Part shown: piece after piece, positions 1 to 64,000 of the stretch | Layout of the letters: every line of letters starts with the position of its first letter | Position numbering within the stretch: the first letter of the stretch is position 1 | IMG/VR virus record: IMGVR_UViG_3300022689_000474 | Coordinates: 62,001 to 126,000 of that record | DNA length: 64,000 nt | Strand: one strand, 5' to 3' | Origin: a virus | Program-made: the position numbers and the translations under genes | The notes under the pieces: model-generated | Seen by the model: only the letters and a program-made list of their open reading frames with translations | What the model was told of the DNA's origin: nothing | Database searches by the model: none

Positions 1-794
1 GTGCTACGGGTGTAAGTAGAGGAGCTCATCTTCACTTTGAATTAAGGAATACCTTTAGTGATTCTAGGGCTAATTTCTTATCTACTCATTATGATCCCTC
101 TTGTGTTATAGAAAGATGGAAGAGTCATTGTTCTTATAATCAACCCAATGGTTCTACAATGATGCCTCCTAATCCTCCTGCTAAAGAACCTTCTAATAGT
201 GGTGAAGCAGCTTCTAATGGAGGGTCAGGTGATTCGGGGAGTACAAATGGTGAAAGTGGAAGTGAGGCCGGAGTCTCTCCTGATACTTCTGAAGAGGAGG
301 GTACTTCAAGACAAACTTTATATGGACATAAGAAATATGATGAAGCTCCTGCTTCTGATTTAGTAGATGTGGCAGGTATGCAATTAAGAACTCAAGCTGC
401 AGATTCTTTTAGAGAGATGGTAGATGCAGCATCTGCTGAAGGTATTAATCTTGTAGGAGTTTCTGGTTTTAGATCTATAGCAGATCAAGATTATTTATTC
501 CATGAAATAGCTAAACAAAGGGGTCAAACTCTTGAAGAGAGAGCTAAAGTAAGTGCACCTCCAGGATATAGTGAACATCATACTGGTCTTACAGTAGATT
601 TTGGAGATGGTAATAATCCTGATACACATGTTGAACCCTCATTTGAGAATACTGCTGCTTATAGATGGTTAGCTGAGAATGGGCCTAGATATGGTTGGGA
701 AATGAGTTTTCAGAAAGGAGATCCTAATGTAAGTTATGAACCATGGCATTGGAGATATATAGGGTCAGCCGAAGCTCAAAGTATTTTTAGATAG
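1..794 (+). CDS. M23 endopeptidase / M15 (VanY-type) carboxypeptidase fusion, 5' truncated by window edge
   Basis: The reading frame is open from base 3, so the gene starts upstream of the window. The first visible residues contain TGVSRGAHLHFELR, with the H-x-H pair at 27-35; this is the C-terminal zinc motif of M23/LytM endopeptidases. A Ser/Gly/Glu/Asn-rich linker (about 150-310) follows. A second enzyme comes next: SGFRS near 460, SEHHTGLTVDF (about 568-602) and EPWHWRYIG (about 739-765) match the S-x-H-x-x-G-x-x-x-D and E-x-W-H zinc and catalytic motifs of VanY-like M15 D-Ala-D-Ala carboxypeptidases. Together they would cut peptide stems and cross-bridges of peptidoglycan. Placement before baseplate genes suggests a virion-associated lysin, but an endolysin is possible. 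An ATG at 159 lies inside the linker and would lose the M23 motif, so I do not use it. Confidence 0.88.
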   Translation, partial: ATGVSRGAHLHFELRNTFSDSRANFLSTHYDPSCVIERWKSHCSYNQPNGSTMMPPNPPAKEPSNSGEAASNGGSGDSGSTNGESGSEAGVSPDTSEEEGTSRQTLYGHKKYDEAPASDLVDVAGMQLRTQAADSFREMVDAASAEGINLVGVSGFRSIADQDYLFHEIAKQRGQTLEERAKVSAPPGYSEHHTGLTVDFGDGNNPDTHVEPSFENTAAYRWLAENGPRYGWEMSFQKGDPNVSYEPWHWRYIGSAEAQSIFR

Positions 795-827
795 ATAAAT
801 TTAAGTTGTATAGGTAAAGGTATATAT

Positions 828-1550
828 ATGAAACCATCGTATTTAGTATTAGATAATAGAATGGATAGATCTCCCTGGCTTAATTTAGGAGAAATATTAT
901 CAAGTTATACTAACTCTCCACATTTATTTCAATTGTTTAAGTTTTTATATACTTATTCTATGAGAGTTGAAGATAAAGAGAAAAAAGAGGGGAGAGTATT
1001 TGTAGACTATAGATCATTAGCTTCTTGTTTAGTGTTGTATCCAATTTCATATAGAGTTTTATTGGCCACTTTACTTTATAGGGCTGAATATAAACAATAC
1101 CAGATTTATATGACTTATACTCATTTGAAAGATAGATTATCTTATGTACCATGGTATCCACTATATTTGGTAGATCTAACTTGTAAAATAAGAGGAGAAG
1201 CATTAAATCATAGGTTTATAAATATGTTAAGTATGGAAGATGATAATTCTTTAGATATATCCTTTTTACTTCATACATTAAGGATTAAAGATGATATTAA
1301 AAAATATTTAATACCAGAGGTTTTAGACGTTAATTCTTTCTCTTTTCATATGAAACAATTAAGTACTGTATTACCCTTATTTTCAGTTATAGATGAAGAT
1401 GATTTCTTTAAATTATTAAATAAAAATGATAGATCTTTAGCTACTAAGATGTTGATTGAAAGTCTTAATCTTTCCCCTTCTTTGTATACTAAATTAATTA
1501 CCTTTAATAGAAAGGTCTTGAAAAGAGTTTATGTTAATAATATCTATTAG
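828..1550 (+). CDS. Hypothetical protein, 240 aa
   Basis: Not recognised. The product is 240 residues, rich in Leu, Tyr and Lys, and predicted mostly helical by eye, with no signal peptide, Cys cluster or membrane span. The ATG at 828 is preceded by AGGT at 818-821 with a 6-nt spacer, which supports this start. It lies 33 nt after the M23/M15 gene and 9 nt before the next one, so it is probably co-transcribed with them and with the baseplate block. A structural or assembly role is only inferred from position. Confidence 0.8.
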   Translation: MKPSYLVLDNRMDRSPWLNLGEILSSYTNSPHLFQLFKFLYTYSMRVEDKEKKEGRVFVDYRSLASCLVLYPISYRVLLATLLYRAEYKQYQIYMTYTHLKDRLSYVPWYPLYLVDLTCKIRGEALNHRFINMLSMEDDNSLDISFLLHTLRIKDDIKKYLIPEVLDVNSFSFHMKQLSTVLPLFSVIDEDDFFKLLNKNDRSLATKMLIESLNLSPSLYTKLITFNRKVLKRVYVNNIY

Positions 1551-1559
1551 GTTACAATA

Positions 1560-2909
1560 ATGAGTTTCGATGAATATAAAGTAGTTAATACAGAATATGT
1601 TCCCAGACCTGATCTTAATAATATTACGCTTTCTCCTTCTTTAAAACAAGCACATATACAATCTCTATTATTTAACTCATATAATACTTTAGTTAGAACT
1701 GAGTCCTTAATAAAGAATATAAAAAAGGGTCTTAAATCTACTCCTATTTCTCTTAAATACTTTTCAGGTTTGATAGAATCTATATTAATAAAATTATTGA
1801 CTTCTAGTACTATTACTAATAAAGATGCAACATTCTTATCTCCTCACTATTATAAGTATCAAGAAAGAGTTGCTAGAAAAGATGTCCCATATGACGTCTC
1901 TAAAGTTATTACTTATGGTTATTCTTATATATGGGGTGGTATGTATGGAACTCCATTATATTATAACTATTTATCTAAAAATTTAGACCATTATCAGAAT
2001 CCAGCTAACCTTGCTCATATTGTATATTCTTATTTCTTTAAAAAGATAAGACAAAATTCTATAGATAATTTATATTTACCAGAACTATCTAACCTTATAG
2101 ATGACCTCTTCCTAAATGGTATAAATAATATGGAATTGGTAGGAGATAACTTGATTTACTTCTTTCATAAGAATTTTCTTTACTCTTTTCCTAAATATAC
2201 TGCTATGATAGATTGTATCTCTTCAGTTATGCAGATAAAAGATTTATTAGATTATTCTTGGGGTACATATCAAGATAGTAAGATTATTAAAGAATTATAT
2301 CTCCATATGGTTAATCAAGGTCTTAACACTACTAAAAAGCCTTATAATGATATCCCTCATCTAAATCTATCTCAATCTGATGTAAAAGCTATTATGAACT
2401 CTTCTGGTATGTTAGAGGTAATAAGGATTAATAATGATTTACCTCAGATAAATGATATTCTATCTTCTAATAAGATAACTTCTTATAAACCTTTATCTTA
2501 TCTATCTATATTTCATTCTCTTATGCTCAATATAATCCCTGGACCTGGAGGTTATAATGAAGTCTTAGTTATGTTAGCTTTAATATTATTAGTTCGAGCT
2601 TTTTGTTTATGTCATGTGGAGAATAATGGTGCATTAGGAGATATACCTTTTAGTAAACTAAATAAGTTTGATTCATTTAATATCTCTAATAATTCATCTC
2701 TCAGTCCTAGTATAGGAAGTTTATCTAGTCATATCGAGAATAGAAATAAAGTAGAAGAAATATTATATAGAAGTAATAGATTAATCTATTTATCTGGGGT
2801 TTTATTAAGAAAAACTAATTTGTATGACCTTAATATTCTAGGTAATAATATATCTTCTATTAGTGGTTATACAGATAAAAGTCCAATTAAATTAGATATA
2901 AATACTTAA
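1560..2909 (+). CDS. Hypothetical protein, 449 aa, probable virion component
   Basis: Not recognised. The 449 residues are rich in Asn, Ser, Leu and Tyr. A hydrophobic stretch (about residues 322-350, near VLVMLALILLVRAFCLC) could be a buried helix or a single membrane span. The start is supported by AGGT at 1549-1552, 7 nt before the ATG. The next gene begins 4 nt after the stop, which suggests translational coupling. The long Asn/Ser-rich C-terminus resembles that of the downstream structural genes. No enzymatic motif was seen. Confidence 0.8.
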   Translation: MSFDEYKVVNTEYVPRPDLNNITLSPSLKQAHIQSLLFNSYNTLVRTESLIKNIKKGLKSTPISLKYFSGLIESILIKLLTSSTITNKDATFLSPHYYKYQERVARKDVPYDVSKVITYGYSYIWGGMYGTPLYYNYLSKNLDHYQNPANLAHIVYSYFFKKIRQNSIDNLYLPELSNLIDDLFLNGINNMELVGDNLIYFFHKNFLYSFPKYTAMIDCISSVMQIKDLLDYSWGTYQDSKIIKELYLHMVNQGLNTTKKPYNDIPHLNLSQSDVKAIMNSSGMLEVIRINNDLPQINDILSSNKITSYKPLSYLSIFHSLMLNIIPGPGGYNEVLVMLALILLVRAFCLCHVENNGALGDIPFSKLNKFDSFNISNNSSLSPSIGSLSSHIENRNKVEEILYRSNRLIYLSGVLLRKTNLYDLNILGNNISSISGYTDKSPIKLDINT

Positions 2910-2913
2910 TAAT

Positions 2914-5900
2914 ATGCCAAACTTAACATCTCAATCAGTACCTTTCTCTTTATCTGCAGAAGAGGTATATGATCAATTAAGTATATTAGAAGAGGGATAT
3001 AACTTAAATGATCTTGTAAATAGTAATATAAATGAACTTACATTAGATAATGTCGCTGAATTAGGAATTACTTCAGCAGATTATAATATACCACTTAATC
3101 CTCCTAGTCCTCCTACTAATGAAGAAGTATCTGAACAAACTAATACTACATCAAGTACTGAAGAAACTGGAAATATATCAGTAGGTCCCTATGAAAATAT
3201 AGATGGTTTAGAAGTAGCTAATAATGTTACATTACAAGATTACGATACTTCTAAAGTTGATAAGTTTGAAGAGTTATTATCAGAAGATGCTAATTTAACT
3301 ACAAGTAAAGCTAGTGATGCTTTTAGTGATCTTGTAGAAAATCCTAAAGGAGAAGATAATGAAGGGTCGGGAGAAAAATCTAATGAGACCGGTGATGGTG
3401 ATAAGAACGATGGTAGTGCTTCTAACCTTACTAATTCTGATGAAGATAATGATCTTATAGCAGGAAAGGTTATGGCTGAAGCTAGAGCTGCTGTTAAAGG
3501 TTCAATAGTTCAAGAGGATGCAGTAAACCTTAGTATGAAAGCTAAGAAAACTACTAAAGAAACTAAAGAAAGTCTAGATGCTGCTCAACAAGGAAGTACT
3601 ACAGAAAGAAATGGAAAAGTAACTGAAGGGTCTGAAGAAGTTTTAAAGACTGCTAATCAAACTATAAGTAAAGCTATAGATGAATTAGTAGAATCAAAAG
3701 CTACTAATTCAGGTATAAGATTCTCGGCTAATGATGCGATAAGTTTTAGTACTCATAAAGGTATAAATTTATCTACATCAGGAGCTATTACGAATATAGC
3801 TGCACAAAAGAATGACTATTCCAATGTTTTGTATACTTCTACTGAATATTCATATACTGAGAGTAATCTATCTAATACTGATACAAATATAAAGGTCGAT
3901 AATAGTAAGAATAGTATTTCTCGTAATGTTAATTCCTTAGAATATTCTAGAAATAGAGAAATAAATACTGAAGTTACTTCTTTAAATGCTACAGAAGCTT
4001 TACAAACTGCATCTAAAGAAAGAGTTGAAGTATTTGAAAATGCACAAACACAAGGAGGTACATATAAACTTTCTGTAGAGAAGAATCAAATAAATAATAT
4101 AGGTGAATCTCTTATTGTAAGTGTAGGTTCTGAAGTTCCTAATAAAACAGAATCTCCAGCTTTTAATCCTTTATCAGTAATATCAGATGTGGCTTCTGGA
4201 AAAGGAGGTTATCTATTATCAATAACACCTGATACATATGATTTACAACAGGAAGGAGCTATAAATATACATTCTAGTCAGAATCAAACATATGTTGCTG
4301 ATTCTATAACTGATATATCAGATAAAAATAGAGTATCTCTTAGTAAACAAAATATAATCTCTTATACACCAGGTAATGAATTTAGAGTATCAAATAATAT
4401 GACTACCGCAACATTACTTGGTGGTGGTACATCTATTTTAGGTAGATTTTCTTTTATGGGAGGTCTATTTGGAATGATAAGTAATGTTGCAGAAATAGCT
4501 TCTAATATATTACCTGGTCTGTCTCTACCCTCTGATTTACCTATGCCTCCTATAGGAGAAAGACCTAATGCAGGACTCAAAGTAGATATAGATGCTTGTA
4601 TTCCAAGTAAATATAAAGATTATATATCTGGTACTAGCCCCGAAGGTAGTTCGGAGGATTTAAATTCTGATATATCTAATGATATATCTTCAGATTATTC
4701 TTTTTCTGATTCACCAATTTTAGATGATCTTACTAATACAGGTAATTTAGATCAAACTTTAGATAATACTTATTCTATACAACCCCCTTCTGATTTGGGT
4801 GAAACTTTTAATGCAGGACCTATAGGTGATATTACTCTAATAGAAAATGAAGGTACTGAAGTAGATGGAGTACAAGATGAAAATGCTGGAGATATTATCA
4901 GTGGTACAGAAGTAGATGATCTAGATGGATCTTCTCAGACTTTAGATGACCCCATACCTTCAGAGGATGAATTAGTAGAAAGTTTAGATGAGAAGAAACC
5001 TACTTCTAAAGAATGGACATCTGGTAGAGGGGTTGAGACATCTCAAGGTTTCTCTGCAGATAGTAAAACTAAGAACCAAGAACAACCGGATGCTTCTACT
5101 CAAAAGAAATCAAAAACAGGATCATCTTTAAGTAGTACAGATAATAAATCAAGTTCAAAAGGAGTATCAAGAGAGAAAAGGATGAAAGTATGGTTTGCTC
5201 CTCATACCTACTTTGATCTATTTGAAGAAGATGACTTTGAATATAATAATGCCCCACCGTATCAAGGTGATCCTATGGATGTAGGTAAGACAGATGTAAA
5301 GGTTGAAGAGGGTAATACTCCGGAGTTAAATAAAATAGCAAAGAAATCTATAGAAGATAGTATAGAGTCTTCTAATTTAGAAGAATCTTCTAAAGAGAAA
5401 TTATTAAGTAATACTTCTAATGTATTAAATGCTTTGTCTTCTCTAAATATAACTAATTCTGAAGAAATATCTAGAGATATTGTTATAGGAACTTTAAGTA
5501 CTTTAAATTTAAATTTAGATGAGAATGAAAAAGACATTTTATACCATTCTTATTTAGAATTAAATGGTAATATAGCTTTATCCATTGGTATATTTGGTAC
5601 TATAATGCCATTAATACAAGATGCTGCTAATGTAGCTTCAAATGTATTTTCTCAAGTCTCTTCTATAAGTAGTATGGTAGGTATAGATATAGAAGGAGGA
5701 TTCGCAGATTCTGTTATGAGCGTTATAGATCAAATTAAAGGAGGTCTTAATGTAAGTTCTGTGGCATCTTTATTAGATAGTTCTGGAGAGTTAAGTAAGT
5801 TTATTCCTGTAGGTCAAAGTATTATAGCTATGCTTAATAATCCTGAAGGTAAAGTAGATATAAAAGATACTATTATTAACACTTTATTACCACAAGTAGA

Positions 5901-7659
5901 ATCTTTAGTACAACCAATATTAGGAGGTTATGATTCTATAAGTATTAGTAATATAACTACATCTATTAGTAATCTTCTTAGTGATGGTGCTTTAGATGGT
6001 ATGGGACCTGAAGAGATATTATTAAGAGCTCAAGGATTATTAAGTCAATCAAATATTTTACCTGATGAAGTAAATACTTTAATGCAATCAATAGGTCCTC
6101 TACTTACCTCTTTTTCTGAAGGGGGGAGTATAAATAGTTTGATAGGAGGTGATTTAATATCTCAAATAACTTCTAGTTTAGGTATAGATATGTCTCCAGT
6201 AAGTAATGTAATAGGTAATCTTGAGGGAATAGTGGGTAGTGTCAATGCTTTATTAACTATTCCATCTATCCTAGATGCTATGAATGATTATGATATACCT
6301 TTACTAACTCAGATAAGTTCTGCTATTGAATGTGTTGATCTATTCTCTCGTATCAAAGATATTATTGGTATAGTTAAAGACCCTTTAAATTATCAATCTC
6401 AATTCTCTAATCCAGGAGCTTTACAATCTTTGGGTTTACCTATTGATTCTTCTATGACTAGTATTCAAGGTTTAATGACGGGTCTCCTGGGTGATGATAT
6501 TTTAACTGGTCAAAGTTCAGGTATTATTTCTAGTACTTTAGGAGTTATATCAACATTAAGAAGTTCTTTAGGTAGCTTTTCTTTAGCAGGATTAGGAGAT
6601 GACACTTATTCAAATAATTCCTCTTCTGAAGGATCAGAGTATGATAGTTCTTCAGAGGAATCAGTAGATATAAATGGAATAAGTAATAGTTCGGATGAAT
6701 TATCCCAGACACTTAATAATGAAATGTTAGGAACACAGACTATAGCATCAGGTAGTTCAAATTCATATAATTTAATAAATGAATATGTAACAGATCAAAG
6801 TAATAATATAATTCCTGGATTTTACTCTGAACCTCGTATTAGATCGATAGATACAATTGAAGGAGAAACTTTAGAAGGTTATTTCTCTGTAGATGAATTA
6901 GGTAATGTAGCAGTAAGATCTCAAGGAAAACATGATTGTGAGGATCTTATAAGTAGAATATATAATACTAATCAGATAGTAGCAATAGAAGAGAATTTAG
7001 ATTTAGATAATGTAGAGTTTGGAACGTATGTTCCTCTTGATGAGAATAATCCTTTAAACCCTGATTATAATTTAGATGGTCTAATTTCATATAATGATTT
7101 AATGAATGATCCAAATTACAGAATATTCTTTGAAGATCCAGAACTTGGGGAATTTGAGATAAAAGATTCAAGCATATATCTAAATGATATAGGAGTATCT
7201 GATATAAATGGTAATCCATTGGGCTTTTGGACTTCAGGAGTTAATAATGATAATGGAGGTTTAGATATAATAAGAAATTCTGTTTATGATAATGTGAATA
7301 GAATATATGATGAAGATAATAATCTTTTAGGTGTCTCTACTAATAATAATAATATTAATTTAGAGACATTTGATCCAAACGGTTTAGTTTCTACTATTAA
7401 TTATACTTGTGAAGGTAGATTTAGTGATTTTATTAATAGTTTTAAAAGATTAGATAAATTTAATAGATTTATCATATTAAATGAAGATAATATATTTGAA
7501 GTACTTCCTTATGGTAGTATTAACTATAATAACACTGATAAGATATCTTATTCTTATTCTAGTAAAGTAGAAAGGTTTGATATTAATACTATTAAAGAAA
7601 TCTCAGTAATGATTGATAATAGACTTTTATTACAGTGGTCCCAAGATGAAAGATTTTAA
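2914..7659 (+). CDS. Large Ser/Asn-rich probable structural protein with EF-hand-like loop, 1581 aa
   Basis: The family is not recognised. Residues 1-480 are low-complexity and rich in Ser, Thr, Asn and Glu. A Gly-rich hydrophobic patch lies at about 500-540 (GGGTSILGRF...GGLFGMI). A second acidic linker covers about 560-780. A long stretch of amphipathic and hydrophobic segments covers about 890-1240, resembling tape-measure or hub-associated proteins. The C-terminal quarter is Asp/Asn-rich and holds an EF-hand or dockerin-like loop: D1384-x-N1386-x-D1388-G-x-I-S1392-x-x-D1395 (7063-7098). No Shine-Dalgarno is visible, and the ATG follows the previous stop by 4 nt. The next gene overlaps its end. 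I infer a baseplate or tail component from context; enzymatic motifs are absent. It could be an adhesin or a scaffold-like virion protein. Confidence 0.8.
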   Translation: MPNLTSQSVPFSLSAEEVYDQLSILEEGYNLNDLVNSNINELTLDNVAELGITSADYNIPLNPPSPPTNEEVSEQTNTTSSTEETGNISVGPYENIDGLEVANNVTLQDYDTSKVDKFEELLSEDANLTTSKASDAFSDLVENPKGEDNEGSGEKSNETGDGDKNDGSASNLTNSDEDNDLIAGKVMAEARAAVKGSIVQEDAVNLSMKAKKTTKETKESLDAAQQGSTTERNGKVTEGSEEVLKTANQTISKAIDELVESKATNSGIRFSANDAISFSTHKGINLSTSGAITNIAAQKNDYSNVLYTSTEYSYTESNLSNTDTNIKVDNSKNSISRNVNSLEYSRNREINTEVTSLNATEALQTASKERVEVFENAQTQGGTYKLSVEKNQINNIGESLIVSVGSEVPNKTESPAFNPLSVISDVASGKGGYLLSITPDTYDLQQEGAINIHSSQNQTYVADSITDISDKNRVSLSKQNIISYTPGNEFRVSNNMTTATLLGGGTSILGRFSFMGGLFGMISNVAEIASNILPGLSLPSDLPMPPIGERPNAGLKVDIDACIPSKYKDYISGTSPEGSSEDLNSDISNDISSDYSFSDSPILDDLTNTGNLDQTLDNTYSIQPPSDLGETFNAGPIGDITLIENEGTEVDGVQDENAGDIISGTEVDDLDGSSQTLDDPIPSEDELVESLDEKKPTSKEWTSGRGVETSQGFSADSKTKNQEQPDASTQKKSKTGSSLSSTDNKSSSKGVSREKRMKVWFAPHTYFDLFEEDDFEYNNAPPYQGDPMDVGKTDVKVEEGNTPELNKIAKKSIEDSIESSNLEESSKEKLLSNTSNVLNALSSLNITNSEEISRDIVIGTLSTLNLNLDENEKDILYHSYLELNGNIALSIGIFGTIMPLIQDAANVASNVFSQVSSISSMVGIDIEGGFADSVMSVIDQIKGGLNVSSVASLLDSSGELSKFIPVGQSIIAMLNNPEGKVDIKDTIINTLLPQVESLVQPILGGYDSISISNITTSISNLLSDGALDGMGPEEILLRAQGLLSQSNILPDEVNTLMQSIGPLLTSFSEGGSINSLIGGDLISQITSSLGIDMSPVSNVIGNLEGIVGSVNALLTIPSILDAMNDYDIPLLTQISSAIECVDLFSRIKDIIGIVKDPLNYQSQFSNPGALQSLGLPIDSSMTSIQGLMTGLLGDDILTGQSSGIISSTLGVISTLRSSLGSFSLAGLGDDTYSNNSSSEGSEYDSSSEESVDINGISNSSDELSQTLNNEMLGTQTIASGSSNSYNLINEYVTDQSNNIIPGFYSEPRIRSIDTIEGETLEGYFSVDELGNVAVRSQGKHDCEDLISRIYNTNQIVAIEENLDLDNVEFGTYVPLDENNPLNPDYNLDGLISYNDLMNDPNYRIFFEDPELGEFEIKDSSIYLNDIGVSDINGNPLGFWTSGVNNDNGGLDIIRNSVYDNVNRIYDEDNNLLGVSTNNNNINLETFDPNGLVSTINYTCEGRFSDFINSFKRLDKFNRFIILNEDNIFEVLPYGSINYNNTDKISYSYSSKVERFDINTIKEISVMIDNRLLLQWSQDERF

Positions 7660-8251
7660 TAAAGATTTAAATATATCTTCTGCAGAATTTCTAGATACAT
7701 TACCTAGATTATTACAATTACATAATACATTAAAGAAGACCCCCGATTTCTTATTAAATAATATGGATAATTCTTCTTTATTAAAAGTATTTAAAAGAAT
7801 AAGTTTACCACCTAATAAATATAAAGGTTGTGGGGGTTTACCTAAATTATCTATTGAGGATGCTCAAATAATTATAGATATAATCTATCCTCAAGATAAT
7901 ATGATTCAATTTACCTTACCTTCTTCTATTAATAAAAACCCTAAAAATACTAAATTATCTGAATTACCTGGTAGAGGTAATACTATAAGAACTGTAGTAG
8001 ATTTTTATACAATGAGAAGAGATAATATGGTATTGAAATGTTATAAAGGTGCATCTCAATATTGTTCTTCTAATTTAGATTTTCTTATTATGGATTTAGA
8101 TCATAATATAGGTACCGGGACGGCATTAGTAAGTCCTTATCAAAGAAATTTATTATTAGAAGATAGTAATGGAATAAAATATGAAATTCTTATAAAAGAA
8201 TTATTAAGTAAATTAAAACCATTCTTTAAAGAATCATATCTATTAATGTAA
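7646..8251 (+). CDS. Hypothetical protein, 201 aa, in baseplate block
   Basis: Not recognised. I choose the ATG at 7646, which overlaps the end of the preceding gene by 14 nt; the frame also runs up to a TTG at 7613, which is less likely. The product is Leu/Lys/Asn-rich with no obvious motif. Its place just before the gp25-like and J-like genes is where small baseplate wedge or hub-assembly proteins often sit, but I cannot assign it to one. The next start is 17 nt downstream. Confidence 0.75.
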   Translation: MKDFNKDLNISSAEFLDTLPRLLQLHNTLKKTPDFLLNNMDNSSLLKVFKRISLPPNKYKGCGGLPKLSIEDAQIIIDIIYPQDNMIQFTLPSSINKNPKNTKLSELPGRGNTIRTVVDFYTMRRDNMVLKCYKGASQYCSSNLDFLIMDLDHNIGTGTALVSPYQRNLLLEDSNGIKYEILIKELLSKLKPFFKESYLLM

Positions 8252-8256
8252 ATATG

Positions 8257-8260
8257 AGGT
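8257..8260 (+). promoter_or_regulatory. AGGT ribosome-binding motif for start at 8268
   Basis: AGGT lies exactly 7 nt before ATG 8268. The same AGGT plus 7 nt arrangement precedes the in-frame ATG 8334 (AGGT at 8323-8326) and the starts at 1560 and 14678. It is complementary to the ACCU part of the usual anti-Shine-Dalgarno sequence. Confidence 0.5.
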
Positions 8261-8267
8261 TATTTAA

Positions 8268-8660
8268 ATGTTAAAGATCCCGAGTACCCCTATAAAGAAA
8301 AGGGGTATATTTTTATATGTAAAGGTAAATAATATGCCTAAGAATATAAGAGTACCAATAAATATATTAATAGAGTACTCTAAACAGAACTTTAGGGCAA
8401 TGAAGAAAAGTTGTGATGATAAAGTAGTAAAGATATTAGATGAAACTATAGATCATAATGGTAAAGGTTTTACTTATAATCATGAGATGAATGTTGATCT
8501 TGATAAAGGTTATTACTTTATAGGATTATCTATAAATAAATTCTTCACGGGTGAAGATACAAACAGTATGATTATATCTTTACATAGATCTAGTCCCCGT
8601 TTAGTAATAGGTTATCCTTATTCCATATATGAAAATTTAGAGATAAGTTATAGTTTATGA
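8268..8660 (+). CDS. Hypothetical small protein, 130 aa (or 108 aa from an internal start)
   Basis: Not recognised. There are two in-frame starts, 8268 and 8334 (MPKNIRV...), each with AGGT 7 nt upstream, and a hairpin followed by a T-run lies between them. The short form would be 108 aa. The core protein has beta-strand-like alternation (VDLDKGYYFIGLSINKFF) and ends in a stop that overlaps the next start (ATGA at 8657-8660), so it is translationally coupled to the gp25-like gene. That coupling makes a baseplate or tail role likely. I give the longer form because its own ribosome-binding motif is as good as the inner one. Confidence 0.7.
   Translation: MLKIPSTPIKKRGIFLYVKVNNMPKNIRVPINILIEYSKQNFRAMKKSCDDKVVKILDETIDHNGKGFTYNHEMNVDLDKGYYFIGLSINKFFTGEDTNSMIISLHRSSPRLVIGYPYSIYENLEISYSL
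8284..8314 (+). terminator. Hairpin plus T-run inside the 5' part of the 130-aa gene
   Basis: TACCCCT (8285-8291) pairs perfectly with AGGGGTA (8301-8307) across a 9-nt loop, and TTTTT follows at 8310-8314. It looks like an intrinsic terminator or processing hairpin placed between two candidate start codons. If it terminates, it would attenuate rather than block the baseplate genes, since no obvious promoter follows. Confidence 0.5.
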
Positions 8661-9115
8661 TAGATCTAAAGTTAGAGAATGGTGATATTCAGTTCTCAGA
8701 TACTAATTACAGAGATTCTATATATATTCCCGGTTCTACTTCTGAGACGTATAATGATTTAATAACTGAGAGTGGAGTTGAAGTGGCCGATAAATTATTT
8801 AAAAGATTGATAATAACTCCTCTTGGTCATATCACCTTAAGAGTATTACATGATATAGGGACAGCCAATATAGATTTCAATATAGGTAATGGAATATATC
8901 AAGAGTTATCCCAACCATTAAATATAAATCTAGTCAATAAAGCTTATAAACATATAAGTCACGCTATTAAATTTAAACCTAGAGGAGTCAAAGTTTTATC
9001 TATAGATGTATTAGTACCTTCATTTGAGACAGTACATATATATATATACTATTCTATAAATAAAAAGAAGTATACATATAATAAAACTATGACTTTAACA
9101 GATTATGAAACTTAG
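8657..9115 (+). CDS. gp25-like baseplate wedge protein, 152 aa
   Basis: This is probably the gp25 (T4) or gp46 (Mu)-type wedge protein that joins the hub to the wedge. The N-terminal half has the family pattern: a disordered start, a helix (residues about 36-50, ESGVEVADKLFKRLIITP) leading into a Pro-Gly turn, then a beta-rich C-terminus with FKPRGVKVLSIDVLVPS followed by an alternating strand. Length (152) fits the family. It overlaps the upstream gene by 4 nt and the baseplate-J gene by 11 nt; gp25 immediately before J/gp6 is the classic order in contractile-tail phages. The call rests on pattern and synteny rather than a strict motif. Confidence 0.62.
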   Translation: MIDLKLENGDIQFSDTNYRDSIYIPGSTSETYNDLITESGVEVADKLFKRLIITPLGHITLRVLHDIGTANIDFNIGNGIYQELSQPLNINLVNKAYKHISHAIKFKPRGVKVLSIDVLVPSFETVHIYIYYSINKKKYTYNKTMTLTDYET

Positions 9116-10175
9116 AAGTGTAAATCAAGTCATATCTTCTTTTAGAAGGTATATCAGTTCTATTGATCCTAAACTATCTCTATTTCCTGCATATGGTAAT
9201 TTATATATAATATTTAGAGCCATATCTTCTGTAATAACTTCACAAGAGTATGATTTCCTTACTGAAATAAATAAATATAATATAAATCTTGCTGAGAAAG
9301 ATATTTTAGATGCTTTAGGAAATCAATATGGAATTGAAAGATTAATGGGGTCTAAAGCAAGTGGAGGTGTATTAATATCAGGTAATACTCAATTTATAAG
9401 AAAAGGAACTATATTAACAAATGTTAGTCAAGACTTAGAATATGAAATAACTAGTAATATAAGGTTAATAAATAATATAGAAACAATGGCACCTGTATTA
9501 TCTCTTATTAAAAGTTCTAGAGCAAATATTAGAGAAGGTACTTATTTATATTCCAGGGCTTACCCTAATCATAATTTTTTAGTTGGTTCCTTTAGAGATT
9601 CTTTTAATACAGTATCCGGTCCAATATTAGGAGGTATGGATAAAGAAAGTGATTCAGATTATAGAAGTAGAATAAAAGGTCATATAAATGGAACTATAAA
9701 TGCTAGTTCTTATGTAAATATTTACTCTAAACTTAAATCTTTAGATTTTGTAGGAGATCTTTTTATTAGAGAACATTGGCCTGTACCAGGTATCGTTACT
9801 ATATATAGTAATATAAAAGATACTTATTTGATAGAAGAAATGAATAAAGTATTATTACCTCTTCGTCCATTAGGTGTTTCTCTTATTTATAAACCTGTAA
9901 TGAAATATTCAGTTAATATAGAGTTAAGTGTAAAGGTTAGTAGTACTGATTCTATAGATACTGTAGATAATTTCTTAGATGGGGAAATACATAACTATTT
10001 CTCTTCTCTAATAATAGGTCAAACATTGAGTAGGGTGGATCTACAATCTTCTTTATCTTCTTCTTTAATTGGAGTAAAGTCTTTAACTATACTTAAACCG
10101 GAGTCTGATGTTATGGTAACTGAAGATGTACTTTTGGTTCCTGGTCAAATTAGAAAATCATTCCATGAAATTTAA
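9105..10175 (+). CDS. Baseplate J-like protein (T4 gp6 / Mu gp47 family), 356 aa
   Basis: This is a wedge protein forming the ring of the contractile baseplate. The N-terminal part has the LDALGNQYGIERLMGSKASG segment (about 73-92) leading to a strand-rich domain with IRKGTILTN. The middle carries the hallmark GGMDKESDSDYRSRIKGH followed by a helix and WPVPGIVTIYS (residues about 225-236), matching the G-x-D-x-E-x-D-x-x-Y-R-x-R and P-x-P-G-x-V pattern of the J family. The C-terminus is a strand-helix repeat typical of the family. It starts 11 nt inside the gp25-like gene and ends 2 nt before the next ATG. Length is normal for J-like proteins. Confidence 0.85.
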   Translation: MKLRSVNQVISSFRRYISSIDPKLSLFPAYGNLYIIFRAISSVITSQEYDFLTEINKYNINLAEKDILDALGNQYGIERLMGSKASGGVLISGNTQFIRKGTILTNVSQDLEYEITSNIRLINNIETMAPVLSLIKSSRANIREGTYLYSRAYPNHNFLVGSFRDSFNTVSGPILGGMDKESDSDYRSRIKGHINGTINASSYVNIYSKLKSLDFVGDLFIREHWPVPGIVTIYSNIKDTYLIEEMNKVLLPLRPLGVSLIYKPVMKYSVNIELSVKVSSTDSIDTVDNFLDGEIHNYFSSLIIGQTLSRVDLQSSLSSSLIGVKSLTILKPESDVMVTEDVLLVPGQIRKSFHEI

Positions 10176-10177
10176 TT

Positions 10178-13100
10178 ATGTCCTGTTATTATGATAACTA
10201 TAATAGTTTGAGGTTTCTCAGTACCTTAGATGACATTTATAATTCTTCTAAAAGTTTACGTCTAGAATTTCAATTATTAGACTTTTATCCATCTTCTACT
10301 ACTCCTTCAGTACTTAGAGGTTCTATTAAGGGTCTTGATCTTTATAGAAATTATACTGATTTATTTGAACCCGGTTGCTTTCAATCTGGTTGCTTTATGG
10401 AACCAGGCTCTTGGAGTGAATATGATGAAATGGATCTTGTTCCTGATTACTCTAATTCTCCTTTATTTTCTACTGATTGCTTCTCAATTGGTTGTTGGGA
10501 TGACTTTAGTCATAGCTGTTCTATATCTATTTATTCCTCTGATACACCTAATATTTGTAATTCTAATTATGAATTGGTAGATTCTTATACAGATTGTATA
10601 GGATATTCTCCTATTCTAGAAGATTATTTTGATCCCCCTTCAAGTCCAAATGTAAGGAACTTTACAATGGGTCATTATGTTTATCTATCTAATAGATATA
10701 GACAATATATTACTAAATTAAATAGATATTATTCTGGTTCATTAGAAGGTAATAGTTATGTAGAAAGAGGTACTACTAGAGAAAAGTATTTTATCACTTA
10801 TCAAAATATGTTTGGTAGTGAATGTTATACAAATGTACCAAGCCCGATGGGGTTATTAAATTTATATTTTGTAGGAGGTACTAGTCCTGTATTATTAGCT
10901 TCATTTTCTCCAGATAGATCCATTGTATGTAAATATAATCAAACTTATTCGTTTGAAGGTAAAAGTTATTCCTCTTTATTATTTATAGGTTCACGAGCTG
11001 TAATACATGAAATAGAGTTTCTTAAAAGTGAATTTATTCTTAATCCCCCTAATCTTACTTATAAAGATTGTAATAATTATAGTTCCCCTAGAATTATTAC
11101 TAGGTCGAATAGGAACTTTTTATATAAAGATGATTCTGGTTTGAGATTATTATGGTACCCAGGATCTTTAGATGAAATAGGTAATTCATATGTAGTAGAT
11201 ATAGGTTATATCAATGATAGATATGGTGAAGAAGGTCTTATTACATATTATGATTATAATGTACCACTAAATTCTAATGGTATATTTAAATCTACTACTA
11301 CAATGATAGATGGTATACTAGCTATAAGGTTAAAAAGAGTTACTAAGTATAACATCACTATCTTAAGAGTATTTATTTATCCACTAGATATTCATTTGAT
11401 GAGAACTTATTATCTATTAGGTGAAAGATCTAGAGATAGTAATATTGTTAATCTCGAAGCTCTTAGTATTTCTCTAATACAAATAATGTTAAGTGGTCAT
11501 TTAGAAGATCATTTATGTGTAGAAAGAAGAGGACATTGGTACTTAGAACCTTATCTTAGAAAAGTATTGAAGGAAGAATTTGATATTTTATATAAACTTA
11601 TAGATAATATATCTGATTTGAAATATTTAAGTAGATATGGTTCTATCCCTTTAAGATTATCAGTATTTGGTATATCTGAACCTATCTACGATGATAATTA
11701 TTTTCCTTCTTTTTCTAAAGGTTTATTTGTAGATTACCTATTTGAACCAGGTTGTTTTGATAATTGTATTTATCTTGAAGGTGCAGATAGAGAGATTTCT
11801 AATAGATCATTAGCATGGTTATTATATGCTTTATGTTCTTATTCGAGAGTATTTCCATCTGATAGAAATAGATATAAAAGCTTTATAAATAGGATAGCTA
11901 ATTATCTTATATCAAATATAGATCATAGATATAGATTGATATATAAAGGATGGACTCATAATGATATTTATAGTTATTCCGAATTAATAGATGATTATCC
12001 TACAAGCACTAATATTGTTACTTGTCTAGCTTTACTTAAAGCTTATGATGTTACTAAAGAAACTGCTTTTCTAGAAGTAGGAACTGATTTATATCAAGGT
12101 ATATTAAATTATTTATATTTACCTGATATGCAAGTATGTGCTCATTCTTTAGATATTGATGGTGTCTCTTTAGATTCTTTATTACATTCTTTATGGTTAT
12201 TCTTAGAACTTAATAATGCACCCTTTGTAGAAAAGATATTAAACTTATTATTAATCAGATTAAAACCAAGAGATGATATAGATGTATATACCTCGATATA
12301 TTATGAAGATCAAATGGAGGATATAGAAAATATTTATTATAACGGTCTCTTAATAACTACTATTAATAAAGATAATTCCATTCTTTCTTCAATACCTTTT
12401 AATATGACTGAAGAAGACTTTATTAATACTCTAAATGATGAAGAATATCAATTTATATATTTATCTCTTTTATCTCATAGATTAAATGAAGCTCTAAATA
12501 CTTATAGTTTTGATCCTTTATATATTCCTATTATTGATCACTTTAAGAATAAGTTGAATCAATATGATTGTTTAACTCATTCTTATCATTCATTAATAAG
12601 AACTAATATTCTTAATAATAATTTATTATTTGGACATAAATTATTTAAAATAGAATGTCTAGAAAGTGTTAATACTCTTATAGCTTCTAGGAAGTATTTA
12701 TATAATAAATTGAAAGGTAGTATACCAACTAGATTTAATTGGTTTAGTAGAGCTTCTTTATTACCTTCAGGAAATATGGGTAAGATGTTATTAACATTCT
12801 CTAAAGCTCTTGCTCCAATATCTATACTTATAAGTAGAATTTCAGAATTCTTTATACTTAAAGATGCTAGAGGTGTATTATTAGACCAAGAAGGTGAAGA
12901 TATATTAATGCCTAGGTTTGATGGGGAAGTTTATTTAGATTATTTAGATAGAATGAAGAAATTTATGCATATAGAAAATGGTACTAGACAGGGTCTAATG
13001 AATCTATTTGAGCTATATCATATCAATTCTAACACATATAGAAAGAAGGTTATAGGTACATCAGATATATATAATACTAGTTATAATTCAGAATTTATTA

Positions 13101-13522
13101 GTGATGATTATACTTTAGGTTATTTATACTCTGAAGGGAGTCATGATGATGAGTATTTAATAACTGATATGAATATACCTCCAGTAGTTATGAGAAATGT
13201 AATGGATAAGAAAGGTTTAGGTGTTAGTCTTTCTTTCATTACGTTAAATAATATATACTCATGTAATCCTAAAAATGAAGGAGATATATATATAACTCCT
13301 CCATCAAGTATAATGCCAGAAATATCATCTTCATTAATATGTACTAGTGATTGTTATGACGTATATAGAATTTCTATACCTGAAACATATCCTTATCCAC
13401 TATATATAAATAACGATGGAGATCCTCCAAATATTCTATATGTTTCTACAATTCCACTTGAAGGTAGTATAGATGTGTTAATTCCTCCAAATACTCAGAA
13501 AGTGATAATGATCAATCCTTAA
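10178..13522 (+). CDS. Large baseplate wedge / tail protein I-like protein with alpha/alpha-barrel-like insert, 1114 aa
   Basis: It follows baseplate J directly, the position of tail protein I in P2-like phages and of gp7-type wedge proteins in larger ones. Residues about 850-975 (from RFNWFSRASLLPSG through RISEFFILKDARGVLLDQEG to RMKKFMHIENGTRQGLMNLF) resemble the gpI/gp7-type segment. Residues about 540-700 are repeated helical hairpins (LAWLLYALCSYSRVF, TNIVTCLALLKAYDVTKETA, LDSLLHSLWLFLEL) that look like an alpha/alpha toroid of the glycoside-hydrolase clan. A FEPGCF motif occurs twice (residues 63-68 and 522-527), with more Cys around residues 66-112. I infer a structural wedge protein with a possible carbohydrate-binding or lyase insert; catalytic residues were not identified. 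Confidence 0.6.
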   Translation: MSCYYDNYNSLRFLSTLDDIYNSSKSLRLEFQLLDFYPSSTTPSVLRGSIKGLDLYRNYTDLFEPGCFQSGCFMEPGSWSEYDEMDLVPDYSNSPLFSTDCFSIGCWDDFSHSCSISIYSSDTPNICNSNYELVDSYTDCIGYSPILEDYFDPPSSPNVRNFTMGHYVYLSNRYRQYITKLNRYYSGSLEGNSYVERGTTREKYFITYQNMFGSECYTNVPSPMGLLNLYFVGGTSPVLLASFSPDRSIVCKYNQTYSFEGKSYSSLLFIGSRAVIHEIEFLKSEFILNPPNLTYKDCNNYSSPRIITRSNRNFLYKDDSGLRLLWYPGSLDEIGNSYVVDIGYINDRYGEEGLITYYDYNVPLNSNGIFKSTTTMIDGILAIRLKRVTKYNITILRVFIYPLDIHLMRTYYLLGERSRDSNIVNLEALSISLIQIMLSGHLEDHLCVERRGHWYLEPYLRKVLKEEFDILYKLIDNISDLKYLSRYGSIPLRLSVFGISEPIYDDNYFPSFSKGLFVDYLFEPGCFDNCIYLEGADREISNRSLAWLLYALCSYSRVFPSDRNRYKSFINRIANYLISNIDHRYRLIYKGWTHNDIYSYSELIDDYPTSTNIVTCLALLKAYDVTKETAFLEVGTDLYQGILNYLYLPDMQVCAHSLDIDGVSLDSLLHSLWLFLELNNAPFVEKILNLLLIRLKPRDDIDVYTSIYYEDQMEDIENIYYNGLLITTINKDNSILSSIPFNMTEEDFINTLNDEEYQFIYLSLLSHRLNEALNTYSFDPLYIPIIDHFKNKLNQYDCLTHSYHSLIRTNILNNNLLFGHKLFKIECLESVNTLIASRKYLYNKLKGSIPTRFNWFSRASLLPSGNMGKMLLTFSKALAPISILISRISEFFILKDARGVLLDQEGEDILMPRFDGEVYLDYLDRMKKFMHIENGTRQGLMNLFELYHINSNTYRKKVIGTSDIYNTSYNSEFISDDYTLGYLYSEGSHDDEYLITDMNIPPVVMRNVMDKKGLGVSLSFITLNNIYSCNPKNEGDIYITPPSSIMPEISSSLICTSDCYDVYRISIPETYPYPLYINNDGDPPNILYVSTIPLEGSIDVLIPPNTQKVIMINP

Positions 13523-13528
13523 TATATT

Positions 13529-14668
13529 ATGAATAAAGATCAAGTAAAGTTAATTATAGTAAAGGTAAATCCTTATACTCTTAGTACTGCTATTATTGCT
13601 TATAAATTAGGAATAAGAAATATAACTCTTATAGATAATAACCCTTTAAAGTACTGGGGACCTGTATATAAGCCCTTAAAGTTAGAAATGAATACTCCAG
13701 TTACTATGGACTTAGTATCTATGAGTAATATAGGTAGAGAATATTCTCTTGCTAAGTTCTTAGACTTTATAGATAAATATCCTTTGTCTCAAGCTAATAT
13801 AGAAGGAAGTAAAACTTTTATACCATATATAAAATTCAGAAAGTATTTAGAAAATACAGTAATGAGTTTAAAAGGTTATGGAATAAAGTTTATAGAAAAG
13901 GGTATAGAAGGTATATATAGTAATTATATAAAGTTAGAAGATAATTCTTCTATAAATTTTACACATATTGTATTAGGTTATGAGGATTATGAAGAGATAT
14001 ATCCATCTTGGATTACCTCAACACAAATAGGTGATAAGAGATTAGATGATATTATGATACAAGATATGGAAAAGGATTTAGATATAAAATGTGCTATTGT
14101 TGGGACAAGTAATAAATGTTTATATTATTGTAATTTATTATCAGAAAAGAATATACAAAATACTTGGTTCCCAGATAAAAGGTTTATAAATAGAAAATAT
14201 GTTTTACCTTCTTTTAGAGAATGGAGTTCTAAGACTGCTTATTCTTCTTATTATTCAAATATACCATCTAAGTATTTCAAACAGAAATATAAAAATTCTA
14301 TAGAGAATTATCCAATTGGTCTTAAAGCTTCTTTATTAAATCATTTAAATAACTATAAAGAAAGTAAAAGAGTAGATACAGAATTGACTAGTTCTAAAAA
14401 AGTTAATGATCAAATAAATAGATATGAATTTATTTATTGTGATTTACAGAAATCATATAATATATCAGCGTTACCTATAAAAGATAAATTATCTAAATCA
14501 GAGGTATATACAACTTTACCTAAATTAAGGAATACATATAATGCAATAGATAATGAGAAAATGTTTTTCATAGGACCTTATAGTATGGATATTGGAGGTG
14601 TATTTCAATCTACACTTAATTCTACTGGATATACATCTGAGATAATAATAAAAGAAATAATAAAATAG
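13529..14668 (+). CDS. Degenerate FAD/NAD(P)-binding Rossmann-fold protein (flavin monooxygenase-like), 379 aa
   Basis: Three segments match flavin-dependent monooxygenases in order. First is a strand-helix-strand at residues 7-40, where the usual GxGxxG loop reads VNPYTLS and the second strand ends TLID. Second is a Rossmann unit at about 186-215 (CAIVGTSNKCLYYCNLL). Third is a C-terminal FFIGPYSMDIGGVFQSTLN...EIIIKEI segment at about 345-378, like the FAD-capping end of those enzymes. The glycine loops are eroded, so cofactor binding is uncertain. It lies between two baseplate genes with 6 and 9 nt gaps, so it is expressed with them and may have been recruited as a structural piece. An active redox enzyme cannot be excluded. 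The fold assignment is by eye. Confidence 0.5.
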   Translation: MNKDQVKLIIVKVNPYTLSTAIIAYKLGIRNITLIDNNPLKYWGPVYKPLKLEMNTPVTMDLVSMSNIGREYSLAKFLDFIDKYPLSQANIEGSKTFIPYIKFRKYLENTVMSLKGYGIKFIEKGIEGIYSNYIKLEDNSSINFTHIVLGYEDYEEIYPSWITSTQIGDKRLDDIMIQDMEKDLDIKCAIVGTSNKCLYYCNLLSEKNIQNTWFPDKRFINRKYVLPSFREWSSKTAYSSYYSNIPSKYFKQKYKNSIENYPIGLKASLLNHLNNYKESKRVDTELTSSKKVNDQINRYEFIYCDLQKSYNISALPIKDKLSKSEVYTTLPKLRNTYNAIDNEKMFFIGPYSMDIGGVFQSTLNSTGYTSEIIIKEIIK

Positions 14669-14677
14669 GTACAAGAT

Positions 14678-15214
14678 ATGAATCCTTATAAGTACCAAAC
14701 TTTCAATACATTAACTTTTGCTGGTAGAAGAAAAAGAGCTTTATATTTTATACAAGGGATATATGAACCATATATAGTATTAGCTAAGCCAACTATTTGG
14801 AATTCAGATGATATTCCTCCAACAGATTATCCCAATGATATTGAATTTATATCTGAACCTATAATATATAAGAAAGTAATATCTATAGAGATATTAGAAG
14901 GTAATGCTTGTAATATAAAAAATGCTAATAAGTTTTCATATATAAATAATGGGTTTATAAAGACTTATCAAGAAGATACTGTTCAAGTAATAATAACTAC
15001 TCGTTTAAATTCTTTAGATATAGGTAGTACAAGTTTTAGGATTATTGGTTTATATTCAGATTTAGTATTAAGTAATGGTATTAGTCTTGATAAAGAAATA
15101 TATCAACCATATGAAGTTAAAGACCCGGGTATACTCCATTGGTTTAGTATATCTACACCTCTTACATTTAACTATGAAGATAGTAGGGAGATAAATATAG
15201 TATTATTATTCTAA
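14678..15214 (+). CDS. Probable gp8-like baseplate wedge protein, 178 aa
   Basis: The N-terminal half (YIVLAKPTIWNSDDIPPTDYP, split around residues 32-53, followed by KKVISIEILEG) resembles the opening of T4 gp8-type wedge proteins, in which a strand leads to a W-x-D-x-x-P-P segment and then K-K-hydrophobic strands. The protein is shorter than T4 gp8 and looks like a single domain, strand-rich throughout. AGGT at 14667-14670 sits 7 nt before the ATG, which supports this start. It sits between the Rossmann-like gene and a 1428-residue tail protein, inside the baseplate block. Similarity is limited, so other baseplate or fibre-attachment roles are possible. Confidence 0.45.
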   Translation: MNPYKYQTFNTLTFAGRRKRALYFIQGIYEPYIVLAKPTIWNSDDIPPTDYPNDIEFISEPIIYKKVISIEILEGNACNIKNANKFSYINNGFIKTYQEDTVQVIITTRLNSLDIGSTSFRIIGLYSDLVLSNGISLDKEIYQPYEVKDPGILHWFSISTPLTFNYEDSREINIVLLF

Positions 15215-15227
15215 AAATAGTTCTGAT

Positions 15228-18200
15228 ATGAGTGAAATATATAGTTATAAAAGTTTAGATATATATAGAGATAGGGCTTCATCTGATAAGAATTGGTTGA
15301 GGATTATACCAATACCTGGTCGTCCTATACAAAATAATGAGTTGATAGAATTACAATCTATAGTACAAAATCAACTTAAATTGGCCTTATCTTCTATATA
15401 TAAAAATCATTCTCCTATAGATGGATTACGTATATATATACAAGAAAATACTATTAAAGTTACTCCTGGTAAATTCTTTATAGATGGATTTGTTTTAGAT
15501 ATACCAAGTGCTATCTTCTCTCAAAATATAGCTGTAGATAGTCAAACAGCTTTACTTAATAGTATTGATTTTGAAGAGACAATAACCATTGGTATTAAAG
15601 TAGATGAACAGATAATTACAGAAATAGAAGATCCTAGTCTTAGAGATCTTATTAATAATACAAATTTATATGGTTATCCAGGAGCTCATAGATTAGTTTG
15701 GAATGCTAAGGTAGTGTTTAATGATCCCTCTTCATTTCAAATAGGTTATGTAAAAAGAGGAGTTGTTTATCAAAGTAGAATATCATCTATAGGTAAATTA
15801 GAAGATCTTATAGCTCTTACAAATTATGAAAGAAATGGCAATTATATATCTTCAGGATACGAAGTAGAAGCTAATAATCAATTTACATCTATAAATCAAT
15901 TTGTAAATTATAGTGGATATTATTCTCCTGAAAGTACTAATTTAAAGTTTATTAGATCTTTACAAGAATCTTTAGACGAAGCTCAGTTAAATTATGATAA
16001 TTTATCTACTTCTCTATCTTCTGCTTTGAGAGATTATAATAATAATCCTACTGATACAGCATCTTCTTTTATTAATAAAAGTTCTAAAAGATTAAATAAT
16101 ATTTTATATGATATAGATTTTTATAGATCTAAATTATCTGAATCTATAAATAATCTAAATGTAGATTATGGAAACTTGAGATCAGAAGGTATTATAGATG
16201 AAATTATAGTTGCTCCTGGTATTGCTTCTGTAAAGGGGTATCGTGTAGAGAAATCATCTTCTACTAAATTCTCTATACCTAGAGTTTTAAGTGAAGGTAG
16301 GGTTATAGGGGCTAAATTTAGATATCGTAATGATAATTCTGTAACCCGTAGATCAATTTTATTACATGAAGGTTATACCATACCTGGAATTAAAACTTTA
16401 GAAAAAGAATTATATATATCTTTATCAGGTATTTTATATCAAGAATTATCTCTTTCTCCTAAAATTACTGTTTTATTAAATAATAATCTACCTGAATATG
16501 TCATTAATATGGATTCTCTTATAGATTTCATTGTTAATGAATTAGTATTCTCTATATCTCTACATCCTAATATTCAGATATATGATCATACATCTCCAGA
16601 TAGGGATAGAGTAGTATTAAGATCTATAATTAATAATAATTTAATAATATCTAAGGTATCAAATAATACGATAGAGTTTTCTTCTATAACAGCATCTATA
16701 AAGATGATAAATACAACTACATCAACAGACTTTATGGAGTGGGATAGGAGGAGTACATATATAGGGGATGCTTCTACTCTTAGAGATTTTCAATTGGGGT
16801 TTAGACCAGTAGTAGAAATAGATTCATTAGTAGCTGACTTAGAAAAGTTAAATGAAGCGGTTATAAGGAGTAATGGAGATAGAGATATGTTAGGAGATGA
16901 TTCAGTATTTTCAGTTATTAGAGTATTCCAAGGTGGTATATCATTTACAGAAAATATAGATTTTATACTAGATGGTCTCAATAGTATAAGATGGATCTCT
17001 TCTAATAGACCAAATCTTAATAGTATTTATTATGTTAGTTATATATATACTGAACCATTAGAACAAGATATACATTATAGATTAAATAGATTAAATGACA
17101 GTATAGAGTTTATAAGTGATAAGAAACCAGTACAAGGAGGTACTTTTACTGTAGATTATACATATGCTATAGATAGATATGGTTATGTTTCTTTGAATAG
17201 ATTTGGAAATATTAAAGTACAATTCAATGAGTTAGATGTAAAGGTAATACCATCTCCACCTAAAGATGAATTATTATTATCTAAATTAGTAATGAATCCA
17301 AAGGGAATAGAAGTATATAATAATGAGTATTCTAAATCCCTTACAGTCTCTCAATTAAATAGTTTCGAACAGAGATTAAAGGAAATAGAAATAAATATAG
17401 ATACTACTCTTGATATTATAGAAGGTTATGGTTATGTAAGTAGTGAAACACCTCTTAGTATATCTAAAAGTTTCTTATTTGAAAAGCTTAATGAAGATAT
17501 TAATTATGTAGAAAGTACTTTCTCCTATTTACCTCTTATAGGAGCAGCAGGACCTATATCTTATTATGCAGATTTAGAATTAAGAAGAGTATCAGGAGGA
17601 CATTTAATAAGGAATAATTTAGATAATACACCAAGTGCTGTTTGTTTACCTTATTCTAATAATACTTTACCTATTGGAGTAGAAAGGGAAACTACTTCAA
17701 GTATTAATCTAACTTATATAGAAAGAGATAGAGCATATATACACGTATCTCCCAGATCATTCTTTTATAATTACACAGCTGATTCTACTGATACTAATGT
17801 GACGTATCCATCATCATATATATCTTTATTACTTTCTAATAATATCAACTCTCCAAGTATTAGTAAGTTTGCTAGATCATTATTTAGAAATTATACAAGA
17901 TATATATTACCCCTTAATTATGATGTACAGAGTAGTATTGAATATGGTATCTCTTATGATACTTTATATACTTTAGATGAATTGAAAGATCTAGAGGGTC
18001 TTTCAGGTATAAAGATAAGACCTGATTATATCTTAGTATACTCCTGGAATTTACCTAAATCTAAAAAAGGATTTACTGTATATATAGATGGTGATCTAGT
18101 AGATAATTTAATCCCTTTAGAAGGAACTCAAATAGTAGGTAATACTCTTACTTCATCATTTGAAGGAGAGCTAAAGTTTAAGATATTTTTACCATCTGAC

Positions 18201-19514
18201 TTGAATACCGGGTCATATATTATCTCTATAGTTAGAGGAGCTTTTAAAGCTGAAGGAATATTTAATATAATGAATAATCCAGTTAATAATATGGTAATGA
18301 GTTCTAATAATATTTGGGATAGTAGTGTAGATCTCCTTACTTATTCAGATCAATGGAACTATTCTGAAGGTATTATTAATACCAATTCTACTTATGATAT
18401 CTCTGTTAGTGATACTTCATCTAGTAGTCTTTATACTAATTCTAGAAGTCCTATTAATCAATTATTTATATGTTCTTCTACTTTCTTTATAGATTCTATA
18501 GATATTAGTTATACTAATTTAGGTATTAGTGGTACATATATATTATTTAGAGAAACATTATTATCAGGAGAATATTCTAATGTAGAATATATTCCTAGTG
18601 AAAGTGTATTATCTAAAGGATTTCCTATATCTACAATAGTAGAAGATGGTATTAGTACAATAACTTATAAATTTCCTGAGCCTATAAAAGTTAATAGAGG
18701 AGATATATATTGTGTAAGTATAGAGAGTCTTGGAGACGAATATACTTTACTTACTAATAACTTTAATTATAAAGAGGATAATGATTATCTCATCTTTTAT
18801 GATGATTATAATAATTACAAATTATTATTATCTAGTGATGGATATTCTCTAATAGAATCTTCTAATCAAAACTTAATATATAATCTAAATATATGTAATT
18901 TCTCAGAAGATATGATAGTTACTGTTGATTTAGGTAATTATAATCATCCTTCTTCAAGTATTATATCTCACTTCTCTTTAAATTGTGGTTTATTAGTACC
19001 TGAAAGTACTTCCATTTCATTTGAATATAATGGAGGTTCAGGATGGAAATCATTCTATCCTAATTCTTTAATCAGTATAGATAGTAATAGTAGTGTATTA
19101 AGTTTAAGAGCTAATTTATATAGTAGTGATGTAAATGTATCTCCAATTTTATCTTTAGAAGGAAGTTCTGTTGCTTTATATACAAATTCAGGAAGTATTA
19201 TTATATATAGTAAACCAATTATATCTACAGATACTTATACAAATGTAGAAGTTCATATAGAACTAAAAGTAAATAGTACTACTACTATGTCAGTTATAGG
19301 GTCATCAACTTCTGGAGATACTTGGTTCAACTTAAATAAAGATCCTAGAGAATTCTTAATTGATTCAACAGGTACAGTTGTTAGGTATATATATAGAAAG
19401 GTAGATTTACCTTCAAATGTAATAAGGAATAATTTTATATTTAAGATAAATTGTAATTTCACCCAGGCTCATGACTTTTCTTTTATAAAAGTTATAAAAG
19501 TATATGCCTATTAA
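15228..19514 (+). CDS. Large baseplate/tail protein with DUF4815-like N-terminus, 1428 aa
   Basis: Residues 1-120 (NWLRIIPIPGRPIQNNELIELQ split by the ring-entry segment, then SIVQNQLKLAL and ITPGKFFIDGFV-like strands) resemble the opening of DUF4815-type phage proteins, in which a conserved R-P-x-Q-x-x-E-L-x-E-L-Q helix precedes beta domains. A coiled-coil-like helix covers about 243-315. The rest is a chain of Ser/Asn-rich beta domains, consistent with a fibre or receptor-binding arm. The downstream gene begins with a similar segment, so the pair is probably a duplicated set. No enzymatic motif was recognised. It lies 13 nt after the gp8-like gene. Confidence 0.6.
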   Translation: MSEIYSYKSLDIYRDRASSDKNWLRIIPIPGRPIQNNELIELQSIVQNQLKLALSSIYKNHSPIDGLRIYIQENTIKVTPGKFFIDGFVLDIPSAIFSQNIAVDSQTALLNSIDFEETITIGIKVDEQIITEIEDPSLRDLINNTNLYGYPGAHRLVWNAKVVFNDPSSFQIGYVKRGVVYQSRISSIGKLEDLIALTNYERNGNYISSGYEVEANNQFTSINQFVNYSGYYSPESTNLKFIRSLQESLDEAQLNYDNLSTSLSSALRDYNNNPTDTASSFINKSSKRLNNILYDIDFYRSKLSESINNLNVDYGNLRSEGIIDEIIVAPGIASVKGYRVEKSSSTKFSIPRVLSEGRVIGAKFRYRNDNSVTRRSILLHEGYTIPGIKTLEKELYISLSGILYQELSLSPKITVLLNNNLPEYVINMDSLIDFIVNELVFSISLHPNIQIYDHTSPDRDRVVLRSIINNNLIISKVSNNTIEFSSITASIKMINTTTSTDFMEWDRRSTYIGDASTLRDFQLGFRPVVEIDSLVADLEKLNEAVIRSNGDRDMLGDDSVFSVIRVFQGGISFTENIDFILDGLNSIRWISSNRPNLNSIYYVSYIYTEPLEQDIHYRLNRLNDSIEFISDKKPVQGGTFTVDYTYAIDRYGYVSLNRFGNIKVQFNELDVKVIPSPPKDELLLSKLVMNPKGIEVYNNEYSKSLTVSQLNSFEQRLKEIEINIDTTLDIIEGYGYVSSETPLSISKSFLFEKLNEDINYVESTFSYLPLIGAAGPISYYADLELRRVSGGHLIRNNLDNTPSAVCLPYSNNTLPIGVERETTSSINLTYIERDRAYIHVSPRSFFYNYTADSTDTNVTYPSSYISLLLSNNINSPSISKFARSLFRNYTRYILPLNYDVQSSIEYGISYDTLYTLDELKDLEGLSGIKIRPDYILVYSWNLPKSKKGFTVYIDGDLVDNLIPLEGTQIVGNTLTSSFEGELKFKIFLPSDLNTGSYIISIVRGAFKAEGIFNIMNNPVNNMVMSSNNIWDSSVDLLTYSDQWNYSEGIINTNSTYDISVSDTSSSSLYTNSRSPINQLFICSSTFFIDSIDISYTNLGISGTYILFRETLLSGEYSNVEYIPSESVLSKGFPISTIVEDGISTITYKFPEPIKVNRGDIYCVSIESLGDEYTLLTNNFNYKEDNDYLIFYDDYNNYKLLLSSDGYSLIESSNQNLIYNLNICNFSEDMIVTVDLGNYNHPSSSIISHFSLNCGLLVPESTSISFEYNGGSGWKSFYPNSLISIDSNSSVLSLRANLYSSDVNVSPILSLEGSSVALYTNSGSIIIYSKPIISTDTYTNVEVHIELKVNSTTTMSVIGSSTSGDTWFNLNKDPREFLIDSTGTVVRYIYRKVDLPSNVIRNNFIFKINCNFTQAHDFSFIKVIKVYAY

Positions 19515-19526
19515 ATTAATAAACAA

Positions 19527-22337
19527 ATGTCTGAGTACTTAGATACAAATTCTATAAATTATTTAGACCGTTCTAATAATTTGAATTATAAATATAAAAA
19601 GATATTATATAGATCAGGAGTTAGAATCCAAGTATCTGAATTATTAGAAACTCAAGGACTCTTAATATCTCAAATTGTTGATTCTTTATCTAATATACAT
19701 GGAAATATTAGAATTCTAAATGGTTTAAAAGTTAGAAAGACTAAAATTATAGAGGATAGACAAAACTTTTCTATAGATACGGGTACCGTTTTATTTAATG
19801 TAAATGAAGTAAAACTTATATTATATATACCATTTATTAGATTTTCTTTACCTGTTGTAACTGAAGATAATTTCTCATGGCATTTATCTCTTAGTTTGAA
19901 AAAAGAAGTAATTAGTTCTAAAAATTTATATCTATCAAGACAACTATCTATCTTACCTACTAGTTCAGATATATTAAAATATGAACCATATATAGGTATA
20001 AATGATCTTTTAGCCAACTTTATATTTACTTCTATATATAAAGTTGGTGATGATATAAAAATATATGATAGACATTCTAAAGAATCATCTATATCAATAA
20101 ACCCATCTACTAGATCAATTCCTAAAAGTATAGAAGATATTATATTCAAATCTCATCCTACTGAATCTGATCGATATATTATATCTGGACTTATAGTAAA
20201 GAAAATATCATCTACTAAAGTAAAGATATCTCCAGGTATTTGTTATATAAAATCTAATAGGATTCAACTCGGAGTTGGTTATATAATAAATCTATCAACT
20301 TTAAATATATCTATTAATGAAACTAGATCTATATGTATTTCAACTTTAGGAATTTTAGTAAAGAATGAAAGTTATTTAGATAAAGTTAATTTATTAAGTT
20401 TTGTAAATACTGAAGGCCCCTCAATAGGTACTTCTATAGCTAAAGATTCTTCATTTCCCATTTTAGAACTAGCTAAAGTATCTAGAATAAATTCAAATAC
20501 TTATGATGTAATAACGAGTCCCAATAGATTACCTCAATTTCGACTTAAAGATTTAGAGAATAGGTTAGATCAATTAAAATATCAAATAGCAGATTTACAA
20601 GTATACGCAGATAATATAAGTAGTAATCCAGGTTCATTATCAATAGGAGATACTATATCTGAATCTAACATATATACTCTTACAGATCATTCAGATATAG
20701 AAAATAACTTTTCATTTGATTCAAGAAATAAGACTATAAGTCTACCTGAAATTAATAATATTATCCCAGTATCTAGTTATACAAGTGGTGATATAAAAAT
20801 AACACCATCTATATATTCATTGGGTTCTATAGATAATTTAATTAGTACATATATAGATATAAATAATGGAATCTTTGAATTAATACAAGCTTCATCTGTA
20901 GATATAATATATACTAACCCTTGGTATTTACCAGATGATATAGAAACTTTAAGTGAAGATTTTAATATAGTAATATTTTGTATAGGTTTTAACCCCCTCG
21001 AAACTATTCTTTCTGTTCAATTAGGATCTATAGGGTTAGGTATCTCTAGTGTAGACTTTGGTAGGAGGGATACTAATTCTAATATATTAACTAGTCCTAC
21101 AGGATGTATTAAGTTAAGTTGCATTATACCTTCTGGTACTAATATAAAAGTAAATAGAATACTAACTGTACAAGGTGTAAATAATTCTATAACTAAATTA
21201 ATATCTCCGGAATATAAAGATATTTTAAATAGAAATAATCCATTTGAGATAGATTTAAAATCAAATATTATATCTCAAAGTATTACATCAAATACTAATG
21301 GATTAATAACTTCTATAAAGATATATATTAAATACACTGGTATAGAATTAACATATGAAGGTTTTTCTAGATCTCCAGCTTTAGTAATATTATTTGGATT
21401 AAATTCGGGAATAGAACCAAATTTAAATATATCTAATTATATATCAATGGGATATATAAGTATATATGAATTAATGAATATAAGTAATATTAATGGTTCT
21501 ATAGATATATCATTATTAGAGCCATATTATATAAAGGAACAAGAGGTATATAATATTACAATAATGTCATTAATAGATGGTTTACAGATAAAGTATCTAA
21601 ACTATTATGCAAATAATAATGCATATATGGAAGGTAGTTTAAGTGAAATGATATTCAATAAGACTTGGGAGGAAAGACATATAAAGGATTTAATGTTAGA
21701 TATAAAAGGTGTTAGAAACAATCTAGATAGTAATACAACTTTCACTAATATTATAAATACTAACGAACCTGTTAGTAGTTTAGAAATATATCCTGAGTCA
21801 CAGGAGATATCACAAAATATTGGTATATCTGTACTTACATCTCAAAGTCAACCATATAAAAGTAATTTAATTCTTCCAATTAATACATCATATATAGAAG
21901 TAAATTGGAATATAAACCCTCCTATATACGGTATAGATACATCTAAATACTTATATATAATGAAGAGTAAAAAACATAATGGTAGATGGATCTCTGTACC
22001 AATATTATTAAAAAGCATTCCAAGAAATTATATCTCTACGGTATTAGGAATAAGTAATAATAGTAGTTCAAAGATAAAAGTATATGTATCTCTAGATAAT
22101 AAAGAATCTTGGTTACCATTAGAGATTGGAAATATAGTACCTATAAGAACTAGTAATATAGAAAGTTCATTTTATCGACAAGAATGGACTCTTTCTATAA
22201 ATAACTTATCACTTATAAACCAAGTAAGGAGTATAAACTCCATTATATTGAGATTAGATTTAGATTTGATAGTCAATACATCTTATAATAATGACAATAT
22301 CCCATATATAAAAGATATTTCTATACTTATGGAATAA
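19527..22337 (+). CDS. Paralogous baseplate/tail protein, 936 aa
   Basis: The N-terminus (KKILYRSGVRIQVSELLETQ, then GLLISQIVDSLSNIHGNIRI) parallels that of the preceding 1428-residue protein, with the same position for the E-L-x-E-x-Q helix and a following beta segment. Residues about 338-360 form a short coiled-coil-like helix (LKDLENRLDQLKYQIADLQ). The remainder is beta-rich and Ser/Ile/Asn-rich. It starts 12 nt after its neighbour. I infer that the two encode related arms or plates of the baseplate periphery. No catalytic signature was seen, and it is less certain than the J-like protein. Confidence 0.55.
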   Translation: MSEYLDTNSINYLDRSNNLNYKYKKILYRSGVRIQVSELLETQGLLISQIVDSLSNIHGNIRILNGLKVRKTKIIEDRQNFSIDTGTVLFNVNEVKLILYIPFIRFSLPVVTEDNFSWHLSLSLKKEVISSKNLYLSRQLSILPTSSDILKYEPYIGINDLLANFIFTSIYKVGDDIKIYDRHSKESSISINPSTRSIPKSIEDIIFKSHPTESDRYIISGLIVKKISSTKVKISPGICYIKSNRIQLGVGYIINLSTLNISINETRSICISTLGILVKNESYLDKVNLLSFVNTEGPSIGTSIAKDSSFPILELAKVSRINSNTYDVITSPNRLPQFRLKDLENRLDQLKYQIADLQVYADNISSNPGSLSIGDTISESNIYTLTDHSDIENNFSFDSRNKTISLPEINNIIPVSSYTSGDIKITPSIYSLGSIDNLISTYIDINNGIFELIQASSVDIIYTNPWYLPDDIETLSEDFNIVIFCIGFNPLETILSVQLGSIGLGISSVDFGRRDTNSNILTSPTGCIKLSCIIPSGTNIKVNRILTVQGVNNSITKLISPEYKDILNRNNPFEIDLKSNIISQSITSNTNGLITSIKIYIKYTGIELTYEGFSRSPALVILFGLNSGIEPNLNISNYISMGYISIYELMNISNINGSIDISLLEPYYIKEQEVYNITIMSLIDGLQIKYLNYYANNNAYMEGSLSEMIFNKTWEERHIKDLMLDIKGVRNNLDSNTTFTNIINTNEPVSSLEIYPESQEISQNIGISVLTSQSQPYKSNLILPINTSYIEVNWNINPPIYGIDTSKYLYIMKSKKHNGRWISVPILLKSIPRNYISTVLGISNNSSSKIKVYVSLDNKESWLPLEIGNIVPIRTSNIESSFYRQEWTLSINNLSLINQVRSINSIILRLDLDLIVNTSYNNDNIPYIKDISILME

Positions 22338-22374
22338 ATGATAATTATTTAATAACACTAATTACATTTTAATT

Positions 22375-24747
22375 ATGGTAAGAATATACATAACTAATAG
22401 TTTTCGTTATAAATTTGGAGACTTAAAAGATATATATCTAGAAAAGAATTCTGTTTATATTCTTGATCCTAATAATGTTCAAGATAAAGCTGAATTAGAT
22501 TATATACTTAGTCCTACTTTCCCATATAGACATTATATTACTGTTGAAGGTTATACACATTATCCTGGTTGTGTAGGAACTCCTTCTCCGGGTCCTACTC
22601 CTACCCCTTCTCCTATTCCTGGTCCTAGTCCTACTCCTACTCCTACTCCTGGTCCTAGTCCTACTCCTTCTCCAGGGCCTTATCCAGGACCAGGACCTAG
22701 TCCTTATCCTGGACCCAGTCCCTCTGATCCCTGTAGAATATCAATACCGATAATAGGAACATTACCATCATATCCAAGTTTAGGTTGTACAGTAATAACG
22801 ACAGAAGATAAATTAAAGTCATGGAATGGAACAAGATGGATAGAATTTGGGAATAATACAGGAAGTAGTCCAGGTGATAATTGTGTAATACCAGCATTAT
22901 ATGGAGACGTATATAGTAATGGAATAACAAATGAAGTAAATATATCACCAGAAGTAATAATAAATTCTGATATATCTCCAAATGCAAAGATAGAGTTAAG
23001 TAAATTAGAAAGGAATCCTTTAGATAGAATAAACCATGTTGGAGTACAACCTGCTAGTTCTATAATAGATTTTGACGCTAGAGTTAGAACAAATAGATTA
23101 GATCAATTTAGGCCTCCAAATTCAGATATATCATTAAATAATTATAGATTGATAAATCTTGCTGACCCAACAGCTCCTCAAGACGCAGTCAATCTAAGAT
23201 ATTTAAATAGTTCATTATCAAGTATAAACTTTTGTGATTTAATTGGTCCTACATGTGATATAGACCTGAATGGATATAAATTACTTAATGTTGGAGAACC
23301 AATTCATCCAACTGATGGTGTTAATAAAGAATATGTTGATGATCTAGTTGATAGAATAAATGTATTGATAGGGGCTGATGTAGTTTCTACTAGAAATATT
23401 CCTGGTCCTACAGGAACTGGTATGGTAATAGATGGTATCACTATTACTTCTAATATGACTGTCTTATTAGTTAATCAAGATGATGAAAGGATGAATGGAG
23501 TTTGGATAACTAATGGAGGTTTATGGATAAGACATACTGGGGCTAATGAGACTAGTGATTTAAAAGGAGGTCTAGCAGTATTAATAAATAGAGGTGCAGA
23601 ATACCAATCAACAGCATGGATGTTAATGGGTAATGTGGATATGATAGTTGTAGGTGTTTCTTCGCTTAACTTTGTTCAATGGAATGGACTAGCTGTTATA
23701 AATTCAGGAAATGGTCTTTATGAGAATTTAAATACTATACATATTGGTGTAGTTCCTGGAGAATTATTTGCATATCCCGATAGAATAGGTATAGATCCTG
23801 GTTGGGTTGGTCAAGATTCTATTTCTCATGTTGGTAATATAGTTCATGGTACTTGGCAGGCTACCCCTATAGCTGTTGAATATGGAGGTACTGGATCTAA
23901 TAATCCCGCAGGTGCTAGATTAAATCTTAGAGCTGCAGCTAGTGGAGTTAATGGTGATATTACTGCTATTACTGGTTTACTTACCCCTCTTAGTATATCT
24001 CAAGGAGGTACTGGAGCTTGTGATGCACCTGGGGCTAGAACTAATTTACAAGTAGCTGATTGTATTAATGGTGTATCTACTTGTATTACTCAATTACCTA
24101 ACTTTATAGGCCCTTTATTAATAAATCAAGGAGGTACAGGAGCTACTGATGCAGATACTGCTAGATTTAATCTTAGTGCAGCTAAAAGTGGAGCTAATAG
24201 TGATATTACGAGTCTTAATGGATTAACTACTCCTCTTGCAATAAATCAAGGAGGTACTGGAGCTACAGATGTAGCTACAGCTAGAACTAATTTACAAGCC
24301 GCTCAGAGTGGTGTTAATAGTGATATTACTAGTTTGACAGGATTGACTACTCCTATAGCTATAAATCAAGGAGGTACTGGAGCTACAGATGCAGTTACAG
24401 CTAGAACTAATTTACAAGCTGCTCAAAGTGGAGCTAATAATGATATTACTAGTCTGACAGGATTGACTACTCCTATAGCTATAAATCAAGGAGGTACTGC
24501 AGCTACAGATGCAGTCACAGCATTAACAAATTTAAATGGAGTTTCTGACGGTACTAATTTAGGGACAGGTAGTGGTTTATTTGTACAAAAGAATGGAACT
24601 GTATTAGAATTTAGGACTATAAGAGCACAACCTGGAATAACAGTAACAGTAGTTGGGAATGAACTGGTTATAGCGCCGAATTTAACAGCAGGAGTAGGAG
24701 TGACATTAACTACAGTAGGGGACTCTATAGTAATTAGTTCACCTTAA
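22375..24747 (+). CDS. Tail fibre protein with GGTG repeats and Pro-rich neck, 790 aa
   Basis: The order of parts is clear. A 62-residue N-terminal domain is shared with the next fibre (ITNSFRYKFG..., FPYRHYITV). A Pro/Gly/Ser/Thr linker covers about 69-118. Trimer-type fibre segments have the L-x-D-P-x-x-P-x-D-A-V-N-x-x-Y pattern (LADPTAPQDAVNLRYL, VGEPIHPTDGVNKEYV). A fibre domain with DERMNGVWITNGGLWIRHTG follows, and then at least five copies of a 40-residue I-N-Q-G-G-T-G-A-T-D...A-R-x-N-L unit typical of phage tail fibres. The C-terminus is a smooth beta tail with no obvious chaperone domain. It is likely a receptor-binding long tail fibre. It lies in a block with a second fibre and ends before an AT-rich gap of 46 nt. 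Confidence 0.85.
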   Translation: MVRIYITNSFRYKFGDLKDIYLEKNSVYILDPNNVQDKAELDYILSPTFPYRHYITVEGYTHYPGCVGTPSPGPTPTPSPIPGPSPTPTPTPGPSPTPSPGPYPGPGPSPYPGPSPSDPCRISIPIIGTLPSYPSLGCTVITTEDKLKSWNGTRWIEFGNNTGSSPGDNCVIPALYGDVYSNGITNEVNISPEVIINSDISPNAKIELSKLERNPLDRINHVGVQPASSIIDFDARVRTNRLDQFRPPNSDISLNNYRLINLADPTAPQDAVNLRYLNSSLSSINFCDLIGPTCDIDLNGYKLLNVGEPIHPTDGVNKEYVDDLVDRINVLIGADVVSTRNIPGPTGTGMVIDGITITSNMTVLLVNQDDERMNGVWITNGGLWIRHTGANETSDLKGGLAVLINRGAEYQSTAWMLMGNVDMIVVGVSSLNFVQWNGLAVINSGNGLYENLNTIHIGVVPGELFAYPDRIGIDPGWVGQDSISHVGNIVHGTWQATPIAVEYGGTGSNNPAGARLNLRAAASGVNGDITAITGLLTPLSISQGGTGACDAPGARTNLQVADCINGVSTCITQLPNFIGPLLINQGGTGATDADTARFNLSAAKSGANSDITSLNGLTTPLAINQGGTGATDVATARTNLQAAQSGVNSDITSLTGLTTPIAINQGGTGATDAVTARTNLQAAQSGANNDITSLTGLTTPIAINQGGTAATDAVTALTNLNGVSDGTNLGTGSGLFVQKNGTVLEFRTIRAQPGITVTVVGNELVIAPNLTAGVGVTLTTVGDSIVISSP
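22579..22728 (+). repeat. Pro/Gly/Ser/Thr linker repeat in fibre gene
   Basis: Repeated codons for Gly-Pro-Ser-Pro-Thr-Pro give a flexible or rod-like linker of about 50 residues between the N-terminal attachment domain and the shaft of the 790-residue fibre. The DNA repeat is imperfect, rich in cct, and prone to slippage. Confidence 0.75.
24121..24500 (+). repeat. 120-bp direct repeats encoding GGTG fibre shaft units
   Basis: The sequence ataaatcaaggaggtac recurs at exactly 24121, 24241, 24361 and 24481, an exact 120-bp (40-residue) period. The last two full units are almost identical at DNA level (differences near 24300-24315 and 24419-24443). Related but diverged units begin near 23880 and 23995. 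Confidence 0.85.
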
Positions 24748-24793
24748 TAAATATATATAAATATCAATAAATATATAGATATACATAAATACC

Positions 24794-27700
24794 ATGGTAG
24801 AAATCTTTATATTAACAGGATTCCAACACATATTTGGAAGTAAAAATGTATTTTTAGAATCAGGTACGACGTATTATTTAAGTTTAGATGGGGATAGAGA
24901 AGAATTAGCATGGATGTTAAGTTCTAATTTTCCTTATAGAAATAGAATAAATATTCGTCTAACTCCAGCTGTAGTATCTGCTTTAGGTACAAGCGGGAAT
25001 TCCTCTTTAGTACAATTCTCTACTCCACCATCTAATCCATCTCCCGGAGATATGTATTTTAATACTGTCTCTAGAAGACCTTATGTATGGGATGGTTCTG
25101 AATGGGTTGATCTTACACAAAGTGGAACAACTAGTAGTAGTATAATACCTCCATTAGAGGGAGATATTATAAGTTCTGGGTTTGATAATAATGCTCAGAT
25201 AGCTCCCGGAGTTATTACAAATAATGATATCGCTGCAACTGCGGCTATATCACTTAATAAATTAGAAACTAATCCTCTTAATAGAAATAATCATTTTGGT
25301 ACTCAGCTTTCTTCTACTATCTCTGATTTTGTTGATAGAGTAAGACAAGAAAGAATAAATGAGATGGCCATCCCGGGTGGTAATCTCAATATGAATAATT
25401 ATAGGTTAGTTAATTTAGCTCCTGCAATGATGGATCAGGATGCAGTTAACTATGCTCAAGCTCTAAATATGATAGAAGGGATTACAGATTTAAATAATTT
25501 TGTAGGTCCTTTAAGATTAGATCAAGGGGGTACTGGCATTACCGCTAATAATGCTATAGAAGCATTAAATGCTCTACAAGGTATTGGTGATGCTACTAAT
25601 TTAGGAGGAGCAGCAGATGGAGCAAGAGTATATTCTCATAAGAATATAAATACTGGTGCTGTACCTTCAGTATTAAATTTTAGAAGGGTAAGAGGAGGTT
25701 TAGGAATAGAAGTATTTGAAGCCGGTAATTATATTGAAATTGGTTTAGGTTCGGCAGATGTATTAGATATAAATACATCATTGGGAGGTTATCCAGTAAT
25801 GATTGAAAAAGGAGGTACTGGTGCTATGGAACCTTTAGGTGCTAGATTAAATCTTGGAGTCGTAGGTAATGCTGAAAATACTGTGGCTCCTACTTTAGCA
25901 ATAGCTACAGTATTTCAAGAGAAAGTTGGTGATATATTAAGATTTAGATCTCTACAAGAAGGCTTGGGTATTGATCTAGATCAAAATTTAGCTATTGATA
26001 GAATAAAAATATCTGTTAGAGAAAATGATTTATGTTTACAAAATCTTAATGGTGCTTTAGAGTTAAATTCTACTCAAGTAGCTGGTCAACTTCCTATATC
26101 TAAAGGAGGTACTGATGCTGAAACTCCTTTAGAGGCTAGAAATAATCTAGCAGCAGTTGGAGATGCAATATCTCTAGGAGGTGTTTCTATATTAGGAGCC
26201 CCAACTAAAGATTTTACAGGTCCTGATCCTACAGTACTAAGATTTAAAGGTCTAGTTACAGATCCTGCTCTTCCATTAATAGTTTTAGATGATTCAGATC
26301 CTAATCAAATATCTATTGAATTTGATCCTTCTCAACTTGATATTAGTCTTACTACTGGAGATTTAGATGCTACTACTAGATTAGCTGGGGTTGTACCCAT
26401 TGCTAGTGGTGGTACTAATGGTACTACTGTAGGTGAAGCTAGAGTTAATCTAGGTCTTATTTATAAAGTACAAAAAGTACTTGGATCAACGGGACAATCA
26501 TTAGTTCCTGCTACTAACCCTTTAGTACTTGATGCTGGTTTAGGTTATGCCATGAATCTAAGGGGTCTTAGACCGGGTAATGGTATTACTATAGAACCAT
26601 CTTTAAATGGTCATGATTTATTAATATCTACGAATATACCAGATAATTATGATATTGCTAATATAGGAACTGGTACAGGAACTTTTTATCATAATAGAAT
26701 TGGAAATACTTTTAATTTTAAAACTCTTAAAGTGGGACCCGCAGGTGGTCTAATTATTCAGAATAATCTTCAAGAAGTAGTTGTAACTCCAAATATAGCT
26801 AATGCTGTAAATATAGGAACAGGTACTACTCTACTTGCACCTTTTACTTTACCTGGAGCAGAATTAAGATTTAGAAGTATAAATTCTTTGACTGGTTCAT
26901 TAGAAGATGATGGTATTGATATATCTACAAATGGTAATGAAGTATTATTAGCTACACATATAGCTAATATTTCTTCTGTAGGTACAGGTTTTCATTTACA
27001 TCAAGATCTATTAGTAGGTCCAGGTAATGATGTTAAGTTTAAAACTGTATTGACAGAAGGTTTACTACCTGGCATGTCTATAATAGATACAGGGGATGAA
27101 TTAAGGTTCCAAGCATTTCTGGCTGATGCTTTATCTGTAGGTATAGGTACTTCTATATTAAAAACTATTACTCCAATAACTCAACCTGGTACTGTATTGG
27201 AATTTAAATCTATTACTGAAGGTCCTGGTATATCTATAGTTGAATTACTAGATGAAGTTCAGATAAATAATAGAGTAGTTAGTGTAGGAGGATTTACTTC
27301 TATATTATCTCCTACTGTTATTAATCCTGGTGATGCTATTGAGTTTAGATCTCTTAGAGCTGGTCCTGGTATTCAAATAACTACAGTAAACCCTAATGTT
27401 ATAGATATAGCTTCGACTATACCTGAATATCTTATTGCTAATGTTGGTGGAGGTGTTGGACAAGTATTTAGAGATAGAGTGGGAAATACTTTTAATCTCA
27501 AAACTCTTAGACCTGCTGTTGGTGATAGAATTAGAATAATTAATGAAGCTTCTCTTATAACTTTAGATATAGATGAAGCTAATTTAGATATTAATAATTT
27601 AGGAGGAGTTCCTCTTACTATTGCTGGGGGAGGTACTGGTGCTACTACAATTCCAGGTATTAGAGATAATATAAATGTAGTCTTTGATGTTATGGATGCA

Positions 27701-28432
27701 GGAGCAGCTGGGGCAGCAGCTATTAGTATTATAGATAGTGTTTATAATTCAGTAGGGGAAGGTAAGATAGTTGAATTGAAGAAATTAATGGCGGGTAATG
27801 ATATTCTTATCAGTGAAGTAGGATCTGATTTAGTAATCGAATCTACTGCCGTTATGACACCTATACCAGGTCTTAATATAGGGACTGAACCTGGAGAAGT
27901 ATTTGTAGTAGGATCAGAGACTACTGGTCAATATGAATATAAGACTATTGGTTATGAAGCAGTCAATCCTGGTATAGAGATAGTTAATAATGCAGATTCA
28001 ATTATTTTGCAACCATATATCGCTTCTGTAAATGAAGTGGCAGGTGTTGGTGAATCTTTAATTAATACTCCTGTAGCTCTCCCTATAGCTACTCCAAATA
28101 CTACTGTTGAATTTAAGAAGATAACTGCAGAAGCTAATACACCTATTACAGTACAGACTGTAGGTTCAGTATTAGAAGTAGGTATCTCTCAATTAGGTGC
28201 TTTTGTTGATGGAGTGGCTGGTGTTGAGACCGCTGTTGGTAGTGGTATTTATGAATATAATGTCAATCATAATTTAAATGTTACCGGTACACAGATGATT
28301 GTTCAAGCTAGTACTGCTGCAGGACAAGTGGCTCAGATTATTTCTATTGCTTCTGGAGGGGCTAATACGGCTACTATTAGGACAAATAGTCCCGGACCCT
28401 TAAACTTTAGAATAATTAAAGTCGGTCCTTAA
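24794..28432 (+). CDS. Second tail fibre protein with GGTG repeats, 1212 aa
   Basis: The N-terminal about 60 residues (ILTGFQHIFG...FPYRNRINI) match those of the 790-residue fibre, so the genes are paralogues sharing an attachment domain. Shaft units GGTGITANNA, GGTGAMEPLGARLNL, GGTDAETPLEARNNL, GGTNGTTVGEARVNL and GGTGATTIPGIRDNI are diverged versions of the same fibre repeat. Longer repeats (GTGTFYHNRIGNTFNFKTL and GVGQVFRDRVGNTFNLKTL) separate them. A beta-rich C-terminal domain follows. It has no Pro-rich neck, unlike its paralogue. It ends just before a strong hairpin. It is likely a second receptor-binding fibre or fibre half. Confidence 0.82.
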   Translation: MVEIFILTGFQHIFGSKNVFLESGTTYYLSLDGDREELAWMLSSNFPYRNRINIRLTPAVVSALGTSGNSSLVQFSTPPSNPSPGDMYFNTVSRRPYVWDGSEWVDLTQSGTTSSSIIPPLEGDIISSGFDNNAQIAPGVITNNDIAATAAISLNKLETNPLNRNNHFGTQLSSTISDFVDRVRQERINEMAIPGGNLNMNNYRLVNLAPAMMDQDAVNYAQALNMIEGITDLNNFVGPLRLDQGGTGITANNAIEALNALQGIGDATNLGGAADGARVYSHKNINTGAVPSVLNFRRVRGGLGIEVFEAGNYIEIGLGSADVLDINTSLGGYPVMIEKGGTGAMEPLGARLNLGVVGNAENTVAPTLAIATVFQEKVGDILRFRSLQEGLGIDLDQNLAIDRIKISVRENDLCLQNLNGALELNSTQVAGQLPISKGGTDAETPLEARNNLAAVGDAISLGGVSILGAPTKDFTGPDPTVLRFKGLVTDPALPLIVLDDSDPNQISIEFDPSQLDISLTTGDLDATTRLAGVVPIASGGTNGTTVGEARVNLGLIYKVQKVLGSTGQSLVPATNPLVLDAGLGYAMNLRGLRPGNGITIEPSLNGHDLLISTNIPDNYDIANIGTGTGTFYHNRIGNTFNFKTLKVGPAGGLIIQNNLQEVVVTPNIANAVNIGTGTTLLAPFTLPGAELRFRSINSLTGSLEDDGIDISTNGNEVLLATHIANISSVGTGFHLHQDLLVGPGNDVKFKTVLTEGLLPGMSIIDTGDELRFQAFLADALSVGIGTSILKTITPITQPGTVLEFKSITEGPGISIVELLDEVQINNRVVSVGGFTSILSPTVINPGDAIEFRSLRAGPGIQITTVNPNVIDIASTIPEYLIANVGGGVGQVFRDRVGNTFNLKTLRPAVGDRIRIINEASLITLDIDEANLDINNLGGVPLTIAGGGTGATTIPGIRDNINVVFDVMDAGAAGAAAISIIDSVYNSVGEGKIVELKKLMAGNDILISEVGSDLVIESTAVMTPIPGLNIGTEPGEVFVVGSETTGQYEYKTIGYEAVNPGIEIVNNADSIILQPYIASVNEVAGVGESLINTPVALPIATPNTTVEFKKITAEANTPITVQTVGSVLEVGISQLGAFVDGVAGVETAVGSGIYEYNVNHNLNVTGTQMIVQASTAAGQVAQIISIASGGANTATIRTNSPGPLNFRIIKVGP

Positions 28433-28456
28433 TAAGAAGTCTTTTAGGTAAAAGAA

Positions 28457-28490
28457 TTAAAGGCTTCCTAGAAATAGGGGCCTTTAACTT
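28457..28490 (+). terminator. Strong hairpin after the tail-fibre genes, with GAAA tetraloop
   Basis: TTAAAGGC (28457-28464) pairs with GCCTTTAA (28480-28487), and an inner CCTA/TAGG stem is closed by a GAAA tetraloop (28471-28474). A short T-containing tail follows. It lies 25 nt after the stop of the second fibre gene and would end the fibre transcript. The T-run is poor, so it could instead be a processing or stability element. Confidence 0.75.
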
Positions 28491-28525
28491 TATATAATAC
28501 CTCTATTAATAAATTATTATTATTT

Positions 28526-28957
28526 ATGAATGTTATACTATTTGAATTACTTAATAAAATAGATTATTTAAGTAGAAAACCTCTTAAGATAGAAATAGGA
28601 AGTGAATTGGCTAGGGATCAATATGTATCTCTTCATAAAAGATTCCCTGATATGCCAGATGATAAGAAGTTGGGTATAGCTAACTTATTACAGAATTATA
28701 ATCTTAGAGACTTTACAGATTTAGAATTAAAGACATTATCTGAATTAAGATTAGATCTATTATTTCATAATCCTAATCAATCTATTGAAAGACAAATATT
28801 AAGGGGTAAAAGATTATATGATACTGGTTCTCCTAGAGTTTATAGATTATTATATGATAATAATGTTAATGCGGAGAATATAGAATATATGAGAGCTACA
28901 ACTTCTTTTACTCCTATTACTATTATTAAGAATTTAGCAGATATTTATATTTATTAA
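28526..28957 (+). CDS. Hypothetical protein, 143 aa
   Basis: Not recognised. It is a mostly helical, charged 143-residue protein (SELARDQYVSLHKRF, LGIANLLQNYNLRDF) without Cys or membrane spans. It follows the post-fibre hairpin by about 40 nt, so it probably begins a new transcript, and it lies 17 nt before the 2610-residue gene. A TATAAT box lies upstream (28493-28498), but no matching -35 was found. A small assembly factor or chaperone for its giant neighbour is possible, purely from position. Confidence 0.75.
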   Translation: MNVILFELLNKIDYLSRKPLKIEIGSELARDQYVSLHKRFPDMPDDKKLGIANLLQNYNLRDFTDLELKTLSELRLDLLFHNPNQSIERQILRGKRLYDTGSPRVYRLLYDNNVNAENIEYMRATTSFTPITIIKNLADIYIY

Positions 28958-28974
28958 TAAGAGGTATTTAAATT

Positions 28975-31900
28975 ATGAGTGATCCACTTTATGAATCTCA
29001 ATTAGCTACATTAAACCTAGAAGATCCACCTATTGAACAGGGTCCAGATGTAACTTGTTATAAATATGTATTGGTTCCAGACTATCTTGTAGATTTCTAT
29101 AAGAATAATATTAAAGATAGGTCTAAAGTTTTAATTAATGAAGAAATGGATGGAACGGGGGATAAGAAAATAATAATGGTTGATATTACTATAGATAATT
29201 TTGTCCTCTTTGAAGCTCTTAATTATTTAGCAGAAGAAATAAGTGGATTTTCTACATTTACTGATGTAAGTAATGAAGAACAATATATAATATTAGAAGA
29301 AATCTTAAATAATCCTTCTTATAAAAATGCTGTTTCAGAATATATAAATAAAAAAATCTCTGAAACAACTAAAAGTCTTGGATTGAGTAATGATATAAAA
29401 GTGACATATAGATTAATAGGATTTGAAGCTCTTTATACTTTTTATAACTTGGATAGTATTTTTAAGAAAAGTGATATAGGAGCGACTCTTACTATAGATC
29501 AAGATCTCTTAGATTTTTCTACTCGATTACTTAGAGAAAGTATCAAAGGTTTAAGACTATTTACATTTGACCCCCCATTAGTAGAGAAAAAAAATCCTGA
29601 TGATAGTTTTAGATATGAAGTAATACCTCTTCATTTATTTAAGAATGCTCAAGTAGGTTTTGAGTATGATATTACGTTTAATATAGATTATGTACCTCAA
29701 GAGGGCTGTCAAGAACCTCAAGCTGAAACTGCCCCTACTCAACCAACTCCAACTATTACAGCAGAAGAAGCTACAGTACCAATAGATGCTACTTCTATTA
29801 GTCCGATAGAAGATGAAGAGGTAGTATCACAAACTACTCCTAATGGATCTCTTTACTGTCCTACTGATGAACAGGTTGAGTTAGAAATAGATACCTTAAG
29901 AAAAAAAGCAATTCTTTCATATGAAACTCTAATATCTGAAGCTGAAAGTTTTACATTCACAGATTCAGTATCGGAGTTATATAACAATATTAAGCCATCT
30001 TTAGTTAATATAGATAAAGAGAATTTATTAGATTCTATATTTTCTAAAACTATTGGAGAAGATACTACTCTATCTAAATTAATTCAAGCACAAGACAATC
30101 TAAATCAAATAATACTTCAAATAACAAATGACAGTATTCCATCATCAACTGATCTTGATAAAAACAAGTTAGAGACTTTATACAACCATATTCAAAATAT
30201 TATAGATATACATCGACAGTATCTAACTTTGATAAATTATAAGGATAATTGTGAAAATCCAGAAGTAAATGATAAACTTATTGAACCTGAACCTGTTGAA
30301 CCTACAGAGAAACCAGAAGTACCTCAAGAAGAAGTAGAAGTAGATGCAGGTCCTTGTGAAATATTCCCTAATAAAGGAAATGATGATTGGGGTATTAAAT
30401 TTACTTATAAAGAAAGTCCTAATATAAGTGGATTACTTAGGGCTAGTTGTGAAGGTACTGCCGGTTCATTCTATGATGATACTGGAGAGAATGATGATAT
30501 TGAAGAAGAAGTTCTTCTTAATAATCAAGAAGAAGGCGGAGAAGGATCAGAAGATAGACAAGCTTTAGCAGAAGCTACAATAAACACAATAGAAGAGAGA
30601 GAACAAAGAATAGCAGAAGAAGGTAGTGCGGTATCAGGGCCAAGTACTCCTGAGTTATCATCATCTTCTGGAGGTTATTCATCAGGAGGAGAATTACATG
30701 AATGGGAAATGACTTTATTACCCGCCATGAGATCAGTAGTTCCAAAAAGTCCTGGTATGGATGTTCCTAATGTAATGCCTGGTTTACAATTCCAGATACG
30801 TTCAAATATAGCTAAACATAGAGTACCTGGAGGACAAGCTATATATCAGAATTTAGGTGTAGATTCTGTCATGGTAACTATAGTAGGTTGTTTTACAGGT
30901 GATGGGGGGTATGCTACAGAAGCTTCCTTGGCTGGAAGGGGAGAGAGTGTAACTACTGCTTCTCCAATACTTTCAGAGGGTGATAATCCTTTCATAAATT
31001 TAAGTAGAGAACTAAGTGATGATGAAAAAACCCAACTTGAGAACTTTCCTTTAGAAACAGATCCCCAGAATGCATTAAATACATTTAATAGTTCTAATGT
31101 TACAGATATGAACTTTAATGGTTTATCTAGTATATCTACAAGTTCTATGAAACCTACAGGAAGGGGAGGAAGAATATGGGAATTAGATGGATGCCCCTGT
31201 GATCCTGATATGGGTAACTCTTATTTATCTAATAGTGACCAACCATATATAGTAGGTAGTGGAAGTAAAGTAATACCTCAATACTTTAATGGACCTGATT
31301 GGAATCAGAGACCAACGATGTTTACATTATATGAACAATTAAGGAGATTAGATTCATATCATGAATTTACTTCTTTTTATAAAATGGCTATAGAACAAGG
31401 AAGAGAATTAGAAATAGAGATAAATTTAGATAAATATAGTAATGGTTTAGAATCTCAAAAGAATTTATATAAGAAGTATGGATTAGATTCTACATCATCA
31501 GTAAAACATATGGATAGTGATTGGGGTCCTTTAAGGAATGGTGCTAATGGTAATCCTAGATTCAAAGGACTTATTAAAGCAATGGAAGTATATCATTCTA
31601 AAGGGGATAGAACATGGTATTTAATGCAAGTAGAATTAACGGATTTAGGTCTTACTACTGATATCCCTTTAAATCTTACTAAGATAGTACAAGAGGCAAG
31701 TGATCAAGCCATACAAGAAGCAGGTAGTGAAGATGATAGTGGATTTACAACAGAGTCGAATAGATTACTTGACTGTTTACTTATGGAACATCCTGAATAT
31801 TCTGTGGATCAATTTAATGATGTACCTAATAGAGCTTATTATAGATCAAGTACTAGTGATTCTAATAAAAATAATAGAATGGTATGGTCTACTACAACTG

Positions 31901-34900
31901 GACAAGGTATGTTATATACTGTTGAGAAAGTAAAAGTAGCTAAGCAAGAAATTAAGTATGCTAAAGCAATTGGTTCAAAGACTCTATTAGAACCTAGAGA
32001 AATGATAGGAGCTCTTATAGAAGGAGGAAGAAGTAGTAGATGGAAGTTATCTGATATAAGATCTTTTAAGAAATATTTACATTTATTAAATACTGGAGCT
32101 ATTTATGCCATTCCAAATTCTGCTGCGGGAAATTGTGGTAATCAAGCCCCTAGACCGAGAGAAGAAGGAAATGAACTTGAAGTTGCTCTTGGACCTTCTG
32201 AAGCTGTAGGAGATAATACATTAAGATATGGAAATATTCAATCTATTCCTTGGTTGAGTGAATTACTTGAGGGTGTTGACTCGAAGGATCCTAATCATTT
32301 AGGTTATTGGAAACCTAAACAATGGAAAACAGAAGAATTAGGAGGTGGAGAAAGTGAAAACGTTACTAAACTTTTCTCCTCTTTAAATGAGATTTATAAT
32401 GATGAAGATCTAACCGATTCTAATATTGATACTGCTTGGTTTATGGGATATAGATTAAAACTTATTAAAACTGGCCCATTACAAGGCTATGGACTTATTA
32501 GAAGAAGTAATAACGCTTTTACAATATTAAACCCTGCCCAAGTTATTCTTAATATTACTGAAGGTGAAGGCACTGGTAATTGGAAAAACTTTAATGTTGA
32601 AGGAGACTTAGAAAAAGTCATAAGTAATGTTTGTTTAAGAAGAAATCCTAACGGAATACTTGATAGGATGTCTACTGGTTATGGAAGTGATGATCCACAA
32701 CTTATAAAAGAACAAGCTGAGTCTTGTATGACCTTTTTTACTCAGGGTGATATAGCTAATTGGCAGTCTTCTTCTATAGATACTGGAGATCCATATAGGA
32801 TTGGAGATGGAGAATTAATCAGAAGACTTGTTGCTAAAGTTTTACTAAGTTGTGGGAGTCTAGTTGTAGATGTAGTTGGTGGATTGTTTTTATCAGTAGC
32901 AGCTGGTTTATTAACTGGTGGTGTTTTAGCTTTTATAGGAGCAGTCTTTACTCTTTTTACTGCGGTTGTTGCTTTAATTGATTGTCTTAAAGCAAGTTGG
33001 GATATAATTCAATACTTAAGGTTAGAAGATAAAAGTAGAATTTCTGTACCCAGTAATCAGGAATTACAACTAGATATTCTCTTTGCATTAGTTCCTTTCG
33101 TTCCCCAATTAGGTGCTTTTAAAACATTTGTTAATGCGGCTCGAGGTGCTTTTCAAAAGATTAAAACTGTTGCTCAAGCCTTTGAAAAGATACCTATATT
33201 AGGTAGTGTAATAGGCGTCGTTAAAAAAATGTATAAAGCACTTGTTGATTATGTTAAACCTTCTCCAGGCACAGAGGCACTTCTAAATAGAATCTCTGAT
33301 TTTCTTGAAGATGTAAGATTGAAAATGGGGAAAAAACCAGCTCCTACTACTCCTGGTACTCCTGGTTCTAGTACTCCTGGTACTCCTGGTTCTAGTACTC
33401 CTGGTACTCCTGGTTCTGGTAGTACTCCAGGTATACCTTCATTAAAATCAGTAGATGATTTTATAGATGAAATTCCTACTAATATAAGGCAGAGTATTGG
33501 AGAAAATAATCTACAAAGCTTTTTTAATGATCTTGCAAATAAATTTGGTATTCCTAGTAATGCAACTCCAGGTATTACCATTGATGGTGATCTCTTGTAT
33601 TCATGGCATGATGCTGCAGGTGTTCGTCATGAATTAACTCTTTTTCCTAGTGCTGAGTCAGGAAAGGTTCGTATAAAATATGGAAGGGGTCCTGATATAG
33701 GTCAAGTAAAAACTGTAAGTGATGGAGTATATAATGTAGATGATATAGATAATATTATTACTAATCCCCCTCCTAATAATACTCCTCCAGGTACTACCTC
33801 TCCCCCTGTAAATAAAATCTCTGTACAAGATTTTAAAAATCAAGTTACTTTATCACCACAAGTTGTTGATTCTATAAATGCTAATCAACTAACATCAGAT
33901 CAATTTATAGACAGTCTAATAAATAAATTTAATATATCTCAAGATGCTAATTTCACCACTCTAGCAGATGGTTCAATTATTGCTGATTGGGAAGTTAATG
34001 GAGTTAGAAAAAGGCTTAAATTATCTCCTACTAATAATGATAATTTTAAAATAGAATATCTTGCACCAGATGGAACTAATAAATCGATAGAGTTAAATCC
34101 ACAAGAATTAGATTATGTTGATGTAGATACAGGTACGCTTATTTTTCCTTCCTCTCCCCTTCCTCCTTCGTCTCCCCTTCCTCCTTCCCCTCTACCAGAT
34201 GTTCCCCGACATTCTGGTACTGGATTAGAGATTCTTAAACTTAACGGAGGAAATGCGTTAGCACCTGTTAAAGGAGATATTATAAATGGATTAAGGTTTC
34301 CTGAAACTGGTACTATTAAAGATATTCCAACTCCAGATGCATTAAAAGTTCCTGGTAATGGCGTAACACAATATGGTAGCTATGGTGCAAAATTAATGGA
34401 ATGGACTGATGCAATGGGAGTAGATAGAACGGTAGCAGTAGTTGCTTACACAGATGGTTCAGTTACAGCGGCTGAAGTCACTTTAGATACTTCTGGACAG
34501 ATTGTAAGTGTTGGTAAAAAAGTTAATACTTCTAATTCTGACTTTAATGATTTAACAGACTTTTTTAACATTCCTAATTATGGTGGAAATCTTAATATAG
34601 CAAATGTTCCCCCTCATCCTAATCGTACTGGTGTTCAAATCCAACGTCCTACAATACAGAAAGCTATAGATGGTCTAGGTATCAATGCTGGTGCTACAGT
34701 AAATCCTATTGTACATACAGATGGAGCGGGAATTCCATATCAAGGATATGAATTTACTTGGACAGATGCTAATAATATAACCAGAAAAGTAGAAATAGCG
34801 GAATCTTCTAGCACCAGGATGCTTGTAAAAGATCCTATAACAGGTGTTTGGAGTCAACAACCTCATGATAATCTCTTTGTTCCAATTCAAGCAAGTGATG

Positions 34901-36807
34901 GAACTAATCCAAATAATATAGTTTCAAGTGGAGATATTATTCATAACCAACCTGAGATGTCAAGAGAGATAGCAGCGGAGTTTAATTTACAACAAGGTGG
35001 GGGAGCTACAGATTTAGTTATTACACCTCAATCTTTTTCTTGGAAGGATAAAGATGGTATTCCAAGAACAGTTTCTATTTATAATGGTGATGACCCTACT
35101 GCTGGATTATTACAATATAGACTTAAGATTGATGAGGGTCCTAATGCTGGAACAACATATTTGATTGATCGTAGAGCTGGTGGTTCTGTCGTAGCGACTC
35201 GTCCAGATGGTTCAACAAATAATTTAACTTTAGATGATTATAGAGCAGAAATAAATCAAGTACCCTCCACCACTCAAACTACTACTTCTCCTCCTAACTC
35301 TAGTCCGGGTTCGACTCCCAATCCCAATCCCAATCCTCCCAATCCTAATCCTCCTCAAACTCCACTTACAACTCAAACACCTGCTAGTAATGCTTATTAT
35401 GATGTAGATCAGAGTCAATTAGTTAACTTAATACCGGACCAAGCAGTTAGAAACAATGTAGTACAAGGTATGAATATTCCAAGTAATGCAACACCACAAT
35501 ATTCAGCTAATGGTAACAGTATAGACTATACTTGGATTGATGGTGATACTACTCATCTTGCAAGAGTAATTAAAAATCCAGATGGTACTTATAGTGTTTC
35601 TCGTAATATTGTTAATAGTACGGCTTCAGTGGGTTATACCGTTGATAATGTAACGGAACAAACAAACTTAACAAATCAATTGTTGAGTAGTAATAATACT
35701 GGATTATCTTCTAGCTTACCTGGGAGTCAAAACCCTCCTGGTACTTCTCCCTCAAATACTCCTGATAATACTCCTAGTACTGAAGGTACTACTATTCCTG
35801 ATAATACTCCTAGTAATACTCAACAGACTGGCCCTGAAAATTCTATAACTGCTGGCCAAAATTCAAGGCCTAATGGAAATTCAGTAACAAAGGATTCTTT
35901 ACCAGATAATGTTCAATCACAAATTCCTGATGGAGCTGAGATTATAGAAACTCCTCAAGGTGATATAGTTTGGAAACAGGATAACCCGGATGGTACAGTA
36001 ACTTGGACAAGGGTTGATCCTAATAACCCTAATCCTACTCCAGGTTCTACTACTCCTGATAATGCTGGAACTTTAGATCCACAGAATCCTCCTCCTGATA
36101 CTTCGGGGACAACTATTCCTGCTTCTTCTCAGACTAATCCTATTCTTCCTGATAATAGTGTACGTCAAGGTTCTTCCTTGACTGACCAAGAGGGTATAGA
36201 TCTTAGCAATAGAATTTTCTTCCTTAAACATGAGAATGGTTCTCTGATTTATAACCGTACAGAGGTAGAGACAGTACAACAATTAGGTGATGGAAGTATA
36301 AAGATAGTTACAAAGCCAATACCTCTTGGGCCTGACGACGCCAAGTATCAACAAGATGTGTTTGTGTATGCATCTGATGGATCCTTCATTTCTTTTGATC
36401 CTTACTACATTCTTCAGGATGGTAGAAAGATTTTAAAGTTTGAATGGTTAAGAACTTCAGGGACAACTATTCCTTCTCAGACTCCTAATACTAATATACG
36501 TCAAGCTTCTTCATTGACTCCACAAGAGGAAGCAGATCTTATTAATAGGATTCCAGATCTTATTTCTGATAATGACTCATTGATATTTTATGATGACGCT
36601 GTAGATACTATACAACAATTAGATGATGGAAGAATGATAATAATTACACAAAAAATATCTATTGCTAGTGGACCTATTGATCCTCTTGCACCTGCAAATA
36701 CTGCGTTTATTCATGGAGAATATTTCTTGGCACCAGATGGGACGGTGTCGACCCGTAATTTTATATATACTCTTACAGACGGGACACTAAGGACACGTGG
36801 ATCTTAA
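28975..36807 (+). CDS. Giant modular virion/adhesin-like protein, 2610 aa
   Basis: The family is not recognised. The N-terminal part (1-530) has helical segments and Glu/Pro-rich linkers. A structural region (about 570-905) includes MPGLQFQIRSNIAKHRVPGG and RTWYLMQVELTDLG, which feel like baseplate-associated domains. A hydrophobic block (about 1290-1345) could be membrane-active. After a Thr-Pro-Gly linker (about 1459-1487) come seven modules centred on a conserved Trp in the pattern [YF]-x-W-x-D-x-x-G-x-x-R (W1544, 1672, 1810, 1929, 2023, 2187, 2333; some degenerate), joined by Pro/Thr/Asn-rich spacers. The C-terminus is a tandem pair of about 100-residue units starting VRQGSSLT and IRQASSLT. 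AGGT at 28962-28965 supports the start. I infer a surface or adhesion role; a tail-tip protein is also plausible. Confidence 0.7.
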   Translation: MSDPLYESQLATLNLEDPPIEQGPDVTCYKYVLVPDYLVDFYKNNIKDRSKVLINEEMDGTGDKKIIMVDITIDNFVLFEALNYLAEEISGFSTFTDVSNEEQYIILEEILNNPSYKNAVSEYINKKISETTKSLGLSNDIKVTYRLIGFEALYTFYNLDSIFKKSDIGATLTIDQDLLDFSTRLLRESIKGLRLFTFDPPLVEKKNPDDSFRYEVIPLHLFKNAQVGFEYDITFNIDYVPQEGCQEPQAETAPTQPTPTITAEEATVPIDATSISPIEDEEVVSQTTPNGSLYCPTDEQVELEIDTLRKKAILSYETLISEAESFTFTDSVSELYNNIKPSLVNIDKENLLDSIFSKTIGEDTTLSKLIQAQDNLNQIILQITNDSIPSSTDLDKNKLETLYNHIQNIIDIHRQYLTLINYKDNCENPEVNDKLIEPEPVEPTEKPEVPQEEVEVDAGPCEIFPNKGNDDWGIKFTYKESPNISGLLRASCEGTAGSFYDDTGENDDIEEEVLLNNQEEGGEGSEDRQALAEATINTIEEREQRIAEEGSAVSGPSTPELSSSSGGYSSGGELHEWEMTLLPAMRSVVPKSPGMDVPNVMPGLQFQIRSNIAKHRVPGGQAIYQNLGVDSVMVTIVGCFTGDGGYATEASLAGRGESVTTASPILSEGDNPFINLSRELSDDEKTQLENFPLETDPQNALNTFNSSNVTDMNFNGLSSISTSSMKPTGRGGRIWELDGCPCDPDMGNSYLSNSDQPYIVGSGSKVIPQYFNGPDWNQRPTMFTLYEQLRRLDSYHEFTSFYKMAIEQGRELEIEINLDKYSNGLESQKNLYKKYGLDSTSSVKHMDSDWGPLRNGANGNPRFKGLIKAMEVYHSKGDRTWYLMQVELTDLGLTTDIPLNLTKIVQEASDQAIQEAGSEDDSGFTTESNRLLDCLLMEHPEYSVDQFNDVPNRAYYRSSTSDSNKNNRMVWSTTTGQGMLYTVEKVKVAKQEIKYAKAIGSKTLLEPREMIGALIEGGRSSRWKLSDIRSFKKYLHLLNTGAIYAIPNSAAGNCGNQAPRPREEGNELEVALGPSEAVGDNTLRYGNIQSIPWLSELLEGVDSKDPNHLGYWKPKQWKTEELGGGESENVTKLFSSLNEIYNDEDLTDSNIDTAWFMGYRLKLIKTGPLQGYGLIRRSNNAFTILNPAQVILNITEGEGTGNWKNFNVEGDLEKVISNVCLRRNPNGILDRMSTGYGSDDPQLIKEQAESCMTFFTQGDIANWQSSSIDTGDPYRIGDGELIRRLVAKVLLSCGSLVVDVVGGLFLSVAAGLLTGGVLAFIGAVFTLFTAVVALIDCLKASWDIIQYLRLEDKSRISVPSNQELQLDILFALVPFVPQLGAFKTFVNAARGAFQKIKTVAQAFEKIPILGSVIGVVKKMYKALVDYVKPSPGTEALLNRISDFLEDVRLKMGKKPAPTTPGTPGSSTPGTPGSSTPGTPGSGSTPGIPSLKSVDDFIDEIPTNIRQSIGENNLQSFFNDLANKFGIPSNATPGITIDGDLLYSWHDAAGVRHELTLFPSAESGKVRIKYGRGPDIGQVKTVSDGVYNVDDIDNIITNPPPNNTPPGTTSPPVNKISVQDFKNQVTLSPQVVDSINANQLTSDQFIDSLINKFNISQDANFTTLADGSIIADWEVNGVRKRLKLSPTNNDNFKIEYLAPDGTNKSIELNPQELDYVDVDTGTLIFPSSPLPPSSPLPPSPLPDVPRHSGTGLEILKLNGGNALAPVKGDIINGLRFPETGTIKDIPTPDALKVPGNGVTQYGSYGAKLMEWTDAMGVDRTVAVVAYTDGSVTAAEVTLDTSGQIVSVGKKVNTSNSDFNDLTDFFNIPNYGGNLNIANVPPHPNRTGVQIQRPTIQKAIDGLGINAGATVNPIVHTDGAGIPYQGYEFTWTDANNITRKVEIAESSSTRMLVKDPITGVWSQQPHDNLFVPIQASDGTNPNNIVSSGDIIHNQPEMSREIAAEFNLQQGGGATDLVITPQSFSWKDKDGIPRTVSIYNGDDPTAGLLQYRLKIDEGPNAGTTYLIDRRAGGSVVATRPDGSTNNLTLDDYRAEINQVPSTTQTTTSPPNSSPGSTPNPNPNPPNPNPPQTPLTTQTPASNAYYDVDQSQLVNLIPDQAVRNNVVQGMNIPSNATPQYSANGNSIDYTWIDGDTTHLARVIKNPDGTYSVSRNIVNSTASVGYTVDNVTEQTNLTNQLLSSNNTGLSSSLPGSQNPPGTSPSNTPDNTPSTEGTTIPDNTPSNTQQTGPENSITAGQNSRPNGNSVTKDSLPDNVQSQIPDGAEIIETPQGDIVWKQDNPDGTVTWTRVDPNNPNPTPGSTTPDNAGTLDPQNPPPDTSGTTIPASSQTNPILPDNSVRQGSSLTDQEGIDLSNRIFFLKHENGSLIYNRTEVETVQQLGDGSIKIVTKPIPLGPDDAKYQQDVFVYASDGSFISFDPYYILQDGRKILKFEWLRTSGTTIPSQTPNTNIRQASSLTPQEEADLINRIPDLISDNDSLIFYDDAVDTIQQLDDGRMIIITQKISIASGPIDPLAPANTAFIHGEYFLAPDGTVSTRNFIYTLTDGTLRTRGS
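33351..33430 (+). repeat. 24-bp tandem repeat encoding a Thr-Pro-Gly linker
   Basis: A 24-bp unit (ggtactcctggttctagtact) is repeated about three times in tandem and encodes T-P-G-T-P-G-S-S. It separates the hydrophobic half of the 2610-residue protein from its repeated W-x-D modules, and its near-identity suggests recent expansion. Confidence 0.8.
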
Positions 36808-36938
36808 AATAAGACTATCTTACTATTGTTACTTTAATTGGAGGGGAAGTTTTATATCTTATTAAGGAAAAATTTAGAGAATTATTTGGAGATTAATTAT
36901 ATAATAGTAAAAGGAGTATCTAAAAAATAAATAAAGTT
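36808..36938 (+). other. Intergenic gap after the giant modular gene
   Basis: The 131 nt hold no gene. A weak TAAGA-CTA-TCTTA hairpin lies just after the stop, and AAAGGAG occurs about 22 nt before the next ATG, too far to be a normal ribosome-binding site. A TATAAT at 36900-36905 lacks a convincing -35. The region may hold a promoter, but I cannot show it. Confidence 0.35.
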
Positions 36939-37448
36939 ATGAATAAAGGATTTGCAGTAATAGAAAAACCTAAAAAGTTAATATCTCATTCTTTAACCAA
37001 AAATGGGACTTTAGAAAATAACTTCGAAGAAGTATTTAAAAGGGCTTGTAATACTAAATATACTTATGTATATATGGCTAAGATCTCTCCTGTGAAATTA
37101 AATAATTTCATGGTAGATCCTTATGGTGTAAATTTTATAAAAAGTATATCTATAAGGAGATACTTATTAAGCCCTTCTTTATATAAAAGTTTAAAGCATA
37201 ATGAAAGTATAATACAGAAATATGTATATATGGATTGGTTAGAAAATTTATGGATATCTGGACAGGAAGTTAAATGTGTAGATGAGATATTAGAGGGCAA
37301 TTATAGAGGTCTATTAGTATTTTTAGATGTTAATAAAATGCATGATACTTTAGATCCAATAAAGAAGAATAATCTAAAGAAGGATGCAACTTTTTATATA
37401 CAAATAGGAAATAAACCAGGTAAAGAATCGTATAGTAAATTAGATTAA
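36939..37448 (+). CDS. Hypothetical protein, 169 aa
   Basis: Not recognised. The 169 residues are basic (many Lys), with helical segments around residues 60-105. It stands alone between a 131-nt gap and a clear terminator, so it is probably a separate short transcript. Alternative starts are not better placed. No motif suggests an enzymatic role. Confidence 0.75.
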   Translation: MNKGFAVIEKPKKLISHSLTKNGTLENNFEEVFKRACNTKYTYVYMAKISPVKLNNFMVDPYGVNFIKSISIRRYLLSPSLYKSLKHNESIIQKYVYMDWLENLWISGQEVKCVDEILEGNYRGLLVFLDVNKMHDTLDPIKKNNLKKDATFYIQIGNKPGKESYSKLD

Positions 37449-37457
37449 CTTTCATTT

Positions 37458-37482
37458 AAGGGTCTAGTAGGACCCTTTTATT
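37458..37482 (+). terminator. Rho-independent terminator after the 169-aa gene
   Basis: AAGGGTC (37458-37464) pairs with GACCCTT (37471-37477) across a 6-nt loop, followed by TTTTATT (counting the last stem bases). It lies about 10 nt after the stop codon, and the next gene begins directly behind it. This is one of the clearest terminators in the window. Confidence 0.8.
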
Positions 37483-37486
37483 CTAT

Positions 37487-38707
37487 ATGAATTTAAAAGA
37501 TTATAAAGATATAACTAGAATGATAGCTCAATATATCTCTCCAGATTTAAGTCTTAATAAAAGGAGAGATTTATTCTTAAAAAGTATCATACAAAATGAC
37601 TTAAAAGAATTACCATATACTAAACAAGAATTATCACAAGTAACAGATAAGTTATTTAATTCTATATTAATTTATTATGACACTAATTTTATATCTTTAC
37701 AACAGACACTCTACCCTTCTAATCCATTTATAGACCCGAGAGGACTAAATAATCCCATGTTTGATATGAGTAATGAAGGTAATATGTACTTTGATATAAA
37801 TAATCTTTTAGGAGACGAGTTAATTCAATATTCGGGTATTAAATTTGTAGACTACTATAACAAAGCAGATAATAATTCATCTTTAGTAGCTATAGGTTAT
37901 CATTCAAATGAAATACCAAATTGGATACCTTCATTTAATAACGAACCTAAATTAGTCTGGGAGTTTGTACAGTCTAATAATGACTTCCAAGTATTTCTAA
38001 AACCTTATTATTACTGTTTAATTTCTAATAGTCGATTAGAAACTCTATTTAACTATTTACCTAGAAGGACCAGGTGGAAGTATAAAGATGATGGAAGTAT
38101 ATCTGTAGATTATATATTTCCTACTGAATATAATCTTATACCCATCTATTCTAATAATTATATCCATACTCTTACAGTATTAACTAAAGAAATGGGTCAT
38201 AACTTACTTCCAAACTTTATATTCACTGGTAAAGTTTATTTTATGGGTGAAGTAGGAGAACCATATTATGAATATAGTAATATAAATAATAACTATTCTT
38301 TTCCAGGAGATTTATATATTAGTCCTCTTAAGCCTCCAAACTTAGATTTTCCTCTAGGAATTCCAAAGGCAGAAGAATTAGAAGAATGTTTAAATGATCA
38401 TATAGGGTATTATCCTAGTGATGGAGATATTGATATAGATTTAGGAATATATACTGGATATATAACTAATAATACATATCATAGTAATATCACTTATTAT
38501 TTATATAGAAGGTCAGATGATTCCATATTTTTATCTAAATATCCTCCTAAAAGGGATGTGAAGTGGATGGTAAAAGATGCCAGAAGAAAAATGTTATTAA
38601 CAATAGACCCCTATTTAAGAGATAATTCAGATATAGATATAGATATTAATATAACATCATCTAATTCACCTTCTAGTTATAAGATCTTATTGAAAGAAAT
38701 AATATGA
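37487..38707 (+). CDS. Hypothetical protein, 406 aa, probable structural
   Basis: Not recognised. It is a 406-residue Tyr/Asn/Pro-rich protein with mixed alpha/beta character (PNWIPSFNNEPKLVWEF, DVKWMVKDARRKMLL). The ATG lies just behind a terminator, so the gene may need its own promoter; I see no clear one. The stop is 7 nt before the next ATG, placing it with the two downstream genes as a likely virion (neck, tail or head-completion) cluster just before the terminase. No specific family can be named. Confidence 0.75.
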   Translation: MNLKDYKDITRMIAQYISPDLSLNKRRDLFLKSIIQNDLKELPYTKQELSQVTDKLFNSILIYYDTNFISLQQTLYPSNPFIDPRGLNNPMFDMSNEGNMYFDINNLLGDELIQYSGIKFVDYYNKADNNSSLVAIGYHSNEIPNWIPSFNNEPKLVWEFVQSNNDFQVFLKPYYYCLISNSRLETLFNYLPRRTRWKYKDDGSISVDYIFPTEYNLIPIYSNNYIHTLTVLTKEMGHNLLPNFIFTGKVYFMGEVGEPYYEYSNINNNYSFPGDLYISPLKPPNLDFPLGIPKAEELEECLNDHIGYYPSDGDIDIDLGIYTGYITNNTYHSNITYYLYRRSDDSIFLSKYPPKRDVKWMVKDARRKMLLTIDPYLRDNSDIDIDINITSSNSPSSYKILLKEII

Positions 38708-38714
38708 TAGAAAA

Positions 38715-39251
38715 ATGCAAGGAACATTATCCAGACAAATATCTATAGATATAATTCAAGATTACTTATTATTAGGTCTGGGAACTTTCTTAATATATAG
38801 ACCAGATCTTGGTCTTACTGAAATTCCTACTCCTACAGAATTAGATTTAAGATATAACATGACTATGAAAGAAGCAGTGGAATATGAAGTAGGTGGTGCC
38901 ACTTTAAATGGTTATATGAGACATTTTATTAATACTCCTTTTGTATTATATTTAGAAGGTCCTATAAGTAAGATAATATTTGATACTTATTTTATATCTA
39001 TAAAAAGAACTATGGGACCATTTACACATATTTGTATAGCTACAGGTATGAATATATTTGGGGGAGGTATTACTAATGGTAATAATAGAGGAGATACTAG
39101 AGGCTCTTTAATTGGTATCCAACCGGTCCCAACAGAAGTATTACCAGAAATAGGAGATAGACCGGATATCTTACCTGGTACAGTAGGTAAAGTATTATAT
39201 CCTGAAGAGGTATATACAGATTCTATAAAATTAGAGTTGAGCTTCTATTAA
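38715..39251 (+). CDS. Hypothetical virion protein, 178 aa
   Basis: Not recognised. The middle has a pattern seen in phage virion proteins (EYEVGGATLNGYMRHFINT, then strands and FTHICIATGMNIFGG), a strand-rich globular domain with conserved glycines. It lies 7 nt after the 406-aa gene and 1 nt before the 339-aa gene, so all three are one operon. It may be a neck or fibre-attachment protein, but this is inference only. Confidence 0.72.
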   Translation: MQGTLSRQISIDIIQDYLLLGLGTFLIYRPDLGLTEIPTPTELDLRYNMTMKEAVEYEVGGATLNGYMRHFINTPFVLYLEGPISKIIFDTYFISIKRTMGPFTHICIATGMNIFGGGITNGNNRGDTRGSLIGIQPVPTEVLPEIGDRPDILPGTVGKVLYPEEVYTDSIKLELSFY

Positions 39252-39252
39252 A

Positions 39253-40272
39253 ATGATTACATCTCAAGATTTGATAACCTTGAATACTAAGTTTTATTAC
39301 TTAAGTAAAGGATTTGGTGGTGCTATGAGATTATATGATTTAATAAGACAATCTTCTTTCTCAGAAGCTGAAGCGGAAAGGAAAATACATCTTATATTAA
39401 GTCATCCTAATCCAATATATGTAATAAATCCTTGGACTAGACCTTTCTCTTTAATACCTCCTCCTCGAATAAGATGGGAATATGATTATGACCCGGGTAT
39501 AAATATAGATGATAATTATCATGTGTTTGATATAAATCAAAGACATATTTACTCTGTAAGTCCAGAGAGACATAAAGGATATTGGGGTAGGTCCTCCTTA
39601 GACATTTTGTTTATAAAACAAAGTTTTACTGGAGAATTATTCTATCTACACCTTAGTACTTATAATTCTGGTCCACTTATTTTGGGTATTCTAATTAATA
39701 ATATAAGTCTAAAAACATTTAGAACTGAAGCATTAGGGTCTCCTGTAAGAAGTCCTCATGAATTTAATAATCCTAGACAAATATCATTAATAGAAAAACC
39801 ATTAGAAACTAGTTATATAGTTATTAATAGATTTATAAATTTAATAACTGATCCTAATTCAGGATATTTATATCCTATACAAGTACATCATCTAGAATCA
39901 GAACCTTTTGTCAATACTACTAAAGAAGACGTAATATCTAATTCATCTTCAACATTACTACATTTTGATGTAGCTGATTATACCTTTTCTATAGAAACTC
40001 AATCTAAACTTACTATTAATTTACCTTCTAGTGGTTGGTTAGTTATATCTCAACTTAAAGAAGATGGTACTAGAGTATTTCTTAATCTTTCTTTTATTAG
40101 TGGATTAGGAGCTGATAGAATTCTTCAAGATGCAGATGGTCTATGGTATGTATCTTTTACTTCTGGTATAGATTTTATAAGCCTTAGAAGAAGATTCTCT
40201 CAAGTTACTAGAAGACCTAAAGATTTCAGTACTAGAAATGCTATAAGAGTTACTGCTGACCTCATATTTTAA
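39253..40272 (+). CDS. Hypothetical protein, 339 aa, upstream of terminase
   Basis: Not recognised. The 339 residues are rich in Pro, Ile, Ser and Arg, with beta-strand-like segments. It has no enzymatic motif. It directly precedes the terminase gene (12-nt gap), a position where head-to-tail joining or neck proteins occur. The start overlaps nothing; the ATG at 39253 lies just after the preceding stop, with no ribosome-binding motif visible, so translational coupling is likely. Confidence 0.72.
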   Translation: MITSQDLITLNTKFYYLSKGFGGAMRLYDLIRQSSFSEAEAERKIHLILSHPNPIYVINPWTRPFSLIPPPRIRWEYDYDPGINIDDNYHVFDINQRHIYSVSPERHKGYWGRSSLDILFIKQSFTGELFYLHLSTYNSGPLILGILINNISLKTFRTEALGSPVRSPHEFNNPRQISLIEKPLETSYIVINRFINLITDPNSGYLYPIQVHHLESEPFVNTTKEDVISNSSSTLLHFDVADYTFSIETQSKLTINLPSSGWLVISQLKEDGTRVFLNLSFISGLGADRILQDADGLWYVSFTSGIDFISLRRRFSQVTRRPKDFSTRNAIRVTADLIF

Positions 40273-40284
40273 ATTATTGCTATT

Positions 40285-43200
40285 ATGACTTTTCTTAATA
40301 CTCAAAATTTAGTAGGTCTAGATAATTACTTTGACTTACTTATAAGTGAAGCTAGTACTTCTTTAAATGCTGTTAGTGATCTTTCTATAATAGATTTTGC
40401 AGAAAATATAGTATTTAATGGGGAAGCTTATCTTTATACTCAACAAAAAGCTGTTCTTAAATCTTTTTATGGGGAACCTCTTACTCCTGAAGAAGAAGAT
40501 ATCTTAATAAATTGGAAGAATAGGGAGAAGAGTAATTGGGTTCCTAATAGAACTTATAGAGATATGATTTTGGAAGTAGGTAGAGGTGGTTGTCCTTATA
40601 TAGAAGATAAAGTTATTACTAATAAAGGTACTCTTAAATATAAAGATTTAATTGATAATAAGAGTTCTATATTTACCTTCTTAGAAAAAGATAATACTAT
40701 TGGTCTGACTTCTAATATACTTACATGGGATAAAGGTTTATGTGAATGTGTTCAAATTACTACTAAAACAGGTCGAAAGGAAATAGTTACTTTAGATCAT
40801 CCTTACCTAATTTCTTTAGGAGACCCCAATTCATATAAATGGCTTAGAGCTCAATACCTTACGAGGGAAAATAAATTATATTTACCTATAGGATTAAAAC
40901 TCTTTGGTTCAGATGATTCTTTAGATGAATCTTTTATCTTAGATATAGTTCGAGATATATCTAATATATCTTCTTCTATTATAGAAACTATAGAACTATC
41001 TACTGAATATCTTCACTCTTTATCTTTATCTTATATATTATCCTATTTACCTTTCCAATTAGATTATCTACTTACAGTAAAAAAGGAATCTTTATATCTT
41101 AAATCTGAGGTTCTACCTGGTGATATATTAGATTTCTTACAAAGAGAATTAAGTAAATGGGGTGTTATATGTATATGTGATTATAAATCAAATATCTTTA
41201 TTATAAAAGATTTAAATTCATTTATTAATTTATTAGAATTACTTAGATCTCATAAAGATAAAGACCATAAAATAAATAATTTATTTAACTTATTGGAATT
41301 TAATATTTCTCAAGGTAAATGTTATGACAATATTCCAAGATATAAATATGGAGAAATAGAATATTTCTTAGATGAAGTTTATAGTGTTATTAAAGTTGGT
41401 AAATTACAGACACTTGGATTAGAAGTTGTTAAATCTAATACTATAGTTAATTCATTTATATCCCATAATTCTAAGAGTTTGATTGCTTCTATTATCTCTT
41501 TATATGAATTTAATAATCTTATATCTTTAGAAGACCCCGCTCGATATTATAATTTAATATCTAATGATCCTATAGCGATATTCTTAATAGCTACTACTGC
41601 TACTCAAGTTAAAGAAACTTTATTCTTGAAACTTAAAGGATATTTAAGAGGTAGTGATTTCTTTAGGAATTTAGAAAATAAAAAGAAAATAGAAGTATTA
41701 GCTGATCAAGTTAGATGTCCTGATAAGAATGTTGCTATATATGCTAAACATACTAATTCAGATGCTTTAGTTGGTTATAACTTGAAATGTATGATTCTTG
41801 ATGAAGTAGCTAGATTCTCTAATAAAACTAGAGAAGACGGTAAAATTGTTTCTTTAGCTGATACTTTATGGAGAAATGTAGGTAAAGGTTGTTTTCATAT
41901 GAATTCTTATATTTATACTAATAAAGGATTTATAAAAGCTATTGATTTACTAAATATTTATCAATCAGTAGATTATCTTAATGATATAAAGATTTTAAGT
42001 TATTCAAATGATTCATTTAAATATCTAATATGGGCAGATGATATAGATATATGGAATAATGGAATTCATCCTACTATAGAACTTATAACTGAAAATGGTT
42101 ATAACGAAAGAGTTACATATAATCATCCTTTTTTTATTTATAGACAAGGAGATGTAGAACCAAGCTGGATTGAAGCAGAATTTATTAATGAAGGAGATTA
42201 TATCTCTTTACCAAAATCTTTATTACCTTCTGATAGATCTATAAATTATTTAGAAGAAGAATATACAAACTTTTTTGAATTCCTAGCATATATATTTAGT
42301 TTTGGAACTTGGTTTGTAAATCATGGTCGAATACAAGATCATGCTATAGAAATAAGAAGAACTGTTCATAAAGAAATAATACAAGTTATTCAAGATTTAT
42401 TGAAAGATATAGAAGGTTATAGATTTCATAATAATAAAGATTCAACCTCTGGTAGTAAGTATAGAATTTTCTTTGATAAAAAAAGTAAAGGTTATCAGCT
42501 ATTAAAAGAACTTACAGATAGAGGATATTTAATTAATTCTTATAGATCTTTCTATAATGATATTCCTGAATTTATTGATACCCTACCTCTAGCAGAATTA
42601 AAGTCTTTTCTTAAAGGATATTATACTTCTAATTGTACCTTCTTTGATTTATTAAATCCTTCTGGTATTACTATTAAATTACCTCAAGAAACTGAAAGTG
42701 CTGCTAGAAGAATACAACGTTGTTTATTACTCTTTGGAGTAATCTCTTCTATTAAAATAGAACCTGTCAGGATAAATAAAGATAAGTTTATTTTTAATGC
42801 TAATGTTGTTTGTATAAAAGGAGTTTATAATATCTCTTTATTCTTACAATCTATTGGTCTTTCTACTTCTGATTTTGTTACTATGAAAAAAAGAATAGAT
42901 AGATATATCTCTTTAGATAAAGATAAAGATAAAGATAAATATTCTCTTCCTTTAAATATAGAACAATGTATCGACAATAGTAATAAGATTGATTCTATAA
43001 ATAATCTTAGATGGGAGAGAGTTTCTAATATTATAAACCATCCTAAAACTATTACTATTGGTTTAGAAGTTAGAGAAAGTGGTCTCATTTGTAATAGTAT
43101 ATTGAGTCATAATACTCAAAGATTCGCAGAAGAAGGAAGAAGGGTAGCGATATCATCAGGATGGTACGAAGGAGACCCTATACAAAAATTAAGAGAGAAG

Positions 43201-44169
43201 GCAGATAGGAACCCAAATCAAATATCATTTTTCTTAAAGACATGGGATTTAAATAAAAATAGAAGTGCTAGTAGAGAGTCTTGTGAATCAGATTATATAG
43301 ATGATAGAGCTAGAGCTGAACTTGAATATGAAGGTATAAGACAGAAATCGGATACAGGTTTATTTATGGAATCTTCTTTAGAAATTGCTAGTGTAGGAGG
43401 TTCTATTATAGATACTGAGGAAACTGATGTCGAAATGAATGGAAGGAAGTATGTAGGTATAAATGTAAGAAGGTTAGAGAAGAATAAAAGTTGTCCTAGT
43501 TTCATTCATATAGACTTATCTTTAAAGACAGATTCAACAGGTCTTTGTATGACACATATAGATATAGATGATAATGAGAATTGGAATATAGTAGTTGATG
43601 CTCTTATTAAATGGACCCCTTATGTAGATGGTACTGGTTATAGAAAAGTAGTTTCATATCTAAATGTAGAAGAAGTTATTCTTAAATTATGTGAATATAG
43701 AAATGTAGTTAGAATTACTTTTGATTCATGGAATAGTGCTTCTACTATACAGAGATTACATTCTTTAGGTATTATGACTGAAGAAATATCTGCTTCTAGA
43801 AGTAAACAAAAAGAATACTATTTATTAATACGAGATCTAGTAAACCAAGGTAAAGTCTTAATACCTAAAGATTCTAAATACAGGATTCAACTTATAAGTG
43901 AATTAGTTCATCTTAATATGAAAGAAAATGGGAGTATCGTACATGGTCTTTATGGTAAAGATCTTAGTGATGCTTTTGTTAATAGTTGTTATCAAATATA
44001 TAAAAGAATGGTAGAAAGTGGTCTTATTCAGGGTTATAAACCTAGTATTAATTCTCTACCTTCTAATCTTGTTAATGCTGTTACGCCCCGTTCTAAAGAA
44101 ATGACTAAACCTGTAGTTCAAAGTGGTAGAGATAAATTTAAAAAGATGAAATCATATGGCATTATATAG
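40285..44169 (+). CDS. Terminase large subunit interrupted by two inteins, 1294 aa precursor
   Basis: This is the ATPase and nuclease motor that packages DNA into the head. Without the two inteins (293 and 408 aa) the mature protein is about 593 residues, a normal TerL length. The Walker A loop is split: V98-G-R-G-G102 before intein 1, then S396-K-S after it, giving GRGGSKS. Walker B is MILDE (D506, E507). The segment NVGKG...TQRFAEEGRRVAISSGW after intein 2 is motif III or the coupling region. Nuclease acids are D1077 (FIHIDLSLKTDSTG), D1147 (RITFDSWNS) and D1226/D1229 (GKDLSDAF). It needs protein splicing to become active. The next gene overlaps by 14 nt. No small terminase was recognised nearby. 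Confidence 0.93.
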   Translation: MTFLNTQNLVGLDNYFDLLISEASTSLNAVSDLSIIDFAENIVFNGEAYLYTQQKAVLKSFYGEPLTPEEEDILINWKNREKSNWVPNRTYRDMILEVGRGGCPYIEDKVITNKGTLKYKDLIDNKSSIFTFLEKDNTIGLTSNILTWDKGLCECVQITTKTGRKEIVTLDHPYLISLGDPNSYKWLRAQYLTRENKLYLPIGLKLFGSDDSLDESFILDIVRDISNISSSIIETIELSTEYLHSLSLSYILSYLPFQLDYLLTVKKESLYLKSEVLPGDILDFLQRELSKWGVICICDYKSNIFIIKDLNSFINLLELLRSHKDKDHKINNLFNLLEFNISQGKCYDNIPRYKYGEIEYFLDEVYSVIKVGKLQTLGLEVVKSNTIVNSFISHNSKSLIASIISLYEFNNLISLEDPARYYNLISNDPIAIFLIATTATQVKETLFLKLKGYLRGSDFFRNLENKKKIEVLADQVRCPDKNVAIYAKHTNSDALVGYNLKCMILDEVARFSNKTREDGKIVSLADTLWRNVGKGCFHMNSYIYTNKGFIKAIDLLNIYQSVDYLNDIKILSYSNDSFKYLIWADDIDIWNNGIHPTIELITENGYNERVTYNHPFFIYRQGDVEPSWIEAEFINEGDYISLPKSLLPSDRSINYLEEEYTNFFEFLAYIFSFGTWFVNHGRIQDHAIEIRRTVHKEIIQVIQDLLKDIEGYRFHNNKDSTSGSKYRIFFDKKSKGYQLLKELTDRGYLINSYRSFYNDIPEFIDTLPLAELKSFLKGYYTSNCTFFDLLNPSGITIKLPQETESAARRIQRCLLLFGVISSIKIEPVRINKDKFIFNANVVCIKGVYNISLFLQSIGLSTSDFVTMKKRIDRYISLDKDKDKDKYSLPLNIEQCIDNSNKIDSINNLRWERVSNIINHPKTITIGLEVRESGLICNSILSHNTQRFAEEGRRVAISSGWYEGDPIQKLREKADRNPNQISFFLKTWDLNKNRSASRESCESDYIDDRARAELEYEGIRQKSDTGLFMESSLEIASVGGSIIDTEETDVEMNGRKYVGINVRRLEKNKSCPSFIHIDLSLKTDSTGLCMTHIDIDDNENWNIVVDALIKWTPYVDGTGYRKVVSYLNVEEVILKLCEYRNVVRITFDSWNSASTIQRLHSLGIMTEEISASRSKQKEYYLLIRDLVNQGKVLIPKDSKYRIQLISELVHLNMKENGSIVHGLYGKDLSDAFVNSCYQIYKRMVESGLIQGYKPSINSLPSNLVNAVTPRSKEMTKPVVQSGRDKFKKMKSYGII
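40591..41469 (+). other. Intein 1, in the Walker A loop of TerL (293 aa)
   Basis: Residues 103-395 of the precursor. It begins at C103, has a block-B T169-x-x-H172 (VTLDHPYL), and ends VNSFISHN with His-Asn before extein Ser396. The ending GLEVVKSN... is typical of block F. The middle shows no clear LAGLIDADG motif, so it may be a mini-like or degenerate intein. The precise insertion into GRGG|SKS of the P-loop is directly visible. Confidence 0.9.
41890..43113 (+). other. Intein 2, in motif III region of TerL (408 aa), with degenerate LAGLIDADG
   Basis: Residues 536-943. It begins at C536, has block-B T611-x-x-H614 (VTYNHPFF), and ends ICNSILSHN before extein Thr944. Two helices resemble LAGLIDADG motifs (FLAYIFSFGTW near 666-676 and LKSFLKGYYTSN near 772-783), but both lack the expected acidic residue, so the homing endonuclease is probably dead. 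A short Asp-Lys repeat is present near 42918-42940. Confidence 0.9.
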
Positions 44170-45127
44170 ATATAAAACTTCCATAAATACTTTTCATAAA
44201 CCCTTTTATGGTATATATACAGATTCTTTTATACATATAGATAGTAGGGCTTCTCAACCTTATCATAAGTATTTGATGCCTTGTTATAATTATGATTGGT
44301 GTTGTAGATATACTGATGACGATAATCTATTAGTTCCTATTTGTATAGATCTTTCTTTATATTCTGATACTGATAAACAATGGTTTGAACCTAACAGTTT
44401 TACTGAACTTAAGGATCTAAATATTCCTAAAATGACTAGTCCTAGATTCTATATCACAGTAATAAAACCTTCTAGAGATAATACTAAAGGTTCTACTGGT
44501 TATATACAAGAATATATCTTAATACCTCATAAAGGTATATTTAAAGATAAATTGAGATTATGGCTTTCTACTTCAAAAGGATATGATATTGAAAGTTGTT
44601 ATTTAATTCGCTATTGGTCAATTCATAAAGCTTTTTATCCACAAGATTATAAGAAATATTGTGAGAGAGTATGTATAGATACTTATAGAGAAATAGAAGA
44701 TACTGGGTCTAAAAGGTTATTAAAAGAAGAAAGATGGAATGTTAAACCAAATTATTCATGTGATCCTTGTAAATCTCATAATGATTTCTTAATAGATATG
44801 AAGAGAAAAGATGAAGATAGTCAAGATAGAAATCATAATGTTGATTATATTACTCATGAATTAGTATATAAAGTAATGGATATTAAAGAGTTAAATATAA
44901 ATGGGAAAGTAGTAGATCCTAATGATTATCAATTGGTTATTGAATATTCAAATAATGAGGTCTCTCCTTATAATAATGATAATATACCTATTGGTATTGG
45001 AGTTAAATGGTTAAATAACCTTCCTCCTTTAGGTACTCAATACTCTATTAGATGTTCAATGCCTATAGATATATGTAAGTTGATATATACTCCAACTAGA
45101 AAAGAAAATTATTTAATTAATATATAA
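44156..45127 (+). CDS. Hypothetical protein, 323 aa, with Cys clusters
   Basis: Not recognised. It starts 14 nt inside the terminase gene, so translation is coupled. Cys residues cluster at CYNYDWCCRYT (about 43-53) and YSCDPCKSH (about 200-208), which could bind metal, although spacing is irregular. The rest is mixed alpha/beta with a basic, Tyr-rich composition. It ends 11 nt before the next gene. Placement after TerL is typical of portal or head genes, but no portal signature is visible and the length is short for a portal. Confidence 0.75.
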   Translation: MALYRYKTSINTFHKPFYGIYTDSFIHIDSRASQPYHKYLMPCYNYDWCCRYTDDDNLLVPICIDLSLYSDTDKQWFEPNSFTELKDLNIPKMTSPRFYITVIKPSRDNTKGSTGYIQEYILIPHKGIFKDKLRLWLSTSKGYDIESCYLIRYWSIHKAFYPQDYKKYCERVCIDTYREIEDTGSKRLLKEERWNVKPNYSCDPCKSHNDFLIDMKRKDEDSQDRNHNVDYITHELVYKVMDIKELNINGKVVDPNDYQLVIEYSNNEVSPYNNDNIPIGIGVKWLNNLPPLGTQYSIRCSMPIDICKLIYTPTRKENYLINI

Positions 45128-45138
45128 ATTTAATTATC

Positions 45139-45723
45139 ATGCCTAAATTAATACCTCCTTGTCCTATAGATTATTCTTTTAGCCCTGGTAGGAAATATAA
45201 TCTCATTGATCCTGAAGATGTAACTGAAACTCCTATATTAGAAGCTAGAGGTTTAGTTATATTCTCTGATTATAAATTTATTCTAAAAGATGCTATAGCT
45301 GATGAATCTTTATTCTATAAATATATAACTCTTAATGATGGTCAAGTTTTAGGTATGTGGCAAGATGTTATAACTCCTCTTCCATTAGAAATTAAGTTTG
45401 ATGTTAAATATTATCATGATATTTATGTAGATATAAATACTTTCCCTAAATATGATTCGGGTTTTTATGTTTTAGATGGTGTTTTTATTACTAAAGTATA
45501 TATAGAACCTCATTGTTGTGATGGTAAAGTATATATAAGACATGCAAGAGGAGTTTATAATTGTATTAGACATGAAGGAATAGAAATAATAGAACCTTCA
45601 TTTCCAGAATGTACTAAACCATTAATTATGTATGATCCTATAGATCCTCCAGATATACAACCTCCTGAGACTGAACCTCATTTTCCTGAATGTATTCCCG
45701 ATTCACCTGAATTAGTTCCTTAG
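45139..45723 (+). CDS. Hypothetical protein, 194 aa, Pro-rich C-terminus
   Basis: Not recognised. A beta-rich core (about 1-160) includes the Cys pair HCCDG and the segment RHARGVYNCIRHEG, and is followed by a Pro/Glu-rich tail with two FPEC motifs. Its TAG stop overlaps the stop of the convergent reverse-strand gene (45720-45722), so there is no room for a terminator between them. It is probably a small virion protein that binds a partner through the tail, by context only. Confidence 0.72.
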   Translation: MPKLIPPCPIDYSFSPGRKYNLIDPEDVTETPILEARGLVIFSDYKFILKDAIADESLFYKYITLNDGQVLGMWQDVITPLPLEIKFDVKYYHDIYVDINTFPKYDSGFYVLDGVFITKVYIEPHCCDGKVYIRHARGVYNCIRHEGIEIIEPSFPECTKPLIMYDPIDPPDIQPPETEPHFPECIPDSPELVP

Positions 45724-46280
45724 ATTCTCTTCTTATTTTCCTCTTGACCCCTTATATTTATCCAATTGATAGCTTGAATCTGATGTGATAATAAATCTCT
45801 TATATTCTTAGATACTTCATAATATTCTGATTCAACTCTTTTATAAATAACAGGGGTTAATTTATTAATTCTTAATCCTTTACATATCCAAGTATCTATA
45901 GTTACTAATGTACTCCTTTCAGGGTATAAAATGTTTAAATAAAAAGCTTTTACTTTATTTCCACTTATTATTCTTATATCTTTATTTCTTAATAACTTTA
46001 AAGCTTTATATTTATTTCTATTATAAGTACATATCTTATATCTATCTATATCCTTCTCCCTATATCCCTTTATTAGATTTAATGTATCTATCTTATTTCT
46101 TTCCCATCGATTCCTAGGACTTAATATTGCTAATACTCCTACTACTATATCTAACTTTATTTTTGTCCTTTTAGATATCTCTACACAATAATCTCTAGCT
46201 TCTCTATACCATCCTTTTCCTTCTTCTATCATTGAAGGAGAAGCTGATTCTAATAACTCTATAATACTTTCTCTATACAC
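45720..46280 (-). CDS. Phage protein of a HhH-GPD-like family (also common in actinobacteriophages), 186 aa
   Basis: The pattern W-Y-x-x-A-x-x-Y (GWYREARDYC), VVGVLAILSPRNRWERN, a KALKLL helix, GNKVKAFYLNIL, TLVTIDTWICKGL, then a Y-x-x-V/V-E-x-x-Y helix and HQIQAINWINIRG matches an uncharacterised family frequent in actinobacteriophages, whose layout resembles HhH-GPD DNA glycosylases (K-x-x-A-F-x-x-N and V-x-I-D-x-W). A base-excision function is therefore a guess; the catalytic Asp may be the one in VTIDTW. The start is GTG at 46280, 12 nt after AGG on the minus strand; the nearest ATG would drop 16 residues of the family's N-terminal helix. It is reverse-strand, downstream of RNase HII, and shares overlapping stops with the forward gene. 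Confidence 0.6.
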   Translation of the reverse strand: MYRESIIELLESASPSMIEEGKGWYREARDYCVEISKRTKIKLDIVVGVLAILSPRNRWERNKIDTLNLIKGYREKDIDRYKICTYNRNKYKALKLLRNKDIRIISGNKVKAFYLNILYPERSTLVTIDTWICKGLRINKLTPVIYKRVESEYYEVSKNIRDLLSHQIQAINWINIRGQEENKKRI

Positions 46281-46333
46281 TTTATTCTTTTTCCTCTATT
46301 TATAAATATCTAAAAGTGTATTATTTAAAAAGT

Positions 46334-46349
46334 AGATATTTCTATATCT
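46334..46349 (-). terminator. Weak hairpin after the RNase HII gene
   Basis: On the minus strand AGATAT pairs with ATATCT across an AGAA loop, followed by a T-run, just after the rnhB stop codon. The stem is AT-only and short, so termination would be weak. It could let RNase HII and the 186-aa gene be partly co-transcribed. Confidence 0.35.
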
Positions 46350-46358
46350 CTATATAAC

Positions 46359-46979
46359 TTAATTAAGTATTTTTCTTATATAACTTCTTCTATGTTGTTG
46401 ATGTGGACCGTAAGATTGAAGAGCCATTCGATGTTTATAAGTACCATAACCCTTATTACATTTAAGATCATATTTGTTTAAGTCTTCATCTTTATTAACC
46501 ATATCAATTATTAAATTATCTCTATATGTTTTAGCTAAAATACTAGCTGCTCCTATTATTGGTTCTTTTAAATCTCCTTTTATAATACATTCATAATTGA
46601 ATGTATTCAGAGATAAACTAAAAGAATTGATACCATCTAGATATATCTTCTCTATATTACTTAGTTCAGAAGTAAAGTCTTCTTTCAGTTTTATCATTCC
46701 TCTATAAATTCCATTGAATTGAGCTTGATAAATACCTTTAGAATCTATTTCATCTTTAGTAACGTGTACAAAAAAATAATCATCTAATAACTCAATTATC
46801 TCAGGGTATAACTTCTCTCTTTTCTTACTACTTATTTTTTTACTATCAGTTACTCCTATATCTATCATTTCTTTATCTATTAAACTTTTCTCTTTTGATG
46901 ATAGTGCAAAACATAAAACCATATCATAAAATAAACTTCCTTTACCTACTTCATCTATACCTACAATATATCTCTTCAT
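46359..46979 (-). CDS. rnhB: Ribonuclease HII, 206 aa
   Basis: It cleaves RNA in RNA-DNA hybrids and removes single ribonucleotides or primers during phage replication. All family blocks are visible: GIDEVGKGSLFYD near residue 7 (acidic D8-E9), VTDSKKISSKKRE, IYLDGI (catalytic Asp), GDLKEPIIGAASILAKTYRD, and NKGYGTYKHRMALQSYGPHQQHR. Length is normal. It is on the reverse strand, divergent from the 5484-residue gene with only 25 nt between the two starts, and upstream of the HhH-GPD-like gene. Its presence among forward virion genes marks a two-gene island of DNA/RNA metabolism. Confidence 0.93.
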   Translation of the reverse strand: MKRYIVGIDEVGKGSLFYDMVLCFALSSKEKSLIDKEMIDIGVTDSKKISSKKREKLYPEIIELLDDYFFVHVTKDEIDSKGIYQAQFNGIYRGMIKLKEDFTSELSNIEKIYLDGINSFSLSLNTFNYECIIKGDLKEPIIGAASILAKTYRDNLIIDMVNKDEDLNKYDLKCNKGYGTYKHRMALQSYGPHQQHRRSYIRKILN

Positions 46980-47004
46980 TACATTAATATCTTATTGACT
47001 TAAT
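46980..47004. promoter_or_regulatory. Divergent 25-nt start gap (probable shared regulatory DNA)
   Basis: Only 25 nt separate the RNase HII start (minus) and the 5484-residue gene start (plus). Both must be transcribed from this gap or from promoters inside the coding regions. No convincing -10/-35 or ribosome-binding motif is visible. Confidence 0.35.
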
Positions 47005-50000
47005 ATGTACTTTTCTAATATATCAAATAAGAATCAATTATTCTCTCGTAGTACTTTATTTAACTCTTCTATGACTTCTGAGTTGAATAAAAAGTTCTCT
47101 TTTGATATTTATAATAATAAAAGTAATTATATTCCATCTGATTATATTAATAATTTAAGTACAGATATAGATCCTATAAATAGTCTTATAAATGAATCTT
47201 CTCTTCAATCTAGACTCTCTGGTAATACTAATCAATATTCTATACCTCCATCTAGAAAGTTATTAAATACTTCTTTTAGTCTTCCTCTTGAGAATAGAGC
47301 CCCTTATTTAGGTGGTATATCTTCTAGTCTATATAACTCTTTAACTCAATCAAATTTAGGTAATATTGATACTTCTAATATTACTCTTACACCTTCTAAT
47401 TATTCTTATGTTAAGTCTAATGTTGATTCTATAGATACTTCTAATATCGGTTTTAATAACTCATCAAAATATTCTTTCATAAAGTCAGATACATCTTCCA
47501 TAGATACTTCTGGTATTAGTTTTAATACCCCTTCTAAACCTCATTCCTCTTCTATTAATGAGGCTATTAGATCTAATATTTCAGGAAGTTCTATAGTTAT
47601 TCCCTCAAGTACTTATTTAGATCCTGTCTCTAGAAATCAAGCTTATAGAGATACACTTAAACCTCAAAGTGGTTATATTGATAGTACAACTAAAGGTTTT
47701 AATCAACATTTTAGAGATTTAATGAAGCCGAAGTATGTAGCTTTAAGAGAAGAAAGTATTCGGGAATATGTTGATACTATCAAACCACAAAGTGGTTATA
47801 TGGAAGATGTAAGTAAAGATATACATTTAAGATATAAAGATAATAGTAAAAGGGGTATCTCAAGTATCAATAATAAAGACTTTTTAGAATATTTACCTTC
47901 TGAGGATATTAATTTTAGGAGTGCTAATAATCTAGAAGGGGTTAAAGAATATAATCAATTAAATTTCAAATCTAAAACTAAAACTTCTGTCTCTTCATTA
48001 GCAAAGAAAGTTGAATTAACTCAAGCAGGTTTGGATAATTATCAAAGAGTCATTCAGTTAGTATTCGACTTTGAGAATAGAAGTACAGAAGGAGTCAGAC
48101 TTCCTCAATTAGCTTCTATGAGGGAAAAAAGATATGAAATGTTGGGGGCTGGTGCTTTATACGACCCAAGAAAGAATGTAGTTGCAGTAGATGACTCTAT
48201 TATAGGGCAATTAAATAGAGGTAAACTTACAAAAGAATCTTTCGGCACTTTAGCTCATGAATTAGCACATTCTTATCAGAACCACTTTGGTAATACATGG
48301 AAAAAACAAAGAGCCTTTGAGAATAGAGTTTATTCTGCTGATATAGATGAAGTTAAACCAGGTAATTTAATTCAAGATAAATATACCAAAAGGGTAGTAA
48401 AGAGATCATTAGAATCTATAGCTCTGACTAAACAAAATATGCCGGAAGGTCTTACAAAAGAAAGAAGAGAAAGTGCTATCAGAAGATCTACTGCTAATGA
48501 GTTAGATGCATATTCATTAGAGGATAGAATTACTCGGAGTGTTGATGTAGACCGAATATTTGATCCTGATTATAAACTTACTAAAGTTGGTTATCGTACT
48601 GAAGATACTATTAGAAAAGTAAGAGCTACAAGAGAATTTAATAAAAAATTACTTACAGGTACTATAGGTACAACAGCAGTAGTAGGTTTAGGTGCTATTG
48701 CTTATTCATTATTTAGAAATAGAGAGGAGTCAAAATCTGAAGAGAGTAATAATGATAAATTAGTGTTAGGAAGTATTGTAGGGTCTTCTTTCTTATTAGG
48801 AAGTATTAGACAGACTACATTTGGCCCTTATAAAACTTCAGAACATTTAGGAGAATCTTCAATTGCTCAAAGAAATTTAAAGAAAGCTACTAAAAAGGTA
48901 TTTGATTATCTAGGGGTAGACTTTGATCTTTCTCAAACTCCTACAATTGCTGCTTTTGGACCTGATATTCCAAAAGGATTAGGAGGTGCTTATGTAGCAA
49001 AGTATAATGAATTGGTATTAAATCAAGAAATATATGGTGAACTAGTAAGTGGAAAAATCTCTAGAAATTCATTCTCCCTGTTGGCTCATGAATTAGTTCA
49101 TGCTTATCAAGCTAATGTAGGTGGTAATATTCAGAAAAAACTTCTTTCTGATGAAGAAGTAAATCTATTACCTAAAAAAATTCTTGATATGGCAAAGAAG
49201 TCTGCAGCAGTTCAACCGTATGAATCTAAAGAATATTGGGAATCTTTTAGAAAAGAAGTAGAAGCTTATGACGTTCAATTTCAAATATTAGCCAAAAAAA
49301 AGAAATATATAAGTCCTAAATATAGGCAGACACGAATTAATCCCGTTTCTACATCTATTGATCAACCTACTTCTCCTAAACCACCCTTTCAGCCCTCTTT
49401 ACCTCCTACTAAGCCTAAGCCCCAATTACTTCTACCTCCGGCCAAGTCTATTAGTCCTAGATCTGTTAATCAATCTATTCTACCACCCGGATTAACCGTC
49501 CCATCTCCTATTTCTCCTTACCCTAGTCCTCCTGGTAAGTCTAAGCCCCAATTGCTTCTCCCTCCTGCTAAGCCTATTAGTCCTAGATCTATTAGTCAAT
49601 CCATTTTACCCCCCGGATTAACTATTCCATCTCCTATTTCTCCTTCACCCAGTCCCTCTCCTAAGTCTAAGCCCCAATTACTTCTACCTCCTGCTAAAGT
49701 TATAAGTCCTAGACCTGTTAGTCAATCTCTTCTACCCCCCGGATTAACGGTTCCATCTCCCATTTCTCCTCCCCCTAGTCCTTCCTCTAGTAGGTTGGGG
49801 AGTCAGTTACTTTTACCTCCTGCTAAAGCTATAAGTCCTAGACCTGTTAGTCAGTCCATTATACCTCCGGGACTAACTATCTCCTCTCCTATTTCTCCTG
49901 AAATTAGTTCTTCTCCAAGCCCCCCTTTTAGTCCAAGACTTAATAATCAACCACTCTTACCTCCTGGGAAATCACTAGAAGAGGTAAATATGATAAAAGG

Positions 50001-53000
50001 TATTGGTCTTAAGAACATTATTCAGGGACAAAATCTTAGATCTTTAAGAAATACTTCTTTAGGAGCTATTGGGATAGGAATAGGTTTGGCTATAGGTATA
50101 AATCAATTTATTTATTCATCAAATAGAGAAATAAGTTCTAGAGAATTTAAAGAGATAGACGATTCCCTTGATAGAAGGATGAGAAGTGTTCGGATTAATA
50201 GAGAGCAAGAAAGAATGGAAATAGAGGCTGAAGAAAGGGTAAATAAAATGATTGAAAATAGTATTACAGAAGAGGATAAAAGATTTATAGAAGAGCATTC
50301 TAACCAACTAAAAGAAAGACTACAATCATTAAATAGTGCTAGAGTCTCACAAGACAATACAGTCAACAGTACGTCTAGTAGTTCTAATGAACTTCCTTCA
50401 ATTCTTCCAGAAAGAACAATATTTGGGAGTATTTCACCACCATTAGTTTTATCTAATGAAATTGATCTATTAAATGAACCTTTAGACTCAAGGACTCAAA
50501 CTAAAGTTGCTTCTGGATCTCAACAGTATGTTCAAAGACAAGAAGCATTAGCTCGAGGAGAGTTGTATACAGATGAAGGTGCATCTATTTCTATCGGGAA
50601 ATGGACTCGTGAACCTATGACTAATAGATCTAATGAAGAATGGAAATCTCTTTTAAAGAAAGAATCAGACTTTGTTAGGTCATTAAATAGAGATGATCAA
50701 ATAAATGTATTATTGGGTGATAGTCTAACTCAATGGTTTAGACCGTATCAACTTCCTCAAAAAGAAGATACAACTTGGTTAAATCAAGGAATATCCGGTC
50801 AAAATATACAACAGATTGATCAAAGGATTGATATCCTTAAATCAATGAAAGGAGATAAAGTATTCATAATGGCCGGTATTAATGATTTAAGACAAGGAAG
50901 ATCTGATAAAGAAATACTAGAAAGATACTCTTCTATGCTTGATAATGTCAAGAAGAGTGATGTTGCTGATGAAGTTGTAGTACAATCTATACTTCCCACA
51001 AGATTAGATAATTTACCTACTAATAGGATTAAGTCACTTAACTCTCAAATTAAAGCTATGGCGGAGAAGAGAGGAATGACTTATATTGATCTCCTCCCCC
51101 ATTTCTTAAATGAAGAAGGTCGGTTAAAAAAAGAATATACTACTGATGGTATACATCTTTCTAGAAAAGGATATGACACTTGGTCTAAATTAATGTCTCA
51201 ACATCTAAATGGAAAGGGAGAAGAACAAGATATTAATATTTTGGGGAATCAAGAGAAATTAGAAAGGAACACTAATCAGGCTGGAGAAAGTATTATACCT
51301 CCATCTAGTTCAGTAGCTAGACAGGCAGCTAAAAATAATAAAGATAAAGAACAGACTCTTTCTTCAAGTGCTGGAGGTGGTGGTAGTAAACCACCTGGTA
51401 CTCCTAGAACTTCTACTCCTCCTCCTCCTGAAGAACCTGATCCTCGAAAGAAAGCAGGACTATATACTAATATGGATGATCAGGAAAAGAAAAGTTGGGT
51501 GGATAGATTAAAGTCTGCTGTAGGGTTTATGAGAGATGAAAAAGTTGAAGATGTTATTAAAGTAGTAGGTGTTACTGCTGGTATTACTGCTGGTATGTTA
51601 GGTACTATTAAAGGTGTAGAGGTTCTATTCTCTAATGTGAATAGAATCTTTAGTTCTTTGAGAAGTTCTATAGCTCTCTCTACTTCATCTAGTTCCTCCC
51701 CTGGTCAATCAGTTACTTCCCCTCAGCCTACCTCTTCTACTAGAACTCCAGGTCAACCAGCTGTCCCATCCCAATCCTCTTCTCCTACTACACCTGTATC
51801 TCAATCTACCCCTTCTACTAGAACTCCAGGTCAACCAACTGTCCCCTCCCAACCCACTTCTCCTACTACACCTAGGGCTCCAGGTCAACCAGCTGTCCCA
51901 TCCCAATCCTCTTCTCCTACTACAACTGCATCTCAATCTACCCCTTCTACTAGAACTCCCGGTCAACTAGTTATCCCATCTCAACCTTCTTCTCCTACTA
52001 GGGCTCCAGGTCAACCAGTTAGTCCACCTCAACCAAGAGGGCCTGCCCCTTCTTCTTCAGTAGGGAGTAACTTACCAAATAGATCTATAAGTAGTGGACC
52101 GCCTTCATCTCCATTATCAAGTACTCCTTCAGTAAGAACTAGAGGTAAAGGAGGTATGGGATTTATGTTAGGTGCAGGTCTTGTATCTTTAGGAGTAATG
52201 GGAGTTATTGGAGGAATAGCTGGTTATATGGTCTTTTCTCCTAGTGAAGATAGAACATCAGGAGAAAGGAGAGATGATTTCTATTCCAGTCCAGAAGTAG
52301 AACAAAGTAGAAAAGAAAGAGAAATAAGAGAAAGACAGTTAATAGAACAAGAGAAAAGAATTACGGGGAGACCAGATAGAAGTATAGATAGAGATACTAG
52401 TTTATTATTAAGGAATAGTAGAGAAAATAGGGACGGAAGTTCTGTAAGAAGGCAATTATCTTATAGAGAATATATGGCATTACAGACGGGAAGAAGTGAA
52501 GAACATTCATTACAACCTGAAATTAGTAGACCTTCTTCTTTATCTTTAGATGAACATTTAGCTATACAAAACCAAGGCCAAATCCGTAGAAGAGTTAGTA
52601 GAGATATAGATCAATCTAGAGGTATTAGAGCATCTGATTTATCATTTGAAGAGTTTTTAGAGATACAATCTGAAAGACCAGAGATAGAAAGAAGAAGAGA
52701 ACGTATAAATAGGGGGGATAGTAGATCTAGAACTCTATCATTAGGAGAATATCTATCTATGGGTGAAGAAAGAAGAGTATCTATAGGGAGTGATGATAAT
52801 AGATCTAGAGCTAGATATCTAGCCATCATGGAAAGTAGTGAATCTTCTATAGATGATAGGTATAGAAGAGCTAATAGATTAATAATAAATAGACCTGATA
52901 GGGAGTTAACGACTCCACTATTACCTCAAGGAAGTCATGAACCCCGTCCAGAAAAACACATTGACATGAGTTATGACGAGGAATATTTAGGAATATGGGA

Positions 53001-56000
53001 ATTTGGTTCTAAAACTAGAGGTCTATTAAGTCAAATACAGAAAGGTACATTATATGGAGGGTTTTATCAAAGGCCCTCAAGTCCTTATGGAAATATATAT
53101 ATTGATTTAGCTAGTAGAGAAGTTCCTACTATAATGCCTCCTACTAGTGGTACTGGATATCTATATGAAAATAGGAAAAGATATATGGAAAAGTTAAGAG
53201 AAAGTGGAGTTCCAGTAGTACAGGTTGGTGACTTCCACGCTAAAGCATTTATAGGTACTAATATTAAAGATGAAGAAATAGCTATAGTACTAACAGGTAA
53301 TTTAACTAGATCTGCTTTAGAGTCTGGTGTTCCGGATGAGGCAATTATGACTAATGAATCTATAAAAGATAGATTTTTAAGAACTTTTTTCAATCAACGT
53401 CCAAAGTTTTATCAAAGTAATATTGGTTTAGTTGTAAAAGATTCAGAAAAGATTGGTCAACTTAAAGAAATCTTATTTAATATACAGACAAAGGGGGTAT
53501 CTTACTCAACAGAAGATTTTATAGTAGGGGGAGCTATGGGAAATAGTAGAGAGAGAATAGTAGATTTTATACTACAAAAGTCTAAAACTGGAGATGATAT
53601 TAGTATTACTTCACCATATATTGATGACCCAGAAATAGTAAGAGCTTTAGTTCAAGCTAAACAACAATCTGGTGTTACTATTAGACTAATAACTTCTAAA
53701 GAAGGTTCTGGAATAAGAGCTTATTCACAAGCCATTTCAACACTTCAAGCAAGTGGTATAGAAGTATATGCTCCAAAGGGAACTCAGTCTTATTTACCTC
53801 ATGAGAAGATGATACTTATAGGTAATGATTATATAGTAGGTTCTCATAACTTTACTTCTAAGGCTTCTGATAGACAAATAGAAATAAGTCTAATGGGTAA
53901 TGACCCTAGAATAGCTTCTTTAATGCAAGCTGATTTTATCAGACAAATAGAAGAAGGTTATGTATCTCTTAAAGAAGGTTCGGGAGCTAGAAGATCTATG
54001 ATGTTAGGTACCAGTCCTTTACTTAGTGGTTTATACGCAGGTAGTGATAAAGCTGGTACTCTTTTATTAGACCCTAATATGGGGGCTTCTTATTTCTATG
54101 GGAGAGCTTTATATAATAATCAACAAAGACAGGCTAGAGCTCATCATAGAGTTATAGATCAAGAGACTTCAGGTGTAGCTACAGCTATGTATAAAGCTGC
54201 ATATCTAGCTAAATTGAATGAAGGGGAATTAATTCCACAACATAGTGATTTAGATAGAATACCAGGAATAGTACAACAGTATGATAGAGAGTTATATACA
54301 CCTGGTATAGGTGCAATATTAAATGAAAAAGTCTTTATGAGATTAGGTCTAGGAAGATTATATAAAGATGAGCTAGGATTCTTACCATCAGCGATGGGAG
54401 CTTTAGGTTCAGTCTTAGATAAAACTTATTTATATTTAAATCCCAATGCTAACTTTCCAGGAATTACGCATTATTTTAAGGAAATGGATATTAAAGATTC
54501 TTCATATAGAGATAGACCTGCACCTGTAGGATTATTTGAGGCGGGGTTAAGTGAATTAGCTTTCTTAGGACAAGCATCAGCTCAAGGTATATTATTCTAT
54601 ATGATTGTAGGAGAACCTATATCTATGTTCTTATCAGAGACTATAAAGAATGATGTAGAAAGAGTTATTTCTAATAGTCTTAGTACAGATTTAAATCAAT
54701 TCTATTCAACTTCATCTAGACTTCATAGGAGGGCAAACTTATCAATGGCTAGTGCTTTTAAAAGTCCCCTATCAGCTAGGATGGAAGTATTATCTACGAT
54801 GGATAATTTAAGGAAGATAGATGCTGAATACTTTGGTGCTGAGAATCCGGGCCTTAGTATTTATCATTTCTCTTCTATGTATTTGAGAGGGAGAAGTGGA
54901 ATATTATTGAATGAAGTTATGAAACCATTCTTAATGGAAATAGTTAATCCATATGATCCTATGGATGTACAAAGTAATAGAGGTTTTTCTAATGTTATAG
55001 ATAGATTTATAGAAGAAGTTAGTAGACCTGTAGGATTAGCAGCTATAAGTCCTTCTGATCCTCATTTAGATTCAATAAAAATAACTAGAACAGATGTACA
55101 AAGGGGATTATATAAACAAGGGTTTTCTAGGAATCAAGTACAAAGTATGAAGATAGATGAAATAATAGGATATAAATATGCTAGAGAACAATTTGTTAAT
55201 AAAGCGAGAGATTTCTTAGATACATCTACATTTAGATCTTCTTTAATATCAAATAGAGTAAATAGCTTCAAGACTTTTATTGATAGATTTGGAAATTATC
55301 AAGATTTTAATACTAAACAATTAGCTAATCTATTTAGTCAATTAGAAATAATAGAGAATAGTGTAGATCCTACAGATGTAGATGTAATAGAAGATATACA
55401 TATGATAAGAAGGAGATTGATGCAAATAGGTGCTCAGATAGAAGATCCAGCTAAAAGATTATCTAGAAATAGGAAAGCTGATATCAGTCTTACTAAAGAA
55501 GGAAGGTTAATAGGTGATATCGACTTTGAAATTACTAATGAAGGAATAGATAGATCTTCATCTATAGCTAGAAGATTACAAGATATATTAGATGAGATAC
55601 CTTTAAATCCTCTTAACTGGAGAATGTTTAATAAGTATCGTGCTATTAGAGGTATAACGGGTCAAGACTTAGAAAGTGAAGGTTATTTAAGAATAACGAC
55701 TACAGGACAACAAGATACTGGAAGAGTTATTCCAAGAGTAAGAACTGTAGGAGAATTATTTTCTTTCACTGATTTAACTCAAGTAATGAGGGAGATATTA
55801 TTTGGAAGAGGAGGTTTTTCTCAACATTTAGCCAGAGCGGAAGTATTTAGTGATAGAGAAAGATTAATAAGATTAAATAGAGTTTCTCAAGTAAGTAACT
55901 TTGAAGATCTAACCTTTAAAGATGCTAGTAGTATTTGGTTTGATAGAAAGATAGGTTATGCAGGTAAGATGGCTGTAGATAAAATTCATACTGTATGGAA

Positions 56001-59000
56001 TGCTACTATTGGTTTTGCTTATGAATCTTCTAAAAGAGTTATAGATAAATATAGATATTTACAAGGTTCATTATTGGCACCTTTTGGAATAGGTAGAGAA
56101 AAAGGATTATTAAGGGGTAGTAAGGCCTTAAAGGATATGGAATATTACTTAATGAATATGGAAGATGAAACTACAGGTCTTAAAGCTATAAGTTGGGGTG
56201 ATGATTTAGATGAAATAAAAGAAGCAATAAAGTCTTTAGAACAAGAAGCAATAGAAGAGTTTAGAAGTTTAAGTAATACTGAAAGATTGACTAAATATGG
56301 TTCTTTAAATGAATCAGAGTATATAGATAGATATGTTAGTGAAAATATACAGAGAGCTACTAGTAGTATAGATCCAACTGCTAGAAGATTGAATTGGTTA
56401 GATGAAAATGTTGTAAAAAGTCTTGCAGAAGCTGAAGAAGTTAGAAGTAGATTTATGAATAATCCCGAGAGACCTTTTGACTTTGTAGAAATACAAGAAA
56501 GGTTAAGAGCAGAGACTTTAGGTTTATTTAGAATGGGGACTGTTAAAGATGAAGCTTTAAAGAATAGAATGGTTCGTATGAGTCCGGGTATAGGAAGAGA
56601 TGTAACTGGAAAGATGACTAAAGGTACTTTAACTACTACTGCTTTATCTATATCAGTATTATCATCTTTAATATTATCTGATTTATTCCAAAGTACTTCT
56701 GGAGTTAGTCTATTTACTCAATTGGGTTTCTCTCTATTTAGTGGAGGTGGTCCTATAGGAAGATTAATGGGTAATGAACAAGGAGAATTGGGTATCAATA
56801 CACATTTTGAAGGAGATAGATTATTTCCTGATATACCTGGTCTAGGTAGAGTTGGAACTACATTATTAACTACAGCAGGTACACTATATGCTGCTCATGT
56901 AATAGGTACATCTGCTTTAAGGGCTGAAGCTATAAATTATAGTTTCACGACTGATTTCATGTTTCAACAATTAAAGTCGGAGACTGGAACTGATATTGTT
57001 TTATCAGCAGCTAGAGGATCAAATGAAGCGGATATCTCATTAAGACAAAAAGTATTAAGTGGAGAAATAAAGAAAGGAAGGGAGTTATCAGATTTTATAG
57101 ATAACAATCCTACTAGGACTATTAGTATGAGAATGAAGTATAAAGATACATTTGAAGCTTCACTGTCTCTAATGAAAAAGGGAGATATGTTAAATATCCG
57201 TTCTATGAGATTTAGAGGCAATACATGGTTAAATACTATGATTGCCTATGCAGGCTTATCAATTGGTGGTAAAGCTTTAGTCTCTTCTACTTCTTCTTTA
57301 CTCAATCATATGAGGGAATCTCAAGGGAGTCTCGATCCTTTAGCTTTTGGTGTTGCTGGTGCATTGATTGGATCTAAAATGACTAGAAGTTTTGGTGGAG
57401 GTCTTGCCGGTCTTTTAATAGGTGGATTAGGTTCTTATGTTATGAATAAGATGGGTGTTAAAGTATTTAATCTTGGAGATCCTGGTTCGGTTGTAGATAA
57501 TCAAGGGGCTACTCTATTAGGAGAGTTATCCGACTTTAGGAATTCTGTAATGGCCAACTTTGATAAAAGTTCTAGAATTGAATTGATGGCAGCTTTAGTA
57601 TCTCAAGGAATAGAATCACCTTATGGTTTATTTAAACAAGAAGCTTCAGGTACTGATGTTAAAGTAGTAGCTAAACAGGTTACTTCTCCTATAATACAGT
57701 TCTTTATGGCAAAAAGAACTAAGGGACAATATACTGATTATTCAGGAAAGGTAGTTGATCCAGGTATAACTACATATTCTTTAGGTATACAAGGACCGCC
57801 TATAACAGGGATGTCAGTTGGTATCCAATTACCATTTAAGATATTAAAAGATAGACCGGAGAATAATAGTTCTGGATATATGAATAGAGGCAGTAGAAAT
57901 TTTAATCTTGTATATAATGATGAAACAGATATTTTAGATTATTTATATGGAGTAGGAATGATAGCTACATCTGCTCAGATGTTAAGTTATTCATTAAGAA
58001 CTATTGGTGCTATAGGTTCTCCTTTAACTCCATCAGCTGGTAGTACTTTAGGACAATATAGAGAAACTGCCGATAATTTATTTACAGAATCAGGTAAAAG
58101 GATAGGTAAATTTGGTACCGCAGTAGAAGATGTTGGAATGATATTACCTAATACTATTCATAGAGTAGCTCAATATATCTTCTCTTCTGATTATGATGTC
58201 TATAATCAAATAGAACTAAGAATGAAAAGGAGATATGAGATGTCTAAAGGTATAGAGGGTGGAGATCTTACATCTGTTAGATCTTTTAATAGATCTAGAA
58301 TGTTAATTAGATATACATCTAAAGCTGCTTTTGGGGCTTTTGTATTAAATTTTGGGGCTGGTCTAGTACAAGATGATGATAAATTTCAAGAGAATTCTTT
58401 AGTACTAAATATGAGTGGTGTTGGTTTGGGTGTGGCTGCTGGAGTAGGTCAAGATTATCTAGCTGGTGTATCTAGAGCTATGAGAGTATCTAATGCTGGT
58501 AGAGCTCTACGTATGACTAGATTACGTAAAAATTTACTTCCTTATGCTTTATCTGGACTTGTGGGATTTCATCTTACTGATGATAGATTTGGGGTTTTTA
58601 CTGGGATGAGTAATGAATATGTTAAACAACAAAAACATGATGAATATTATTCTTATCATAGGGAAGCAGTTATAGGTACTTATGCTGTAGCTATGGGTAC
58701 ATTAGGTGCTACATTTGGAAGAATGGGTATGGATTCAGGTCAAGTATTAGAAGAATATTCAAGAGCCCTTAATTCTTTAAATGAATTAGAAGATATACAA
58801 CAGGCAAATACAGCAGGAGGGGGAGTATTAAGAAGAGTAAGAAGAGCATATCAAGCTCATCGAGTAGAAGAATTAGAAAAAGAAGCTCAACAGATAGTAG
58901 ATTACTTCAGACATAGAAGTAAACAAATAGAAGAGACATTTGATTTAGTATCTTCAGCTTATCCTAATGTAGCCCCTGAGACATTAAGAGAATTCCATAT

Positions 59001-62000
59001 TAATAAGGCAAGACAGATTATAGAAGATACGGGGTCTATGTCAGCTAGGGATATAATGAATAGACAGGATGAAGCTACAGCATTAATACAACATGTAAAT
59101 AGATCTAGGGGTGCGTATATTGATGCAAGGTTATCTAGTAGAAGATTTTCAGGTAGATTAATGAAAGGTATGATAGGAGTTCCAATAGCTACACATATAA
59201 TAGGATCTTTATTACATTCTATTAACCCTGAAGTTTTTAATGCTAATAAGTTCTATGATTGGTTGGAGAGTAGAGGTACTAATTTTGATGCTAATGCTCC
59301 ATTTATGAAAACAAGAAATGTTATAGCAGATGCTATTAGAGCTATAACATTTACTGATAGATCAATAGACTCTGGTATTAGTTTAGATCAAACTTTTAGG
59401 AGTGCAGCAGCTTCAGGAGGTTTTTATCAACCTGTATCTCATGAAAAGTTATTAATACGACAGACTGGATATGCTAGGTCAATGACCAAGTTATTCAGAG
59501 ACCTATCTGAGATAGCTATTCTTGATGATGTAAATCCATTTATAAGTGGTCCTTTAGGTGCAGGTGCTTCTATTAGGAGAGGAGATAGAGGTACAGTATT
59601 AACACCTTATATACAAATACAAACATCTGGAAGTGATATATCAACAGCTTCATACTCTATGAGTTCAAGATTCTTCTTTAGAAATGTATTACAAGGGAAT
59701 AATGATTTAGTATTTGAGATACAAAATGCTATGAGGATGAAGAATGAATTTATGAAGAAAGGTTTAGATCCTTCAGTAGTAATGAGAAGAACAGCTTTAA
59801 ATATATTAATGGCTACTTCATCATTACAACCTAGAAAGAAACCAAGAAGAGCTTCTAGATTATCAGACAGTCAATTATCAAGTCTAGCTTCGGATACTTT
59901 ATTAATGGCATCATTAAAGGAAAGGATGGCAATACAGAAACATAGTAATTATCAACCAGTAGAGTCAATAGTGACTCAAATGTTAATAGAACAAATGATG
60001 CCAACTCATAAGTATTTAGATAATATGTTAATGAATGTATTATCTCCAGAGAATGCTAAGAAGTTAGGTATAGGTGTAGGTAAGAATTTGGCAGCATATA
60101 TGATGGGAGATCCTTATTACTTATTATCTAGAAAGATAAATATGATGGGTATAAAATTCTTTGGAGATCAACCTGGTGGGGTAAGAGGTAGAGATATATC
60201 TAGTCAAGCTAGAGATTTTCCTGATTTATTTGGAGAGTATAGTTCTAAACATTTAGAGACATATACTATGGAAAATAGTAAGAGATCTCCTTTCTTAGAA
60301 TCATTAAGTGATAATAGTAGTCGTATATTTGGAGCTCTACCAGCACCTGTTAGTTTAATGTTAGGTTTGACTCTAGGTCTTAGTATTACTTCTAGACTTA
60401 TTGATTTTGCCAATGTTATTAAAGGAGGACATGAAATAAGTGAAGGTCAAAAGATGTTAAGAGAAATATCTAGTGAAAGATGGTTCACTAATGCTCCTGA
60501 ATCAGATAAGTTAAGGAATGTATGGGTCAGTATGAATTATCCCCAAATAGGAAGTTCAGAGCCTCTTGTAGCTGGAGCAAAAACATTACCAATCTTAAGT
60601 AAAGGATCTTTTCACTTCTTATTAAATCCTGCCTCTCATGATTCTTATAAAGTATCTCAATCTTTAAGAACTGGTTTATCAGAAGTACAGAAACAATTAG
60701 ATGAAGCTAGATTAAATTTTAGAGGTCAATCAGTAAATATATTTGAATATTTACAGATAAATAAAATAAAAGAATTAGAGGCCATATTAGGTGGAGTACC
60801 TAATCAAAGTCATATACAAGCTATGACAGTATATGATAATTCAGGTAATAGGGTATATGGTATTGATACAAATAAAGCTTGGATGGATAACTTAAATGAT
60901 GCTAGAGATTTACTTATGACTTCATCCAAGGGTATGGAACCTGAAACTGCTAGAAGGATGAAAGCTGTAATATCTGCTATGGAGACTGAGATTAAATCTC
61001 GTCATATAACTAATTTAAGTGATACTATTTTGGATCAAGTAACAGAACACTTTACTAAAGAAATAGATCATTATATTGATCAATATGTAGATTCTTTAAT
61101 GAATAATAAGGTTCAGATAAGTAGAAATGATTATAGAAGCATGTTGGAAAAAGCGAATATATCTGATATAGAAAATAGATTAGATAAATATTTTCCTTCT
61201 GCTCCTGGAGGTGGACCTATTAAATCAACTGTTGATGTTCCTGTAGCTGCATTTTTTATACCTAATGCCTCACCTGAAGAGATATTAGGAGTTAAAACAG
61301 AACAAGATTTATACAAATTAATTGAGGCGAGAGGAGAAGCTACTGGTCAGTTAGATGCTATATCTACAACTGATAGTTCAGGTGTTAGAGTAGCAGATAT
61401 GAGAACTAAACTTAAGTCGGCTGCAGCTAATTCTATTAGAGAAGAAGTAGCTAGAGAGTTAAAATTATTTAGTAATGACCCTAAGAAATTATCTAGACTC
61501 AGTTCTGGTCTCACAGGATCTATAAAACATATTGCTTCTTCAGTAACTAATAAAATATTCTTAAATGCATTAGGAGGGAGGACAGGAGAAGTTGAGAAGT
61601 CATTCTTTTCAGTCTTACGTCATCATTGGGGAGGTTTAGGAGTTACTCCTTCAGCAGATACTAAAAGAAGTCTAATAAATAATCTTAGGTCATTCATGTC
61701 TAGGATGACTAAAGGTTCAGCCCCTTATATTGCAGAAGATGAAATAGAAGTGGCTAAATTCCATTCATCAGTTTCTGTAGAGAGAGCTAAAAGAAAAGCT
61801 TTATCTTCTGTTGAATTACCAGAAGAAATGGCAGAATTAGAAGCGAGGAAAGCAGCAGGAGATCCAACAGCTTTAGATATAGCTAGAAAAACAGAAGAAA
61901 TAAATTTAAGGAAAGCTCCTTTATTAACTAAAGCAAGTAGAGGTCTTCAAAGTTTCTGGGATGTGGCTACATCTATTTTTGATATTATTGAAGCTATAGA

Positions 62001-63459
62001 TATATTTTCATCTTTCTCACGATTAAGTAGTGCTAGTAGAAGTAATATGACTAGAGCTCAAAAGAAATTAATTGCATCTGAAGTAGGTACTACAATTAAT
62101 AACTTTACTCAAGGTATGGCATTTATGGTTGCTATGAATACTATAAATATGGGTATTCAAGCTAGTGCTTCTGCTATAGGTTGGAAAGCTCTAGCTCCCA
62201 TTTTATTAATAGCAGGTGTTATAGCAGTAGTAGGTGGAGTCACTTATATGAAAGATCAGGAGAATAGGGAGAGTTGGAGTGGATTCTGGAAAGGGGTAAG
62301 TGAATTCTGGGGAGATACTATCTTCAATTATACAGAGAAGGCTGAGAAATGGGGAGGAGGTGGTAGAAAGACAGATGCAATACTTATGGGAACAGGTGGT
62401 GCTTTAGGAGGTTTAGCTTTATCTGCATCTGCATTAAGTATGGCTCCAGGTACATTAATGGGTGTATTTGGAGGAGTATCATTATTAGCTGCTGGTCAAT
62501 TTTTATTAGCAGGTTTAGCTATAGGTGCTGGTTTAGGAGTAGCAGCAGCATTAATAGCTCCAGAAGCTACATCAAATCTATTTGATAATTTAGTAAATAG
62601 TTTATCAGATATAACTATAGGAGGATTTCCTATATTTGGAATGTTTTTAACGAAACCAGGTAGTGGTTTATATATGAAAGGATACTCAGAACCTTCTTTA
62701 GGTGTAAGTAGAACCACTCCATTTATGGTAGGAGGTGTAGAACAAGTTATAGCGGCAGATTATAGAAGATATCTACTAGCTGCCAAAGATATAACGGGTG
62801 GAGATGCAGCAGGTCTATTCTTAAGTACTACTATATATGGATCATTACCAACAAGAGGTAATGATGTAGTATCAAGATACGGAAAAACAATGAGTATAAG
62901 ACCTGGAGGTGTAGTAGATCCAGTAATAAGGAGAGAAATACAATTAAGAGGTCAACACTTTAATCAAAGTGTTATAGGAAGACAAATGTGGGTGGCAATG
63001 TTAAGTAATGCTACTAATTATAGAGCTATCAAACAGGCTGATTATAGAGATTCTATAAGGTCAGCTACTTTAAGTATGGAGGCAATGAAAGAAGATAATT
63101 CTCCAGAAGTAGAAAGTAAGAACTTAAAATATAAAAACAAATTAAGAAAGAGGAATCCAGAAATTAGAGGTGAAATTATAGGTCAATATGTAGATGATGT
63201 AGGTAAAGCTATAGATAGAGCGGAGAAACAAAAAGAAGAACCACTATTATTAAGTTTTGATAAAGAGTCATTAAATAATACGAATGTATTATCAAAGGAC
63301 TATATAGTAAATGGATTGGATAGAAAGAGTACAAATAGTAATATTCCAGTAGTCAGTTCTACAACTCAAGGACATATAGTAAGTAAAGTACCTAATCCAG
63401 AAGGGAGTTTAAACGATACAATATTAGTAAGTCCTTATAGTGAATATGATAATGTCTGA
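47005..63459 (+). CDS. Giant multi-enzyme virion protein (possible tape measure), 5484 aa
   Basis: Domains in order are as follows. Ser/Asn-rich N-terminus. Zincin 1 (about 335-530) has H418-E-L-A-H422 and E499. A membrane-like segment lies at about 549-570. Zincin 2 (about 610-765) has H695-E-L-V-H699 and E753. Pro-rich repeats cover about 795-990, and a hydrophobic helix about 1016-1036. An SGNH hydrolase (about 1215-1400) has S1240, G1262, N1293, D1381 and H1384. Hydrophobic segments (about 1520-1540, 1718-1746) flank Pro/Thr/Gln repeats. A two-HKD phospholipase-D-like domain (about 1990-2330) has H2078-x-K2080 with a GN-x-T block, and H2266-x-K2268, D2275, S2280, N2282. A 3000-residue helical C-terminus has many Gly/Ala-rich hydrophobic segments. 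That C-terminus resembles tape measures, but an ejected polyprotein fits equally well. It overlaps the resolvase start by 8 nt. Confidence 0.85.
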   Translation: MYFSNISNKNQLFSRSTLFNSSMTSELNKKFSFDIYNNKSNYIPSDYINNLSTDIDPINSLINESSLQSRLSGNTNQYSIPPSRKLLNTSFSLPLENRAPYLGGISSSLYNSLTQSNLGNIDTSNITLTPSNYSYVKSNVDSIDTSNIGFNNSSKYSFIKSDTSSIDTSGISFNTPSKPHSSSINEAIRSNISGSSIVIPSSTYLDPVSRNQAYRDTLKPQSGYIDSTTKGFNQHFRDLMKPKYVALREESIREYVDTIKPQSGYMEDVSKDIHLRYKDNSKRGISSINNKDFLEYLPSEDINFRSANNLEGVKEYNQLNFKSKTKTSVSSLAKKVELTQAGLDNYQRVIQLVFDFENRSTEGVRLPQLASMREKRYEMLGAGALYDPRKNVVAVDDSIIGQLNRGKLTKESFGTLAHELAHSYQNHFGNTWKKQRAFENRVYSADIDEVKPGNLIQDKYTKRVVKRSLESIALTKQNMPEGLTKERRESAIRRSTANELDAYSLEDRITRSVDVDRIFDPDYKLTKVGYRTEDTIRKVRATREFNKKLLTGTIGTTAVVGLGAIAYSLFRNREESKSEESNNDKLVLGSIVGSSFLLGSIRQTTFGPYKTSEHLGESSIAQRNLKKATKKVFDYLGVDFDLSQTPTIAAFGPDIPKGLGGAYVAKYNELVLNQEIYGELVSGKISRNSFSLLAHELVHAYQANVGGNIQKKLLSDEEVNLLPKKILDMAKKSAAVQPYESKEYWESFRKEVEAYDVQFQILAKKKKYISPKYRQTRINPVSTSIDQPTSPKPPFQPSLPPTKPKPQLLLPPAKSISPRSVNQSILPPGLTVPSPISPYPSPPGKSKPQLLLPPAKPISPRSISQSILPPGLTIPSPISPSPSPSPKSKPQLLLPPAKVISPRPVSQSLLPPGLTVPSPISPPPSPSSSRLGSQLLLPPAKAISPRPVSQSIIPPGLTISSPISPEISSSPSPPFSPRLNNQPLLPPGKSLEEVNMIKGIGLKNIIQGQNLRSLRNTSLGAIGIGIGLAIGINQFIYSSNREISSREFKEIDDSLDRRMRSVRINREQERMEIEAEERVNKMIENSITEEDKRFIEEHSNQLKERLQSLNSARVSQDNTVNSTSSSSNELPSILPERTIFGSISPPLVLSNEIDLLNEPLDSRTQTKVASGSQQYVQRQEALARGELYTDEGASISIGKWTREPMTNRSNEEWKSLLKKESDFVRSLNRDDQINVLLGDSLTQWFRPYQLPQKEDTTWLNQGISGQNIQQIDQRIDILKSMKGDKVFIMAGINDLRQGRSDKEILERYSSMLDNVKKSDVADEVVVQSILPTRLDNLPTNRIKSLNSQIKAMAEKRGMTYIDLLPHFLNEEGRLKKEYTTDGIHLSRKGYDTWSKLMSQHLNGKGEEQDINILGNQEKLERNTNQAGESIIPPSSSVARQAAKNNKDKEQTLSSSAGGGGSKPPGTPRTSTPPPPEEPDPRKKAGLYTNMDDQEKKSWVDRLKSAVGFMRDEKVEDVIKVVGVTAGITAGMLGTIKGVEVLFSNVNRIFSSLRSSIALSTSSSSSPGQSVTSPQPTSSTRTPGQPAVPSQSSSPTTPVSQSTPSTRTPGQPTVPSQPTSPTTPRAPGQPAVPSQSSSPTTTASQSTPSTRTPGQLVIPSQPSSPTRAPGQPVSPPQPRGPAPSSSVGSNLPNRSISSGPPSSPLSSTPSVRTRGKGGMGFMLGAGLVSLGVMGVIGGIAGYMVFSPSEDRTSGERRDDFYSSPEVEQSRKEREIRERQLIEQEKRITGRPDRSIDRDTSLLLRNSRENRDGSSVRRQLSYREYMALQTGRSEEHSLQPEISRPSSLSLDEHLAIQNQGQIRRRVSRDIDQSRGIRASDLSFEEFLEIQSERPEIERRRERINRGDSRSRTLSLGEYLSMGEERRVSIGSDDNRSRARYLAIMESSESSIDDRYRRANRLIINRPDRELTTPLLPQGSHEPRPEKHIDMSYDEEYLGIWEFGSKTRGLLSQIQKGTLYGGFYQRPSSPYGNIYIDLASREVPTIMPPTSGTGYLYENRKRYMEKLRESGVPVVQVGDFHAKAFIGTNIKDEEIAIVLTGNLTRSALESGVPDEAIMTNESIKDRFLRTFFNQRPKFYQSNIGLVVKDSEKIGQLKEILFNIQTKGVSYSTEDFIVGGAMGNSRERIVDFILQKSKTGDDISITSPYIDDPEIVRALVQAKQQSGVTIRLITSKEGSGIRAYSQAISTLQASGIEVYAPKGTQSYLPHEKMILIGNDYIVGSHNFTSKASDRQIEISLMGNDPRIASLMQADFIRQIEEGYVSLKEGSGARRSMMLGTSPLLSGLYAGSDKAGTLLLDPNMGASYFYGRALYNNQQRQARAHHRVIDQETSGVATAMYKAAYLAKLNEGELIPQHSDLDRIPGIVQQYDRELYTPGIGAILNEKVFMRLGLGRLYKDELGFLPSAMGALGSVLDKTYLYLNPNANFPGITHYFKEMDIKDSSYRDRPAPVGLFEAGLSELAFLGQASAQGILFYMIVGEPISMFLSETIKNDVERVISNSLSTDLNQFYSTSSRLHRRANLSMASAFKSPLSARMEVLSTMDNLRKIDAEYFGAENPGLSIYHFSSMYLRGRSGILLNEVMKPFLMEIVNPYDPMDVQSNRGFSNVIDRFIEEVSRPVGLAAISPSDPHLDSIKITRTDVQRGLYKQGFSRNQVQSMKIDEIIGYKYAREQFVNKARDFLDTSTFRSSLISNRVNSFKTFIDRFGNYQDFNTKQLANLFSQLEIIENSVDPTDVDVIEDIHMIRRRLMQIGAQIEDPAKRLSRNRKADISLTKEGRLIGDIDFEITNEGIDRSSSIARRLQDILDEIPLNPLNWRMFNKYRAIRGITGQDLESEGYLRITTTGQQDTGRVIPRVRTVGELFSFTDLTQVMREILFGRGGFSQHLARAEVFSDRERLIRLNRVSQVSNFEDLTFKDASSIWFDRKIGYAGKMAVDKIHTVWNATIGFAYESSKRVIDKYRYLQGSLLAPFGIGREKGLLRGSKALKDMEYYLMNMEDETTGLKAISWGDDLDEIKEAIKSLEQEAIEEFRSLSNTERLTKYGSLNESEYIDRYVSENIQRATSSIDPTARRLNWLDENVVKSLAEAEEVRSRFMNNPERPFDFVEIQERLRAETLGLFRMGTVKDEALKNRMVRMSPGIGRDVTGKMTKGTLTTTALSISVLSSLILSDLFQSTSGVSLFTQLGFSLFSGGGPIGRLMGNEQGELGINTHFEGDRLFPDIPGLGRVGTTLLTTAGTLYAAHVIGTSALRAEAINYSFTTDFMFQQLKSETGTDIVLSAARGSNEADISLRQKVLSGEIKKGRELSDFIDNNPTRTISMRMKYKDTFEASLSLMKKGDMLNIRSMRFRGNTWLNTMIAYAGLSIGGKALVSSTSSLLNHMRESQGSLDPLAFGVAGALIGSKMTRSFGGGLAGLLIGGLGSYVMNKMGVKVFNLGDPGSVVDNQGATLLGELSDFRNSVMANFDKSSRIELMAALVSQGIESPYGLFKQEASGTDVKVVAKQVTSPIIQFFMAKRTKGQYTDYSGKVVDPGITTYSLGIQGPPITGMSVGIQLPFKILKDRPENNSSGYMNRGSRNFNLVYNDETDILDYLYGVGMIATSAQMLSYSLRTIGAIGSPLTPSAGSTLGQYRETADNLFTESGKRIGKFGTAVEDVGMILPNTIHRVAQYIFSSDYDVYNQIELRMKRRYEMSKGIEGGDLTSVRSFNRSRMLIRYTSKAAFGAFVLNFGAGLVQDDDKFQENSLVLNMSGVGLGVAAGVGQDYLAGVSRAMRVSNAGRALRMTRLRKNLLPYALSGLVGFHLTDDRFGVFTGMSNEYVKQQKHDEYYSYHREAVIGTYAVAMGTLGATFGRMGMDSGQVLEEYSRALNSLNELEDIQQANTAGGGVLRRVRRAYQAHRVEELEKEAQQIVDYFRHRSKQIEETFDLVSSAYPNVAPETLREFHINKARQIIEDTGSMSARDIMNRQDEATALIQHVNRSRGAYIDARLSSRRFSGRLMKGMIGVPIATHIIGSLLHSINPEVFNANKFYDWLESRGTNFDANAPFMKTRNVIADAIRAITFTDRSIDSGISLDQTFRSAAASGGFYQPVSHEKLLIRQTGYARSMTKLFRDLSEIAILDDVNPFISGPLGAGASIRRGDRGTVLTPYIQIQTSGSDISTASYSMSSRFFFRNVLQGNNDLVFEIQNAMRMKNEFMKKGLDPSVVMRRTALNILMATSSLQPRKKPRRASRLSDSQLSSLASDTLLMASLKERMAIQKHSNYQPVESIVTQMLIEQMMPTHKYLDNMLMNVLSPENAKKLGIGVGKNLAAYMMGDPYYLLSRKINMMGIKFFGDQPGGVRGRDISSQARDFPDLFGEYSSKHLETYTMENSKRSPFLESLSDNSSRIFGALPAPVSLMLGLTLGLSITSRLIDFANVIKGGHEISEGQKMLREISSERWFTNAPESDKLRNVWVSMNYPQIGSSEPLVAGAKTLPILSKGSFHFLLNPASHDSYKVSQSLRTGLSEVQKQLDEARLNFRGQSVNIFEYLQINKIKELEAILGGVPNQSHIQAMTVYDNSGNRVYGIDTNKAWMDNLNDARDLLMTSSKGMEPETARRMKAVISAMETEIKSRHITNLSDTILDQVTEHFTKEIDHYIDQYVDSLMNNKVQISRNDYRSMLEKANISDIENRLDKYFPSAPGGGPIKSTVDVPVAAFFIPNASPEEILGVKTEQDLYKLIEARGEATGQLDAISTTDSSGVRVADMRTKLKSAAANSIREEVARELKLFSNDPKKLSRLSSGLTGSIKHIASSVTNKIFLNALGGRTGEVEKSFFSVLRHHWGGLGVTPSADTKRSLINNLRSFMSRMTKGSAPYIAEDEIEVAKFHSSVSVERAKRKALSSVELPEEMAELEARKAAGDPTALDIARKTEEINLRKAPLLTKASRGLQSFWDVATSIFDIIEAIDIFSSFSRLSSASRSNMTRAQKKLIASEVGTTINNFTQGMAFMVAMNTINMGIQASASAIGWKALAPILLIAGVIAVVGGVTYMKDQENRESWSGFWKGVSEFWGDTIFNYTEKAEKWGGGGRKTDAILMGTGGALGGLALSASALSMAPGTLMGVFGGVSLLAAGQFLLAGLAIGAGLGVAAALIAPEATSNLFDNLVNSLSDITIGGFPIFGMFLTKPGSGLYMKGYSEPSLGVSRTTPFMVGGVEQVIAADYRRYLLAAKDITGGDAAGLFLSTTIYGSLPTRGNDVVSRYGKTMSIRPGGVVDPVIRREIQLRGQHFNQSVIGRQMWVAMLSNATNYRAIKQADYRDSIRSATLSMEAMKEDNSPEVESKNLKYKNKLRKRNPEIRGEIIGQYVDDVGKAIDRAEKQKEEPLLLSFDKESLNNTNVLSKDYIVNGLDRKSTNSNIPVVSSTTQGHIVSKVPNPEGSLNDTILVSPYSEYDNV
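49400..49980 (+). repeat. Four Pro-rich repeats of about 126-132 bp in the giant gene
   Basis: A unit beginning KPQLLLPPAK and containing ISPR...SILPPGLT and PSPISP (about 43 residues) is repeated four times, with a partial fifth. DNA such as agccccaattacttctacct recurs near 49420, 49547 and 49670. It links the second zincin to the next hydrophobic helix and is probably a flexible spacer. Confidence 0.8.
51690..52045 (+). repeat. Pro/Thr/Gln/Ser-rich repeats in the giant gene, including a near-identical 90-bp pair
   Basis: Segments of the type TRTPGQPAVPSQSSSPTT recur. One copy (about 51750-51840) is nearly identical at DNA level to another 132 nt downstream (about 51882-51972). It joins the SGNH half to a hydrophobic helix and the phospholipase-D-like half. 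The near-identity suggests recent expansion or contraction. Confidence 0.8.
52450..52840 (+). repeat. Four short LSxxEYLxIQ-type repeats in the giant gene
   Basis: Related short peptides occur in a row: QLSYREYMALQTG, SLSLDEHLAIQNQ, DLSFEEFLEIQSE and TLSLGEYLSMGEE, separated by Arg/Ser/Asp-rich spacers. They look like a repeated helical docking motif just before the phospholipase-D-like domain. Confidence 0.6.
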
Positions 63460-63994
63460 TATTAAATATTTTGGTGGAATAGATATAGGAAAAGAAGGTG
63501 CTATATCAATAGTATCTTATTCTGATAAAAAGATAATACCAGCATTCTTTATAGAAATGCCTGAAAGTAATAAAGAATTATTAAAGAAATTAAGATATAT
63601 AAAAAGTAAATTCCCGTTAGATGAGATATGTATAGAAAAACAAGTATATATGTCAAGAGGAAATTATTCCAGACAAAGTGGAAAGGGTGCCTTTACATTA
63701 GGTCATAGTCAGGGATTAATAGAAGGAATATTAATGACTTTAGATATTAATTATTCAGTAATAGCCCCCAGAACATGGCAATCTATTATAAAAGATATAA
63801 AAGTAAGTAATAATGTAAATGAATTATGTAAATCTTCCAAGAAGATATCTTCTAAGATATCAAAACAAAAGAGTTTATCTTTATGTGAAGAGATATTCCC
63901 TAAAGTTCCTTTAGTAACTAAAAGGGGTAGGATATTAGATGGTATAGCGGATAGTCTTTGTATTAGTTATTGGAAATATAAAACAATGTTATAA
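63452..63994 (+). CDS. RuvC-like Holliday junction resolvase, 180 aa
   Basis: It resolves branched DNA before or during packaging. Motifs fit the RuvC-type RNase H fold: GGIDIGKEGAISIV (D11), ICIEKQV (E62), and GRILDGIADSLCIS (D163, D167). A basic helix (KSSKKISSKISKQK) lies between. I use the ATG at 63452, giving an 8-nt overlap with the giant gene; the frame also runs from a GTG at 63440 and an ATG at 63446, which would add only a few residues. Length fits phage RuvC-like proteins. Only six bases of the window follow the stop. Confidence 0.85.
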   Translation: MSDIKYFGGIDIGKEGAISIVSYSDKKIIPAFFIEMPESNKELLKKLRYIKSKFPLDEICIEKQVYMSRGNYSRQSGKGAFTLGHSQGLIEGILMTLDINYSVIAPRTWQSIIKDIKVSNNVNELCKSSKKISSKISKQKSLSLCEEIFPKVPLVTKRGRILDGIADSLCISYWKYKTML

Positions 63995-64000
63995 TATAGT

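Follow-up and report, generated by a model that had tools for sequence, protein, structure and literature searches.

The window, a stretch of 64 000 nucleotides, covers positions 62001-126000 of a 152,052-base virus record, the virus being described as cyanophage-related. A single open frame of 1294 codons at 40285-44169 encodes a precursor of the terminase large subunit (TerL) with two inteins, and its parts are as follows.

40285-44169, + strand: whole TerL precursor, 1294 aa, matching the PHROG terminase large subunit with E 9.5e-17
40285-40590, + strand: N-extein, aa 1-102, ending in GRGG (aa 99-102, 40579-40590), the first half of the Walker A loop
40591-41469, + strand: intein 1, aa 103-395, 293 aa, class 1, from C103 to N395, +1 Ser; block B TLDH within 40786-40812; LGLEV...SHN at 41413-41469; endonuclease region mostly lost
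41470-41889, + strand: middle extein, aa 396-535, starting with SKS of Walker A (aa 396-398, 41470-41478), carrying Walker B CMILDEVARF (41788-41817) and ending in NVGKG (aa 531-535)
41890-43113, + strand: intein 2, aa 536-943, 408 aa, class 1, from C536 to N943 with SHN end, +1 Thr (T944); TYNH within 42112-42138; LAGLIDADG domain without both motif acids (42277-42312 and 42598-42642)
43114-44169, + strand: C-extein, aa 944-1294 plus stop, with presumed motif III RVAISSGW (43141-43164) and nuclease acids in HIDLS, TFDSW and KDLSD

Removing aa 103-395 and aa 536-943 leaves a joined extein of 593 aa, the size of a normal TerL that an earlier note on this DNA had put at about 593 residues, and this extein aligns unbroken from end to end with the intein-free TerLs of Microcoleus phage My-WqHQDG and Microcystis phage LMM01 (40-42% identity). 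That contiguous homology, together with the PHROG match, places the gene among the TerLs, as the note had proposed. The Walker A lysine, the Walker B acid pair, motif III and the nuclease acids are kept in an alignment of 12 exteins, and the product after splicing is predicted to be a normal two-domain TerL (ATPase and nuclease). A profile search of solved TerL sequences gave no match, and folds were compared instead; the model of L006, an intein-free relative (pLDDT 77), matched the HK97, T4 gp17 and P74-26 TerLs in the PDB with Z 16-17. The nearest TerL relatives are the metagenomic L006 and L008, the L008 extein being 49% identical, and the three group with a support of 94 in a tree of 12 TerL exteins. 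A single-protein search of IMG/VR found no close relatives of the window, and bacterial genomes yielded no TerL relative and one marginal intein match. The gene is the only TerL of its 152 kb record, where a profile built from eight intein-free TerLs (A5) detected no second, intein-free copy.

Downstream of TerL lies an open frame of 5484 codons (47005-63459, + strand), in which hydrolase-like and phospholipase D-like stretches were judged by eye; Microcoleus phage My-WqHQDG and LMM01 have giant ORFs at about the same location, of 12.5 kb and 8.7 kb respectively. A ribonuclease HII gene (46359-46979, - strand; Pfam RNase_HII, E 6.5e-28) runs opposite to the structural genes and is adjoined by a DUF7178 gene (45720-46280).

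The borders of the inserts agree between two independent profiles. A5 matches the gene in three pieces (40300-40593, 41467-41895 and 43105-44082, with E-values of 3e-31, 2e-60 and 5e-109), breaking at residues 103-395 and 536-943, where homologues running straight through would have contradicted the note. A second profile (A7), made from three inteins of other phages (L008 and L028), matches intein 1 at 40591-40917 (E 3e-13) and 41368-41469 (6e-4), and intein 2 at 41890-42984 (E 5e-28) and 43003-43113 (2e-5). As these matches lie at the 5′ and 3′ ends of both inserts, both ends of each intein are found independently, and the two inteins of the note stand with exact borders. A group I intron or an assembly break was ruled out by the single open frame and by the intein profiles at the ends of both inserts. 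Neither PF14890 nor A7 revealed another intein in the 152 kb record. Further intein splicing-domain matches outside TerL were seen in the related virus records of L007, L010, L028, L053 and L055, for example at G002 171053-171979 and G006 86002-86892.

Both inserts have the class 1 features: Cys1, TxxH in block B, an SHN end and a +1 Ser (intein 1) or Thr (intein 2). Intein 2, a putative Hint-fold domain, scores above cut-off with the sequence profile TIGR01445 (intein N-terminal splicing region) and matches A7, and it alone matches Pfam LAGLIDADG_3. Intein 1 taken alone falls below the Pfam and TIGR cut-offs, and its splicing domain shares only 24-32% identity with those of the clade's other inteins at sites a-c (defined below). 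Its AlphaFold model has a mean pLDDT of 49, better in the splicing core, and shows the Hint fold: the PDB structures that match it best are inteins, namely NpuDnaB, with Z 13.4 and an rmsd of 2.5 over 130 residues, and SspDnaB, with Z 13.3.

The two motifs with catalytic acids of a homing LAGLIDADG endonuclease are absent from both inteins. At the motif positions, where L008 intein A has LLGYLLGDGG and FLSRLFACDGY and the L028 intein has LLGYLIGDGG and FIKGLFATDGY, intein 2 has FLAYIFSFGTW and FLKGYYTSNCT, with both acids gone. Because of this loss, and because intein 1 has shed most of its endonuclease region, the two look as if they no longer home, and both endonucleases are presumably inactive.

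Among the 12 distinct TerLs compared, four carry inteins, at four sites. Site a is GRGG/SKS, splitting the Walker A loop (window and L008), which reads GRRGSKS, GRRGGKS or GRGSGKS in intein-free relatives; site b is GRxxSK/S (L008 and L053); site c is NxGxG/T (the window, as NVGKG/T, and L028); and site d is FDxWN/S in the nuclease domain (L053). Intein 1 thus sits inside the Walker A loop, with GRGG before C103 and SKS after N395, as had been claimed, and the comparison with relatives suggested at the time gives exact coincidence, site 1 recurring in L008 and site 2 in L028. L008 has its first intein at the window's first site and its second two residues on (GRGG/A/SK/B/S), and L028 (IMGVR_UViG_2909739949_000002) has a single intein at the window's second site (NIGRG/...SHN/T) that keeps both LAGLIDADG motif acids (LIGDGG, FATDGY). 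A test for clades of same-site inteins gave a weak intein tree (UFBoot 42-77), the value of 77 joining L008 intein B with L053 intein 2.

The earlier note, sound on almost every point about the gene's anatomy, erred in setting intein 2 in the motif III region. On the L006 model site c is residue 242, in a helix (231-249) that precedes the motif III strand, and in the window the presumed motif III strand RVAISSGW (aa 953-960) lies some 10-15 residues past site 2. We take the AISSAW strand to be motif III from its place after Walker B and from known TerL anatomy rather than from a residue-level structural alignment. The alignment and the L006 model rule out a position within motif III and put site 2 in a helix that follows Walker B and precedes motif III. 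The description 'two active-site inteins' is therefore unsupported.

In the class 1 route an N-S shift at Cys1 is followed by transfer to the +1 Ser or Thr and by cyclisation of the Asn. We read the gene, with a probability of about 0.9, as one precursor of a normal TerL with two class 1 inteins, each of which would excise itself to give a 593 aa motor subunit. If both left by this route, the junctions would be GRGGSKS and NVGKGTQRF. Packaging very likely depends on splicing, judging from the anatomy, because the ATP-binding loop would not be formed until intein 1 is out; a precursor still holding intein 1 would have no such loop. The note's proposal that both inteins must splice before packaging can proceed is accordingly sound, intein 1 parting GRGG from the P-loop lysine. 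The analysis shows the anatomy, the borders, the homology, the retained splicing residues and the decay of the endonucleases; that splicing occurs, is efficient and is constitutive, we infer.

It is very improbable that either insert, or both, has lost splicing, leaving a broken or frozen terminase or a tolerated domain. Intein 1 is divergent enough that its activity is not readable from its sequence with certainty, but neither intein has lost any catalytic residue at its termini or in block B, the extein retains the Walker A lysine, the Walker B DE and the acidic motifs of the nuclease, and the record contains no other TerL. Unlikely too, though less so, is a conditional switch, in which splicing would await a signal (redox, metal, light or late infection) and packaging would be held until needed. 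Such a role was proposed earlier for the double-intein TerL of Mic1 (PMC7156551), mycobacterial DnaB inteins are a documented case of splicing that responds to stress (PMC6195587), and a switch would account for endonuclease-decayed inteins that persist though probably unable to home. However, the window gene has no regulatory feature that we could find, packaging in most members of the clade relies on a TerL that has no inteins, and decayed inteins may persist simply since exact deletion is rare. Under the self-excising reading, the inteins would now be inherited with the gene rather than home, and be retained because imprecise loss would kill TerL; persistence with a decayed endonuclease fits such vertical inheritance and alone is no argument for a switch.

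The window TerL has a single P-loop intein. On metagenomic contigs, three TerLs, related or intein-linked, have two in the same Walker A loop.

3124-7464 of IMGVR_UViG_3300039159_000083: L008 TerL, two inteins in one Walker A loop, GRGG/431 aa/SK/425 aa/STIAA, with a micro-extein of 2 residues
3559-8577 of IMGVR_UViG_3300009448_000011: L053 TerL, 1672 aa, three inteins; GRRASK/335 aa/385 aa/STMAS, with 0 extein residues between the P-loop inteins
3116-6940 of IMGVR_UViG_3300015370_000076: L082 TerL, its Walker A loop holding both a mini-intein of 134 aa and an intein of 432 aa, GRR/134 aa/SGK/432 aa/T, with a micro-extein of 3 residues

Both L008 inteins have intact LAGLIDADG motif sets, and as they are 44% identical to each other, one is not an assembly copy of the other. 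The first intein of L053 is class 3-like (Ala start, HLW, block F Cys, THN) and matches the class 3 DnaB intein of M. smegmatis (6bs8), while the second is class 1, without a recognisable endonuclease, and its Cys1 would serve as the +1 residue of the first; the third interrupts the nuclease motif FDQWN/S. L082, found by way of its intein alone, belongs to another TerL lineage. If both P-loop inteins of L008 or L082 splice correctly, the catalytic lysine would arrive on an extein of 2-3 residues, and splicing across the pair would drop that lysine and yield a dead motor. On balance we favour the view that inteins stack in the TerL P-loop, which would be a so far unreported splicing architecture with alternative products possible. 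Our search of the open-access literature for tandem, nested, adjacent or closely spaced inteins found no published pair less than 48 residues apart, the closest being 48 and 85 residues apart in one protein (PMC8966425), and no published case of micro-exteins of 0-3 residues in one Walker A loop. In the MCM protein of haloarchaea, active inteins that are neighbours impede one another's homing (PMC10643990), which bears on the origin of the stacked pairs. The stacked cases ask what the minimum extein length is, and whether the order of splicing decides if the motor gets its lysine.

A packaging motor that carries inteins is a clear example of an essential phage enzyme expected to be inactive before splicing. 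With inteins at four sites of one TerL family, and endonucleases ranging from intact to lost, the clade lets the gain and the decay of inteins be seen together.

The window is a further example of a double-intein TerL and not the first of its kind, because Mic1 and crAss-like TerLs each have two inteins. Microcystis phage Mic1 (PMC7156551) is likewise a cyanophage with two inteins in TerL, for which packaging regulation was proposed, but it is a 92.6 kb siphophage with a P22-like headful TerL, its inteins lie in the ATPase and nuclease domains whereas both of the window's lie in the ATPase domain, and a homing endonuclease domain is still present in its large intein whereas those of the window are decayed. 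The TerL of the crAss-like Delta phage OBYQ01000140 (PMC7886860) is, like that of the window, in three in-frame pieces parted by two inteins; these are of the Hint-Hop type, with TAG recoding, in an unrelated phage group. Mycobacteriophage TerL1-a and TerL1-b (Kelley 2016, PMC5050341) are inteins within the Walker A loop, at sites one residue apart, in a different TerL family with several ATPase-domain sites; the passages of that paper drawn on here argue that the TerL intein is incompatible with the TerL pentamer, and describe no single TerL with two inteins, the arrangement that the window shares with Mic1 and OBYQ01000140.

Follow-up and report, generated by a model that had tools for sequence, protein, structure and literature searches.

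A giant frame and its enzyme domains

The window, by which is meant the whole 64,000-nucleotide stretch of DNA analysed here, covers positions 62001-126000 in a virus record whose length is 152,052 bases. From 47005 to 63459 on its plus strand 5,484 codons follow one another without a stop, far above chance expectation. This frame, the domains within it and two genes ahead of it are as follows.

40285..44169, plus strand: terminase large subunit with a probable intein (Intein_splicing, LAGLIDADG_3), the genomic anchor of the giant gene
45139..45723, plus strand: small ORF of 194 aa, whose My-WqHQDG homologue also lies between terminase and giant gene
47005..63459, plus strand: giant ORF, 5,484 aa (open frame and homology of its C-terminal part)
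47989..48640, plus strand: zincin-like peptidase domain 1 (HExxH and ExxAY), HELAHSYQ at 48256-48279 and third ligand ELDAY at 48499-48513
48649..48705, plus strand: hydrophobic segment 1, residues 549-567 (Kyte-Doolittle)
48856..49450, plus strand: zincin-like peptidase domain 2 (HExxH and ExxAY), HELVHAYQ at 49087-49110 and EVEAY at 49255-49269
49402..49899, plus strand: Pro-rich linker with 3.9 copies of a 126-bp tandem repeat (repeat analysis)
50056..50115, plus strand: hydrophobic segment 2, residues 1018-1037 (Kyte-Doolittle)
50713..51177, plus strand: SGNH/GDSL hydrolase domain, residues ~1237-1391, catalytic blocks complete (Lipase_GDSL_2 E=2e-23; phrog_14008 E=3e-27)
51553..51609, plus strand: hydrophobic segment 3, residues 1517-1535 (Kyte-Doolittle)
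51728..52034, plus strand: Pro/Ser/Thr-rich linker with 48-132-bp tandem repeats (repeat analysis)
52150..52239, plus strand: hydrophobic segment 4, residues 1716-1745 (Kyte-Doolittle)
53236..53943, plus strand: PLD-type domain with two HKD motifs (53236, 53800), in the putative nuclease slot (PLDc_2 E=3e-22)
54079..63033, plus strand: conserved core, residues 2359-5343, with a GRLYKDE box at 54352 (blastp and alignment with gp120 and WOL31340; phrog_29513; viral contig relatives)
62164..62571, plus strand: C-terminal hydrophobic segments inside the core, residues 5054-5084 and 5150-5189 (Kyte-Doolittle)

Is a frame of this length real? A preliminary description of this DNA, made from the letters alone, had taken it to be so, and it was right, as homologues of the last ~3,300 residues occur in numerous other phages and a frame artefact is thereby ruled out. 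No Shine-Dalgarno site is evident at 47005, which makes the start codon uncertain, and because of the 126-bp and 132-bp tandem repeats in the linkers the exact length could be one repeat unit off. The product is among the largest phage proteins seen, and the virus is related to phages of bloom-forming cyanobacteria.

The same description had proposed an SGNH hydrolase, a phospholipase-D-like domain and two peptidases. The first two are confirmed by Pfam, at E=2e-23 and 3e-22, with complete motifs: the Ser, Asn and Asp-His blocks of the SGNH domain are all there (GDSLTQ, GIND and DGIHLS), and the HxK motifs at residues 2078 and 2266 (HAKAFIG and HEKMILIG) are those of the PLD superfamily. The peptidases fared less evenly. 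Both regions, which are paralogues with 29% identity when aligned to each other, have HELxHxYQ followed further on by ExxAY, which together supply the ligands usual in zincins, but their Pfam matches are marginal (best E=1e-3, below cut-off), and so they are called zincin-like by motif; no meaningful match to either was found in the PDB. The SGNH, PLD and two zincin-like domains give one polypeptide at least two disparate activities, the pattern described for polyvalent proteins. The last 3,000 residues had been thought to carry tape-like hydrophobic segments, and here the earlier picture needs correcting. Strong segments, meaning those with a mean Kyte-Doolittle value of at least 1.5, number seven, and since four of them sit between the enzymes in the N-terminal half and only three fall within the final ~1,050 residues, the tape-like character does not extend evenly over the last 3,000 residues.

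A conserved core beside the terminase

The C-terminal part of the giant matches phrog_29513, and in tblastn it leads to a hypothetical protein encoded right after terminase in Ma-LMM01, MaMV-DC, MaMV-DH01 and other Microcystis phages, and to WOL31340 of the Microcoleus phage My-WqHQDG, also encoded right after terminase. Profile scans of viral contigs added several further distinct uncultured lineages with the core, while among bacterial genome contigs no core relatives were found. The alignable core runs from just upstream of the GRLYKDE box to near the C-terminus, and comprises ~2,300 residues in most members and ~3,000 here. Most family members have 2.8-3.5 thousand residues: Ma-LMM01 gp120 has 2,898, MaMV-DH010143 of MaMV-DH01 has 2,899 and WOL31340 has 4,151, and the uncultured ones are L016 (2,961), L020 (3,209), L018 (3,564), L021 (2,806), L087 (2,796), L088 (3,513), L091 (2,882) and L109 (2,877). 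Glycine-rich hydrophobic segments are present in all members examined. The family has been public since Ma-LMM01, annotated only as hypothetical proteins.

That the window protein is the longest of the family is due to its own N-terminal extension, ~2,150 extra residues of enzymes and Pro-rich linkers that are missing from most relatives. Its zincin-zincin-SGNH arrangement is in no relative found, and a close-relative search among viral contigs returned no relatives of the extension. In gp120, MaMV-DH010143 and WOL31340, of 2,898-4,151 aa, the core is homologous to that of the window protein and has the same place beside terminase, and My-WqHQDG shares the PLD domain; zincin or SGNH domains were not found in these three.

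In every relative examined the giant gene adjoins terminase within the late structural region, and in the window terminase, baseplate and tail genes surround it, a late virion and packaging neighbourhood of the type in which polyvalent proteins are encoded. The terminase large subunit itself, of 1,294 aa, has a probable intein that matches Intein_splicing at E=2e-7 (below cut-off) and LAGLIDADG_3 at E=1e-4; contig G014 has an enlarged terminase too, of 1,027 aa, whose alignment takes in both parts.

What gives the first clue to function is the position just ahead of the core. It is occupied by a PLD-type domain in the window protein (E from 2e-23 to 3e-22) and in My-WqHQDG (E 3e-11), by an SNase domain in L016, L020, L018 and L087 (E 2e-14 to 7e-7), and by Endonuclease_NS, a DNA/RNA non-specific endonuclease, in L088 (E=3e-33); L091 and L109 were judged by eye, the former showing a pair of PLD-type HxK motifs and the latter beginning like an SNase. 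No nuclease domain was detected in Ma-LMM01 gp120. With PLD, SNase and Endonuclease_NS exchanged at one position the family looks like a nuclease carrier, and as non-specific nuclease activity is what three unrelated folds have in common, the position is most simply read as a nuclease slot. On the same simplest reading, drawn from sequence comparison, the PLD domain of the window protein would be a Nuc-type nuclease rather than a phospholipase. Such exchange at a fixed position provides the first functional hypothesis for the gp120 family, and one that is cheaply testable in isolated phages.

Tail length and the tape-measure question

Could the giant be a tape measure, and of what? The preliminary description had multiplied 5,484 residues by 0.15 nm to propose a record tail of 0.7-0.8 um, with the 5,006-residue P74-26 tape as precedent. 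That is now very improbable, as ~2,150 of the residues belong to the N-terminal extension with its enzymes and Pro-rich linkers, and the homologous part in MaMV-DH01 goes with an ordinary tail. The contractile tail of MaMV-DH01 is 230 nm in the results and 260 nm in the abstract of its description (PMC9927357), which for a homologue of 2,899 aa gives 0.08-0.09 nm per residue, a value measured on a relative and not on the present phage, and short of the usual ~0.15 nm. For comparison, the modelled C-terminal helix of the A-1(L) tape gp13 ends at residue 689 and the tail is 104.5 nm (PMC10966104), the phage G tape gp183 has 2,893 aa for a 450 nm tail and T4 gp29 has 590 aa for 92.5 nm (PMC8570332), so that all three have 0.15-0.16 nm per residue. 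If the core is a tape in the MaMV-DH01 family, then either its packing has about double the usual density or the measuring is done by only about half of its residues. With the same scaling PLD and core (~3,200 residues) would give the present phage a tail of ~0.25-0.29 um. What stands of the earlier picture, without the record tail, is a late-region giant of several enzymes that is plausibly virion-borne.

A more modest form of the idea, in which the core measures a tail of ordinary length (~0.2-0.35 um) and has enzymes at its N-terminus, much as the P23-45 tape carries an RNA polymerase, we think rather doubtful. The 5,002-residue tape gp96 of P23-45 has RNAP, metallopeptidase and membrane domains (PMC10770324), hydrophobic segments such as those present here are typical of tape measures, and in the tail clusters (sheath, tube, hub-like protein and baseplate) of this phage, Ma-LMM01 and My-WqHQDG no conserved tape-like ORF is found, so that one of two giants, the second of which is described below, may hold the tape role. 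By that elimination the second giant qualifies just as well. The gene, however, is beside terminase and not after the tube gene, sheath and tube being ~55 kb upstream in the record, though the position of tape genes is not strict in all phages; MaMV-DH01 has only half as much tail per residue as is usual; and, as weak evidence, the composition is less helical, with a mean helix propensity of ~1.01 for the core vs ~1.08 for the P74-26 tape. As with the P23-45/P74-26 fusion of tape and RNA polymerase (PMC10770324), the window protein has ~5,000 residues with enzymes and membrane segments, but the two have no significant similarity (blastp E>0.6), and the window protein is without DxDGD and encoded outside the tail cluster. 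Because neither the usual length per residue, on the relative, nor the usual gene position was found, it is not filed here as a tape measure, though the core may still lie in the tail. Since tape measures are themselves ejected, the ordinary-tape possibility overlaps the delivery function considered below.

Two other ORFs of the window were considered for the tape role and rejected. One, of 1,581 aa at 2914-7659, has low helix propensity, is rich in Ser, Asn and Gly and has no homologue in Ma-LMM01 or My-WqHQDG. The tail of Ma-LMM01 is ~209 nm, and the other, of 1,428 aa at 15228-19514, has a length that fits a 209-260 nm tail, but it matches DUF4815 (E=1e-56) and is beta-prone.

Proposed delivery from the virion and a second giant protein

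The explanation favoured here, to which we give somewhat better than an even chance, is that the giant is a virion-carried delivery protein which brings a non-specific nuclease and other enzymes to the host cell. It would be packed in the particle and let out at infection, when the core may enter or span the host envelope while DNA enters, its glycine-rich hydrophobic segments inserting there, and the N-terminal enzymes would get to periplasm or cytoplasm. The targets of the nuclease ahead of the core, be its type PLD, SNase or NucA, would be host DNA or whatever other nucleic acid is encountered during entry; the zincin-like domains may cut host proteins, or free modules through self-processing; the SGNH esterase could strip acetyl groups off surface polysaccharide; and the whole probably acts alongside a candidate virion RNA polymerase, the second giant protein. 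That the protein is part of the virion, is ejected and inserts into membranes, that its nuclease is active and what its other enzymes do are all things that we infer, from the exchange of nucleases, the place beside terminase, the polyvalent pattern, the hydrophobic segments and the co-occurrence with the second giant. Against delivery are that gp120 itself has no detected nuclease, that AlphaFold gives a 341-residue core segment a pLDDT of only 45, that the protein has none of the Pfam marker domains of polyvalent proteins, and that a co-packaged non-specific nuclease must be kept off the phage's own DNA.

Disparate enzymes on one polypeptide encoded near virion genes are a described pattern for injected polyvalent proteins, for which self-processing by proteolysis has been proposed as a theme (PMC5512222). 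The window protein shares with those of Iyer et al. 2017 (PMC5512222) several unrelated enzymes, zincin-like peptidases among them, and a late-gene neighbourhood in a portal-terminase phage, but it differs in its membrane-rich core and in having no common marker domain detected; that paper nowhere uses the words SGNH, phospholipase or transmembrane. It has, then, the architectural and contextual features of polyvalent and ejection proteins, and is a candidate for injection.

The giant virion proteins of N4-like and crAss-like phages, which are short-tailed, invite comparison as they are very large and delivered together with DNA, and the N4-like RNAPs carry fused zincins; homology between these proteins and the window protein was not detected. 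Alternatively the giant could act outside the virion, as a protein made late and located inside the infected cell or in its envelope, with a part in superinfection exclusion, host DNA breakdown or lysis. A RuvC-like resolvase is among its downstream neighbours, and in My-WqHQDG a PD-(D/E)XK nuclease is there, but the late structural and packaging position in every relative, the very large size and the co-occurrence with the other giant make this improbable.

That other giant, of 4,838 aa, is encoded outside the window and upstream of portal, at 16006-30522 of the record (L038:107-14623). Homologous to it are gp080 of Ma-LMM01 (3,562 aa), a protein of My-WqHQDG that is truncated, and 14 loci on viral contigs. 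DxDGD, the catalytic signature of two-barrel RNA polymerases, and the one by which the virion polymerase on the P23-45 tape was recognised (PMC10770324), is kept at one position in every locus examined, mostly as GDFDGD, in a region where mean pairwise identity is 26%, and an invariant RxPxG lies ~65 residues ahead of it; if the protein is shuffled, DxDGD is expected ~0.08 times per copy. The second giant also has a weak match to a PLD-like domain (E=4e-4). When the DFDGD block was compared by hhalign with the P74-26 tape and E. coli beta-prime the DFDGD motifs were paired, at a probability of just 20-24%, so that it is the signature and its invariance that carry the polymerase assignment. Profile searches of the PDB (A2, A3, A5 and A6, the peptidase region among them) gave no meaningful matches. 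AlphaFold gave the DFDGD region a pLDDT of 49, which like the value for the core segment is too low for fold searches, and the protein stays a candidate virion RNA polymerase, annotated as such in no relative.

Both giants are in this record (G000), Ma-LMM01, My-WqHQDG and the contigs G001 (251 kb), G008 (107 kb) and G009 (190 kb). No second giant was found in G014 (168 kb), but as that contig also yielded no homologues of portal, capsid, sheath and tube it is probably partial and its lack of the second giant is uninformative. New to the gp120 family are the function suggested by nuclease exchange, a member that exceeds all others in size and has three more enzyme domains, and the association with a candidate virion polymerase. 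It is tempting to go further and to see in cyanophages a two-giant virion delivery machine, with a gp120-family tape or ejection protein whose nuclease is interchangeable, joined in this phage by an esterase and peptidases, and a gp080-family virion RNA polymerase, though as a whole this is speculative and on present evidence rather unlikely. If true, Ma-LMM01-type phages, on the current view dependent on host sigma-70 throughout, would bring inside the particle their own polymerase and a nuclease that attacks the host. In the published account Ma-LMM01 is transcribed by the host enzyme alone (PMC5780444). The gp080 polymerase, if active, would overturn that host-only view and help explain host takeover by phages of bloom-forming cyanobacteria.

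Other genes of the window merit brief mention. A VanY-type D-Ala-D-Ala carboxypeptidase (E=2e-42) is encoded at 159-794 in the tail region, where Ma-LMM01 and My-WqHQDG have no homologue. A 379-aa ORF at 13529-14668, an oxidoreductase conserved within the tail region, is a homologue of Ma-LMM01 gp106, annotated as a putative lysine/ornithine N-monooxygenase, and of a My-WqHQDG oxidoreductase. The 2,610-aa ORF at 28975-36807 is partly conserved (phrog_37225), and is probably a tail fibre or adhesin.
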